From Nymphaea colorata (lineage: Eukaryota; Streptophyta; Magnoliopsida; Nymphaeales; Nymphaeaceae), in NCBI RefSeq assembly GCF_008831285.2, contig NC_045147.1, forward strand, positions 10,721,427 to 10,785,426: 64,000 bases of DNA, written 5' to 3'. Positions 1-64,000 of this stretch are shown here, piece after piece. The number at the start of each line of letters is the position of its first letter. Within the stretch, counting starts at the first letter, position 1. A program made the translations under genes and the position numbers. The notes below the pieces were generated by a model, which did no database searches, was not told where the DNA came from, and saw only the letters and a program-made list of their open reading frames with translations.

Positions 1-269
1 CATGATTGTTCAAGACACCTACCAGGCAGAACATTGTCATGTGAATTCTGAAAAAAATCCTTGTTGTAATAATGGTAATCGTGGGCCTATAGCCTTGTTC
101 AAGAAAATCACATGCCTGCAAAAACATTTCATTAGCAAATTACAGTATATCTCGACATACGCACTTGTGATAATACAAATTGTAAAAGTAAGAAACATTT
201 GTTGCTACTTGGCTGCTTACAACTGAATCCATAAAAATCTGCAAACTACGAATGCAACATCAGTATTTT

Positions 270-772
270 TCATAACGAAATTGGAAAGAAGAAACTGAAA
301 TTGGAGATGGTATGTGTGTGCTGAGGCTCAAAGATAGCCCTTTCCCTTGCACAACAGTTACATTGCAAATCTTGTCCATCTTGCAAAATGCTCAACTCTG
401 TCCCCATACCCACCTCAGTGCTCAGATTCAAAGTGTTACAGGCCCAATCATTACCACCATTTATTTGTTTTTTGATGCCCAACATATTGGTAAGTTTAAC
501 TGTTGGTTGCATATTCCTACCATCCCTCTAGGTATTCAAAATGCTTTCCTCAAGGCGAGGTGCAAGAAGTTCAACACAATTTTGTGGAGAGAGAGGGTGG
601 TCTGGCAAGGTGTTTGGATATGTACTGGCAGTTGAATAGTTCATATACATCATGTCATGTGCCCTGGAAGTGCCGAATCGAGGAAGCGATTCTGACTACC
701 ATCCTTAAGACATAAGGTAGACATAACATCACTTTGACTACTAGAACAAGAGAAATATGTAGCACCGACCAT
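270..772 (-). pseudogene. BEL1-like homeobox gene, N-terminal remnant
   Basis: Read on the minus strand from an ATG at 772, the translation begins MVGATYFSCSSSQSDVMSTL. After a frame change it continues with MYMNYSTASTYPNTL, then QNCVEL, RDGRN and LNLSTEV. This order resembles the divergent N-terminal region of plant BEL1-like (BLH) transcription factors, which runs ATYF, LPG-MMYMNY, NNCIEL, WRDGRNEM, then LSLSLS. Two lesions are visible. A 5-bp tandem duplication (ACATG twice) shifts the frame near the MMYMNY motif. A TAG stands where the family has the Trp of WRDGRN. I see no POX domain or homeodomain; only about 270 bases remain downstream, so they may lie outside the window. The family call comes from remembered conserved words, not an alignment. 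An annotation error or very divergent family member is possible. Confidence 0.5.
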
Positions 773-3700
773 CTTCTCTAAAGAAAAGGCATTATTTCAT
801 GGTCAGCCAATCAAGAACACTTCCTAAGGATGCTGTCAACCAACTCTACAGCCTCCTCTAGTTGACCTTCTAGTTCATGATCCTGGCCTTACCTGTAGAA
901 ACAAACATCTGGATAAGAACATCAAAAAATTCAAGACCAATAACAAATCCAAAAATAAGCTTTCCACGACATTCTGAAATAAGTGTTAATTGTGTCATTT
1001 TCATGCCTAAAAAACTGACATTCTGACATAATTTTGGACCAACCTCGGCCAACCTTCTCCAACAATGTTAGAAAAACATCTCAGTTTTGGGAAGGGGAAG
1101 AACTGAATTAAAAGCAATAACCTCAATCGATGGGGAACAGGTCCACCAGCCAGCCTTAAATGAGTGAAGCATCATAAACAAAATCAATGAGAAAAAATTC
1201 AATAATATCATAATTTTTCCCCAATGTAGGATATTGTCCCGATTTATGGATAAACAAACACATACTAGTCAAACTCAACAAACAAGACACGAGAAGAAAC
1301 TGAATACTAATGAAGGGCCCAGTCGTCAAAGCAAAGGCATGGGCGGGTAGTTGGTGACGATGAAGAACAACTCCACACCATTTTGCAAAACCATGTATTG
1401 CAAGTCAAGACAAATATTAGATGAAGCCAGGAACAAAACTCATGCAACCTCAAAGGATAAACTCTTCAAAAATGTCACAGTTCAAAAAATTGACTGGTTC
1501 TTTTGAAAACAGATAAGAGATCTTCCATGATAGCCTCAACCCTAAGTCTTAGTTATGTCATTGAAAAATATGTTGAAGACATTTCAACAGGTTGAAGACA
1601 CTCGGTCAAGATGGAATAATAGGTCAGGTTTCTAAATGTTCTGCCTCACCTACAACAGAGGAAAAGATGGACAATTTGTCACATTCAACATAACTGGACT
1701 AGGTTTGAGGAGCTTCATTTATTCCATGAGGTTTGTTAATGAAATAGCAAACACCTTTCAAGACTAAAGGGGATTGGTTAATGCCTAGAAAACCTCGAAA
1801 CATAACAAGAGATGTCAAGTTTTTACTTTGAAATAATTCAAATCATCAATTAAAGACATAAGCATGAGTGCTTGTGTTGTGCACATAATACGTCATTCAT
1901 TTACCCATAGTACCGTACGAGCATTAGAATTCATTTCACATCAATGTCGTCAAACCTCTAGAAGGCGTATCTTTGAATTTCCAAAATGTGAACATAAAAG
2001 AATCATCCTCGACATCTAAGGTAATCAAAAAGAGGAGCAGATATTGACCCCAAAATTGCACATCCACGAAAGATTGTCACATTCAATTCCTGCGAGTTCA
2101 GCCCTCATATCTTTCATCTCTTGGCAGACACCTTCTGCTTTTTTTTTTCTTTATTTTCTTTTGTTTTTCTTTCTTTTGCATTCAGCTTTTTGACTTCTGA
2201 TTTTTTTTTTTCAGACCGACCTTCACCTTTGAGGGAATACCTCACCACCTCAAAGGCTACTACGAAGCTCCACCGCTTTGGTGGTTATGTGTAGCTTTAA
2301 CACGTGTCCAACCCGCTTCACCTTACGGGTTTTCGACGAGCTAAAGGTTCGTAAGTCATTATCTTCGCGAAATAGACATAAATCAACTATATGCCTATCC
2401 GGTACTCTTGATTACTGACTGAGAGGAACTACTACACAAGCCCCGAGCCCATCTCTCAACTCTCATTTTGCTACCTGCCAAGATCTTACAGAACATTGTG
2501 GCTTCTCTCTTAGTATATTTCATGCTAAATCCTTGCAAATGTTTGAACACTAGAGTCAATAGCATTTTCTAGTCTTGACTTTCTCAGCTTCATAGGAATT
2601 TTCCTTAATGTTCATATCCATAATTTTTTCAATTTGCCTCTTCCATTGGTTGACAACAAAAACTTGAAATTTTCTCATACTCGAGAGGATACTAAGAGTA
2701 AAGCAAAGACATATCATTGTGAGAGAAAGCATCTTTAAAATGTTTTTAAAAACAATTAAAAAAAATTTTTTTTGCAAAAGTACTTGACATCAAATGGTAT
2801 ATCACCAGGAGGCATGAACTCTAGTCCCTAAAGAGAGGGGTGAATGCAAAACAAGATGGGTAGACTGGGTAGAAAAATGAACTTAACCAACTCTCCCATA
2901 AAAGTAGGATATTCTACATAAAAAATTGGTCTAAGGGTGACAAGTTCGCATAAATGTTAGGTCATTGATCGAAAGCTTTGCAAGAAGTTTAGGTTAAGCT
3001 CTTCTTTGTCCTTGAACGAAGCCCAGGATAAACCAGTCGTATGTAGCAACTTTTGTAAAATCATTAGGGAAATGATAATGACAACTATGGGATTGGACAT
3101 TGTTAGACTCTGACTATAAGGTTGTCTGTAAAAAGCAAAAGTAAAAAAAAAGTGTCCGGATGTAGAACAGAGGCAGACTTTTTGAGTTCTGACAGGTTCA
3201 CAAATCTGGTTTAAAAAGACATTGTATTGTAAAGAGCTGATACCAAAACTAAGGATTCTTTTGACTCTACAGAAGTAGAGGATTTTACAAAACCAAAATA
3301 CAAAATTTTTTGAACAATTTTGGTATTTGTGTTGTATTTCTTTTTATTCTGCCCAGTTTCTATACAAAGTATAACAGAATAAAAGTTCTCAAAAACAATT
3401 TTTCCTAATTAAACTATTAAAGAACAGTAAAAATCACAAAAAGTTCACAAAACTATAATCACATGCAAGAAGATCAAAACGGAAAATGCTTGCAACCAAG
3501 ATGAACGTACAACACTTAGCACACAGGGCAAGAATAATACAAATAAAAAGAAGAACAAATGTAAAATACATTAGCAAAGAAATCAAACTATGTTATTCTA
3601 TAGAATTTATAGAAAACATATTTCTTCTTCAAAGAACAAAGCAACGCGCTTCTTGTAGTGGACCATGAACCTTCATCATATTCCCAAAGGTTACAATGAC

Positions 3701-5639
3701 AATTAATTGGGGCTGCATTAAGGGGAAACATTTTTTGACAATAAGACTGTCTTAGACAAGCGCAGTCCATCAATTAAGAAGGAAAGGAAGAAGAAAACGA
3801 ATGAAAATGCATACCAAACAACGACTGCTAAAGCCAGTCTACAACAATGGGCTGCCTAATTCAGCCTTCCCTTTCTCACGACAAATTTGACCAGCCATCA
3901 ACAAAAATAGGTCACAAGTCATAACTGCAAATACAAGAAAAACAGAATTATACGAAAGATCTAAACAATACAATATTTGGAACTATGAAAGAATAGGAGA
4001 AGAAACTATACACAGTTTGAAGCAAAAGCCAATAATGCCATGAATGCTCGGAAGTGCAATGTATAGGCCCAAATATAACTAAACCGATAAAAGCATTTAG
4101 CAACCAACAAAGAAAAACGACAACGCATGAATGTTCGATATTCATATAACATCCATGTTGTAAGCAGTCCATTGCAAACTAATGATCCAATTAAACACAT
4201 TTTCAAACATAAAGTATATCTAAAACGACCCTCCCTATGTTAAAAAGGCAAAGAAGACGACTAGGGCTGCGATTTGTGGAAAGGCAGACAGGAAACACAG
4301 GCGTTTGGAAATAAAACGCGATAGAGGCAAGCCTGCGGCTTACCTCGATAGAGATGCGGAAGAGGAGCTGATGCAGACGTGCGCTACGAGAATGAGCAGC
4401 TGCATGCAGAGAGCTTCTGCGAGGGGAAGACAGCCCTTCTCCACGAGCATTCGAGCAAGGACAAAAAAAGGAAATTATGCCCCAACGGGCAGAAACTTTG
4501 TCCGGGCTCTTGGATTTTAGAATAGAAGATGGAAAGAGGTGGTTCGGGCTCGATAAACCCTCCCCTTACCAAACATTCAACATCGACCCAAATATTAAGT
4601 AGTATTTCAAAAACACTCTTTAATTTTAAAAATTTCATAAACTGCCTTTTTGAAAAACTTACGAGCGTAACAGAGAGACTCACCGTCGAGGTCGGTGGTG
4701 TTCGAGCAAGCTATAACGAACGAAAAATAAGAAAAAGGAGAATCTTCTGATATCAGGGGGTTGGAAAGAGCTTTTGGATTGGCGTAAGGATAAAAATACC
4801 CTCGTACAGAATAAGAATAAAAATTGCCCCGAACCCTATGTGTTAAAAGTTAACACTTAACACAATCTTAGTAGGGCAATACTTAGCTTCGGTCCTGTCA
4901 AAGAATTTTCTCTATTTAATTATTTCAAACTTGTTTCTGGTTTATCATTTGATTCATTCAGACAAAAAATGTCGATGGTTGACATCAATTTCTACTTCAC
5001 CAAGCCATACTTAATTAGATCTTCTTAAGCACATATGCTTGTGGGTTTAGATGGAGACTCAGGGAACTCATTTCCTTTTAAGCTCGTAAAATTCAACAAG
5101 CTTGCTAAAGTTCTTCGTATGCATACATAATACATAATGGTTTAGATTAAAGAAGCCAAAAAAATGAGCTTTTCTTTCTTTCTTTGTTTCTTAATCTTAC
5201 AGGAATCATTGTGGCTTTGAATGGGGATCATGCTGGAAAGAGATAAAGAGAGAGAGATAGAGAGAGGTTCCTTAGTGCTTTCCTTTTTTCTTCTCAATAT
5301 ATAATAAAAAAGGTTGGCAGCCCAGCCCTCTTTCCGGCCAGCAAAGTTTGGTTCTAAAAGGAGCCGTTGGGGCTATCCTAGCCAATCAAGCTGGAAAAAT
5401 ACAAAAAAATAAAATATAAAAATACATACTATCCCTATACACACATATATATAGTAAATACATATTCACAAAACGTCACTGCTGCGGTCGTTACAGGTGC
5501 TTCATGAATAACATTAAAAAAGAACTCCCAAAGTATCATCAAAACAGTGAAAATATCAAAAGAAAAAAAAAATCAATTCTGAAGTACCAACGGCAACAAA
5601 ACGAACAAAAATGCCATATGTTTGATGGCCTGGAAATCT
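773..5639. other. Intergenic, no gene recognised
   Basis: AT-rich sequence with no ORF I can assign. A minus-strand stretch at about 4349-4452 opens with MLVEKGCLPLAEAL and is followed by a good donor (GAG|GTAAG). It could be a leader or first exon, perhaps a 5' exon of the broken BEL1-like gene, but nothing proves this. Positions 2210-2460 are less AT-rich than their surroundings and may be an old transposon piece; I recognise no domain there. Confidence 0.5.
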
Positions 5640-5835
5640 GGCATTGGAAATATATTTCCTGGAAAAAATGAATGGAAAAAATCTTTTTGATTCCCATTTT
5701 GATGTGTGTGTGATGACTGAGAAATATATTTCCAAAAATATATTTCTGAGTTTGATGATAAAGAAATATATTTCCAGATTTTCAGAAAATTAATTCTTAG
5801 TTCGATAATAAGGAAATATTTTTCTAGAATTACAA
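5640..5835. repeat. Cluster of GAAATATATTTC palindromes
   Basis: Four or five exact or near copies of the palindromic word GAAATATATTTCC occur in under 200 bp. Some sit in a degenerate tandem unit (GAGTTTGATGATAAAG then the word, and AGTTCGATAATAAGG then a variant). It looks like a decayed short tandem array. No coding function is seen. Confidence 0.5.
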
Positions 5836-6068
5836 GAGAGGAACATGAAACCACGTACACAAGCATTTGAACCAAGTTCAACATGATCTAACAAGAAAAA
5901 CTATACAGGGCACGCTGATTAAGAAATATACATGCACCTTGGGCATAAGATAGCCTAAACCCTCCAAAGCACTTCTTAACACCGACAAGACCCAGCGATG
6001 ATCATCAATCACATATCTCGGTGATGCCCTCCATTTCACCTGATTCTTTCTTCTTCTTCTTCTTCCCC

Positions 6069-7548
6069 TCAAAATGTCTCGGAGATCTTCTCAATTGGTG
6101 CAAGAGGAAGATAGCTAAAGAAGGGATAGTGCTTTGCGGTCCTGTGAACAACAGTCCTATTGTACTTCTCAGACCAGTGAGCTGTGGTGGGGACCACAAC
6201 CTCTGCAAGATGGGAAAACAATGGCAGTGAGTAGAGGGCATGGTATACGTTCACCATGTACTCCATGGCAGCTGGCTCGTACTCTGTGTAGAAGCTCTTG
6301 ATGGGGCTTGGATACAAAGGATTTTGCTACCGGAGGCACCTTCTGAGCTGCTCCGTAGGCTTCAGAGGAGACTTGTTTCACAGGAGGAGGGATGAAGAGG
6401 TTCAACTTTGTCACAGTTTCATCCACCTAAAGTTAAGATGGAGATTGTTGGAAGAGAAGATTTTGATATTATATCACGATTGTCAAAGTTTGAAACATGA
6501 AACCATGCGAACAAACAGAATATAGTAAGAAGACAATCCTATCAGGCAGCAGAATCAGGAGAACAGTTCCAGAAAGCTGCATCCCCAACACAGGCTCGCC
6601 ATTTCTTTCCAGGATATTACCTTGCGTACTTGAAAAATGAATCAAATATGGTTCATCTAAAGAAGGGAAAAGATTTCTTGCCTTCTAACAGATACAAGCA
6701 TTCCTATAAGCTATCTAGTTTCAGTGCATCTGTTCAATCTCAGACACCACTAACTACTACGTAAAACCAGACGATCAACCAACATTTTTTTAAATGGATA
6801 GCGGACAAGTAGCTTCAATACGAATACAAAGTACTATAATGATATAATGCAGGAGATCATTCAACATTATCCATGAAAGCTGTTTCCGCTAAGACAAGTT
6901 GCAAAATCGATTCACAGCAACAAGCCTTAAAATTTTATCAACACTAATCCAACTACCAATCCTTATCATTAACAACTTTATCAACACTAATCGGACCATC
7001 GATTCCACTGTTTATAGGCAGCCAAAAAGCAAGCCCATAACCCAAACTTCCATTTATCACTAATCATCGAAAGGGCAGAGGAAAACAAGAAGCCACTTAA
7101 AACACCGTTAATAAGCACAAAAGATGCTTAAATTACAGCGAATCAAGAACAGAGAAAAGGCAAAACGTAAAGAAATAAATCCAACAAGGCAACAACCAAA
7201 AGCTTCACGGCGACAAACCAGAATTCTCCTTGGCCTGCCCATACAAGGTCGAGACGCACGCCAGGGCTCTGATCGCCGCCACGCGGAAGAACCCCAAGTG
7301 CTTGAGATTGCCTTCCCGATTCTCCTGCAAAACCACCCAGAACCCTTAGTCCACCAAACGAAGAAATGGAAAGACAGAACAAAGGAACAAAAATCAACCG
7401 ATCCAGAAAACAGGATAATCCAGAATATTAAGACCGATATCCCATTTTCCCTCTCCTATTTCTCCATCAAACATGCATATCTCAAAAAACCATCGAAAAG
7501 AAGGAAGAGGGTAAACAAGGTTTCCTGCTTACCTGATCCGTCGCCATG
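6069..7548 (-). pseudogene. REF/SRPP-like (rubber elongation factor / small rubber particle family) gene, broken
   Basis: The first exon reads MATDQ followed by GTAAG (ATG at 7548). The next exon, after an acceptor near 7326, reads ENREGNLKHLGFFRVAAIRA, then LYGQAKENSG. This is the N-terminal signature of the REF/SRPP stress-related lipid-droplet protein family. A third exon begins VDETVTKLNLF (acceptor near 6428) and continues EAYGAAQKVPPVAKS. After a frame change near 6305 comes KSFYTEYEPAAMEYMV, then FSHLAEVVVPTTAHWSEKYN and a normal family end (PLAPIEKISETF, stop at 6069). Two defects show. About a dozen residues are missing at the frameshift, and the middle segment (family words KPGV, VEGTV, GPVYDKF) is not visible between 6430 and 7180. 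Members coat lipid droplets or rubber particles. The frameshift argues for a pseudogene; unusual splicing is the alternative. Confidence 0.72.
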
Positions 7549-7727
7549 ATCGACCAAACAATTCTTCATTCCCTGCTTCTTAGCTTCTCCCCCTACGTTT
7601 CCTCTCCCTGTCAACCGATGTCTCTATTTTTCACTCTGATTTCTCTCCCTGTTTCTACGAGAGTGAGAGGGCGAGGAGACGACGAGGACGAAAAGGAACT
7701 CGCGGCAGCAGGAAGAGGGCTGCCGCT

Positions 7728-7797
7728 GCGTGACTGCGGCTGCATGAGGACGAAGAGGGCTGCGTGACTGCGACTGCATGAGGACGAAGAGGGCTGC
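7728..7797. repeat. 34-bp tandem repeat, two copies
   Basis: The unit beginning GCGTGACTGCGGCTGCATGA is repeated with a 34-bp period just upstream of the REF/SRPP-like start. The copies differ at one position in the part I compared. Confidence 0.75.
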
Positions 7798-7984
7798 GCG
7801 ATCCCCAGCTACTAGTTATATATACATGCTCAAAGGCGTTTGCAAATTAATGTACTCAAGTGGGTGTCTGAAATTCGTTATTGAGGTTAAAATTTTCAGT
7901 TAATTTGAATCAACCTTTTTTCTTCTCACGAAGTCAACAAAAAGAAATACAAATTTTTTTCATAATGACATATAAGATCCCACA

Positions 7985-8043
7985 TGGCCGTAGGATGTCA
8001 AACAAAGCGTTCTTGGCCGTAGGATGTCAAACAAAGCGTTCTT
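7985..8043. repeat. 29-bp tandem repeat, two copies
   Basis: The unit TGGCCGTAGGATGTCAAACA plus nine bases is repeated exactly with a 29-bp period. The surrounding sequence is AT-rich and non-coding. Confidence 0.8.
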
Positions 8044-8519
8044 GTATTGATTTAGACAAAGAGATGAAGATATCAAGAACCCAAGACCCAAAGCCCCTGT
8101 AGATCTTCCCCCTCCCCCTCAATTCGGACTAGTAGCAAGCAAGTCAAATTTAAAGCGTTTATTCTAAGAAAAAAAAAGAAAAAGAAGAAATGTTTGTGGA
8201 AAGGCAACGTGTCCTTTATCTAGCGCTTATGATTTTTTCTGTTTTCGTATGTTCAAAATCACTTTGAAATATTTAAATTTTCAGTTATCATAAGGACTAC
8301 GTCCCAATCATGGGGTTTGCCAACTATTGTCAAGCGTCTCCCATTTAAGCATCTACCACTAAGCAAAGCAACATAGAATGTTGTGTTTTTGAAACTAATT
8401 TCTTCAAGCCTTTGTTTGCAAGTAAGCAGTTTCAGATCAAGAATTAATTTGGGATTGGCTTAATATGCTTCAAACTCAAAGTCTACTATTGTTTTTCTTA
8501 AAACATTGTGTTCTGTGCG

Positions 8520-9500
8520 ACAATGAGTCAGCTCGAACTTGGTTTCAATTGCTTCACAGCCTTGAGCGCAAATGTTCTTGGATCACGTGAGGAATGCTTG
8601 TGAAGTGTGTGGAACGACTGGAGTTCGGAGCCCCAACGAGGTTCTTCCTTGGAGCCATCATGAAGATCTATCGTCGGTTAACTCCTCTCCAATTGGGCAC
8701 TCGCACACCTGTCCAATTCCAGCCACAAGGTCCAGCCGTCCCCGGCCATGTAGGAGGGTCATTGCGCAGCAACTATGCTTAGACGTGTAGCTCTCCCGCT
8801 TAGAGGAGATCTAAAGCAGCAACTACACCTTGGATGTGTAGCTCTCTGGTGGTATGTCTAGATCTACACCTTTGGTGTCTCAAAGGTTAGAACAGGTCCA
8901 GCTTATGTTGAGCCCAGCTCCCTCTAGCTCTCAGTCGGACAGGCCTGCCTCAACCTATTCATGAGCCAACAATCCCAGCCCAAGACCGGTCTAAGGACTA
9001 GGTCTAGGTCTGAGCACAGGCCACAAACTCCTCTTGGTCTGCCTGAGCCCTGGCCAGGCCCTAAGGTCTTTTCGGGAGCCAGCCGCGGTAAGCCCCTTCC
9101 CTCTCACCTTCCTCGGCTAGAGCCTAGTTGCTGGCCGAACCCCCACCCTCTAGACCTAGCTTGACTCGGTCTAGCCTACCTCAGCTGCTGGCCAAACTTC
9201 CCTCTAGAGTGGTAGGAGCATTCAAAGTGGACCATTTTGAGGCTTAAGCCCTGGGGACCCACCTGCTACCCTAGATCACTTGGCTGCCAAGCCCGACTAT
9301 TCTCGAGCCCGGTCGCAGCGCCTTCTAGGCCAAGACGGGAAGCTCCCTCTTTTCCTTTCTCTTCTCCTTTTTCTCTACATCCCTCTCTCTTGATGGATTG
9401 CCCGAGCACCACACCCTACCACAACACGGTGAGTGCTCCTATTTGTATGTGAGACGTATTGACAGCGGGATTGCTTGGGTATTACTTTTCTCCCATTTCC
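8520..9500. other. GC-rich block, possible LTR or retroelement remnant
   Basis: This kilobase is clearly richer in G and C than either flank and contains short internal repeats. The phrase GCAGCAACTA followed by GTGTAGCTCTC occurs twice near 8768 and 8815, and CTAGGTCTAGGTCTGAG is self-repeating near 8998. Frames are open only over 60-70 codons and show no known domain. The sharp composition change suggests an inserted sequence such as a decayed LTR, but I found no clear ends, primer-binding site or target duplication. Confidence 0.3.
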
Positions 9501-10332
9501 TTTCCGGACGGGAACATAGTATCTCTGCACCATCTAGAGTGCTGCCATGTGCGAGTGATCCGACTCATTTTATTAAATTTCATATTGGGTCTTGGTCCTG
9601 TTTAACAAGAAATAGTGTAAAGGATACCAAACAGGTTCAGACGATGTAAGTAGAGCACTACCTCACAAAGTTATAGCACCTGGAAAAATCTTTATTTTGT
9701 AATATATGAAGCCTGGCAACTTTGCAACTCAAGAAAGCATTCAATGACAAAGAAAATAACCTACAAGAGACAATTCATGCTTCTTTCCGCTGCTGTCTAC
9801 GGCATGGCCAAGGTCCACTGTTTTTGAGGCACTGCCTGAGTTGCTAAAACAGGGGCATTCCTGTTTTGATGGTTCCGTCGATTCAAACGTCCACGAAGCA
9901 GGGATGTGCTTAGTCAAGGTGGAGAAGTCGCCTAAACCCATTGCTTCCTGTGCCATGCCTGCTCTTCCCGGTGAGTTCGACTTTTCTGATGTCACTTTTT
10001 ATTTTTCCACCAATTTTTTTAATATACAAACTCACATTTCCACAATCGGGCGGCATGTTTCCCCTTGCTCGCAGCATGGCGGATGTCGCACGCCTAATTC
10101 CTCCATCAGCATAACATGAACTTTAAGAGCGACAGCTTGAACAACCTATGCTTCAAATTGGAAGACCAACGAGGAGGGGAATCAAGCATCTCTCAAATGT
10201 GTCAACAACTTATCAGGGGAACGACGAAAATGATAGAAGATTTCTTGCAATCCGTTTTGAGAAGGAAAAAGAAAAGCTTGTCTTTGTGAAGAGATAGCAA
10301 TTTCAGAATTATTTGAGGTGAATCAATGTTAC

Positions 10333-10470
10333 CTCCTCAAGGGCAGAAATTGCAGCAGGTGCACAGTCAAGTTGGCGACCACCATGATTCGAAACAATTA
10401 TTCCATCTACTCCAACATCAATAATAGCTTTCCCAGCTGCAGGAAGTGGAGTGCCAATCTTTTGCTGCTC
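10333..10470 (-). pseudogene. (S)-2-hydroxyacid oxidase (glycolate oxidase family) exon fragment
   Basis: The minus strand encodes [20 protein letters not shown], then [13 protein letters not shown], followed directly by a GT donor at 10332. The word VSNHG-RQLD is the catalytic-histidine signature of FMN-dependent alpha-hydroxyacid oxidases such as plant glycolate oxidase, which oxidises glycolate in peroxisomes. Only this exon is convincing. A second minus-strand stretch at about 9880-9975 ([20 protein letters not shown]) faintly recalls an earlier part of the same protein. It lies downstream, so the order would be scrambled. The FMN-domain start and the C-terminal GGVRRG region are not seen. 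I treat it as a relic. Confidence 0.55.
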
Positions 10471-10734
10471 ATGGATATCAGCAACATAAGACAGGTTACA
10501 TCATTTCTACTTGCCAAAGCAAAGCTTTGCAGAGAATCTTGAAAAAAAAAAGCCAAGAAAAAGAACCAAATTAAGCCGAATACCCAATAGAAAGCAAAGA
10601 AAAAGACAAATTAATGTGTTGATTCTTTGTTCTTCAGAGGTTGAGCATCCTGCTCAGTTTTCCCTAGCAATCGTGAGAAGCAGAATTAGTAACTTAAGTT
10701 TGTTAAACGGCACGTAAGGGAAGAGGACAAAAGA

Positions 10735-10985
10735 CAATATTCACCGGTATAGACGTACAACGGTCAAGCTTATCACCGTTATAGTTATATAGCGGTGATA
10801 AAGTTCCCCACTGTAGCCTTTCAATGTTACCGGTGATTTTGATCACCGGTGGAGGCGACTGTATAGAACCACAAAAGATCAATTCCGACGAAGAAAGCCA
10901 TCGCTATAGACTTACAACGGCGAAGAAATTACCTTGTTGCTTTGTATATCAGTCATTACTATCACCGCTATAGCCATGGACGATT
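10735..10985. repeat. CACTA-like subterminal repeat patch
   Basis: The motif CACCG(G/T/C)TATAG and its complement recur about six times in 250 bp (near 10742, 10774, 10790, 10832, 10842 and 10964), with the companion word ACTTACAACGGC / ACGTACAACGGT. Dense short motifs in both orientations are typical of subterminal regions of CACTA (EnSpm) elements, and CACTACAAAAATAT follows at 10986. That terminus would normally point away from this patch, so the assignment is uncertain. Confidence 0.4.
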
Positions 10986-10989
10986 CACT

Positions 10990-12106
10990 ACAAAAATATT
11001 CTGCAAATTTTAGCTAACAGGTGCGCTGGACATGTGACTCATCCAAGGGGTAATGACATCCGAGGTATCGATCCCCTCCCATTTTATTAAATTGAAAATG
11101 CCGGCAAGGCGTTTTAAGCATGTCCGACGATTGAAACAAGCAACAATTCACATATGTTATCCATTACCTCTTCTCTGATGCCAATTTCACCTTGATCCAG
11201 AGCTAGCAACCACCTTTAAGACAAGTGATGATTGTGAATGAGCTTCAATCCTGAGACCTTTGTCATTTGCATCATCTGTCAGTTAAAGGTAACATCCACA
11301 GTCGTCGAATGGGCATCAAAGGATATGGAATGCTTGCAACTGGGCATTCAAAAAATAAATGGCTCACCTCCACTACGTGAGAATGAGTTTTGGGCAATGT
11401 AGAGTGTGAAAAATGTTGTTGGGTAGCCGTCCCTCATCCAAGAAGCAGGCACACCTTTGACTTTAATAATATTAACACATTATGCCGAATTTTATTTCGC
11501 CTCCCACAAGATTCTATCGCTATTAGTAGAAATGAGAGTGTGGGGGGTGGCACTGATGGTCTTAACAGGCCAAAGATACTTTTGTAGAGTCCTCACTCCC
11601 TAGAACATCCTTGACATAGAGCCACAAGCGATTGTTGCTCACTTCTGGAGTATCACCAACAATACGAGAATAAGTCCATCTTCAATTCTAACAACTTGAA
11701 ATGAGGGAATGGAAATACCTTGTTTGCTATTTTAGCTAACTCTCCCTTCTACAGCAGATTGCATAGGGTTTTCCCCCAGAATGAAGGCAACGAGAGTCCC
11801 TCTTTGATCACCAATAACAAACAGCTCCTGCTCAATTCAAGTAAGAACACAAACAAACAATTCGCCTTCAAAAATGAATTTTGCAGTGAAATATGTCTTG
11901 CAAACATTTCTATCGAGAATTGGTGGCAAGAATTCGAATTTCCATAACATGGACCCAAGAATTCAGATATCCATCACATTTCGACCTCCTTCCAGAAAGC
12001 TTTGGGCTTCCGGTCAACTGTCTCAATATGACTCGCCTAATGTTAGCAATCTCAACACTTTCTTTTCTTTAAATTTATTTTGGGTACTTTTTTTTTTTTT
12101 GTCACG
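10990..12106. other. Intergenic, no gene recognised
   Basis: AT-rich sequence with only short ORFs lacking recognisable domains. Confidence 0.5.
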
Positions 12107-12333
12107 TTGACTAAAAAACATTTAGCTTCTTAATATTTTCATATCTAACATCCTTGGTAAATTTTAATGGCCACAAATACTAGTTTTTCATGCTATTTTA
12201 GTAGTATTTGAATTGAATGCTCCACCAACTACTACAACAAAAATAGCATGAAAGTATGGTATTTTGCAGCCATTAAAGTTTACCAAAGATGTTAAGAAAC
12301 AAAACTATTAAGAAGCTAAATGTTTTTGAGTCG
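12107..12333. mobile_element. MITE-like inverted-repeat element
   Basis: The left arm GACTAAAAAACATTTAGCTT is matched in inverted orientation by the right arm, which ends AAGCTAAATGTTTTTGAGTC. The similarity continues inwards for about 90 bp per side (ATCTTTGGTAAA and TTAATGG words in both). About 225 bp, non-coding and AT-rich, it fits a miniature inverted-repeat element. No clear target duplication is visible and the arms have diverged by roughly a fifth. Confidence 0.6.
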
Positions 12334-13896
12334 TGGATACTTTCACACATTCACACATTTCCATGTCAAGCAAATATTTAGAAATAAGAAACATTGAGTT
12401 ACACACCAACCCATATCCACTGCCGTGAGTGACCTCACATATTAAGTTTGCAGCATTTCTTTCAATTTTTTTTATATTACCCTCCGGTGAAATGTGAAAG
12501 CGAAAAATAGACACCTGGGTCGTTTCTCTTGTAACTGGATATCTACAATCCTCTGATTGAATTGATTCAGAACCACACAAAAATATTTATATATATCTCT
12601 GTTCTTTGAAAATAAAAAATGAAACACTTGATAATTGAAGCTAATCTCGTACGGTGAAAAGCATGCCCATTCACTTTGCTTACCTTGTGAAACCTGTCCA
12701 TTAAAAAGGAGACCATTAGTCACAACAGGATTTGCATTGCATTTTCGAAGATTACTCAGTTTGCCACAAGCTCCGAAAGCCTCGCCACCAACAGGACAGC
12801 GATGGTTAATGAATTTATTTCCTGCCACCAACAATAAGAGATTCATTCTTTCCAACAAGTAATATAGTTGCTCCTCCATATGAACAAACCCTTTAGTCAA
12901 GTCAGACTGTCTTCGTTGGACTTATAGCTATCAGTACCCATGAATCTATATGATGCATTTTATTGGTCGTGCTAGTTCTGTCTTCAACTGGGATCAATGT
13001 TAATGGCTTCATTGATCCTTGATCTAGGGATACTAGAATAGCAACCACCCTTTAAGTTTGAAAGTGTTTTCTCTCTAACCTTTAGCTGTTTGCCTTGACT
13101 TGTAAATCCTTCAAATAGTAGTTTTGTCAACCTTTTATGGAAGAACTGGTCACAATGGTCAAGGAGGAACTAGGCACCCGTGCATCCCCAAACATTCTTC
13201 TCAAGATATGAACAATATCATCAAAATACTTGGAGGACCTCTTGCTGCTCCACCAATCAACCATCGGTTGAAGTGATTTTCCAAGCGGCATAACAAGCCA
13301 AAACTACAAACCCTAAACCAACTGCTCCATTTCGTTGGCTCTGAACTTTACCCTGCAGCATGAGGTTTTGGCGACGCTTGACATTCCCAATCCCCTACAT
13401 ACTTTAGAACCAAGTTTGAAAATTATATAGCCCTTGGGAATCTCTCCCAATGACTGCAGTACCTCAAAAATGATTTTCAAGTCCAATAAATTTGAAATCA
13501 GGCAAAACCCTACGAAACCCTCGAGACACACATGTAACACCCTAATCCAAACCCTTTAAACATTAAACACACATATGACACCCTAATCCTCGATAAGGTT
13601 TACTCTCTCAAAGACCACTCAGACATGTGATAAAAAAATCCTAAATGCCATCTGCAACCCTATTTATTAGGGAATATAGTGAATCTCACACTGAAAACGA
13701 AAATCAAATTAATAAGGCCACCAAAACTACAAACCTTTCCACCAATGTGCAAGGCAAATGAAAAATTATAATCTCTAAAAGGAAAGTGAAACTGAACAAT
13801 CTTGAACACTAAATTACTTTTTAATAGAACACTAAGAACAAAAATACAAGGAAAAAAGAATCTATCTATGCACGTGAATTGCATAACCATAACAAA
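12334..13896. other. Intergenic with one unassigned ORF
   Basis: A 142-codon minus-strand ORF (12472-12900) contains FINHRCPVGGEAFGACGKLS and NPVVTNGLLFNGQVSQ. I do not recognise a family, and the frame runs through a possible donor after VSQ. The rest is AT-rich with no gene seen. Confidence 0.35.
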
Positions 13897-14230
13897 ATAA
13901 CAAGTAAAAGAGGGTCTAGTAACAAGAAAAACAACAATTACACTGCAGCATTTATAGCCTTTCCCAGTGTTTAATAAGTGCACTCTCCCAGCACCCCACC
14001 AGCCTTGGGCATGCGCTGGTTTGGGAGAGACATTAGTTCGGCCGGCGGCAAAAGTCCTAGAAAGCACTACCGCCATTCCCGCTGACCGAACTAATGTCTC
14101 TCCCAAACCAGCGCATGCCCAAGGCTGGTGGGGTGCTGGGAGAGTGCACTTATTAAACACTGGGAAAGGCTATAAATGCTGCAGTGTAATTGTTGTTTTT
14201 CTTGTTACTAGACCCTCTTTTACTTGTTAT
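13897..14230. repeat. 334-bp palindrome with identical 145-bp arms
   Basis: The left arm (13897-14041) and right arm (14086-14230) are exact reverse complements over 145 bp. They surround a 44-bp centre that is itself partly paired. Both arms carry GCATGCGCTGGTTTGGGAGA or its complement. A transcript would fold into a very long perfect hairpin. There are no indels between the arms. The right edge lies 5 bp from the start of the importin/TRM13 duplicated block at 14236, and the parental locus at 40212 has no palindrome. It may be a foldback element, a recent inverted duplication, or a young hairpin RNA locus. I see no target duplication. Confidence 0.9.
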
Positions 14231-14468
14231 AGGTTCATGTCTACATCCTTCTTTAAGGATGACCTTCAGGCTATAGGTTCATGTCCGAGGCAGCGGATGG
14301 ATAAAGCCCGTTGTTCACAGAACTAGGAGACTGTATAGGGATGTACTATTTGTTATTGAAAGTTATAAACTAATAATTCAGAAATTAAGACTGCAAATTT
14401 TGATTTTGCATTTGAAAACCATTTGGGATTTTCTTTTTCTTGATCTGTCCATTTCGTGCTGCTTTCAG

Positions 14469-17044
14469 AACAGAGAGATTGACATTTCCCTTCCACCATC
14501 ATCATGCTTAGATGCATTTTCTTCAATACTTGGCACTCTGATGAAGCTTATTATAGACAAGTCTCGGTTATTTCATTTGAGAATTGAAGAGCTGCTAGTG
14601 ATATGGTCACAGCTGATAGCAGAGTGGGACGCTTGGGAGGAAATGGAGGACACGGCTGTCTTTGCTGCTATTGAGGAAGTCGTTGTCATTGTTAAGAAGT
14701 ATGAGTTGAAATCATTTTTGGTGAGAACGACTCTACCTCCACCTTCACCACCTGTTCCTCCATGTTCTATAATAGAAGGCATTGGATCTTTCCTTGCTAA
14801 AGCCATTTCAGCATATCCATCTGCAACATGGAGAGCATGCTCATGTGCACATATGTTGCTGCACTCGCCATGTTTGTCACTCCAAACTGAAGATGTGAAA
14901 AAAGCACTTATTTTCAGCTTTACCCATGCATCTTTTTCACATTTCAAGGGCATTCAGCATAAGCCCTTTGCTTTGTGGAAACCTCTTTTGATATTTATTG
15001 GGGCATGTTATATATCTGAGCCTCATTATGTTGAGAGAATATTGGAAAAGGATGTGGAAAATGGATGTATGATTTGGGCATCAGGGATGGCATGTATCTC
15101 TTCCATGTCGTTTGATCCAAGTCTGTCATCTAGGTCTGAGATTAAGTTAGCTGGGGAGCTTCCTGAACTTTTCTGGGTTTTGGGTGTGCAAATTAGAGTT
15201 GATATGCAAAATTCTTTTTTGGATGATGCTCCTGTCCTTCTGCTCTCTTTTTCTAGACTTCTTGTCCAACCCTATCTTGCGAGTGCGTGATGCTTCATAT
15301 CAGCACCCTTAACTGCAACTTACGATGTTTAATCACTGCTGTTGGCTTTAACCGACAGACCAAAAAAGTTTGGTTGCATTTCAGTTGCAACCCAGTTGAC
15401 AGCTTGGTCCATATTCTCATCAAAATTTACCGGTAATAAAATTTTCTGGCACGCGAAACATCAACTATGTAAATATTAATTTTCATTAACTGGAAACAGT
15501 ATTAAAATACGCTAATTTAATTATTTAAGATTGGCATTAAATTTGCTATGATTCACAAATCTAATACAAGAAAATGCTATTCTGGCTGTACAAGCTATAA
15601 CTGCTTAGTTTTATTATTATAAAACTGATTAATATGCTTAAAACTATAGTTGGTTACGGGATAGGCTAAAACACAAAATTATGTTAGAAAATGTATCCAA
15701 AGTTCCAAACATATAAAGCTGTACCTAACTACTGGAGTGTTTGAATCTTATCCGTTTGCTGCTTCATATCCTTTCTTCTTCTCAGCCTTTAAGCTAATTA
15801 ATAGAGGTGGGTGATTTGGTCTGTTGCCCTAAGTGATTTTCTAAAATTTGAGCATTCAGGTAATTGTTATATGTTTAAAATCACGTGGTGTCCTCAGTTA
15901 TTTTCTTCTACCAAAAATGTTCCATTTATTGCAAAGGTATGCCAACTAAATGTAAATAAAGCATTGGTAGTGGTTTTAGTTTGACTCTTTAATGCCTTAA
16001 GATATTACATGTAAGTAAACCCCCACAAAAATGATCCAGGATCTAAATTCTTAAAGAATAAAAAAACTAAAGTCTTATAAATTTCAGAATTGTCACTGCC
16101 CAGAAAATTGCATTTTTTACAAAAATTAAGTGTGCATTTCAAAATTTCTATTAGATATAGTTTTAATTTGTTTCCTCAGTTTAACACTTTGTTTTTCTGT
16201 AGGATTGCTTTTGTTTGGGTGTGTGCTTTGATAAATGTGTGCATTAGTTTGACCTCTCAGAAGAAACACCAATTTATTTGTACAGTCAAAGCACATATAC
16301 TTTGGTATAACTGAAGTGTTATGTTCCATAACAATTGCTATCTGCCTTTCTTGTATCGATGATGAAATAAGGCTGTTTTCTTTTCTGTCAGTATGATAAG
16401 AAACCCCCTAGCTCCCTGCTCTTGTTTGTCTGCTCTTTAAGTCTTCCGCAATTTCTGTTTTAAACTTTTGAAGCTTTTAGTTTGTACCCCTCAAGTTTTA
16501 TTAGTACATGACAATGAAAATGGATGAAAGGTTTTGTGGGTGTAGGAAGCTATACCAGCATAGAAGCCAAAGGCCATAAGAATGCAATCTTCTATATTTG
16601 CTGACATTTACATCTTGACTTTATGTGCAGGTTCGACCGGCTTTTCTTGAGAGCTGGATGTCTTCATCAGAACAAGATGCAGGGATTGTAGGAAAATGCT
16701 TTGCATCTCTGACAGAAGCCCTTATTTATTTAAAAGAAGTTGAGGATAATAATGGTAAATTTGGTATGGATGATGTGATTGAGGAAGATGAAGAAACTGA
16801 CACAGATGATGTTTTACAAGTCACTACGTCAAGATTTGTGATTGCATAATGTTGCCTCTGTTAAATTCTTATTATTTCCCAGGGCCTTTTGTTGTTTTCA
16901 TTTTTTCGTAGGATTCTAATGATGATGATGAAGAAAAAGAGGAAGAGTTCTTGGATAGATATGAACAAGCAACTTCAGGAAATGTTGATGTAACTACCAT
17001 AGACGAGGGTAATGTTGAAGATGAAACCCAAGAAATCGAGTTGG
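14469..17044 (+). pseudogene. Importin-like gene 3' fragment (copies of exons 18-20)
   Basis: Pseudo-exon 18 (14469-15153) has the same 685-bp length as the parental exon and stays open, starting NREIDISLPPSS. Its donor has changed from G|GTGAGC to G|GGGAGC, so it cannot be spliced as in the parent. Pseudo-exon 19 (from 16631) lacks 5 bp after its acceptor, which shifts the frame and meets a stop. Pseudo-exon 20 (16912-17044) keeps its 133-bp length and a GT donor. Exons 1-17 and 21 are absent. The fragment cannot make an importin. The open 296-codon frame at 14400-15290 is a leftover of exon 18 read into its intron. Confidence 0.92.
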
Positions 17045-17822
17045 GTGTGTAATATATGTTATTTTATGTTCCAATGAAAATATGTTAGTTTATGTTGCTT
17101 CTACGGTGCTACTCATTACCATCCTAGCTTGATGCCTTTTTCTTCACGTCACCAATCTATGTGCTGTTGGGAATTTCAGACATTACTAACAGTCTCACCA
17201 GCTGAAAGTAATAGGTAAAGCTGCCTCATTGACTTTTTCCGAAGCTAAAATAATAAGATTCTTACATTACGAGTTCTATGATATTGTATGTGACTAGTTT
17301 ATAGTCTATGCAAGTCAAGCTCGGTGTTTGTTCATATTAGGCTGCCAAGCCTGTTTCATGAGTTCCATAATTCTTTCGAGCTGGAAAGACTATGGGCCTG
17401 AAGCAGCTTGTCTTGATACATGCTCCATCTAGGAAGCATTCTGTGCCTTCTTACTCTTTATCATATTTGCCTTGACAAGGCAGGAAGAGGGTGGTGATTT
17501 TTTGTTTGAGATGGTTACTCTTCCTGGAAGTCTGGAACTGCATTTGACAACTGAAATCAACTCAACTTTTTTTCCTTTGTAAATCTACAAAGGAACTGAA
17601 AATAGCAGATAGACACATGCATACACGCATAATAATGTCACATTAATCTCAAAAAGTAATCACATTTCAGTGGCAAATGCCGGTAATGGAAAAAGAAACA
17701 TTGTGCATGCCCATTTTTTCTCAAACTATCAACACAGTTGACTGCATCAAGAACGAAACAGAACCAAGATGCAAGAATTGACAAATGATCATGATTAATG
17801 ATGAAGAGGCTAGAACACATAC

Positions 17823-18242
17823 CGTTTCAACTCTTCAACCATCTACTACAAGCTTCAGGCATCACACTTGAGACCTCAATATTTAAAAAGATAGCATGGT
17901 GTATTGATTTTATTTTACTCAGGAGTGCCAAAAAGTCAGCTATGGACATTTTATATATTGCACGTCGCTTCATGTCTGAAGTGATAATCAAATCTCCAGA
18001 AGATGTAACTGACAGCTTGTTGTCTTCACTATCTTCCAATAGAATGTTATATTCAAAAGAGATGCACTTGCTGGCACTAAAATGTGCATGAAACTGGGTC
18101 AGAAAGAGATGCATTTCCATCCTCGGCCTCTACTCCAGCATTAATGCCCTTTGTGTAAAATGACTGACTTTTCAAAGGTAGGACTTGTTTGTATAATGGA
18201 CATTTTCTCGTATGGGCTTCAAGATTCTCTAGCAGGATGAAG
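17823..18242 (-). pseudogene. TRM13 exon 3 copy, frameshifted
   Basis: This matches TRM13 exon 3 (50904-51326). NILLEDSEDNKLSVTSSGDL and MSIADFLALLSKIKSI are readable on the minus strand, but the frame is broken upstream near 18085-18110. There the copy reads MEMHLFLTQFHAHFSASKC in place of the parental acidic linker. It is 3 bp shorter overall and keeps a GTATGTG donor at 17822. No other TRM13 exon is present nearby. Confidence 0.92.
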
Positions 18243-18500
18243 CTGCAAACATTCACATTTAGTTAAAAATATACCATGGAATAACATAATAAGAACTTAA
18301 GATTTGAACTATTTAACAAAACTGAAAATAGTAATAAATGAACACAGTATGAAATTGTTGAATCACAATGGATTAAGCAAACAACAGAAAATGACCTAGA
18401 AGTTGGATGTTGCAAACTCGCAATTACTCAAATGACAGGCTCTGAACTATTTCTTACGATACCATGCAATCACACAATCAGACACGAGACAAGTTTCATA

Positions 18501-18636
18501 CAGCATTGTAAAGGTCACAAGAATGAGGACAACTAGGCATGTCCATACTCCATACATGCAAACTGACACAGCATTGTAAAGGTCACAAGAATGAGGACAA
18601 CTAGGCATGTCCATACTCCATACATGCAAACTGACA
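18501..18636. repeat. 68-bp tandem duplication unique to the duplicated copy
   Basis: The unit beginning CAGCATTGTAAAGGTCACAA is present twice, with identical copies at a 68-bp period. The parental sequence at about 51592 has a single, slightly different unit, so the tandem arose after the segmental duplication or was lost in the parent. Confidence 0.9.
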
Positions 18637-18945
18637 CTGTATGAAAATCTTAAGCTGAACCAACAGAAACAGAATATCAACTCAAGATTCAAAATTCATC
18701 ACGGAAAATTTTTGTAAAACACTCACATTCACATGCATGAAACAATCATAGTAAGATGAAAATCATGAAATCTAAATGACAACATTCAAAAGAGAAGACA
18801 AGTATGGATTGAGAAATCAACACGACATATGGAAATGGTAAAGTTAACACAGAATTGTCGGCTTCCAACAATAGTTTAACTATGTCTGAACGTGAGAACT
18901 GTGTCATGAACCCCATCGTGACACTGAGAATGATTTAAAGGCATG

Positions 18946-20069
18946 TTGGTATTATTGGAGATGTTGATGCAGAACTTACAAATCCCCTATTGGATAATTA
19001 TTATAGTCAAGTTGATCAAGATGAAAACCGTATAGTTTGAGAATTTATACAACAAAATATCTCTTCAATTATGTGGCAAATATCACCTTAAAGTTTTGAT
19101 ACATTGATGGGATATGTTGATTTTTTCCTTATATTATTTCCCATTGTAGTAACTGATGTTAATACAATTCAAATATCTTTCACATATGTAAAATTAAATA
19201 ACATGTTACAATACAAAGTGAAACCACACACCAGCTATATTTTTTGCCATATTTTGTAAGTAGTGAATTCGGGTCAAACTTTTGAAACAACAATTTAATA
19301 TCAAGGATATATTTACTTAATTGAAGTACTTTTATTAACAAAATTAAAAGCCCACAATATAGTTCAAAAACGCTTAACTCTGTTGCATGAACTCTTTCCA
19401 ACTAGTACAAGAATGTCTTCAAAATACAACTAAATACTAATACAAATGTTTACAACTAATCACAACAAGCAATAAGAAATTAAAATCCTAAATCTAAAAA
19501 TGGTGGCTCTTTGGAATAAGTTTGATGACTCCTCAACCCTTAATAGCACCTCTAATCTCTAACATGGATAGTTCTTCATCGTCCTTAATATGTCTTACTT
19601 CTCTCTTGAGTTTGTTGGAAAATGCACAAAAGCATTTTCAGCTTCACAACAGTTAGAGTACAAAATGATATCATTATAAGGTTGTCAAAATACAAGAGAA
19701 AAAACATCTTATGTATATACACATAAGTATATGCTAAATGGTTATTAATGCAAAATGCAACCAGCTTGTAGTGTCTTTTATGTTAAAAGTGTTTAGATTT
19801 AGTTGATGTCAGCTAACCCAAGCTTAAACTAGTTTGATTGTATTTTGAAAGTGAACTAAAAAATAAGCCACCCACTAACTTAATTACTAGAACAAAAAAT
19901 AAATATAAAATCACACAACTAGACATTAAAAATAAAAGGTTTCATTGAACAACTATATAAATTCATGGAACACAACCAGAAATGCACAATCATCACAAAC
20001 ATTTAAGTACAATATGCATTTTCTTACTTTAAGACAGTTTGTAGGAAAAGACTAATTATATTAACTAAT
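18946..20069. other. Intergenic
   Basis: AT-rich sequence between the end of duplicated homology and the 3' end of the TolB-like gene. No ORF or repeat is recognised. The last few hundred bases probably include that gene's 3' UTR. Confidence 0.5.
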
Positions 20070-22046
20070 TCAACAGGTTAACCACAAGGGCTCGTCGAAT
20101 TTTCCGGTGAGCTTGTCGCCGAGTTTGTCCAACGTCAGGGACTCGACATCAAGGCCCCAGTCGCCGTGATCGTGCCACGCCGGCGTTCCGTTCTCGTAAG
20201 CATTGCAGGTCAGCCTCCGAAGACCCGTTCCGTCCAATCTGGCGAGGAAGATTTCGCCGTAAGGCTGAAACTGGTTGGGAAAGGACACGGGCTCGGCAGA
20301 CACGGCACCCATGTTGGCGGTGAAGAGCAGCCACTTGGAATCGGGGCTGAAGCAAACGTGGTTGATCCTCTCCCTGTCCGCCTCGCTGGAGCCGGGACCA
20401 CCGGCGACGTAGACCCTGCGAAGGTCCGACCCGTCTGGCCTGATGAGGTAGATGCTGAAGGCGGCCGGGTTCTGGATGTTGTGCCGGTTGGAGGAGAAGG
20501 CGATCCAGTTGCCATCGGGGGACCAACTCGGCATCGTGTCGATCCATTCGCCCTCCGTCAGCTGCCGGATTCCCTGGCCTCCATCCTCGCCTTCCACGGC
20601 GTCAACGATATAGAGGTTCTTGTTGCCCGATCGGCCCGACCGGAAGACAATGAACCTGCCGTCCGGCGAGCACGAAGGAAACGCATTGTTGCCGGTTTCC
20701 ACACGTGTTAAGATCGTAACCGCCGCCGGGACCTCTTCGCGGTTGTCGAGGTCCATCGGGTTGAAGGAGATCCGCGCGATCTGGACAGTGGCTTTAGCAG
20801 AGTCGAAAATCGGACCGAGGGATGTGTAAATAACGCCTTTCTCCTTGGGGCTCCATGCGACGGAGAACGCTACCCTATCTTTGACTACTGTCCACCGCCT
20901 CCGGCCGGTGGAATCCAGGATGCGCACGCCGGTGACCCCCTCAAACTCGGGGTTGAAAGCGATGTATTTGCCGTCCGGCGAGAATGCGGCAAACGCTCCG
21001 GTGAGGCGGAGCATTCTCAGATCAGGTATTGGGGATCGAACTCTCTCGAGCTCAGGAATGATGGTGTCGCCGGACACCGACTCGCCTCTGAAACGATGGT
21101 AGCCCACAAACTCGGATGAGGGCGAGACGAAGGGGTTGTAGTGGTGGAGGCCAGGGCTTGTGGATTCCGTCACTCGTGTGAAGCTTCCCGTTTCCAAATT
21201 GAGCATCTCGACGTGCCGGAACTTCGTTTCCGGTCTACGTGTCGCGATCGCAATCCATTTTCCGGAGTGAGAGGCGGCCGGTGTCAGAGCGTGGAACCCC
21301 GGAGGAGTGATCCTCTTCGGTTCAGGAATCATTGGCGAGGGCATGGACTCGTTGAGCTTTTCCGGCAAATCCACTCGAAATATGCTCCACCATCCGTCGT
21401 CGCACTTGCGATGGAAGAACAGGGTAGAGTCGCCGGACCATGTCGGCCAGCCTCCGCCAGAGATCACCACCCGGTCAGTAGGGTTTTCCGTCTGCAAAAC
21501 CACTATCTCTGTCGCTATCTCGTGAAAGTCGCCCTTCCATTCGCCAGAACCGTAAGAAGCAACGGCAATCCATCTGCCCGCCTGAGAAATCGCGGGGCTG
21601 TAGTCGACGACTCCTGGCGGGCTTAGGCGAGTGACTTTCCCGCCATCGATCGGCATCGAGTAAACCGCTGAACAGCTCTTGAACGGTCTGTCGGCGTCCT
21701 CGTGGCTCGAAACAAAGTACAATGTCCCATTTTTTACCGTCGGGCGATCGAGAAAGGGGCTCTCGGGTAGCGCCGTGATCCGGTGAACCCGAAAATTCTC
21801 GGCCAGGGAATCCGCCGATGAGGTACGAAAGATCTCGGCCGCGCCGCCTCTCTCCGAGACGAAGACAACGGTTTGATGGTCATCCATGAATTGGCCGTTG
21901 TAATTAACGGAGATGCCGTCCGTCAACCGGTAGTCGACCAGTTCTCGAACGGTACCGCACTCAGGCGAGACCCCAATGCAGAAGACGTCGAAACCGTAAG
22001 TTGGTCGCCCAACGGACGTGAAGACAACTGTTCCCCGGGCCGCCAT
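20070..22046 (-). CDS. TolB-related / DPP6 N-terminal-like beta-propeller protein
   Basis: An intronless 658-residue frame. I place the start at the ATG at 22046 (MAARGTVVFTSVGRPTYGFD), because plant family members begin that way. A longer frame to 22187 would run upstream through a TATA box at 22141-22147. The protein carries repeated propeller-blade motifs of the WD40-like (PD40/TolB) type: FSPDGKYIAF, CSPDGRFIVFRSGRSGNKNL, WSPDGNWIAFSSNR and FSPDSKWLLF. Earlier blades such as GRWIAVASYGSGEW and GKWIAIATRR are looser. No signal peptide, membrane segment or peptidase domain is visible, so it is the propeller alone, as in Arabidopsis At4g01870 and At1g21680 (identifiers from memory). No biochemical role is firmly known to me. 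Its GC content is far above that of its neighbours. The closest neighbour is the TRM13 copy; in Arabidopsis the homologues are, I believe, also adjacent. Confidence 0.92.
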   Translation of the reverse strand: MAARGTVVFTSVGRPTYGFDVFCIGVSPECGTVRELVDYRLTDGISVNYNGQFMDDHQTVVFVSERGGAAEIFRTSSADSLAENFRVHRITALPESPFLDRPTVKNGTLYFVSSHEDADRPFKSCSAVYSMPIDGGKVTRLSPPGVVDYSPAISQAGRWIAVASYGSGEWKGDFHEIATEIVVLQTENPTDRVVISGGGWPTWSGDSTLFFHRKCDDGWWSIFRVDLPEKLNESMPSPMIPEPKRITPPGFHALTPAASHSGKWIAIATRRPETKFRHVEMLNLETGSFTRVTESTSPGLHHYNPFVSPSSEFVGYHRFRGESVSGDTIIPELERVRSPIPDLRMLRLTGAFAAFSPDGKYIAFNPEFEGVTGVRILDSTGRRRWTVVKDRVAFSVAWSPKEKGVIYTSLGPIFDSAKATVQIARISFNPMDLDNREEVPAAVTILTRVETGNNAFPSCSPDGRFIVFRSGRSGNKNLYIVDAVEGEDGGQGIRQLTEGEWIDTMPSWSPDGNWIAFSSNRHNIQNPAAFSIYLIRPDGSDLRRVYVAGGPGSSEADRERINHVCFSPDSKWLLFTANMGAVSAEPVSFPNQFQPYGEIFLARLDGTGLRRLTCNAYENGTPAWHDHGDWGLDVESLTLDKLGDKLTGKFDEPLWLTC

Positions 22047-22140
22047 CGCCGGAATATTTTTTCCGATAATTGGGAGTGAAGATCGACCTTGGTTGTTGGG
22101 GTTCTGTGGACAGTGAACCGACCGGAGGCGGAGGGCGGGC

Positions 22141-22147
22141 TTATAAA
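22141..22147 (-). promoter_or_regulatory. TATA box of the TolB-like gene
   Basis: The minus strand reads GCGTTTATAAGCCC about 95 bp upstream of the ATG at 22046. This is a normal distance for TATA plus a short leader. It supports the downstream start codon. Confidence 0.6.
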
Positions 22148-22403
22148 CGCGGGAGTCGCCGTGTGAAAGCACGTAGTGTGGACCCAAGCCTCAAAGATTC
22201 TCTTTCTTCAGGTTCCCAGTGTCCTATTTTCGTGGACCTGATTTTCATTCTATCCGATTATTTTCTGAAACTTCGAGACAGTAACAAAAACGAGCACGGC
22301 TTCAGCCAACTACCAACACAATCTAGCTATCGAGATTCTTATTAGACTAATTTGCTTAGATTGGAAAAAATCTTTTCCCGAATCAATATCCAAAAAATCA
22401 TCC

Positions 22404-22404
<1 letters not shown>

Positions 22405-22483
<79 letters not shown>
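22405..22483. repeat. (TA)n(GA)n microsatellite
   Basis: About 28 TA units run into about 10 GA units. The array lies about 360 bp upstream of the TolB-like start codon. A shorter TA run lies at about 22813-22834. Confidence 0.95.
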
Positions 22484-22484
<1 letters not shown>

Positions 22485-24109
22485 GCTTGTTGCAATTTTC
22501 CCTCGTTAATATCTTGGTAAAGCTTTGATATTTGTCATTGGATATGATCAAAATAGTTGTTTTTTGGAAATATATGCAGATATGGGAACATATATAGTGA
22601 CTGTATGAGTGGTGACTTGGGTTCAAGTTAAATACAAAATGACAAAAGTCAGTCCACAAAAGAAGCGGACTGATATTGGTGTTGGAGACGTGTCCTTCAA
22701 GTTTTTACTTTTTAGGTCCCTGGTGATGACGATGTCGTAGAGCAGTGGAGCCAGAAGAATTGATTCCAGAGGAAATCATTTAGAAATACTTATATTTAAT
22801 TTAAGGGGCACTTATATATATATATATATATATAGTTATTTATTTATTTAAATATGACAATATAAAAATAAATAAATTTTAAGAGCTACCCACAGGAGCC
22901 CACATGTAGCTTCACTGCTCCTGTGACAGACATTCTGCAGTTTTCTTGAAAAGTTTTTGCAAATAACTGTATGAACTTTAATGTGTTTATTTAATAACTT
23001 TTACTTGAGCACACTTGAAAGAAAGGCCAAGTAGTGGAGAAATCAGCTAAAAGATGAGAATTGTGAAAAAAAAATCGCTAAGTGTAAAAACTTTTTTGTA
23101 TCGTAAATTAGTTTATAAATATGAATATATGATCACTTGTTTGTAATTTTGTAAAGGCTATGCATATGCATCAAAAGTTCAATGGTTATCTATGAATTTT
23201 TTGTTTTTGTGGACAATGGACGCGAAACTTGGGTAATAGAACTCATGATGTTTCAATGCAATATAACTTTCGATATCACCCTATCTCTAGACCATCTTTG
23301 GTAATGGTTGTTTGTGTGTTCTATGTTATTTTCTATTATTTCAATTTTTGTTGTATTTTTCAATCATATACATTCTTGATATTTTTTAAAAATAATTTAA
23401 GATTGGGTGCTTATATGCTTCATTTCAACCATATTTAGCATATTAAAGAGTAGGCAGGCGAACCTCGTTTCATATTCACTATAAGATCCTGATATTCTCT
23501 CTACGTTCCCCCTGGATCAGTGACACACGTCCTCTCAAATAAACGTAAATAAAAAACAGATAAAAGCACAATAAATAAATATTTGAGCTGGTCATTAAAT
23601 GACAAAAAATTTGACGTGCTAAACACTTACAGGTTAGATATATTAATATTTCAATAGGAAATGGTGACCAGTTGTCTACTGGAACGCGAGTGGACAGGAC
23701 TCACGCTAAACTGCTATCACAATTTGTGTAGATTCGTTTTATATTATTGTCGATATAAACTACCCTTTTGTTGCAATAACTAGAACATTATAATTTAAAA
23801 AGGAAAGTTATTCGTGTGTTTGGTTGAGTTGATATTGCCAGCATAGACTTTGAGTTCATGTACCGAACCAGATAATGCTGGAATGCTGGCGAGTATAAGC
23901 CAATTTGAATAAAAAGTAAGACTATGAAGTTGAAGGAAGACCAAAACAGTTCTATGGTTGAGTTTGAATTCGGCTGGCGTAATCGTCTTTGAGTTTGCTC
24001 AGCCCCAATATGCTCCACTTAGAAAAAATAATCAAACTACAATGTGATATTATATTGTTATGATGTATTCCATGTGTGTATTTTTCAATATCGTGAAGCA
24101 TGTACGCTT
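22484..24109. other. Intergenic
   Basis: AT-rich, no gene recognised. GGACGCGAAACTTGGG near 23220 may be an old repeat scrap. Confidence 0.45.
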
Positions 24110-24255
24110 CGTTTGGCAGCAGAGGCATTTTGTGAGTGTCCTGTGAATTTGTCTTAAAAATTAGGCTACGTTCATGAAATACAATGTTCTATGAATCTAT
24201 CTTAATTTTTGTCCAGATTCATGAGAAACTCATAAAATGTCATTGTTATCAAACG
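24110..24255. mobile_element. Small MITE-like element
   Basis: The left end CGTTTGGCAGCAGAGGCATT is matched by the inverse of the right end, CGTTTGATAACAATGACATT. The inverted similarity continues through TTTTGTGAGT / TTTTATGAGT, giving about 28-bp imperfect terminal repeats around 146 bp. No flanking target duplication is clear. The ends resemble plant hAT-type MITEs, by general memory only. Confidence 0.55.
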
Positions 24256-25690
24256 ACAACATAATGATTCAGATGAAAACAAAGGAAGCAATTGAATGGG
24301 ATGCTGCCAAAATGGACAAAAATCTCATAGCTGTCATACCAAATTCTACCCATTAGCAGCTTCAAATCTCACCAATCTGATTCGCTGACTATATACCTTT
24401 ACTTAGGATAAGTTCAAAAACTGACCCAAAGAATTGAAATTTTTTAGTTGCATATGTATTTTTTGGATTCGGGTTCAGTTTGGCTCCACTCGGATTAAAA
24501 GTTTAATTGTTTGGCTCGCTTCTGAAAAAAAATCCTGACTCCGCCCTACGTAGAGCATATTACTACCTATATAGAAGACCTTACTTATGATCAAATTCCT
24601 TTGGATGTAATATCAAATGTAGGAAAAAAAAAAAACATTCGGTTACTAAGCAAACAAAAAAGGTGGCGTATGATTGAGGATTGTGGAGGAGATGAAAAAC
24701 TTTACTAGCTAAAGTGGGCAAATCCAGAAAGACAATGAGCTAATACAAAAGGATGCTCGTGAAAGGTATAAATCGCTACACAAAGCATGCTCCAGTGGAT
24801 ATCTGGAAATGCTATGTCATCGGGTTCTTACTTTTATTTGTATAAGTTGCCTCATCGTTGATTCTGGCCGCCTTCACGTGTTCATGTAAACGCATATAAT
24901 TTGGTAATAAGGAGGATGCAAGTCTTTCTCGTGCAAATTTTGTTGGAACTACCATATAAAAAATATATAACGATTGCATGTTTTTTTTTTAATAAATAAA
25001 TAAATACAACTGAGGCCCCTATCATATCCCTAAGCAAGCCCTAAAGTAGCCAATGGTAGGGGAGGCTTCAGCATTTTATTAGGAATAAGTATTTTAAAAT
25101 ATATATTTTACTAAATAAATACAAGGATACACGATATTCAAGATACAATATTTATTCCTAAACACATCCTTAGTTTTGCTTGTGGCTGCCCGATAGGGGC
25201 CTCAGGTTCACTCATATCACATTGAAGTACATTATGTTCTTTTTCTTTTACAAACTAATAGACCCTAGATCGCCTCTTCAAGTGAAACACAACGCAGTAT
25301 TTAAAATTTAATGCATTTGAGGCAATTATCAAAGCAATTTAAATCAAACGTGTTCAAGGCTGAAGATGATTCAGATATAAAACAAAAAAATGATTAGGAA
25401 TTAAATTAAAGTTACATTATAAATTGACAAAAGCGTTAGACATGCTGCTAGAAGTTATTTGAAATACTTGCTGAATTTCACGTGAGGTTGTTTTTTCACC
25501 ACAACTCAAGTAATCAATTACGCCACATCAGAACACGAGACGTATCTCACAACCTAATACAAGTAATACTTTTTTTTTTCAGTCTTAAAATGAATTTAAA
25601 TTGAATTTTAATATTTAGAGATAAAAAGTTATTTTGCTGATAGAATAACGGCGATATTTTCCAGGAAAAATATCCAGCCCTACATCGATT
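24256..25690. other. Intergenic upstream of the importin gene
   Basis: AT-rich, with poly-A and poly-T runs and no ORF of note. Confidence 0.5.
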
Positions 25691-25697
25691 GTCGCGA

Positions 25698-25852
25698 TAT
25701 AAACAATTTTCCCGCTCTTCCCTCCCGCCGCGTCACTCTCTCTCTCTCTCTGTCTCTCTCTTGCCCCTTCTCTGTCCTTCTCCCGCCAATCCAGCATTCC
25801 CCTACTCGGAAGGGCGAGCAGGAAGGAAGAGACTTGGAGAGGAGTCGGAGAG
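25698..25852 (+). promoter_or_regulatory. Core promoter and pyrimidine-rich leader of the importin gene
   Basis: TATAAAC at about 25698 is followed by a CT-rich tract (25735-25770) and then the ATG at 25853 in the context GAGAGATGG. A CT-rich 5' leader is common in plant housekeeping genes. The TATA assignment is tentative. Confidence 0.4.
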
Positions 25853-28800
25853 ATGGAAACCCTCGTTCCTCAGGTATCTCATCATCTCAACGATACGCTT
25901 TCGCCGGACGAAGCCCTAATTCGATCCGCCACGCGAGCCCTCGATGAGCTCTCCATGCTCACGGCTTTCCCTTTCTCCCTTATCGCCATCATCAGAGGTA
26001 TTGCTTCTTCTTCTCGTCCTTTATCTCCAACCTCTCCTCCATGTTCTTCCTCTCATCCCCCCCCCTCGCCCGAACCTTTATCATCAATTGTTTATTTTTG
26101 GGTTTGTCCTTGCTTGTAATATATTTTCGGATTTGTTTACCTTGGGTGAAAAGAGATCGTGGTTTGTGATGCTGAATTCAATCGAATTAGCTAGTGTTAT
26201 TTGGTCAGGGTTTGTTTAGATAGGTGAGATCTGCGATTTTTTTTTTTAGAAATTAATTGACTTGTAAATTTCTCTTATGCTTTAGGAGAATATGATCGAG
26301 GGAGGAAGCTTGCTGCTGCTACCTACCTAAAGAACTTCATTAGCAAGGTTGATGGTGGAAGACTGCAATATTCTTTTGCAAATTTCCGTGGCGAGTTCAG
26401 GAATCAACTTGTGCAGACGTTACTTCAAGCTGAAACGGAGATTCTTCGAGTATTGGTTGATGCTGTATGTTGCTTGTATTCTCTTCTATGATATCCTCTT
26501 CTGCTTCTCTGTTTGGCCTTTGCGGTCTGGCATTGTGTTAGCTGAGGGGGAATGTACGAGAAAACAAAGGGAGGAGATGAAGGAGCAAAAGGATTGGGAA
26601 GGTGAAGAGGAAGCGAGCACAGAACAGGAGGAGAAGGATTGCACTCTGATGTCGAAGAGGAAATGAGGAATAAGGAGAGGAGGAAATCACCAATAGGGTG
26701 ATCAATGCGAAGCACCCATTAGGAATTGATTTCAAATATTTCGTTTGCAAAATATTTGCATTATTTAGTTGAAACTATCCTTTTTTATTGGTAATTGTGG
26801 TACACTGTTTGAGTGCATGTGATGTGCAGCTTCAAATTTTGAAATGGATAAAAATATATTTATATTCATGTGGGTAGTCTGTACTAAAGATTTTTATCAT
26901 TTAGTCCCTTCTGTTCTGTTTCCTATTTGTTTTCTACACTGCTATGATCCTTAAGATGGAACCACTAATTAGTTTCTTTCCTATCTGATTATTTTGTTGA
27001 CAGTATCGGGTCGTCCTTATTGCTGACTTTGTGAAGGAAAACTCGTGGCCTGAACTTGTGCCAGATTTGAGATCTGCGATCCAAAATAGTAGCTTTATGA
27101 GTAATTCTTTAAGCCTTCCATGGAAGACCATAAATGCTCTTGCGATTCTTCAGGCCACCATCAAACCTTTTAAGGTACATGGTCTGCTTTTTTATGTGCT
27201 TGTGCTGTCACATGGAATGTAAAATTTACCGAAGTGGTGGTTTCTTGTATTTGAAGGCTATGTTAAGGGGGTGGCCATTTTTCCTGCCCATTAACGACTA
27301 AGAAAATCTTACTCATTTAATTGTCTACTTTTCAGTATTTTTTAAATCCTGAACTTGCAAGGGAGTCAGTTCCGCAGCAGTTGAATTTAATTGCGAAAGA
27401 AATTATCGTACCTCTACAGGCTATTTTCCATAACGCTACTGAGAAGGTTGTGATCTTACCAACACCCTATTAGACTTCACTATCATTGGCAAGGAGAGGG
27501 ACATGGTGTCATTTTTTTCTGCCTTGGACTCATGATACAGGTGCTCTTGCATGAGGATGGGAAAAATGTGGAAACAACGAGAGTTCTTCTTATACTCTGC
27601 AAATGTATTTATCTTGCCGTAAGTTGATATTAGTATTACTTTTTAGAACTAGTTTAGTTTTTTGTTTTTGTTTTATTTTTTACTTGATGGTTTCAACTTT
27701 CAAGATATTTTGTCGGCTTGATATTATTATTATCTTCTAACCTTGAACAAGATTTGAAGAACTGGAAACAGTGAACATGCTTATCATAATGATTGTAGCT
27801 TGAGAACAAATAGATAGTAAGATATAGAAGAATGGAACCACCACTTGTTTCGTCTTTTCTTGGAGAATGTGGTTCTATATATACAACCAAATTATGCTTG
27901 TTCAACAATTTTACAATTTTATGGCAGACAAAAGTAGTATTGCTGTCCTCCTAACTAAATGTTTGAAAATAAGGAAATTACTGTCTTCACCTTGGGAACA
28001 AAGTTGCCGGTTTGTATGGAACTGCCAGCAGGTAAAAATGATTATCTCTTAGCATACCCTGGTGCAAAATGTGCAACATGACTTGGAAAATTGATTCCTT
28101 TAACCTAAAAGCTTCTTCTGAGATATCAGCTTTTGATTATCTCAGTTAATCTAGAGGATCCTGGCGCGTATCAAGTTCTATAACTCGTTAATTACTATTA
28201 TTCTACTAGTTGTTCTCCTGTTCATCCCATTAGCTTAATTTTATGGTTGAAACATGATGGTGATATAGTGAGTCTGTGGAGCCAAAAGCTACTTAGTCCA
28301 GAGTTTGCACAACAGAAGAAAAGTGGAACTTTCTTTACCAAGACATGACTAATAGCTGAATCATTGTGGTTGTAGAGATGGATCATTTCATGCATGTAAT
28401 TGCTGCTGTGCAGCTCAGTTTTGATTCTTCCATGTGGGCATGATCGTAACTGTCACCAATGTGCCACATAGTTTAGTCGCCATGTGTGGCAAGCCGCTAA
28501 ATACAAATGCTCAATGCATAGTTGTTTCTATTGTTGTCTATACAAGAAAACAAATTCAGGATTTGTTCTCTTCTGGTATCTTATGCTATTAAGTATTAAA
28601 TATTAATCATGAAGGACAGTGCATATCCCAGTGTTGCTTTTCTTTTACCCGCTCCTTTACAGTTATCAGGAATTCACCCCCTGGAGCATGAAAGTTAGTC
28701 ACTCCTGGTGTCATTAAAAGTTAAAAACTTAAAACCACTCTTGGTGTCATAAAATCACATGGCCCTTGACCCAGAGTCTATGCCTGAGTAGGCTTGCACA

Positions 28801-31800
28801 AAGGGTGGCACTTAGGGGATATGAGTTCTAACTTCTAACTGCTTTCCGAACAGCCAAAGCCCAAGGGCTAACCTACTGGGCGAACCCCCTTGGGGCTATG
28901 TTGCTGCCATCTTCAGTTTCCTTGAATTGAAAAGGAACATGCGTAATTTGATGTACTCCAAATAGCAAAGGTATTTGACATTTATAAGAGAAAAATATGC
29001 ACATTTTAGCTCAACTAGAGGAACAACCTTCTAGGGAGATAGATCATGCAAGGCTTCTTTGGAAGACATTCACAAAGGTGCTTAGTTGGACTTGGATTGG
29101 ATCTCATTTTTTATTTAGAAATAATCCTGGGCTTTTACTTTTACAGTTTACTTGCATAGTTGTGATGTGTTCTAGAGAAATGATATTGGTTCGTTAGTTG
29201 TGTAGGTGAGGTCGTACATGCCATCTGCTTTGGGTCCTACTTTGCACTTGTGGTGCCAAGATTTCTTTCGTCTTCTTGGTTCACTGAATCTAGAAACAGA
29301 GTCTTCTCAAGAAAGCTTTTTGTTGAGGATGAAGATTGGAAAGAGGTGCTTGCTGATTTTCTGTGCTCTTGTTACTCGGCATCGTAAACAAACCGACAGG
29401 TAGTTAAATTTCTGGTCTTTTCCTTATCCCTTTTTTGTGCTTCATTTTAATTGAATATCCTTGTTCCAGGTTGATGCCTGAAATTCTTACCTCTGCTCTC
29501 AATCTGGTCAAGCACAGCCCCCATGTTCATGTAAGTCTCTTGTTTCCTTTTTTCTTTGTCGTCAATGATTTAGCCATGTTTTTGGTTATTTTATCATTGA
29601 ACTGCCGCTTGAATATGCCTTTGGAAGAAAACATGTACGGTATGCTATGTCACATGGGTATTGGTACGGGTACAGGTACGGACCCTTTTTAAAAAACTTG
29701 GGTACGGGGGTATGGCCGTACACACACATATATATGTCAAAAAATTTCAAAAAGAATAACATATTCGCACATATATATATCAAAAATCACAAACAGAATA
29801 ACATATTGTCATATTCATAAATCATAATCCAAAATTTATCAGTCTTGACTCTTGATTCTCATTATCCTCAGTCTCAAAATTAACATTCAAAATACATCAG
29901 CTTTGTTGATTTTCATTCTCCTCACTCCTCAGATGCATCATCAAGATTAGAAGGAACAACAGGTTCTGTAAGATCCATATTAAGGGCATGCAATTCATGT
30001 TCTCCTTCAAGTTCTACGTCAATGTCCTTTGGATTAACATCCCAATACTTGGATTATCCTGAACTGCAAGTTGCAACAAAATCAAAATATGATTTAAGTT
30101 AATATTAACTTTAATTAAACAACCAACATAATATACATATGTATACATATCAGAGATAAAAAAAGAAAGAAATACCTGTAATCATTTGAAGTACGTGAAA
30201 GTAAGCGTAGGTTGGAGTGGACATAAAATAAATCTTCTGCTCGCTTACTAGTTAGCTTGTTTCTCTTGATGAGTTGATGTTGTGAATTTGAGAATAAGTG
30301 CTCCAATTTCTTTCACAACATGAAGAGGTTGCAGGTTGAGATAATAACTTCAATGCAAGATGTTGGAGATTTGGTGTTGATGCTCCAAAACATAACCACC
30401 AATTAACAGGATCTTCTTAATCTCTTGCCATTGCAGCTTGTATTGAATCATTTCTTCCACCAGAGAAGCTCGCTAACTCATTATTTATTATCTTCAACCG
30501 ATGAGAATCAAAATATAGTCTTCCCAAACATATCTCCCTATTTTTGATATTTCTGGATCTCGATTAGGAGGAACACGACCAATACCTCCTGCCAACCATG
30601 TTTGTCCATAATATTTGGGATTTAAGGAGTGTGCCATACAATGCAAAGGGTTATTGCTTTTGTTCCATCTTCTTACCAAAATTCTATGCACATGATTGAA
30701 AAACTCAGAATCATCAAGTGCAACATTCTTCTTCTCATGTCTAAAAATGATGTTTTGAATTTTCTCAATCAAGTTATCCCACATATCATAAACTTTATGA
30801 AGCATGAGCTCTTCTTTATCAACTTCTCTCAGCATCTGCCAAATAGGCTCTGTAAACTGCAGAAAATATGTAACTTTATCCCACCATTCATCTTCTAAAA
30901 TGCATTTTTTAATTTCTTGAGCCTTCACAATGTCATCATTCCGATAAAACTCCCAATCATTTCACCTGCTTTATTCTTTTTATCATTACAATAATGGATG
31001 CAAAACGAGTCTCTGCTACCTTCAACAATTTCAAATCAGAATGCCTATTAAATATAGAAAGAGCATTGTTGTGGTTTACAACAAAATTTCTGATGTTTCT
31101 GACATCATGCTCAAGCTCCTCAATCCATGAACACAAGAAACCGGCATTTGGATCATCTTTTGATGGGTTGCAAATACTTTTAAGTGCTAGATTTATACTG
31201 TGTGCCACACAAGGAGTCCAGAATATGTGACTGTACTTGGGATCACTTGCCAAATTCATTCCTGCTCGTTGGCAAACTGGAGCATTATCAGTAATAATTT
31301 GCACAACGTTATCTTCACCCACTTCTTTGATGACTTCTATAAATAACCCTTTCAAATACTCAACATCTTTATACTCCCCAGATGCATCAACACCTTTCAA
31401 GATGATTGGTCCATCAAGCGAATAAGCAATAAAATTTATCAGGGGCCGCCTTTGTATATCAGTCCACCCATCAGAAACAATGGATACTCCATATTGTTTC
31501 CATGAAAATTTCTTCTTCTCTAATAATTTTTCAATGTTTGCCTTCTCTTCTGCAAGAATTATTGTTGTCAACTTCTCTGAACTTGGGGGTACATAACCAC
31601 TCAAACTGCAATTAGCCAAACCTGTAAGCATTGTCACAAAAAACGCGTATTATACGTTAAAAATGTCTTTACCGTATAAAACGGGAATAAGACGTGTTTT
31701 TTTTAAAAAAAAAACGTTTACAAATAAAAGACGCGTATAAAACGCGTTTTATACGCATCTTTCACGTTTTTTTAAAGATACACAGTGAGTTTTTTTAAAA

Positions 31801-34800
31801 AAATGGCACGCGTGTAATATTTGTAAAAGAATTGGTTTTTTTTAACTTGGACGCTCCTTTTAATGGCAAAAACGTCTTTTGAAAGATACGCGTGTAATAT
31901 TTGTAAACGAATTGTTTTTTTTAAACTTGGACGCTCCTTTTAATGGCAAAAACGTCCTTTTAAAAGAAAAAGGGGCTTTCCCGCCAACCTCTCCTTCGTT
32001 CTCTTTTTCTCTTTTTATTTTCCCCTTTTCCCGCCTATTGCTGGAGTTCACGTTGCAGGGGAAGAGTTTATTAACTTTATTTATTTGCATTTTTAAGTTG
32101 ACAAATTGTTTCAAGGTGTACCTAAAATTTGTTGCTTATCTAGTTATTTTCTAATGTTTTTTTAATTTCTCATTTATTTTTTTTTATATAATTGTTAGGA
32201 TTTTTTATTTATTTTTTCAAAATTTGCCGTCTTTTTCCCGTTTTATTCCCGAGATTTTTTTCCTCGCCGTATTATACCCATTTTTTTCCTCGCCGTATTA
32301 TATCCGTTAACGTCTTTTGTGACAATGCCTGTAACAACATCTTTCCAATAAGGACTTCTGGCTACATTAAAAGGAAGTGAACTTGCAAAAAAGAACCTTC
32401 CAATCCTTCTATCCATCTCTGCCCTTCCTATATTATTGAATGCTTGTGCTAATGTTTTTCTTTTCTTTGAAGTAAAGAGGAACAAACACACTTGACTTGG
32501 ATGAAGATTTCTTCGTCTCAGCTGCATCCTGTTCTTTTTTGAATATCTTAATCTCCTCGTTGGTAACTTTTGGGCATGGTCTAATTCCAACGCCTGAAAT
32601 ATGCAACAAATGTGCCTTGCAACGTGTATAAGAGCCCGTGAACATCATATCACAAAATTTGCAAGAAAACATTACATTCCCACCACCACCTGGTCCTTTT
32701 CCTACTTTCTTCACATAGCGCCAAAGTGACTGAGATGGATTATCCTTCTCTACTGCAGCGGTATTAACACTACTACTGCTGCTTTCTGCATTCCCACTTG
32801 CAGTAGGCATCATTTCTTTCCCTTTATCAGCCATTACAAGTTACAACTTACGTCTGAAAAGAGCCTAGCAAAAGAGCTGCAAGCCTGCAACACGTAACCA
32901 ATCGAAGCAACCAAACATAAAGAATGAGCATATATGCTGCCAATTGCCATACTTTGAAGATTATGCCTCCAAGAGCATACAAGAAATCCACACACAAAAG
33001 TTGTATGAAAACATTAAATTTAAAGAACTAGCATTATTCTGTTGTATTTTGCATAATGTCATCTTCAAGTTCAGAGAAGAACATCAGACACAAAAATGAC
33101 AAGGATAATAAAAGTGACAACAAAGATAATAAAAGAAGGAAGCACGCAATGACAAAGACAAAAGAGTAGGCTCTGGTTGAGCTTTACAGTTCTAAAATTG
33201 GCAGGAGAAAAGAAAAGAGGCATGACTTATGACACGTATTGCATAAGCAAACAGGGAGACACAAAGACAGAGAAGGTCGATCGAAAGGTGAGAGAGGCGA
33301 CTACTGTGAGGGTTTCGAGCAGTAGGAGAGGAAGACTGGCTGGTTCTGGAAAAGGGGTGGCCGTCGTCGCCGTTGGCCGACAGCGACGACGGCGAAGGCA
33401 GGGGTGGAGACGATGAAAACGAAAAGAAAAATGAAAAAAGGAAAAAAAATATCGTCACAGTCACCTCCATCTGCTATCGGCGGTCGCCGCTGCTGTCGCC
33501 GTCGCAGTCGCCGCTGCCGTCGCTAGTCGCCGCTGCCGCTGCTGTCGCCGTTGCCGTCGCCGTCGCTCGGTGAGAGGTAAGGTAAGAACAGACGAACGAA
33601 GGACGGATTAAGGGTTTCGTTTGTTTTTGTTTAACGTTAGAATGGTTTTAAAAGTTAAAATCAAATAATCGTTAAAAATAAAAAATGACGGATTTAGACT
33701 AGGTCAAAGTTGACCGTGTCAAAAAATGGACGGATACGGCCTCTGGTGCGTTGCGGGCAACGCCGCACCATCGGCGTGCCCAAGCCCGTAGCCGTACCGG
33801 TACCGGACGGGTACTTCGCCTTCACAGGCGTACCCGTGTATCATAGACAGTATGCTGATTTTGCTGCACATTTGAAAAAATTCGTGACTTGCAAGAACAA
33901 AGCGTATAAATCACTGATAATGCGTACGTATTGATGGTAGGCAGATGATTGTAAGGTTCCTCAAACTCAAGCGCCCTGTGCTAAACTTAAAGTATGAATG
34001 TATGATATTGTTAGTCGTCATCATGCTAAAGTTAAATTCCTAAGATTTTCTTTTTAGGTGGCAGTGCTTATAGGAGGCTTTGTTATGTTGTTGTCTTGTT
34101 TGTGGTGTCTGAGTGCCACTCTTGCAAACTATTCAGTCAACTGAAACATATAATGGTGTGCTATTTCATACACTTTCTGTCATTATGTACTATTCACAAT
34201 TCACATTGCTCTTGTTGTTAGGGTCCCCTCTCCAGTTCAAGTATTTTTGAAGTTTGAGATAATCAAAGGAAATTTTTGACATTTCTTTTGTAATTTGCAT
34301 TCTGAAAGACACTTCTGACCAGGTATATTTGATATTCCCCTTTTAGGGTAGCCTCACTGCTGCATAACATTGATGAGCAAAAGAGGCTGTAAAGTCTAGA
34401 TGGCTATTTCTGGGATGGATTTCTCTTTTTCCGTTTCAAATATAAACGTGCTTCAATTGCTTACATTTTGCGCTTTTGAAATCCAATTGAGTTGGGGATA
34501 AGTTGTTTATGTGTGATGCATGCAGAAGCTGGATTTTCTTCCCGAGCGTGTCATGTCACTAGCATTTGATGTCATATCACATGTTCTTGAAACAGGACCG
34601 GTACGTTACATCTTTTCTTGCTCCAAGGATCTTGTGCAGCTGTAAAATATTTTTGCTGAGTAATCAGAAATATTGTATCTACTGCAGCCCCAATCTTTTC
34701 TTTTTCCTCTCTGATAACTCTCGCTTCCTGCTTTTTTATTATTATTTTTTTTAAAAATCATCCTTTCCACCTAGGATTGGTGGACCCTGGTGAGGGAAAG

Positions 34801-37800
34801 AGACTTGAATATCCAGTTCAAGATGGAATTGATTTTACTCCTTTCTATATATATGTATGTATCTATGTCCACCTTAGGATTTGTAGATCCTAGAGAGGAA
34901 GGAGACTTGAAAATTCAGTCTCAAAATGAAATATTTATGTACACATACACACTTGCGCACACACCCCTCTGCTGAATAGGGCTATAAGAGTGTGTTCCAC
35001 ATCCTGGTTAACATATGCTACTGTCAAAAGTTTTCAGTTGTGATCTTCTCTTTACTCTTGCAAATGTTGATATATTGCACAGGATACATGGTGAAATCTC
35101 TCTCTAGTTATTTTCTTCATCATATCTATAATGGTCTTTCACTTAAAATCATGGTAACAAATATTATTCTTGGTTTTGTCTCAGCAGGGTTTTCTCTTGT
35201 ATTTTTTTCTGGAATTTTTTTTTTTCTCTAGGAAATCTGGGGAATTCAAAAAATTTAGAAGATAGAAGAGCAATAGAAAAAGATACTAGATTAAGAGTTC
35301 TATGGAATCTCCAGTAATTTTCTTGCTGAAGCATTACTTCAAAATAGTTTTTAGAATGAACAAAAATGGGTGTAAAATGCATTAAAAATATTTTTTAATT
35401 AACAAAAAGGGAAATATTATGGTATTATTGCGATAAGTATCATCAGAACTTGATTTTGAAGATATGTTCAGATTATCATTGCCTTTTTATCATTTTATTG
35501 TACCTCATTATTGTGTAATACTTTCAAAGATATCGTGATGTTTTCATCCTTTCATTTGATCATTGTTAATCTTATTGGTTGTTAGTATGGGGCACCCGTT
35601 TTACTCTGTCCATCCATTTTCCTTAACTGGTGAAAAATTACTTTCATTGTACTATTATCTGCAAAAGGAACATATCACTTTTATTATCTCTCTTTTTCTC
35701 TCTCATAACACACTCCAACATGCATACACACATCACACATATTCCCACTCTGAAAGTGAAGTTTTTTTTTTCCCACCAAAAGGGCACATTGGCACTAATG
35801 TGACCCAGTGACACTTGATGTATGTGAAAGGTTCTATACAGGGCAACAGTGCAAAATGAGCCTTTCATGTTGTTTGTGGCAATATTCTCCTAGGACAGGA
35901 ACTTTTCCTTTTACCTTTGCTATTTTCATGTATGTATCATTTTCCCCATAAGCCATGCGTGACTGTTGTTTGAAAAATGGAAAAAGGTGTCAAGCCCCGC
36001 CATTGTGACATTCTGTCTTTTGGGAATGGGATTAGTGTGTTTATGATATTAAAAGTGGTCCATGGTTGATTGCCAGACTCGTCTCTTTCATTTGATTTTC
36101 ATGTTCAGCTGTCAATCAGCCTTTACTTGAACTTCTTGTTTTTTCCTTGTCAATATTATCTTTCTCCTTTTATTGCAAGCTAGTGCATTGATCCTACTCA
36201 AATTTGTTAAAGGCAGTGGCTTATTTGATGTGATGCCTGGTCATCTAGTCATGTCTTGAATGATTTTACTTCTGATGTAGTACATCATAGTGATTTTGGC
36301 TTGGCACAGTCATGGAGGGTGACATTTGTGTTAGTCGAGTGATTATTTCATGTCCTTTATGGATGTTTGATGACTTGGTTGAAGTGAACTAGGTCTTTTC
36401 ATCCCTTTGCCCTCTTTCTGGCCTACCACCAATTTCTTTTTATATATCTTAATAATGTTTGCTTTTCAATCTCACTTTCAGGGATGGAGAATAGTTTCAC
36501 CATATTTTCTGTCGCTTCTGGAGTCAGCAATATTTCCTGCTTTGGTGATGAATAACAAGGTTGGTTATTTGGTTTGCTTTTTTTTTCCCCCCTACTGAGA
36601 GGATCTTCTTGCCTTCTTACTGGTCAGTTTGGTAAAGAAGCTTTAGTCTGTTTCTGATTGGCTTTTAAATTTAGTCATTCCTCTCCCTTTTCTCCAAGTT
36701 CTGCAATATGTAGTTAGTCAGTATGGTTGGCAAATGGCAACACTATTATTTTTCTTTGAGGCTTTAGTTCTAGATTCTTGTACTGCACAAAAAATATCAA
36801 AATTATATATTAACATTTTAAAACAGAACTGCATGATGTATGTTGTTACTTGTTACTGAATTTTGTTACATGTATAGCTAATTTAATCTCTTGTAAAGGA
36901 TGTATCCGAGTGGGAGGAGGATCCAGAAGAGTATATAAGAAAGAATCTTCCATCAGAACTTGTATGTGATATTGCTTTCCAGTAATTTTCACTCCCCTGT
37001 TCTCTTCATGCTGTTGCCGTATCTGTTAGCTGTTTCATACATACTGTTTTTAGGGCGAATGTTCTGGATGGAGGGAAGAGCTTTTTACTGCAAGAAAAAG
37101 TGCAATAAATTTACTGGGTGTTATGGCAAAGTCAAAGGTGCTATTTCATTGTCTTTTGATATGTCTATTTTTATCACAATCTGCTCTCCCAGATTCAGGT
37201 AAGGAAAGAAGAAGCCTGATACATATATAAATGTGTCACCTTATGAATCTGCAGGGCCCCCCTCTGTCAAACACGCGCAATGCAAGTCCCGCAATTTCTG
37301 GAAAGCGTAAAAAAGGTGCCAAGCATATTAAAGGAAAGGAAGGTTTTTGCTTGATTGGGGATTCACTGGTAATGCCATTTTTGTCAAAGTATTCCATTCC
37401 CTTAGATGCCATGACCGCTTCAACGGGCATTAGTGAGTGAGTATTAATGGAGTTACATGTTCTAGAAAATAGACTTTATGGAAGCTGACCTGCTTTCTTT
37501 GTTTATCTATTACAAACACTTTTTAAACACGAACTGCAGGTATTATGGTGTTCTGATGGCATATGGAGGTCTTCAAGATGTGCGTTGTCTTGTATAACCC
37601 CCACTGCTGATCTTCGTTGGTTACTATTTTTAACGTTATCTGGTCCATTGGTTTCTTTTTCTTTGGTTTGCAGTTTCTGAAAGAGAAAAATCCAGACTAC
37701 ACAGGAAAATTGGTTCAAAATAATGTGATGCCACTATATTCATCTGCATCTTGTTCACCTTATTTGCTTGCTACTGCAAATTGGCTTCTTGGAGAACTTG

Positions 37801-40800
37801 CATCCTACTTACCTCAGGTGAGTTGACTTTTTATGAACTGTGCAATAGGAGAACCTCTGGGTGTTCTTTCCTTCTTTTTTTTTTTTTGGTGGCAGGTGGT
37901 AAAACCCATCTCCTTTCTTCTTGTGAAATAGCGAGTGTTTGTGAAAAAAAAAGTGGTATGGGAGAAAAATCAAGATAAATTAAGAAGGATTTGTGTGACG
38001 GCAGGAAATAGAGAAGAAAAGTTTTGTATGCTGTTTATGCCAGCATTTCATCCTTTTCTTTCTGCACCATCCAGGTTAAGTTTGTTCAGCCCTTGTTCTT
38101 GTTAGAATCATCATTTCCTCAATAGCTTGATCTATAAGCAAAGACTTAATCAATAATCCAACCAAAGAATGATTTAGTGACTTTGATTGATGAAGTTTTA
38201 TCATATAAGCTTATGAAATTGTGCCATGTTAAAGTGTGTGTATATTATTAATTAGGGTATTTGTATTTAAGTTATGCTGTAGGATAAGTGAAAAAGGTAA
38301 AGATAATAATGAGGGATCTGTTTGAGGGCGGAAAAAGCAGAAGAAAAGCAGCTAATGCAGTTTATATCAGCGTGTAATACTTTCTTTCTGCACCTATCAA
38401 GATGAAGTTTCTCAGTATTTGTCCTTGTTAAGATTATTAATTCCTTGACAGATACATAAAGGTTTAATGAACAATCCAATTAAGGAATGAGTTAATGACT
38501 TGGATTGATCAATACTTTTATCATATGAGCAAGATGAATGCTGTGTTGAAATTTTATTATATTATTAATTATAAAGTGATATTAAACAGCAGATCCTTGT
38601 TTCGAGGAATTGTCACTTCTGTGGCTTATGTCTTGTATTAATGAGTTCGGCAGTATTGTTTTAAGTTGACACACTAAGAAAACATTGTGGTTGCTTATCA
38701 AATTATTTTAAGCAGGTGGCAATATATGTTTGCTTATTTTGGTCAAATGCCTATGTTCGCATGTGCTTGCAACTTGATTACACAAATTGTGAAGTTAATG
38801 AAATGTGGGAAAACATTTATTTGTGGATCTTTTTTTTATGCTTCCTGCCTTTGTTGCTTTGTTCAGCAAATGAATGCAGATATATATAATGTGCTTCTCA
38901 AGGCGATGGTGATGCCTGATGAAGATGATATAAATTGCTATCCAGTCCGTACGTCTGCTGCTGCTGCTATTGGAGAATTACTTGAGGTATTGCTGGTCTC
39001 ATTTCCATCTTCCTGTTTACTTACATTTATTTTTGATTTTACATCTTTTAGGTTCTTGCTTGCAGAATGATTATGAGCCACCTGAATGGTTGCCGCTTCT
39101 GAAAATATTGGTTGGCGGGGTGAATGAAGATGATGAAAACATAGCCTCTCTTATGTTCCATCTTTTGATGACTGTAGTGACTTTAGGCGATGATAAGATT
39201 ACATGTCATATACCTATGCTAGTGTCAGCAATATCTGATGCTATTCCAAAGCACGTGCCACCTAGTCCAGAACCATGGCCACAGGTACCTTTCTGTAATG
39301 TTTATTGTTTATTATCGGTTCCTCTCATACAAGTACCCTAAGTTATATCTGACTTTTTTCCTCTTAAAAATTTGCTCTTGGATTTCAAATGGTTGAATTT
39401 CATATGAAACTAATGAGCTTACTTTCTGTTTGTCCAAGAATATTTGATAAATCTCCATTTCTTCAGAAAAAAAATTATAGTGCTGTGGTTTTTCCATCTG
39501 AGCATTGCTTTTTATGACAACTTGGAACTTTGTGCAGGTTGTTGAACCAGCATTTGCTGCTTTAGCAGCAACTAGTCGTACTTGGGTTGATTCAGTTCCT
39601 GAAGAGGAAGATTCAAATGAAACTGCCCATGATTGGAAGACTGGTACAGCTACCGTGGTTGGAGCGTTGGCTTGTTTACTACAAAAAGTTTGGCTGTCAC
39701 CTGTACAAGCATCTGTGAGTTTCTTTGCAATGCATTCTTGATTCAACCAGATACTATGCTGCTAATTGCAGTCAAAGTTAAGCTGATGTTGAGAACTATG
39801 CCCTAAGTAATAGATTCCAAAGAAACAATAACTGATTTGACCATGAAAGTCTCTGGTTATTCTTGTTACCAAAACCCCAGTACAATTTGAGTCGTTTCTT
39901 GCATATAACTAGCTTTATGTTGCTTGAGAAGATATTTTGACGAGTCGATGGCATTATATCAGTCTTGTAGCTGTGAAAAGAGGGAACCAAACTAGCAAAG
40001 GTCCATATCAATTGTCAATACAAGGTCTTATGAACATTTTAAGGAAATCAGGATGTGTGGTAAACCGGATTTGGATTTCCAATGGTATTTGATGTATGGG
40101 ATAGTCTCTTTGCAATTCTTCTCGGGAACTGATGAAGTGATGGTTGGAAAAGACCCTCATGAACTCTTGCGATAGCATTGTTCAAGCAGGCAGTCAGAGG
40201 GTCTTTGAAGCCATGTCTACATCCTTCTTTAAGGATGACCTTCAGGCTATAGGTCCATGTCCGAGGCAGCGGATGGATAAAGCCCATCGTTCACAGAACT
40301 AGGAGACTGTATAGGGATGTACTATTTATTATTGAAAGTTATAAACTAATAATTCAGGAATTAAGACTGCAAATTTTGATTTTGCATTTGAAAACTATTT
40401 GGGATTTTCTTTTTCTTGATCTGTCCATTTCATGTTGCTTTCAGAACAGAGAGATTGACATTTCCCTTCCACCATCGTCATGCTTAGATGCAGTTTCTTC
40501 AATACTTGGCACTCTGATGAAGCTTATTATAGACAAGTCTCAGTTATTTCATTTGAGAATTGAAGAGCTGCTAGTGATATGGTCACAGCTGATAGCAGAG
40601 TGGGACGCTTGGGAGGAAATGGAGGATATGGCTGTCTTTGCTGCTATTGAGGAAGTCATTGTCATTGTTAAGAAGTATGAGTTGAAATCATTTTTGGTGA
40701 GAATGCCTCCACCTCCACCTTCACCACCTGTTCCTCCATGTTCTATAATAGAAGGCATTGGAGCTTTCCTTGCTAACGCCATTTCAGCATATCCATCTGC

Positions 40801-43800
40801 GACATGGAGAGCATGCTCCTGTGCACATATGTTGCTGCACTTGCCAAGCTTATCACTCCAAATTGAAGATGTGAAAAAAGCACTTATTTTCAGCTTTACC
40901 CATGCATCTTTTTCACATTTCAAGGGCATTCAGCATAAACCCTTTGCTTTGTGGAAACCTCTTTTGCTACTTATTGGGGCATGTTATATATCTGATCCTG
41001 ATTATGTTGAGAGAATATTGGAAAAGGATGTGGAAAATGGATGTATGATTTGGGCATCAGGGATGGCATGTATCTCTTCCAGGTCATTTGAACCAAGTCT
41101 GTCATCTAGGTCTGAGATCAAGTTAGCTGGTGAGCTTCCTGAACTTTTCTGGGTTTTGGGTGTCCAAATTAGGGTTGATATGCAAAATTTTTTCTTTGAT
41201 GATGCTCCTTTCCTTCCGCTCTTTTTTTCTAGACTTCTTGTCCAACTCCATCTTGCAAGTGCATGATCCTTCTTATCAGCACCCTTAACTGCAACTTACG
41301 ATGTTTGATCACTGCTGTTGGCTTTAATCGATAGACCAAAAAAGTTTGGTTGCATTTCAGTTGCTACCCAGTTGACAGCTTGCTCCAGATTGTCATCAAA
41401 ATTTACCGGTAACAAAATTTTCTGGCTCTTGAAACATCAACTATGTAAATATTAATTTTCATTAACTGGAAACAGTATTAAAATAGGTTAATTTAATTTA
41501 TGAAAAAATCCAGGATTTAAGATTGGCATTAAATTTACTATGATTCACAAATCTAATACAAGAAAATGCTATTCTGGCTGTACAAGCTATAACTACTTAG
41601 TTTTATTATTATAAAACTGATTAAGATGCTTAAAACTATAGTTGGTTACCTGATAAGCTAAAACACAAAATTATGTTAGAAAATGTATTCGAAGTTCCAA
41701 ACTATAAAACTGTAGCTAACTACTGGAGTGTTTGAATCTTATCCGTTTGCTGCTTCATATCCTTTCCTTTTCTCAGCCTTTAAGCTAATTAATAGAGGTG
41801 GGTGATTTGGCCTGTTGGCCTAGGTGATTTTCTAAAATTTGAGCATTCAGGTAATTGCTATATGTTTAAAATCACATGGTGTTCTCAGTTATTTGCTTCT
41901 ACCTAAAATGTTCCATTTATTGCAAAGATATGACAACTAAATGTAAATAAAGAATTCGTAGTGGTTTTAGTTTGACTCTTTATTGCCTTAAGATATTACA
42001 TATAAGTAAACCCCCACAAAAATGATTAACGATCTAAATTCTTAAAGAATAAAAAAACAAAGGTCTTATAAATTTTGGGAATTGTGACTCTCCAGAAAAT
42101 TGCATTTTTTAAAAAATTTAAGTGTGCATTTCAAAATTTCTCTTAGATATAGTTTTAATTTGTTTCCTCAGTTTAACCGTTTGTTTTTCTATAGGATTGC
42201 TTTTGTTTGGGTGTATGTGACTGTGCTTTGATAAATGTGTGCATTAGTTTGACCTCTCAGAAAAAACACCAATTTATTTGTACAGTCAAAGCACATATAG
42301 TTTGGTATAACTGAAGTGATATATTCCATAACAATTTCTATCTGCCTTTCTGTGTATCGCTGATGAAATAAGGCGGTTTTCTTTTCTGTCAGTATGCATT
42401 AGAAAACCCCTTAGCTCCCTGCTCTTCTTTGCATGCTCTTTCAGTCTTCTGCAATTTCTGTTTTAAAGTTTTGAGGCTTTTAGTTTGTACCTCTCAAGTT
42501 TTAGCAGTACGTGAAAATGAAAATGGATGAAAGGTTTTGTGGGTGCGGGAAGCTATGTCAGCATAGAAGCCAAAGGCCATAAGAATGCAATCTTCTATAT
42601 TTGCTGACATTTACATGTTGACTTTATGTGCAGGTTTGACCTTGATGCAATTTCTTGAGAGACGGATGTCCTCATCAGAACAAGATGCTGGGATTGTAGG
42701 AAAATGCTTTGCATCTCTGACAGAAACCCTTATTTATTTAAAAGAAGTTGAGGATAATAATGGTGAAAGTGACATTGGTATGGATGATGTGACTGAGGAA
42801 GATGAAGAAACTGACACAGATGAGGTTTTACAAGTCACTACGTCAAGATTTGTGATTGCATAATGTTGTCTCTGTTAAATTCTTAATATTTCCCAGGGCC
42901 TTACGTTGTTTCACTTTTTTCTTAGGATTCTAATGATGGTGATGAAGAAACAGAGGAAGAGTTCTTGGAGAGATATGAACAAGCAACTTCAGGAAATGTT
43001 GATGTAACTACCATAGACGAGGGTGATGTGGAAGATCAAACCCAAGAAATCGAGTTGGGTGAGTGATATATGGTATTTTATGTTCCAGTGGAAATATGTT
43101 ATTTTATGTTGCTTCTACGGTGCTACTCATTACCATCCTAGCTTGGTGCCTTTTTCTTCACGTCACCAATCTCTGTGCTGTCTGGGAAATTCAGACATTA
43201 CTAACAGTCTCACCAGCTGAAAGTAATAGGTAAAGCTGGCTCGTTGACTTTTCCAAAGCTAAAATAATAAGATTCTTACATTATGAGTTCTATGATATTG
43301 TATGTGCAGTCTATGCAAGTCAAGCTCGGTGTTTGTTCATATTAGGCTTCCAAGCCTGTTTCATGAGTTCCATAATTCTTTCTAGCTGGACATAATATGG
43401 GCCTGAAGCAGCTTCTCTTGATACATGCTCCATCTAGGAAGTATTCTGTGCCTTGGTACTCTTTATCATATTTGCTTTGACAAGGCAGGAGAGGGTGGTG
43501 ACTTTTTCTTTGAGATGGTTACTCTCTTCCTGGAAGTCTGGAACTGCATTTGACAGCTGAAATCAACTGAACTTTTTTTCCTTTGTAAATCTCTTGTAGG
43601 TTTCTTTCTAGTGCAAGTTCTCCAGTATCCTCTGGGAACTCAAAATAGTGGATAGACACATGCATACATGCATAATAATGTCACATTAATCTAAAAAAGT
43701 AATCATATTTTCAGTGGTAAATGCCGGAGATGGAAAAAGAAACATTGTGCATGCCCCTTTTTTTTAGAACTTGGCTTCTGTTTGCAGTCCTTTTTCCTTT

Positions 43801-44492
43801 TTCTTTGAAAGGGTTTGTTCTTTTTGGTTCAGTTTCTGGTCCCTGAAAGGTTGGTTTCAAGATTTATGAATCTTGAGTTGCTGGAGTCTTTGCTCTTCTA
43901 GGAATCCTTGGTTCTTAGGAACATCCTATATATTGTGGAATGGTCTTTCCTCGTGTAATAGTCTAGAAAGCAGTTGGTTGTGACAAGTTTCTTTGTGTGC
44001 TTGAGGAATTTCAATTTTCAGAGAGCCATGTCTGCATAGAGAATGATCTTTTTGGGGCATTTCCTGGTAGTATATTGTCTAGCTGTCCAAACTTTGTAGA
44101 GGAATCGTGATCTACATCCGCTATGATTGACCTTGAGAATTATATTTCGTCATGTAATGGCTCTGGAAACAAGTCTGCTTTGAGAAGTTTCTTTACCTTT
44201 TTTGAGTGAAGAATTTTACAACTCATGTAGGTATATGGAATATGAAGTTTCCTTTGCACGTCTTGCTACTGTTAATCTCGCTATATCTAATATTTTTTGT
44301 GATCGTGATGTACTCCCGCTATGATGCACTGCAGGTGACTTGGACAAAATTGATCAGCAACAGCTTGTAATATCCTTTATCCAAAGACATCATCACGCCC
44401 TTTTAGATGCTAAGTTCCTTAATCCCGAGCTGGCATCTAGATTCATCAGCAGCTTTCCCGATGCTGCAGCATTCTTAAATGCTGCTTGTTGA
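25853..44492 (+). CDS. Importin-beta-like ARM-repeat protein (At3g17340 type), 21 exons
   Basis: My exon model: 25853-25997, 26286-26464, 27004-27174, 27336-27446, 27541-27618, 29206-29399, 29470-29530, 34526-34600, 36482-36559, 36899-36961, 37054-37137, 37255-37436, 37540-37579, 37674-37817, 38867-38986, 39066-39284, 39538-39714, 40445-41129, 42634-42824, 42926-43058, 44335-44492. All introns are GT-AG. The sum is 3288 nt, or 1095 residues. It begins METLVPQVSHHLNDTLSPDE, an importin-beta N-terminal repeat, then AAATYLKNFISK, ENSWPELVPDLRSAIQ and LNPELARESVPQQL. Mid-protein words include EYYGVLMAYGGLQD and NDYEPPEWLPLLKILVGGV. Exons 19-20 encode an acidic stretch (TEEDEETDTDE, DEETEEEF) like the acidic loop of importin-7/8/9 relatives. 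The end is short and ordinary (FPDAAAFLNAAC). Such proteins bind Ran-GTP and carry cargo through nuclear pores; the cargo is unknown. Intron 7 holds a hAT element. The 3' third was duplicated to 14-17 kb. Confidence 0.93.
30180..32834 (-). pseudogene. hAT-family transposase, interrupted and frameshifted
   Basis: It starts at 32834 with MADKGKEMMPTASGNAESSS and a BED zinc finger: WRYVKK, CKFC and an H-x(4)-H word in CKAHLLHISG. A frameshift near 32470 follows, then AEMDRRIGRFFFASSLPFNV and SPYWKDVVTG, where the inner element interrupts. Beyond it come LANCSLSGYVPPSSEK, the DUF659-type catalytic core (GVSIVSDGWTDIQRRPLINF, IITDNAPVCQRAG, WTPCVAHSINLALK), and NPKYYGQTWLAGG. The C-terminal hAT dimerisation region has SSCCERNWSTYSQIHN and KLTSKRAEDLFYVHSNLRLL, separated by another frame change near 30290. 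Removing the inner element would join VVTG to LANC in frame. The other frame changes remain, so this is a dead gene. Confidence 0.85.
31629..32327. mobile_element. Non-autonomous hAT-like element nested in the transposase gene
   Basis: Termini CATTGTCACAAAA (31629) and its inverse TTTTGTGACAATG (ending 32327) are perfect over 13 bp. Flanks CCTGTAAG (31621-31628) and CCTGTAAC (32328-32335) form an 8-bp target duplication with one mismatch. The 699-bp interior has no gene. It contains ACGCG-rich subterminal words and a 79-bp tandem duplication (near 31808 and 31887, unit containing ACTTGGACGCTCCTTTTAAT). It splits the transposase codons for VVTG and LANC. Confidence 0.88.
33476..33572. repeat. 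GCCGTC/GCCGCT simple repeat
   Basis: Degenerate GCCGTC and GCCGCT hexamers repeat over about 95 bp inside the hAT element, upstream of its transposase start. They were probably part of the element's 5' leader region. Confidence 0.8.
37985..38585. repeat. Diverged tandem duplication of about 320 bp in importin intron 14
   Basis: Two units (about 37985-38265 and 38310-38585) share AGAAGAAAAG, TTTCTTTCTGCACC, CTTGTTA-GA-T-AT-A-TTCCT, GATTGAT-AA, TTTTATCATAT and TATTATTAATTA in the same order. They are old and partly degenerated, and neither has coding content. Confidence 0.75.
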
Positions 44493-46302
44493 GAATTTCT
44501 TATTTTGTGAAACGGTCTCTGTAAATTTTCATTTATTTGTATGTCTGCTGTACTTGTATTCGCCGTTATCTTCAAGACTTGACTTTTGCCGGGCGTTTTC
44601 TGCATCATGCAAGTTTAGCTTCAAAAACCTTTTGTTTGCCGAGATTTACATCTATACTTTCTGGTTGTCGACGACAAGAAGGCATACTTGCAGAGATTTG
44701 AGGTGGGCTTGGATGCTTGGAGGTGATTGAAGAGGCATTTGTTTCAACGTAGTTTGTATGGTGATAAGTTAAAAAAATTACTGATAAAGGACGCGTGTTT
44801 CTAGTGTCTGACTGAAAGGATAAGCCGGGGCAAAATTTTCCCCATGGTCAACAAGACATGACTATATATTCATAGACTAACGTTTAATAAACCTAATTTC
44901 ATTATTGAAAATTTATGAAAGGTAAATTATGTGGTTCAGGGAAAATTTTATTCGGAGTTACTTTCCGCCGGCCTTAAAAATGAGATTTATGCTTCAAAAT
45001 TTTAACGTACTCCGTGTTTTCTTTCCAATTTTCAAATGCTCTTAGCTTTCCCGCTTTCTCCCAATTGTCTTGCTCTACCTTTTCGCGCTGAATGTTGCTA
45101 CTTTCTTTTATTTGCAAGACCCAATTTGAATTGGCAAGTTCCAAAGCTATTTGAATTACGACAAATTTGTTTTTCTTATTTATTTAATGCCCAGAAATTA
45201 AGTCTTCAAATTTTAATATCCAGGTGACGGTTTCCCTTCCGATGCAATAAAAAAAAACGTTTTGCCAATCCTTGCATAAATAAGCGCCTGGGTGTATGTA
45301 GTGTTTATAAGCGCCTGGGTGTATGTAGTGCTCCCGCGCATGATAGAAATCTTCCTTTCTGCGTCCACTACAACATGAACAAATTCAACCAACTCTTATG
45401 CGCGAACACGTTCGACCATTTTTTAGGCTTCCGGAGGTTACAGTTATGAGTAGATGTTTGAATTTAGTGGGTGGTCTCGAGAAAGAAGGATCACTTTACA
45501 ATTTCATGCTTATGTCATGGTTCTGTTTTGCTTGGATAAGCGTCCTAAACAGTCAATCATGGTTAAAGTAATAAATGGATTTACACCATAAGCACACCAA
45601 CCATATAGATATAGGTAGATTCATTAATCACTGTTACGCATATATTTGAAAAAAAATGAAAAATTACTGACATGTACTCATTTTTTGGACTCGAGACTTG
45701 GATTGAAGTGAAGACACAATACCGAAGCTCATTTGCTTCAGCCGAGCCAAATGGGAAGAGAATGCCGAGTCCGAAGAAAAGGTCAAAACTGTTCCGTAGC
45801 TGAATGAAACAAACAAGACGAAAGAATTCCAAGAAATGTGAAGGGGGCAGAGCAATTCAACTTTCTCCTTACCTGACAAGGAGTAGGCTGTCGGACCTAG
45901 TGCAGAGAAAATGGGTTCCCGTCTTAGCTGATGAAACAAATGAGCCTCAAGGTTGTCATGAGTCGGTAGAAGCGCACCAACCAAACTTCTCTCCACTCGA
46001 ACTTTGGTTTCAAATTTTGGAGAAAATTCCATACTACATGCGTTTCAATAACTTCAAACAATTCCTGCCTGTGAATGAATTACCAGGCATGGTGAGCAAA
46101 TGTGCTCATACCTCGGAATTGATCCCAGAGGAACCAAAAGGAATGCAATCAATCAGTATTGCAGATCAATAAACTAGCTAAGCTTTATTAGATCATCGTA
46201 GACAAAATTTGCAAAAGTAAATACCTCTCCATGCCTTACAATTGAGCTTTAATGCGCCAAATAACTCAGCCTTCCAAATTACAGCTTGGAACCGGTAGAA
46301 GG
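44493..46302. other. Intergenic space between tail-to-tail genes
   Basis: 1.8 kb between the importin stop and the TRM13 stop; both 3' UTRs must lie here. A minus-strand frame at 45664-46032 and a plus-strand frame at 45804-46172 (both 122 codons) overlap and show no family I recognise. Confidence 0.5.
45281..45334. repeat. 27-bp tandem repeat, two copies
   Basis: TAAGCGCCTGGGTGTATGTA plus a short tail occurs twice in a row with a 27-bp period. Confidence 0.85.
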
Positions 46303-49300
46303 TTATACAGGATTCCTGCATTTTGCCATTAACAAATGGTTTTCTGGTGATATGTCTGAAGAGACGTACTTCACAAGCTTTGCATCTTGTCCATGGTCCT
46401 GCAGCCACATGTATCTTCCGATGTCGATTATCTCTTTGCATATCAAGCCTAGCATTGCTCTATCCAAATCTTTCATGTTCTTCACCAACGATTCAACATC
46501 TGTTCCACGCAGGCCAGCATCATCACTGTGACACTCAAAGGAAACATATCAGAACAAGTGCTGTAGAAGCAAAAACGAACCTCAGAGGAGAAAAGTGGCT
46601 TATCAGTTTATTTGCTGGCTTTTTTTTTTTAATTTCATGGACAAACTGGGTATGTTCATAAATACCCTAGATTAGTAGATTAGCATCTGATAACAGCTTA
46701 GATTTGGAAGCAAAAATATGGATCAGGTTGTTACATGTTGGGCAGGTGTAAACCACGATCGATGACATCAGTGAGGGTAGAACCATGATCTGCATCCACG
46801 GCCCAGCTAGTAAACCATGTAATGGCATGGAAGTCTTCTTTTGTGACTCCTATGTTTCTTAGAAACTTTTTGTCTGCCGCAAATTGTAGGAAGCACTAGT
46901 CAATTCCATCAGTAGCTGCATTCCAATATAAAACTTGAACCAATAGGCGCTTAATGCGACAGTAACCACGTAGTTCATACAGAAGAAAAAAGGAAAATAA
47001 AATTAGAACTAGTTATGAGGAGAAATGAAAGCCAGGTGAAAAACTGTATTAAGTGGATGAGAAAAGAAGGCCATCTATGAAAAATGAAGTTTGATGCAGA
47101 CGGTTGTGATTGTATGACACATTTTCAAAGTGGTTATTTTTTATATCAAGTTATGAATAGTGAAATAATTCATCATAAAGTAGGCTCTAGTATCATCTCT
47201 GTACCAACAAAGAGTATAATCTTGGTTCATGTCATCCTAAGCAAAAAGGTATAGTTTACACTTTACTCCCATCAGCAATAAATCACTCATTCAGCAAGCA
47301 AGCTTCCAACACATTAAGATGAAGATATTTACTGATGTAAGACTTCCACTGGCAGAGGTGATGGCAGCAAGTTGCAAGGGCAAGGCCTCTCAGATTGCAC
47401 TTTGACAGAGACTGGACGGCTTTATTGTTATGATATTGTTCACGAAGGCAACATCTAAGCGTCAAATCTGTGGTCAGAGATAATGATTAGACAAGCAAAC
47501 TTGACGCTGCATCCAAGTTTTTTTATATAAATCAATCAAGAGATAACTCTTAAATAGGACAATAACCAACAGAAGAGTTTCAAGTAAACGAAAAGGTTGA
47601 AGTAGCAACCTGTAGCAGGTCCACAGAGATGCTTCCCTACTGCTAAGTATGGAACACAGCTCAAAGACTCAACAGCTTCCAAATTCAAATCCTCAACTGC
47701 AAATAATTTAAATTATTGACATGCTTAGACAGCTAGTGCTGCAAACATTTGGCTTAAGGACAAGAAAAATTCTTCGATGTCAAATGTCTCATGAAAAATT
47801 ACAAACTGTTCAAGTAACTGGTAAACTTGATGCCTCACAATTTCAAATGATGCTCATTGCATGACCAAATTGCAGAGAAAGTGATCAATCTAATCTTTAC
47901 CTCTTACAGAAATCTCAAGCTTCTTACTAACAATGACAAGCCTATGGCCAACAAGCAAAATTTTTGAAACAGAAAATCTATTTCATGTAAAGCAGAAAAT
48001 AGCAGAGAATTAAAAAGAAAAGAGACCCTATTTCTTGGCCATTTGAAATAGTCAGTTATCTTGCAGAACCTCCTGATAAAAGTTAGACATCCTGTAGCCC
48101 GTCTCATTGCTGCCAAGACATAGGAGAAGGGGCTGGAAGAGGAAGAAGCAAAAATGTTTCAATTCCACAGGAGGAACACCACTCAGATTTAAAAATGGAA
48201 AGGATAACAGCGACATATGGACAAGTGCATAGAAGAAGTGTCTGTCATCAGTACCTAAATAGTTAAGGGAAGCAAGTACAGCTGTGTTAGTTGCATAGGA
48301 AGAACCAAAACTTGAGCAATGAAAGGAGGTCTTGTGTACAGGAGAACAAAGAAACTATTGTAACTTCCAGAGGCTGTTAAATAAAGGGAACTATTCGTAA
48401 GAGGAACTTGACCCCATAAAGAAAAGAGGTCCATGTTTCTCCCCAAACCAGAATAGACAGGGATTCCCGATACAGGTGAAGTTCAATAAAAAGTTTTCAA
48501 TTTCAGGTTGAGCTTTCTCTAAATAGAAAATTGTCTGAGAGCTTTTCCAAAAAGATGCTTCGCTTTGCGAGGATTGTCAACTTTCCATCCTACTGATGCT
48601 TGAATTTTTCTGAGAAAAAACCATAAAGTTACCTGACGCTAGAAATTTCAAATCAAAAGATACTGACTAATTTTAGTCAGAACATCACTTGGAAAGGATA
48701 GTGATATATGGAACTTTGAACTAAATAACTACAGAAAGGACTAAACCAGTTATTTTAACAGGCCAAAGCTTTTAGTGATTAAGCCACTAGTCTGTTTTCT
48801 TATAGTGTTTAGATTCTTGAACCCTCTAGAGAGACTAGCGTCCATGGTGGAGAAAATTCGTTTCAAATGAAGTTAGAGACACCAAAATGACTTCTTTAGC
48901 CAAGACTGCAAGATCAAACATGATCCAGTAATAAATCAAAATGTCGGCAATATATAACAGAGGGTGATAAACAGCCAAACACAATAACAATGAGTCATGC
49001 AACTGTAAACTCAAAGCCACATAAAGTCATAAGCATTTATAAACTCTTCAAGACATGATATGAACCTACTGCTGCATGTCTATTTCTATCAAGCATATCA
49101 AAAGCCAAATAATTTATTGACCAAAACCAACTTACAAACATAAATACTTGCCCTTCAAAAAATTATTTGGCATAGTAGAATAACATGATCTTACTGTCAA
49201 TCCTTAAGCGTTCTAGAATCACATCTTGTTCTTGTCGTAAACTTCGATCAGCCTGAGTGTTGCAGATCAAATATTATTTTTCAGTCCATACAGATTAAGT

Positions 49301-49860
49301 GAAACTGGTTCAAGCATACAAGACCAGGATAAACTAAATAATCACAGTAATGCTAAAGGAGCACAGGTAAGGAATGATATAGAGCGTTTAGTGTAAAAAA
49401 TGTTCTTTAACACTTGTAGGTAGATCCGGACAGTTCATCAAACAAAAGGCTTGGTAATGACGGCTTCTCACACTTTTGTTTCCTCTAGAAATCTTTTTAT
49501 TAGAACACAGTCCTGTGGTGTTTCTTATTCATGAAAAATAAAGTGTCCAAGGAATTACTGCCCAAAATTCTACATGAAACACAAAGTCCTGTGGTCAAAA
49601 TTTCCAAAGGACCGAGGAGTCCATGTTCCACTGTCTCCTCCCTTGCTGGAATTGCTAGAAAAAGTCTGCAATCAGAACTGAGGATGGTTTTTTGGAGTTA
49701 GCTCACCCTCAGGGGATTGCGACCCTTTGTCCTGGCCATTGTAGCATGTGTGTCGCCTAGGGCATAAGGGGCATGATGACTTGATGTCATCCTCACCTTC
49801 CTCTGGCTTATCACCGGCATTATGTTCAGGGTTCCAAACTCAATGGTGACAACTAAACAC

Positions 49861-49894
<34 letters not shown>

Positions 49895-50019
49895 CCTTAT
49901 GGCACAAGCTGACGACAGCCATGCACCACCCGTATCCGGGTTCCAAAAGGCACCCCTCTCTTTCAAGAGGATTCACGGCATGTCAAGCCCTGGCAAGGTT
50001 CTTCGCTTCGCATCGAATG

Positions 50020-50054
<35 letters not shown>

Positions 50055-52775
50055 TAATTCCTTTGAGTTTCATTTTTGCAAACATAGTTCCCAAGCAGGA
50101 TACTTAACGTGTTAGCTACAACATTGCACGGGTTGATATGTGCAGTGCCTAGTATCCATCAGCTAAACATCCTCAGTTCTGGGAACCACCATCACTTGTT
50201 TGTGCCTTAAATAGTCCATTGGGAAACTGAAAGGAGAGATTAGAGCAACCGAACATTGTTTTCGCAAATCACATAATCTTTATATGAAAACGACATTCAT
50301 AATAAAAGTCTACATACTCATCCAAGAAAAGATATTGATAAGGACATAAATGGACTAGAATATCATGAATTCTTCCTCCCCTAGTTAAAACAGATGACAT
50401 GCTTTAAGGTGAGAGTAACAACCTTCAATTTATAAGATCTCCTCTCAACTAAGAAAACTTTCTTGATGTTGTAGCAACTTGTAAGCATATGAGTCAAATA
50501 TCCTCTTCCTGCTCCAAACTCAACAACTGCAGGAGTGGTTGAATGGCTTTCAGATGAATCATTGTGGCCTGGTTCTAATATTTCTGGTCCCGCTGGCATT
50601 TGCAATAACCCAAACTTTTCCATGTTCCCTAGAATAGATGCCTGCTGCAAAACATGCTTTTCTTGGAAAGGCAATGCTCTACAATGATTAAAACAAAAGG
50701 AAACGCAGCCCATAATTCAGAATTCCAGTTACTAACAGAGCAACTGGTTACCTTAAAAAACTAAGAATAAATACATCTATTTGCTGCAATCCTAATGATC
50801 TCAGACAATAAACACAGTTGATTGCATCAAGAATGAAACTGAACCAAGATGCAAGAATTGACAAATGATCGTGATTAATGATGAACAGGCTCAGAACACA
50901 TACTGTTTCAACTCTTTCTTCAACCATCTACTACAAGCTTCAGGCATCACACTTGAGACCTCAATATTTAGAAAGATAGCCTGGTGTATTGATTTTATTT
51001 TACTCAGGAGTGCCAAAAAGTCAGCTATGGACATTTTATATATTGCATGTCGCTTCATGTCTGACGTGATAATCAAATCTCCAGAAGATATAACTGACAG
51101 CTCATTGCCTTCACTATCTTCCAATAGAATGTTATATTCAGAAGAGATGCTCTCGCTGGCATTAAATGTGCATGGAACTGGGTCAGAAAGAGTTGCATCT
51201 CCATCCTCGTCCTCGACTCCAGCATTAATACCCTTCGTGTAAAATGACTGACTTTTCAAAGCTAAGACTTGCTTGTATAATGGACATTTTCTCGTATGGG
51301 CTTCTAGATTCTCTAGCAGGATGAAGCTGCAAACATGCACATTTAGTTCAAAATATACCATGGAATAACATAATAAAAACTGAGGAATAAGATTTGAACT
51401 CTTTAATGAAAGTGAAAATAGTAATAAATGAACAGAGTATGAAATTGTTGAATCACAATGGATTAAGCAAACAACAGAAAATGACCTAGAAGTTGGATGT
51501 TTCAAACTTGCAATTACTCAAATGACATGCTCTGAACTATTTCTTACGATACCATGCAATCACACAGTCGGACATGAGACAAGTTTCATACAGCATTGTA
51601 AAGGTCACAATAATGAGGACAATTAGGCATGTCCATACATGCGAATTTGCGAACTGACACTGTATGAAAATCTTAGGCTGAACCAACAGAAACAGAATAT
51701 CAACTCAAGATTCAAATTCATCACAGAAATTTTCTGTAAAACACTCACATTCACATGCATGAAACAATCAGATTAAGATGAAATCATCAAATCTAAATGA
51801 CAACATTCAAAAGAGAAGACAAGTATGGAATGAGAAATCAACACGACATATGGAAATGGTAAAGTTAACACAGAATTGTCTGCTTCCAACAATAGTTTAA
51901 CTATGTCTGAACGTGAGAACTGTGTCATGAACCCCATCGTGACACAGAGAATCATTTTAAAATTTTAAAGGCATATCAACAGCGTTGTCAAACGTGTCTT
52001 CATGATATAGATGCAAGACAAGACAACCCTTTCCCTCTCTGTTTTCTCTTCACCCAGAAATTTATCCCCGGGATATGCCCGAGTCTAATATTTATGCCTC
52101 GGTCGCATGAACTTATTTAAGTACAAACATCTGCAGATGTGCTTGTTTAGCAAGTTAATATGGCGGTAATAGCAAACATGCAAGAGCAGCAAGACAACAC
52201 ATCACACGCTAAAGAATATAACATGCTTTGAATGTCCATAAAAAACTAAACAAAAAGGTAATTGAACATGAGATGAATAATCTCGAAACAACATTTTGAA
52301 AACGAACACCAGCAAATAGATTCCTGGGAAATTTCAATAGTTAATCAAAATGACGAAACAATACATAACGTCCAAACTAAGAGAATGCTATTCGACAGAC
52401 AACACAAAAGCCAGCGAGAAACCTAAAGCCATCACAACAGTTCCAGCAATAAGTACGCGGGGCTGATAGCTAAAAGAAATCACATAGCCGGAAATTAAAC
52501 TTTTCCAAAATAAAACTCAAAAGGGTGCATAGTTCCTAAGCTTCAACATCGCCTATAATGAGAAAAAAGCCCAAAAGCAAGACTCCGGACTCTCACAGCT
52601 TACATGATAAAGTGGAACGCGAAACGAAAAACAGTAAGTTCAATAAAGAAATTGAAGGTCATACTGAGAAGGATCAATCGGGCAAGGGACACGGCGATCT
52701 TCGGTCTTAGGGTTGTGATTTCCACAAAATCTGAGCAAAGAAAATCAACCAGTAAGAGACGAAAGGAGCTATGTA

Positions 52776-52830
<55 letters not shown>

Positions 52831-52908
52831 CTGGGAGCCCTTCAGGGTAGAGTTGGCACAGAAACGCTTCTTCTTGGTGAGGAAGAAGCTGCAGCGGCCA
52901 TCCTCCAT
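46303..52908 (-). CDS. TRM13: tRNA:m4X modification enzyme TRM13 (tRNA 2'-O-methyltransferase), 9 exons
   Basis: Exons in coding order: 52832-52908, 52665-52730, 50904-51326, 50423-50678, 49195-49252, 47610-47696, 47333-47467, 46735-46873, 46303-46525. All introns are GT-AG; 1464 nt, 487 residues. The start MEDGRCSFFLTKKKRFCANS is the TRM13 CCCH finger (Cys6, Cys17, Cys28, His31). A CHHC finger follows (Cys42, His48, His58, Cys62: CPIDPSHFILLENLEAHTRK). The methyltransferase domain has SAM motif I VVEFGAGRGYL (about 240), KKVFLVERRSYKLK, and YLAVGKHLCGPATDLTLRCC (about 308 on). Near the end come EDFHAITWFTSWAVDADHGS and the last word SPENHLLMAKC. In yeast and human, TRM13 adds a 2'-O-methyl group at position 4 of some tRNA acceptor stems. 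Length fits the family. Intron 4 contains plastid DNA. A (GA)n tract abuts the intron 1 donor. Parts of this gene were copied to 17.8 kb and 58.5-62.7 kb. Confidence 0.95.
49666..50160 (-). pseudogene. Plastid 16S rRNA fragment in TRM13 intron 4
   Basis: About 495 bp match the complement of chloroplast 16S rRNA. Landmarks in order are TTAGCTCACCCTC, GCGACCCTTTGTCC, GGCATAAGGGGCATGATGAC, CTAAACACGAGGGTTGCGCT, CTCTCTTTCAAGAGGATTC and CCACCGCTTGTGCGGGCCCC, ending at CCTAGTATCCATC. The rRNA sense is the minus strand, as for TRM13. The sequence differs from the plastid gene at many sites, mostly C-to-T or G-to-A at former CpG sites. It is an old nuclear insert of plastid origin (NUPT), not a working rRNA. 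The plastid form was compared from memory; a mitochondrial source fits the CCTAGTATCCATC end less well. Confidence 0.9.
52781..52829. repeat. (GA)n microsatellite next to the TRM13 intron 1 donor
   Basis: About 24 GA units. On the TRM13 strand the array reads CT-rich and begins within the donor GTATCTCTCT, so it forms the 5' half of the 101-bp intron 1. Confidence 0.95.
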
Positions 52909-54499
52909 CTCCCCCCCACCCTCTCTCACACGCACGCGCGGGCGACTGGGGGCCTGCGCTCGCAGCCTTCTGGGCTTTCGCCGTTTTACATTAAGGCGCC
53001 AACTTTTGAGCGTATATTCCAAATAACCCTCCACTTTCTGGTAATTGTGGTAAACCTGGGGATTATGGATCGACGCGAATCGGTCCGTATCGGGCCATTT
53101 TCCATTTTTCTCATTTAAAAGTAACAAATGCTTGAAAAATAATAAAAAAGTAACTACTTATCAAAATACCATCTTAACAATGTGTGTCTTGGATTGTTTT
53201 TCTTTCGAAGAAAATGTTTTGTTATTTTAGAACACATGGTTATACTTTGTATTAGAAAACGGGCATATTTATACACTTTTTATAAGTAATAGTCATGAAC
53301 TTGGAACTCAAGCTGCGCCACAAATGACTGAGTTTGAGCAAACTCAACTTGGGAAGAGGTTGAGTTAAAACAATGGGAGGCACATGTCTTAGGAGTGTAA
53401 TAGTATCGATTCATCGAGAAAAACTGTACCTATAGGATAGAGATAAATTTCACATAGTACTTTTGATTTAAAAATCAATCTATTGATGTTGTACCCTTGG
53501 TTCAATGAGAAAAGATCAGTAGTATCAAACCCATGAGATTTAAGGAATGATGGAAGAGAATAAAAGAAAAAAAAGGTACATATCTACATAGATAGAAGAG
53601 AAGATGGATGGATAAATAGCAAAACAACCTTTAATAATCAGATGAACCGTACTATAGACATGAAAGAGTTGAACTCAGACAATGGATGCTTATTGTCCTA
53701 ATTCTTGCAGACAGAATCCCACTGGTCAGGTTCACTTATGAGCATTTTAATTCATCTTTCTTATACAATAAAGAAGAGCAGATTCACATATAAGTATAGC
53801 TTTAGTAAATAAAAAAATACTTCCTGACACAGACGATCCCTCAAACCAATCCTTTGAATGAAGTAAAAGTGTAACAAACAATGTTGACATGTTTAGTTTT
53901 ACAACTTATTCTCTTGGATCCTAACTTGATGTCCCGTGGAACACGTGTAGTTGAACATATACTCTTGAATATGTGAGACAAGGACACATAATATAGCTAT
54001 CAGATGCTACCTTAGAGGTCAGATGGCATTTCTTAACAACAGTGCTGCATTAGTGTTCCATAAATGTGATGTAATTCTTACATTACAAAAAACATAACAT
54101 TCCTGTTGCCAAACGCCCTCTTGGCAGTTAATTAATGGGTATAACATTCACTAGTGGCACACAAAATGTAACTAACCTAGTAATGCAGGAACCTCAATTG
54201 AGCCCATCCACATAAGTATGTCTGAAATTTTGTGTAGCCTGATTGAGCCCTGTTTCATATTCATGTCTACAATCCTAATAAAGTTTTAGCCCATTTCATC
54301 AATGTTTGGATCACACAACCAAGTAGATAGTGATATATGTGGTATAGGTCTATACTAATGAAGAGAGATACCCTGAAGAGGATGAATCCCCTCCTCCCTT
54401 CCTCATATCCTTGGGCTCTATGATTGCTTTATGATTCAGTGAAGGTACAATCATCAACTAAAGTGTCGCGCAATTATTATTTACAGTTTAAAGGAATAA

Positions 54500-54565
54500 C
54501 ACCTATGAGAATCGAATTGACGACTGAACTTTTACCAATCTACCAATCGGGCCAGCTATACTACA
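54500..54565 (-). mobile_element. Possible tRNA-derived SINE head
   Basis: The minus strand reads TGGCCCGATTGGTAGATTGG (like a pol III A box). About 30 bp on it reads TCAATTCGATTCTC (like a B box, consensus GTTCRANNC). The spacing fits tRNA-derived SINEs. No body, tail or target duplication was identified, so the call is weak. Confidence 0.35.
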
Positions 54566-56624
54566 CCGTTCGGTGCAAGTATAGGTCAATACTGATAGCA
54601 TACATCAAGACGTATATAACCACAATTTTGGCCATGTTATTGTAGGCAGGAAGACTTTTAATTGTAACTGGAGTACACTGACTACCAAAAGAAAGTCGCT
54701 AGTTGTGGGTGGCTTAGTAGAGCGGGAAGACACTTTACTACCAAGAAATTGAAGTCACCATTGTTTTCCTCAACAGACTGATAGTTTATTTAAGAGAATA
54801 ATAACGCAGTCGCAAATTATAGTTTTTTTTTTTTACTCTGATTTGATCAATACTCATTTTTATCTCCTCTCATTCTAAAAAGACTGAAGCATAGATACCT
54901 CTCTTTGAAGTTAACTATCTCGATTTTAACTAAATTAGGGGTTGCATGATTGGCACGTATATATGTATGCAACCAAACGGTTATTGTGTTATGTATGCAA
55001 CCTCTCACATATGCAGCCGACTGAGGATAACTGAATGATTATATGCATATGCAAACAACTATTAATAAGCAACAACAATATAAAAGAGCATATTATCGTC
55101 TTGGCATTGCTTCTAGCTTATAAACATTTACTAAACATTACCCAACACACTATATAATAAAAAAATCACTTGAATTCAATCAGAAGAACCTATAAACAAT
55201 CAAAAATTAAATAAAAAAAGGAAATTAAAAGGACTATGACTTTCTTTATAGCGGTCTACTTGGAGACACAATGGCACACTATGATGAAAATTGGAATCTC
55301 GCAACAAGAAAGAAAGTATGCTATGTCAGAAGCAAGAGTATCAAGAAAAAAAAAACTAATCTATTTAACAAATATGTTAGAAAAAATAAAAAAATGAAAG
55401 GAAGGCGAGAGCTGCTAGGAAAGAATGTTGGTTGTCCTCATTTTCTAAGAGACATGCCAAGAAATTGGCGGTTGTTGAAGAAAAGTTCGTTGGAGGGAGG
55501 GTTAGTTGGACATCACCCTAAAAAGTGCCGGGAGACTGAGGCTCTTTGTTTAGTTGGTCAGCGCGGGGTAGAGCAGTCTGGTACTCTCAATTCTATTACA
55601 CTTTGAAGAAGTCTGGCTTCTTCCTTGAACATCCGTCGCACTGCTTCTCCTCACTAGCCTCTGGAAGACAACGTTGAACTCCCATATTTTGGCTTCTAGC
55701 CCTCGCCTTTCCAGACCAATTGTGAAGAGGTGGGGGAAGAAAAAGAAGAATCGGCGCGCCTACAACAATTGTTCATTTTTGACGGGCGAGTAGCTTTCCC
55801 TCCACAAGACCAAAATTTTACTTGTTTTATATAAAAATTTTAAAAAATAATGTATTCGACTTAATCAAAATTTAAAAACTTGAATTCCACTCCCCTTATA
55901 AAAGTTTCCTGGCTTTGGTCTGAGTGAAAGAATTAGCCCAAAGCCAAGTGTTAGCCCAACCACAACCGCTTGATCCCTTGTGTTCAGTAGCATGATTAAA
56001 CACATTGCTCGATGCTTCGAACACTTGGATGGAGAAATCCAGGAACCCTTATTAATATATCCTCAACAAAAATTTCGAAAAGATGTATTAATATTAATGT
56101 ATTGAGTTGCCAAAGTGATGACTATTGTTATCCAAAAATGATTCAATGTGAAGATTAAAATGCTCTTTAACCGAGCCGAGCAACTTGAGCAACGAGCCCA
56201 ACAACTTGAGCTTTGTTAAACCTCGGCTCGTGGTCGAGATCGAGCCAGTTCTTCTTTTGTTAAACGAGCCGAGATCGAATCGATGGTTCCACACTTCCAC
56301 TCGACCATTTTTTCGAGTCGAGTTCAAGGCCATTAAACGCAGTTCTTTTGACTCGTATCAGCTCGGGAAAACATTGTGGGTGAAAAGTAACACGAATGAA
56401 TCTATTTATTGTTTTCTTCATTGTTTCATCTTCATTTTTCCGTTTTTTTCTCTCTCTCTTCATGTCTTTCATCGTCTGATGGCGACGAACTCCTTGGATC
56501 GGCACCGACGCCCGGCGATCGGTGGAATTGGGATGGCAACCAGGCTGCAACAACGGTGCTCTTGTCTCCTCTCTCTCTCTCTCTCTCAATGTGAGAAAAC
56601 AAGGTTTCTGAAAACCCTGAGCGC

Positions 56625-56860
56625 AGACCTCGCTCGAGTGAAACCAGCAAGGGTTTCTGAAACCCACAGACTCCTGCTCGAGCGAATGTCCGTTTTTTCT
56701 CTAACCTCATTCGAGTGAGGTATGTTCTCCCTCAAACCCTCGCTCGTGCAAAGGTCTGTTCTCTCTTTGACCCTTGCTTGAACGAGGGGCTGTTCTTCCT
56801 CAAACCCTCGCTCGAGTAAGGTTTCATCTCCTTTGAGGGTGTCTGGAACCCTGTTCGAGA
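56625..56860. repeat. CTCGCTCGAG-type minisatellite
   Basis: A degenerate unit of about 50 bp with the core CAAACCCTCGCTCGAG and then TCTGTTCTCCCTC is repeated four or five times. It is non-coding and reads partly open only by chance. Confidence 0.65.
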
Positions 56861-57226
56861 GGGGGTTTCAAAAACCATCGAACGAGTGTTTTGGAAACTG
56901 AAACCCGTTCTAGATTTTCAGGCTTTCAACTGGATCTGAAGACCAATTTTTTTTTTCAAAGATTTTTGTAACATATGATTGTTCCTTCCCCTACATTTCG
57001 CTAACAAGGAGTGTGGCCCGGACAGTGTGCCCCTCGGCAGCAAAGTTTCCTTTGTGGGAACTACGGGTTTTCAAGCACTTAGATTCTTTAGAGACATGAC
57101 CATTGCTAACAAGCGACACCTATATGTCAAAAAAAAAAAAGTAGAGTTAGAGATGTTTTTCTCATTCTGCTACAAGCTATAAATTGGCAATGGAGAAGAT
57201 AAAAAGAGAAAGTGCCGGAGTAGTAC

Positions 57227-57478
57227 CCTGACGAAGCAGTCGTGGAAATGCATCCTGAGCAAGCCGGCTGGTGCGCCGGATTCACGAGCAACGGCCTTGG
57301 CGACGGCCTGCCGCACCACTGCTTCAGCCGAAGCGCAGGTCTGCTTATAGTAATCGACGCGCAGCCCGTGGTGCCGAGCTAAACCAGCCCAGGAGGCCGC
57401 CCCTATCAGCAGGCAGCAGATGAGTACCAAGCTCCCGAGCAAGACGGGACGGGCATGTGGGGAGAAGTCGCCGGCCAT
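57227..57478 (-). pseudogene. Class III peroxidase, orphan first exon
   Basis: From the ATG at 57478 the exon encodes a secretory signal ([19 protein letters not shown]) and the mature start [20 protein letters not shown]. It ends with [10 protein letters not shown] and a GT donor at 57226. The last word contains the distal haem-pocket Arg and His; the QTC Cys and the HDC Cys are the usual disulphide partners. The plant class III peroxidase intron 1 sits exactly after this motif. Exons 2-4, about 240 residues with the proximal histidine, are not found anywhere down to TRM13 at 52.9 kb. The gene therefore seems truncated. A very long first intron is unlikely because TRM13 occupies the space beyond. 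The exon is GC-rich and undamaged, so the loss may be recent. Confidence 0.85.
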
Positions 57479-57541
57479 GGGTGGAACTGGGTAGGATGTT
57501 TGTCGAAGCGCTTGCCTTTCTCTGCATGCAAGCGATCGTTT

Positions 57542-57549
57542 GATTTATA
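57542..57549 (-). promoter_or_regulatory. TATA box of the peroxidase exon
   Basis: The minus strand reads CCTATAAATCAAACGATCGC about 65 bp upstream of the ATG at 57478, a good plant TATA position. The promoter seems to survive although the gene body is gone. Confidence 0.6.
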
Positions 57550-57714
57550 GGACAATGAGGTAAGGTTCTATTAGTCCGTGCAGAATTGCTATACCTAATC
57601 TGTCATTTTGCCACATTTATTATATACCGGCGAAACTCTGGCTCTGTCCTGTTGTGCCGAATTTCTATACTCTACCAATAAAAATTTGTCCGACCTCATT
57701 AGTCGTTACAACGA

Positions 57715-58337
57715 AACAGCAACAAATTTTTATTTGTTTTTACGTACTACTTTAAAAATAGCAATTGACATTACTGATCAAACAACAACAAAATTTTTAT
57801 TTATTTTTATATACCTCTTCAAAAATGACGAACCAACCACAAATTTTTTATTTATTTTTATATATCCCTTCAAAAATGAGAATTGACATTAGCAGCAACT
57901 AAATTTTAATTTATTTTTATATACCCCTTCAAAAATGAGAATATGACGAAGCAACAACAAAATTTTTATTTATTTTTATATATCCCTTCAAAAATGAGAA
58001 TTGACATTAGCAGCAACAAAATTTTTATTTATTTTTATATACCCCTTCAAAAATGAGAATTGACATTAGCATATTGACGAAGCAACAACAAATTTTTTAT
58101 TTATTATTATATACCCCTCTAAAAATGAGAATCGACATTAGCATATTGACAAAGCAGCAACAAATTTTTTATTTATTTTTATATACCCATTCAAAAATGA
58201 GAATTGACAGACTAACGAAGCTACAACAAAATTTTTATTTATTTTTATATACTCCTTCAAAAATGAGAATTGACAGACTGACAAAGCAACAACAAAATTT
58301 TTATTTATTTTTATATACTCCTTCAAAAATGAGAATT
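57715..58337. repeat. Minisatellite of about ten 55-75-bp units
   Basis: The unit contains ATTTTTATTTATTTTTATAT, then ACCCCTTCAAAAATGAGAAT and TGACATTAGCAGCAACAAA. Unit length changes along the array because short pieces (for example ATATTGACGAAG) come and go. The last units happen to stay open on the plus strand, giving the artificial repeats MRIDRLTKQQQNFYLFLYTP. I do not regard this as a gene. Confidence 0.93.
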
Positions 58338-59074
58338 TCTGTGAGAGAGAGAGAGTCATCCCAAGGAAAAGGACGGAGGACTAAACTCTGCTTTTTTTAA
58401 AACTGCTCCAACTTTTTTGTGCATATTAACATATCTTGAGAATTTTACCTATTTTACAAAATGCAGCAAATTTTTTTAGCTTTACTCAATTTTACCAATT
58501 ATGGTTGAACAAACATAATTTTTAACAGAAAATATATTTCATGCACATCATAATACAAAGATCATGCTAGTGAAAGTAGCAGCGAAATAAAAATAAGAGA
58601 AACCCATTTCTTGTGGCCATTTGAAATAGTTAGTTGTCTTGCAGAACCTCCTCATAAAAAGTTAAACATCCTGTACTTCATCTCATTGCTGCCAAAACAT
58701 AGGAGAAGTCAGAAGTGGCTGGAAGAGGAAGAAGCATATGTGTTTCAATTACACACGAGGAACACTACTCAAATTTAAAAATGGACAACTATAACAGTGA
58801 CACTTGGACAAGTGCATAGATATTTAAGGGAAGTATAGCTGTGTCAATTGCATAGGAACAACCAAAACATGAGCAATGAGAGGATGTAAATCTTGGGTAC
58901 AGGATCACTTCTATTGACGTTGAGGTGGTTTTTAGAATATTAAAGAACTGTAACTTTTTGGTTTATATTGTAATTTTGTTTTGTACCTTAATTCTCCCCT
59001 TAAGTAAGGGTTAGGGTAAGTGATCAATAACAAGTTGGACGTGTTTTTTTCTCTCTCTTTCTCTCACGGCAACA

Positions 59075-59087
59075 TGGTATCAAAGAC
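59075..59087 (+). other. Copia primer-binding site
   Basis: TGGTATCAAAGAC directly follows the LTR end ACA. It is close to the common copia site TGGTATCAGAGC, which pairs with initiator methionine tRNA. One or two bases differ. Confidence 0.8.
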
Positions 59088-59479
59088 AGCGGCGTGATCA
59101 CTTCAAGCTGCCGACAACTGGCAGATTTCCGGTGATCTCCTCTCCGGTGGCTGTCAGATTTCTTCTTCCTCCTCTCTCGTCTCCCCCTCTCCTTTCTCAT
59201 CTCCTTCTTCTTCTTCTTCGTCTCTCTACTGCCCGCTGGTGGGTGGAATATGATCACATCTATGTGGAACGCGTGATCAGATCCACTAGTGGAACATGGG
59301 GTGGCTACTGGAATCCTGTCATTGTTGCTGATGAGAGATTGCCTGTCGTTGACATGGTGTGGCTGCTGGGATCCTGTCACTATTGTTGATCAGAGATTGC
59401 TTGTTGCTGCTTCAGGTCGTGGATAGTTGCTGCGGATCATGGAGATGGTTTGTTGATGTTGCTGATTGTGGAACAACAA

Positions 59480-62086
59480 GATGTGGACTTGCTGTTCGAG
59501 AGCTGAGGTTAAGGTTGCAGACACACATCAATCCTACGATTTCGTATTATACCTCTGCCAAGCATATGTGGGAATTTCTAAAGCAAACTTACTCCCATAA
59601 TAAGAATATGAGCAAAGTCTTGCAGGTTGAAGAAAAACTTCTGAAACTCCAACAAGGTGACTCAGATCTGGTCCAATACTTTGCGTCAGTCAAATCAGCC
59701 TATGAGAGGCTCAAAGCCCTACGTCCCCCGTCTACAAAACCCACTTTGAGCAGCACATGGTGGCGAAATTTTTAGCTGGGTTATCTCTTGATTTTGTAGT
59801 GGCCAAAGACCAAATGTTGACTGAGGCTGAAATTCCAGACTTTGCTGAGGCCTATAATAGGCTACGTCGTCTGGCGGTGACTCTATCTCCATCCTCAACT
59901 GATGCACCCTCTTCAACATTAGCTGCCCCAAGAGGTCGTGGCCAGTCCCTAGCCATCTCAGGAAGCCGAGGACAGGCCTTCAATAGAGGGAGAGGAGGTT
60001 GTAGTTCAGGAGGTGGACGTGGTAGATTTCAATGCACGTTCTGTGGAAGACTTGGTCATCTAGAAGATAGATGCTGAAATAAATATGGTTGCCCAATGAT
60101 TCGAGGCTCTGAGTCATCACAGATCAAGAGTTTGTTTCATATCCCAAAAGCTTCACATGTTGAAGATGACATACAGAATCAAATGTAAAAAGATGTCACT
60201 GTTAGTATGAGTGAATCAGAGTATGAACAATTTCTAGCTCAGAAAACTTCATCTTCCTCCTTGGCATCTACAATTGTGGGTGATTCTACTTTTTCCACCA
60301 CAATGTAGAACCAAGATGCAGGTATGTCATGGATTATTGATTCTGGAGCCTCCAAGCACTTTTGCAGTCGAGCAAACTTATTCACTGTGCTTCACCATTT
60401 TTCTCAATTAGAAATGTGAAGCTTGCAGATGAGAAATTTTCTCCTATTATCGACTGGGGCAGTGTGAAAATTTCTGATTGTTTAACTATGAATAACGTGT
60501 TGTTTGCTCCTGACTTTCCCACTCATCTTCCCTTAGTTAAAGGGGTGACTCATGATTTGAACCGTAGAGTCATTTTTTATCCTGGTTCGTATTGGTTTCA
60601 GGACTTGCGGACTGGGAGGATGATTGGTAGATGCCATGAACAAGGGGGAGTCTATTTCTTGTCTGAGGCTATGGACATAGCTGCTACATCAGTTTCATCC
60701 AAACCTACCAGTCTTCAGTGGCATCTCAGACTTGGGCATCCATCAGTGTCAAAACTTCGTTGCGTTACTTGTTTCCTCAGCTTTCTATGTCAGAGTCATT
60801 CTAGTATGAAGTCTATCAACTTGAGAAACACACTAGGAGTAGTTTTCCTTCAAGTCATAGTATGTTTGATTTACTTCATGTCGATGTGTAGGGGCCTAGC
60901 GGTACTGCTAGCCGGTCTAAATTTTATTATTATTTGGTCGTAGTTGATGATTTCTTTCGCGCTAGTTGGGTTTTCCTTTTGAAGGAACGTTCTGCGGCTA
61001 TACGTATCCTTCAAAATGTTATTATTGAAATAAAGACTCAATTTAGAGTTTCTGTTAAGTATGTTCGCATTGACAATGCTCTTGAATTCAAATCGTCCAA
61101 TCTTTTACAATTTTACTCAAAACATGGAATTGTTCCTCAATTTACCTGTCAACATACCTCGCAACAAAATGGTGTTGCAGAGAGAAAACATCGACATTTG
61201 TTGGAAGTTGCTCGTACTCTTCTGATAGAGAGCCATGTACCATCTTACTTTTGGGGGGATGCGATCCTAACTGCTTGTTACCTCATTAATCGCCTACCAT
61301 CCTCATCTATACTTAACAAAATTCCAATTCAAATGCTTTACCCGGACCCGGATAGTCCATTGTTTCAAACTTCACCTCGTGTGTTTGGATGCACATGCTT
61401 TGTTCATATCCTTAGACCAAAGCGAAATAAACTTGCTGCCCAAGCCTGAAAATGTATTTTCATTGGTTAGCCCAAGAACCAACGAGGCTATAAATGCTTT
61501 GACCCTCTCACCCAGAAAGAGTATGTCAATGTGGATGTCATATTTTTTGAGTCCCTTCCATATTTCCCACAACCATCTACCTCTTGCATTGAAAGTCTCC
61601 CTCAATGCCCTTTGCCAATCCCACATTTCCCACTTATGTCCTTTTCGAGTTCATCACCACCTCGAAATCGTTTTTTAGTTCCTCCATTAGTCTACTCTCG
61701 CTGACAGGGTCTCTCACATGGCTCACCTCCATCATCATCTCCTGAGGTAAGTGTATCTGATTCCTCACCTCTGGTTATCTTTGACTTGTAGGATCTTCAT
61801 ATTGCCTTGCGGAAGGGTAAACGTCAGTGCACCATTCATCTCATTTCACAGTTTGTGACGTATGAATATGTAAGTGACAAGCTGTGACAATTCATTCATG
61901 CTCTGTCTACTTATACTACTCTGGCATGTCATCAACAAGCATTACTGGACACTAATTGGCACCAGGCTACGGAAGAGGAAATACATACTTTACAGGAATG
62001 CCACACGTGGGACCTTGTTGCTCCTCCTTCCGGTTGTGATATTATTGGATCCAAATGGGTATTCACTATCAAATACCATACTTATT
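59480..62086 (+). pseudogene. Copia Gag-Pol remnant
   Basis: Gag: TSAKHMWEFLKQTYSHN, VLQVEEKLLKLQQGDSDLVQ, a frame change near 59745, then a zinc knuckle CTFCGRLGHLEDRC and a stop. Protease: the active-site word WIIDSGASKHFC (near 60330). GAG-pre-integrase: LQWHLRLGHPSVSKLR. Integrase: VVDDFFRASWVFLLKERS, VRIDNALEF and HTSQQNGVAERKHRHLLEVA, so the catalytic D, D and E remain. Several stops and frame changes follow from 61447. The reverse transcriptase begins (NWHQATEEEIHTLQECHTWD) but lacks its catalytic YVDD motif. The element is not active. Confidence 0.9.
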
Positions 62087-62735
62087 ATGAGAACGGTTGT
62101 AATTGCATGTTGTTTCATGTCTGAAGTGATAACAGAATCTCCACAAGAAGAGCCAATTGACAGCTTGTTGCTTTCACTATCTTCCAATAGAGTATTATGT
62201 TCAGAAGAGATGATTCTCTTTCTGGCAACAAATGTGCATGAAACCGGGTCAGAAAGAGTTGCATTTGTTTCTCTTCTCCCAGAGATTTAGCCCGGTGTAT
62301 AGCCCAAGTCTAATTTTTATGCTGTGGCTGCATGAAAAAAAACTAAACGAAATTCTCATTGAACAGAAGATAAATAATCTCGAAACAACATTTTCCAATC
62401 ACGAAAGATAAAACAAAAGACCAGCCAATAGATTCCTGAAAAATTGAAAATAATTAATCAAAATGACGAAACAGTACACAACGTCCAAACTAAGAAAATA
62501 CCATTCGAAGGACAACCCAAAATCCACCATAAGCCTGAAGCCATCACAGCCGTTCCCACAATAAGTACGCAGGGCTGATACTCAAAAGAAATCACATAGC
62601 CTGACACTAAACTATTTCCAAAATAAAACCCACAAGGCTAAATAGTCCTTAATTATCAACATCCTATATTAACAGAACTGCTCAGAGGTGAGAGAAAAAC
62701 CCAAAAGCAAGACTCCGGACTCTCATAGCTGTTGC

Positions 62736-63375
62736 TCTAACTCCTGTTGTGGAGGAGCTCGTGGGAACGTGTGTAAGTGTGAGTGCATGAAGGAGCTCGT
62801 GGGTGGGTACGTGAGTTCCATCGGTTCCAAATCATGGGTAGTTAAAAAAGAATGGAGAAATTGGTGGGAGTGAAAAGTGGAGACGTAAGGAGAACTTGTG
62901 AATGTGTGTGTGGTTCCCAAGATCATGGGTGATGGAGAAAATGGTGCCAGACTTGAGGGCTGACATGGAGGAGATCATGGGAGTGACCAGCGGTTACTAA
63001 GTTGAGGGCTGAAATGGAGTTGATCATGACACGACCAGCAGTTACTAAACATTAGCATCAAGTTTCAGTTTTTTTTTAATATTGTTTTCCTTTTTAGTGT
63101 AAATGAGAAGTTGAGAAGAGTACGCCAAAAGAAAGAAAGAAAAGTTTTTCTTTTTGCCTCTACCCTCTACGCGTGAAGTTCTCTTTTCTCTTCTCCCTCG
63201 CTCTCTCTCTCTCCTGCCGTCCTTGCATCCCTCTCTCTCTCTACCCAAGAATGCTGCTCCCTCTCTCTCTGCGCTTTCTCTCCTTGGTGTGTTGCAGCCT
63301 ACGGCCTCCTCTCCTCATTTTGCCCTTACCAAAAGGGAGGTGATTGAGTGTGAATCAAGGGAGAACGCCAACATT
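62736..63375. other. Non-coding, probably includes the 5' LTR of the next copia element
   Basis: GT/GA-rich repeats at 62745-63050 (GGAGCTCGTGGG twice; ACCAGC-GTTACTAA twice near 62978 and 63035). CT-rich sequence follows at 63185-63300, leading to the primer-binding site at 63376. The 5' boundary of the LTR could not be fixed. Confidence 0.5.
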
Positions 63376-64000
63376 TGGTATCAGAGCGCCAGGTTGTATT
63401 CCAAAGCTCCATCGATTCAAGCCCATGTCGATAATCACAAACGAGGCAGCGCGGGAGGCCGCAAGTGGGACGTTCCAATATCCGCTGCTCATGGCGACCA
63501 ACTACACCAGCTGGGTGATAAGGGTCCAGGCCATGATGGAAGATCATGGCATCTAGGAGGCAGTCGAGCCGACAGCCGGTGTGGCTGTCGACACGAGGAA
63601 GGACAAGAAGGCGAAGTCGCATCTTCTCTAAGCCCTCCTGGAGGATCTCCTAATGCAGGTGGCAAAGAAGGCGACGACGAAGGAGGTCTGGGATTGCCTC
63701 AAGACGAGATTTGTCGGGGCAGATCGCGTGAGGAATGCACACTTACAAACATTGAAGAGCGACTTTGATGCCATACGAATGCAAGAAGGAGAGACGTAAG
63801 CAGGCAGACTCACCGGAATGTCTGTCAAGTATGCCAACTTGGGGGGAACCCTGAGCGACGCCGCCCTAGTGAAGAAGCTATTTGACACCGTTCCAAATCG
63901 GTTTCTCAGCGTAATCGCCGGCTAAGAGCAGTTTTGCAACCTCGACACAATGCTGTTTGAAGAGGCCATGGGATGTCTCAAGACCTACGCAGAACGCTCG
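63376..64000 (+). mobile_element. Second Ty1-copia element, 5' end; runs off the window
   Basis: A canonical primer-binding site TGGTATCAGAGC (63376-63387) is followed by an ATG at 63425 and a single Gag frame to the window end. The frame includes NYTSWVIRVQAMMEDHG, ATTKEVWDCLKTRFVGADRV and LFDTVPNRFLSVIAG, the UBN2-type copia Gag. The frame is intact apart from four in-frame stops at 63554, 63629, 63797 and 63923. There are no frameshifts, so decay is by point changes. This is a different family from the element at 58.9-62.1 kb. Confidence 0.88.

Follow-up and report, generated by a model that had tools for sequence, protein, structure and literature searches.

Foldback inversions in yeast arise via hairpins, some with 35–44 nt loops, and are followed by secondary rearrangements that proceed mostly by homologous recombination (PMC7467729). 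Foldback inversions and templated inverted insertions are also recorded at yeast double-strand breaks (PMC10622511), the insertions being mostly ~5–34 bp long (PMC11724301). A foldback Mutator-like element of Medicago truncatula, of the MuTAnT type, is 292 bp long with almost identical 144-bp arms, and MuTAnT insertions that fall outside TA repeats are reported to carry 9-bp target duplications (PMC4486113). In maize, segmental duplications bordered by transposon termini can result from alternative transposition (PMC4270019).

The locus described here is a near-perfect palindrome of 334 bp that borders a duplicated piece of a gene, within a 64-kb window (the whole stretch of DNA analysed, without any N). 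As in yeast foldback inversions, an inverted copy lies round a hairpin hinge, apparently with further rearrangement beyond it, but the arms are ~150 bp rather than mostly ~5–34 bp, the junctions carry microhomology where the yeast secondary rearrangements mostly use homologous recombination, and the genome is plant-like. Nearly the same arm length, a hairpin and TA beside the ends are shared with MuTAnT; however, there is no 9-bp target duplication, (TA)n tract, internal module or second copy in the 64-kb window, and one end lies at a duplication breakpoint. As in maize alternative Ac/Ds transposition, a duplicated segment is bordered by a possible element end, but there is no 8-bp target duplication and, in a flank-to-flank comparison, no matching element end past the other side of the duplicate. 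The mechanisms considered for this palindrome are of known kinds. Our preferred reading, to which we give a probability of about 0.5, is that foldback and template switching during repair left it as a scar, either when the left edge of the duplicate was made or when that edge was later repaired.

Architecture and folding of the palindrome

The left arm (13897–14041, + strand) and the right arm (14086–14230, − strand), an inverted copy of the left, are complementary at 145/145 positions around a 44-bp centre. The perfect 145-bp repeat reported in the first-pass annotation thus stood up to recounting, except that it ends at 14230, not 14236. Pairing extends inwards through 14042–14051 (+) and 14076–14085 (−), giving 155-bp arms (98%, three mismatches) and a 24-nt loop (14052–14075), within which the RNA fold adds a few more pairs. 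The mismatches are at 14042/14085, 14044/14083 (G-U in RNA) and 14049/14078, and two of the three are transitions. Taking the left arm as ancestral, positions 14083 and 14085 would represent C-to-T changes in CG and CCG contexts. Folded as single-stranded RNA, 13880–14250 reaches −306.1 kcal/mol (z −34.91), a stability matched by 0/100 dinucleotide shuffles, and the hairpin is not a product of chance.

A search for other arm copies, which the first-pass annotation had proposed for the genome, was run in the 64-kb window and detected no second copy (BLASTN, E≤1), returning the self-match and words of 13 or 14 bp only. Exact arm words gave 0 matches in viral and prokaryote contig collections, a result that says little about plants. 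The two open reading frames across the palindrome matched 0 Pfam families at E≤0.1, no tRNA was found, and nothing was returned by a promoter/terminator scan, which is bacterial in design and unsuited to a plant.

The extreme hairpin (z −34.91) invites interpretation as a young inverted-duplication small-RNA locus of the proto-MIR type, with the hairpin under selection. At E≤5, Rfam gave two matches in 13800–14350, both below their gathering scores: MIR8670, covering the full model at 80.6 bits (gathering score 150), and mir-766 (39.9 bits; gathering score 110). MIR8670 also forms a long unbroken hairpin, but its letters match those of the arms at shuffle level, and homology was rejected: among 1000 dinucleotide shuffles in each of eight settings, between 178 and 501 scored as high. 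The score reflects hairpin shape. A young palindrome would also be identical without need of selection, and this interpretation is very improbable. The expectation that transcription would give a long hairpin is structurally plausible on the predicted fold, and a transcript across the palindrome would form a Dicer-type hairpin, with no function indicated. At the gathering threshold, the only Rfam match in the whole window is an SSU rRNA fragment.

A short-period self-complementary repeat is present at 22405–22484 and 22740–22920, in which 22406–22463 equals its own reverse complement (58/58).

The duplicate and its junction with the right arm

The gene fragment beside the palindrome is a truncated duplicate of the 3′ part of an importin-like gene. 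Segment 1 (14236–17727, +) corresponds to 40212–43771 (+), within that gene and without the palindrome, and segment 2 (17719–18939, +) to 50799–51960 (+). Both have the same orientation as their counterparts (BLASTN), and they adjoin in the duplicate but are 7 kb apart at the other locus. We take the 40-kb copy as source-like, because the importin-like gene around it is longer, with exon-like frames upstream. This copy gave no palindrome match (BLASTN), in agreement with the earlier observation that the source locus lacks one. We presume the gene to be importin-like, a name based partly on the first-pass annotation and on an IBN_N match below threshold in one of the six pieces tested (E=0.056; 13.9 bits, cut-off 21); two PDB searches with exon-based queries found no importin.

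Two other derivations were rejected. Comparison of 13800–14700 with 39700–40700 gave, for the palindrome, only a 21-bp stretch of 81% identity, in both orientations, arguing against an origin of the right arm in the importin-like intron. For a larger terminal-repeat element around the duplicate, the best match between 11.0–14.24 kb and 17.6–20.5 kb was 18 bp (E=0.07), with otherwise only short repeats.

Segment 2 of the duplicate contains a perfect, probably recent, tandem duplication of 68–70 bp (18500–18637). A third, more diverged partial copy (76–83%) of 51042–51198 and 52240–52600 is found at 62102–62730, so duplication of the importin-like 3′ region has happened repeatedly. The 7 kb separating the source-like segments include part of a bacterial-type SSU rRNA (49578–50092, −; Rfam RF00177, 340 bits), probably organellar DNA in a nuclear locus. 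Between the two importin-like copies, a 706-codon open frame (20070–22190, −) has PD40 and DPPIV-like beta-propeller matches, and GC content at 20–22 kb is 57% vs 32–34% in neighbouring 2-kb bins. Elsewhere in the window are a degenerate tandem array with steps of roughly 65 bp (57711–58337) and matches to REF, FMN-dehydrogenase and DUF659 pieces, with peroxidase and integrase-core matches below cut-off; taken together, these suggest nuclear DNA of a flowering plant.

Homology to the 40-kb locus begins at 14236, five bases past the end of the right arm, as had been noted before; these five bases are AGGTT and are repeated nearby. Together with the last three arm bases they form TATAGGTT (14228–14235, +), which recurs 44 bp away at 14272–14279. 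Both occurrences directly precede CATGTC: the first CATGTC (14236–14241, +) marks the start of homology (site 1, 40212), and the second belongs to the same 14 bases, TATAGGTTCATGTC, at 14272–14285 (+), the equivalent of 40248–40261. The source-like locus correspondingly has its first CATGTC at 40212 and reads TATAGGTCCATGTC at 40248. The only further match to TATAGGTT in the window is on the other strand, at 55187. AGGTT plus CATGTC at 14231–14241 recurs at 14275–14285, and when the + strand CATGTC sites of the window are taken two by two (465 pairs), three pairs agree in the five preceding bases: this one and two (17971/51056 and 18538/18606) that lie within known duplicates.

The repeated TATAGGTT and CATGTC suggest that sequence derived from the importin-like locus meets the end of the arm or overlaps it, and on this evidence the importin-like sequence seems to reach the palindrome gap-free, through a 44-bp step back at CATGTC. 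Since TAT is also the arm's own end, independent evidence of copying is limited to AGGTT (5 bp). TAT (3 bp) is common to the arm end and site 2, and CATGTC (6 bp) to sites 1 and 2; both junctions therefore carry microhomology, as in serial template switching. The proposed link between palindrome and duplication breakpoint is strengthened by this microhomology, by the 5-bp gap, which looks copied from importin-like sequence, and by the lack of any detected target duplication.

On the source-like side, a perfect 10-bp inverted repeat with a 38-nt loop (40149–40158 and 40197–40206) ends 5 bp before 40212; it is suggestive only, because perfect inverted repeats of this type form 17 clusters in the window. 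Its right half shares a 9-mer, AGAGGGTCT, with the palindrome arm, a match of chance size.

An assembly or library artefact, in which the right arm or the importin-like join would be chimeric, is very unlikely. Inverted duplications are a known type of artefact, and 145 bp is near short-read length. However, an artefactual foldback would be expected to continue into the left flank rather than to stop at a microhomology junction with eight repeated bases, and there are already three differences between the arms in their inner 10 bp.

Divergence of the duplicate and age of the arms

Of 3480 aligned sites in segment 1, 206 (5.9%) differ from the source-like copy; for the 17719–18569 part of segment 2 the count is 54 of 850 (6.35%). 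Divergence is lower beside the palindrome, with 14/492 sites (2.8%) up to 14727 vs 192/2988 (6.4%) beyond (Fisher p=0.0013), and the best change point is at 15105 (31/870 vs 175/2610; permutation p=0.02). The first ~240 aligned sites of segment 1 look intronic, so that coding constraint alone would not account for this low divergence. In the coding-like part of the duplicate, pN is 0.042 vs pS 0.076, about half.

Finding no difference in 145 arm positions has a probability of 1.5e-4 at 5.9% divergence, 7.4e-5 at 6.35% and 0.016 at 2.8%; for three or fewer differences in the 155-bp arms the corresponding values are 0.017, 0.0098 and 0.37. The earlier suggestion that the palindrome is younger than the duplicate, or kept identical by conversion, is thus modestly supported by these comparisons: it is favoured by the perfect arms at the overall rate of segment 1 (P=1.5e-4), but is not secure at the local 2.8% (P=0.016) or with the extended arms (P=0.017 or 0.37 at these two rates).

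Repair or transposition as possible origins of the palindrome

In the preferred reading, for which we infer a polarity with the left arm ancestral and one event rather than several, a break at the left locus would have left a 3′ end that folded back, with a short GC-rich inverted repeat close to the centre as its hinge, and copied its own strand for ~150 bp, generating the right arm. Copying would have left the own-strand template at TAT, and 8 bp would then have been copied beside the second CATGTC of the importin-like locus; a slip at CATGTC would have led 44 bp back, to the first (upstream) site, and the remainder of the importin-like 3′ region would have been copied from there. We prefer this scheme because one polarity explains the stop of the arm at the junction, both microhomologies, the 8-bp repeat and the lack of a target duplication. 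It corresponds to one option of the first-pass annotation, formation during repair by, for example, template switching, which gains from the microhomology and the missing target duplication and is weakened by the age contrast and the arm length.

Several further observations bear on this scar reading. The coincidence of arm end and duplication junction counts for it, as does a GC-rich hinge inverted repeat (CGGCGG/CCGCTG, one G-U; our reading of the RNA fold), and the source-side 10-bp inverted repeat 5 bp before the breakpoint counts weakly. Over its outer 60 bp, the left arm (GC 0.30, AT skew 0.43) is somewhat nearer in composition to the left flank (0.27–0.29 and 0.32–0.39) than to the right flank (0.47 and −0.02). 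Against it, the inner 85 bp are unlike the left flank (GC 0.55, AT skew −0.16), and even the outer 60 bp depart from that flank in GC skew (0.00 vs −0.23). Two of the three inner mismatches adjoin the proposed priming point, and the TATAGGTT repeat could come from a separate 44-bp tandem slippage. Arms of the same age as the duplicate, at 5.9%, would be expected to carry ~8.6 differences in 145 bp; with none seen, a common age requires arm-to-arm conversion or a younger repair that refreshed the neighbouring sequence. The arm length, the recombination route seen in yeast and this age contrast all count against a repair scar.

The main rival is that the palindrome is a non-autonomous foldback transposon (a MITE or foldback Mutator-like element, or a Tc1/mariner-like TA-target element whose ends, ACAAGTAAAA...TTTTACTTGT, have TA on either side) inserted in or beside the duplicate, the breakpoint having been made by aberrant transposition or adjacent deletion from its left end. 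Size and anatomy match such an element, which from anatomy alone has a better prior than a scar: long terminal inverted repeats cover most of the element (145–155 bp arms in 334 bp), and TA is present at both ends (13898–13899 and 14228–14229), although this is weak evidence, since symmetric arms make palindromic dinucleotides cheap. Transposition would also explain arms younger than the duplicate, and the maize alternative transposition events offer a precedent (PMC4270019). The window also contains other hairpins of comparable size but lower perfection, e.g. at 12109–12332 (224 bp, imperfect over its whole length, 78%; its ends read GACT...AGTC and it resembles an old MITE) and 24094–24271 (~180 bp, imperfect, 67%, MITE-like).

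However, no target duplication was found at the ends, either of 8–12 bp with ≤1 mismatch or of 5–7 bp exact, across 27 × 27 end positions. In the same search space a 5-bp match is present in 0.5055 of random position pairs, so that missing short repeats mean little, while missing repeats of 8–12 bp are telling. There is no second copy in the 64 kb, and the arm lacks internal modules, unlike the four-segment MuTAnT: no internal hairpin was detected in four folds (z −0.85, −0.30, −1.46 and 0.12; 20 to 106 of 200 shuffles fold as well). An independent insertion 0–2 bp from the breakpoint would be a large coincidence, and the eight repeated bases would require a separate event. A transposon origin is somewhat improbable, though almost as plausible as a repair scar; if it is correct, the palindrome would be an ordinary young hairpin element marking the edge of the duplication by chance.

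The repair reading can be taken further, to a version we consider doubtful, in which one repair event made a foldback self-copy of ~150 bp and then, via 3- and 6-bp microhomologies, went on to copy several kilobases from a gene located 26 kb off. The less diverged tract (2.8% vs 6.4%) would then have been refreshed by repair, and the scar would have been a ready-made long hairpin gene at birth.

If the palindrome is a repair scar, it would be a natural one with legible junctions, in which the hinge, the arm length, two microhomology jumps and the repeated 8 bp can all be read. Templated foldback repair in a plant could then make arms of ~150 bp while copying a gene segment, and such arms would be long enough to seed small-RNA hairpins.
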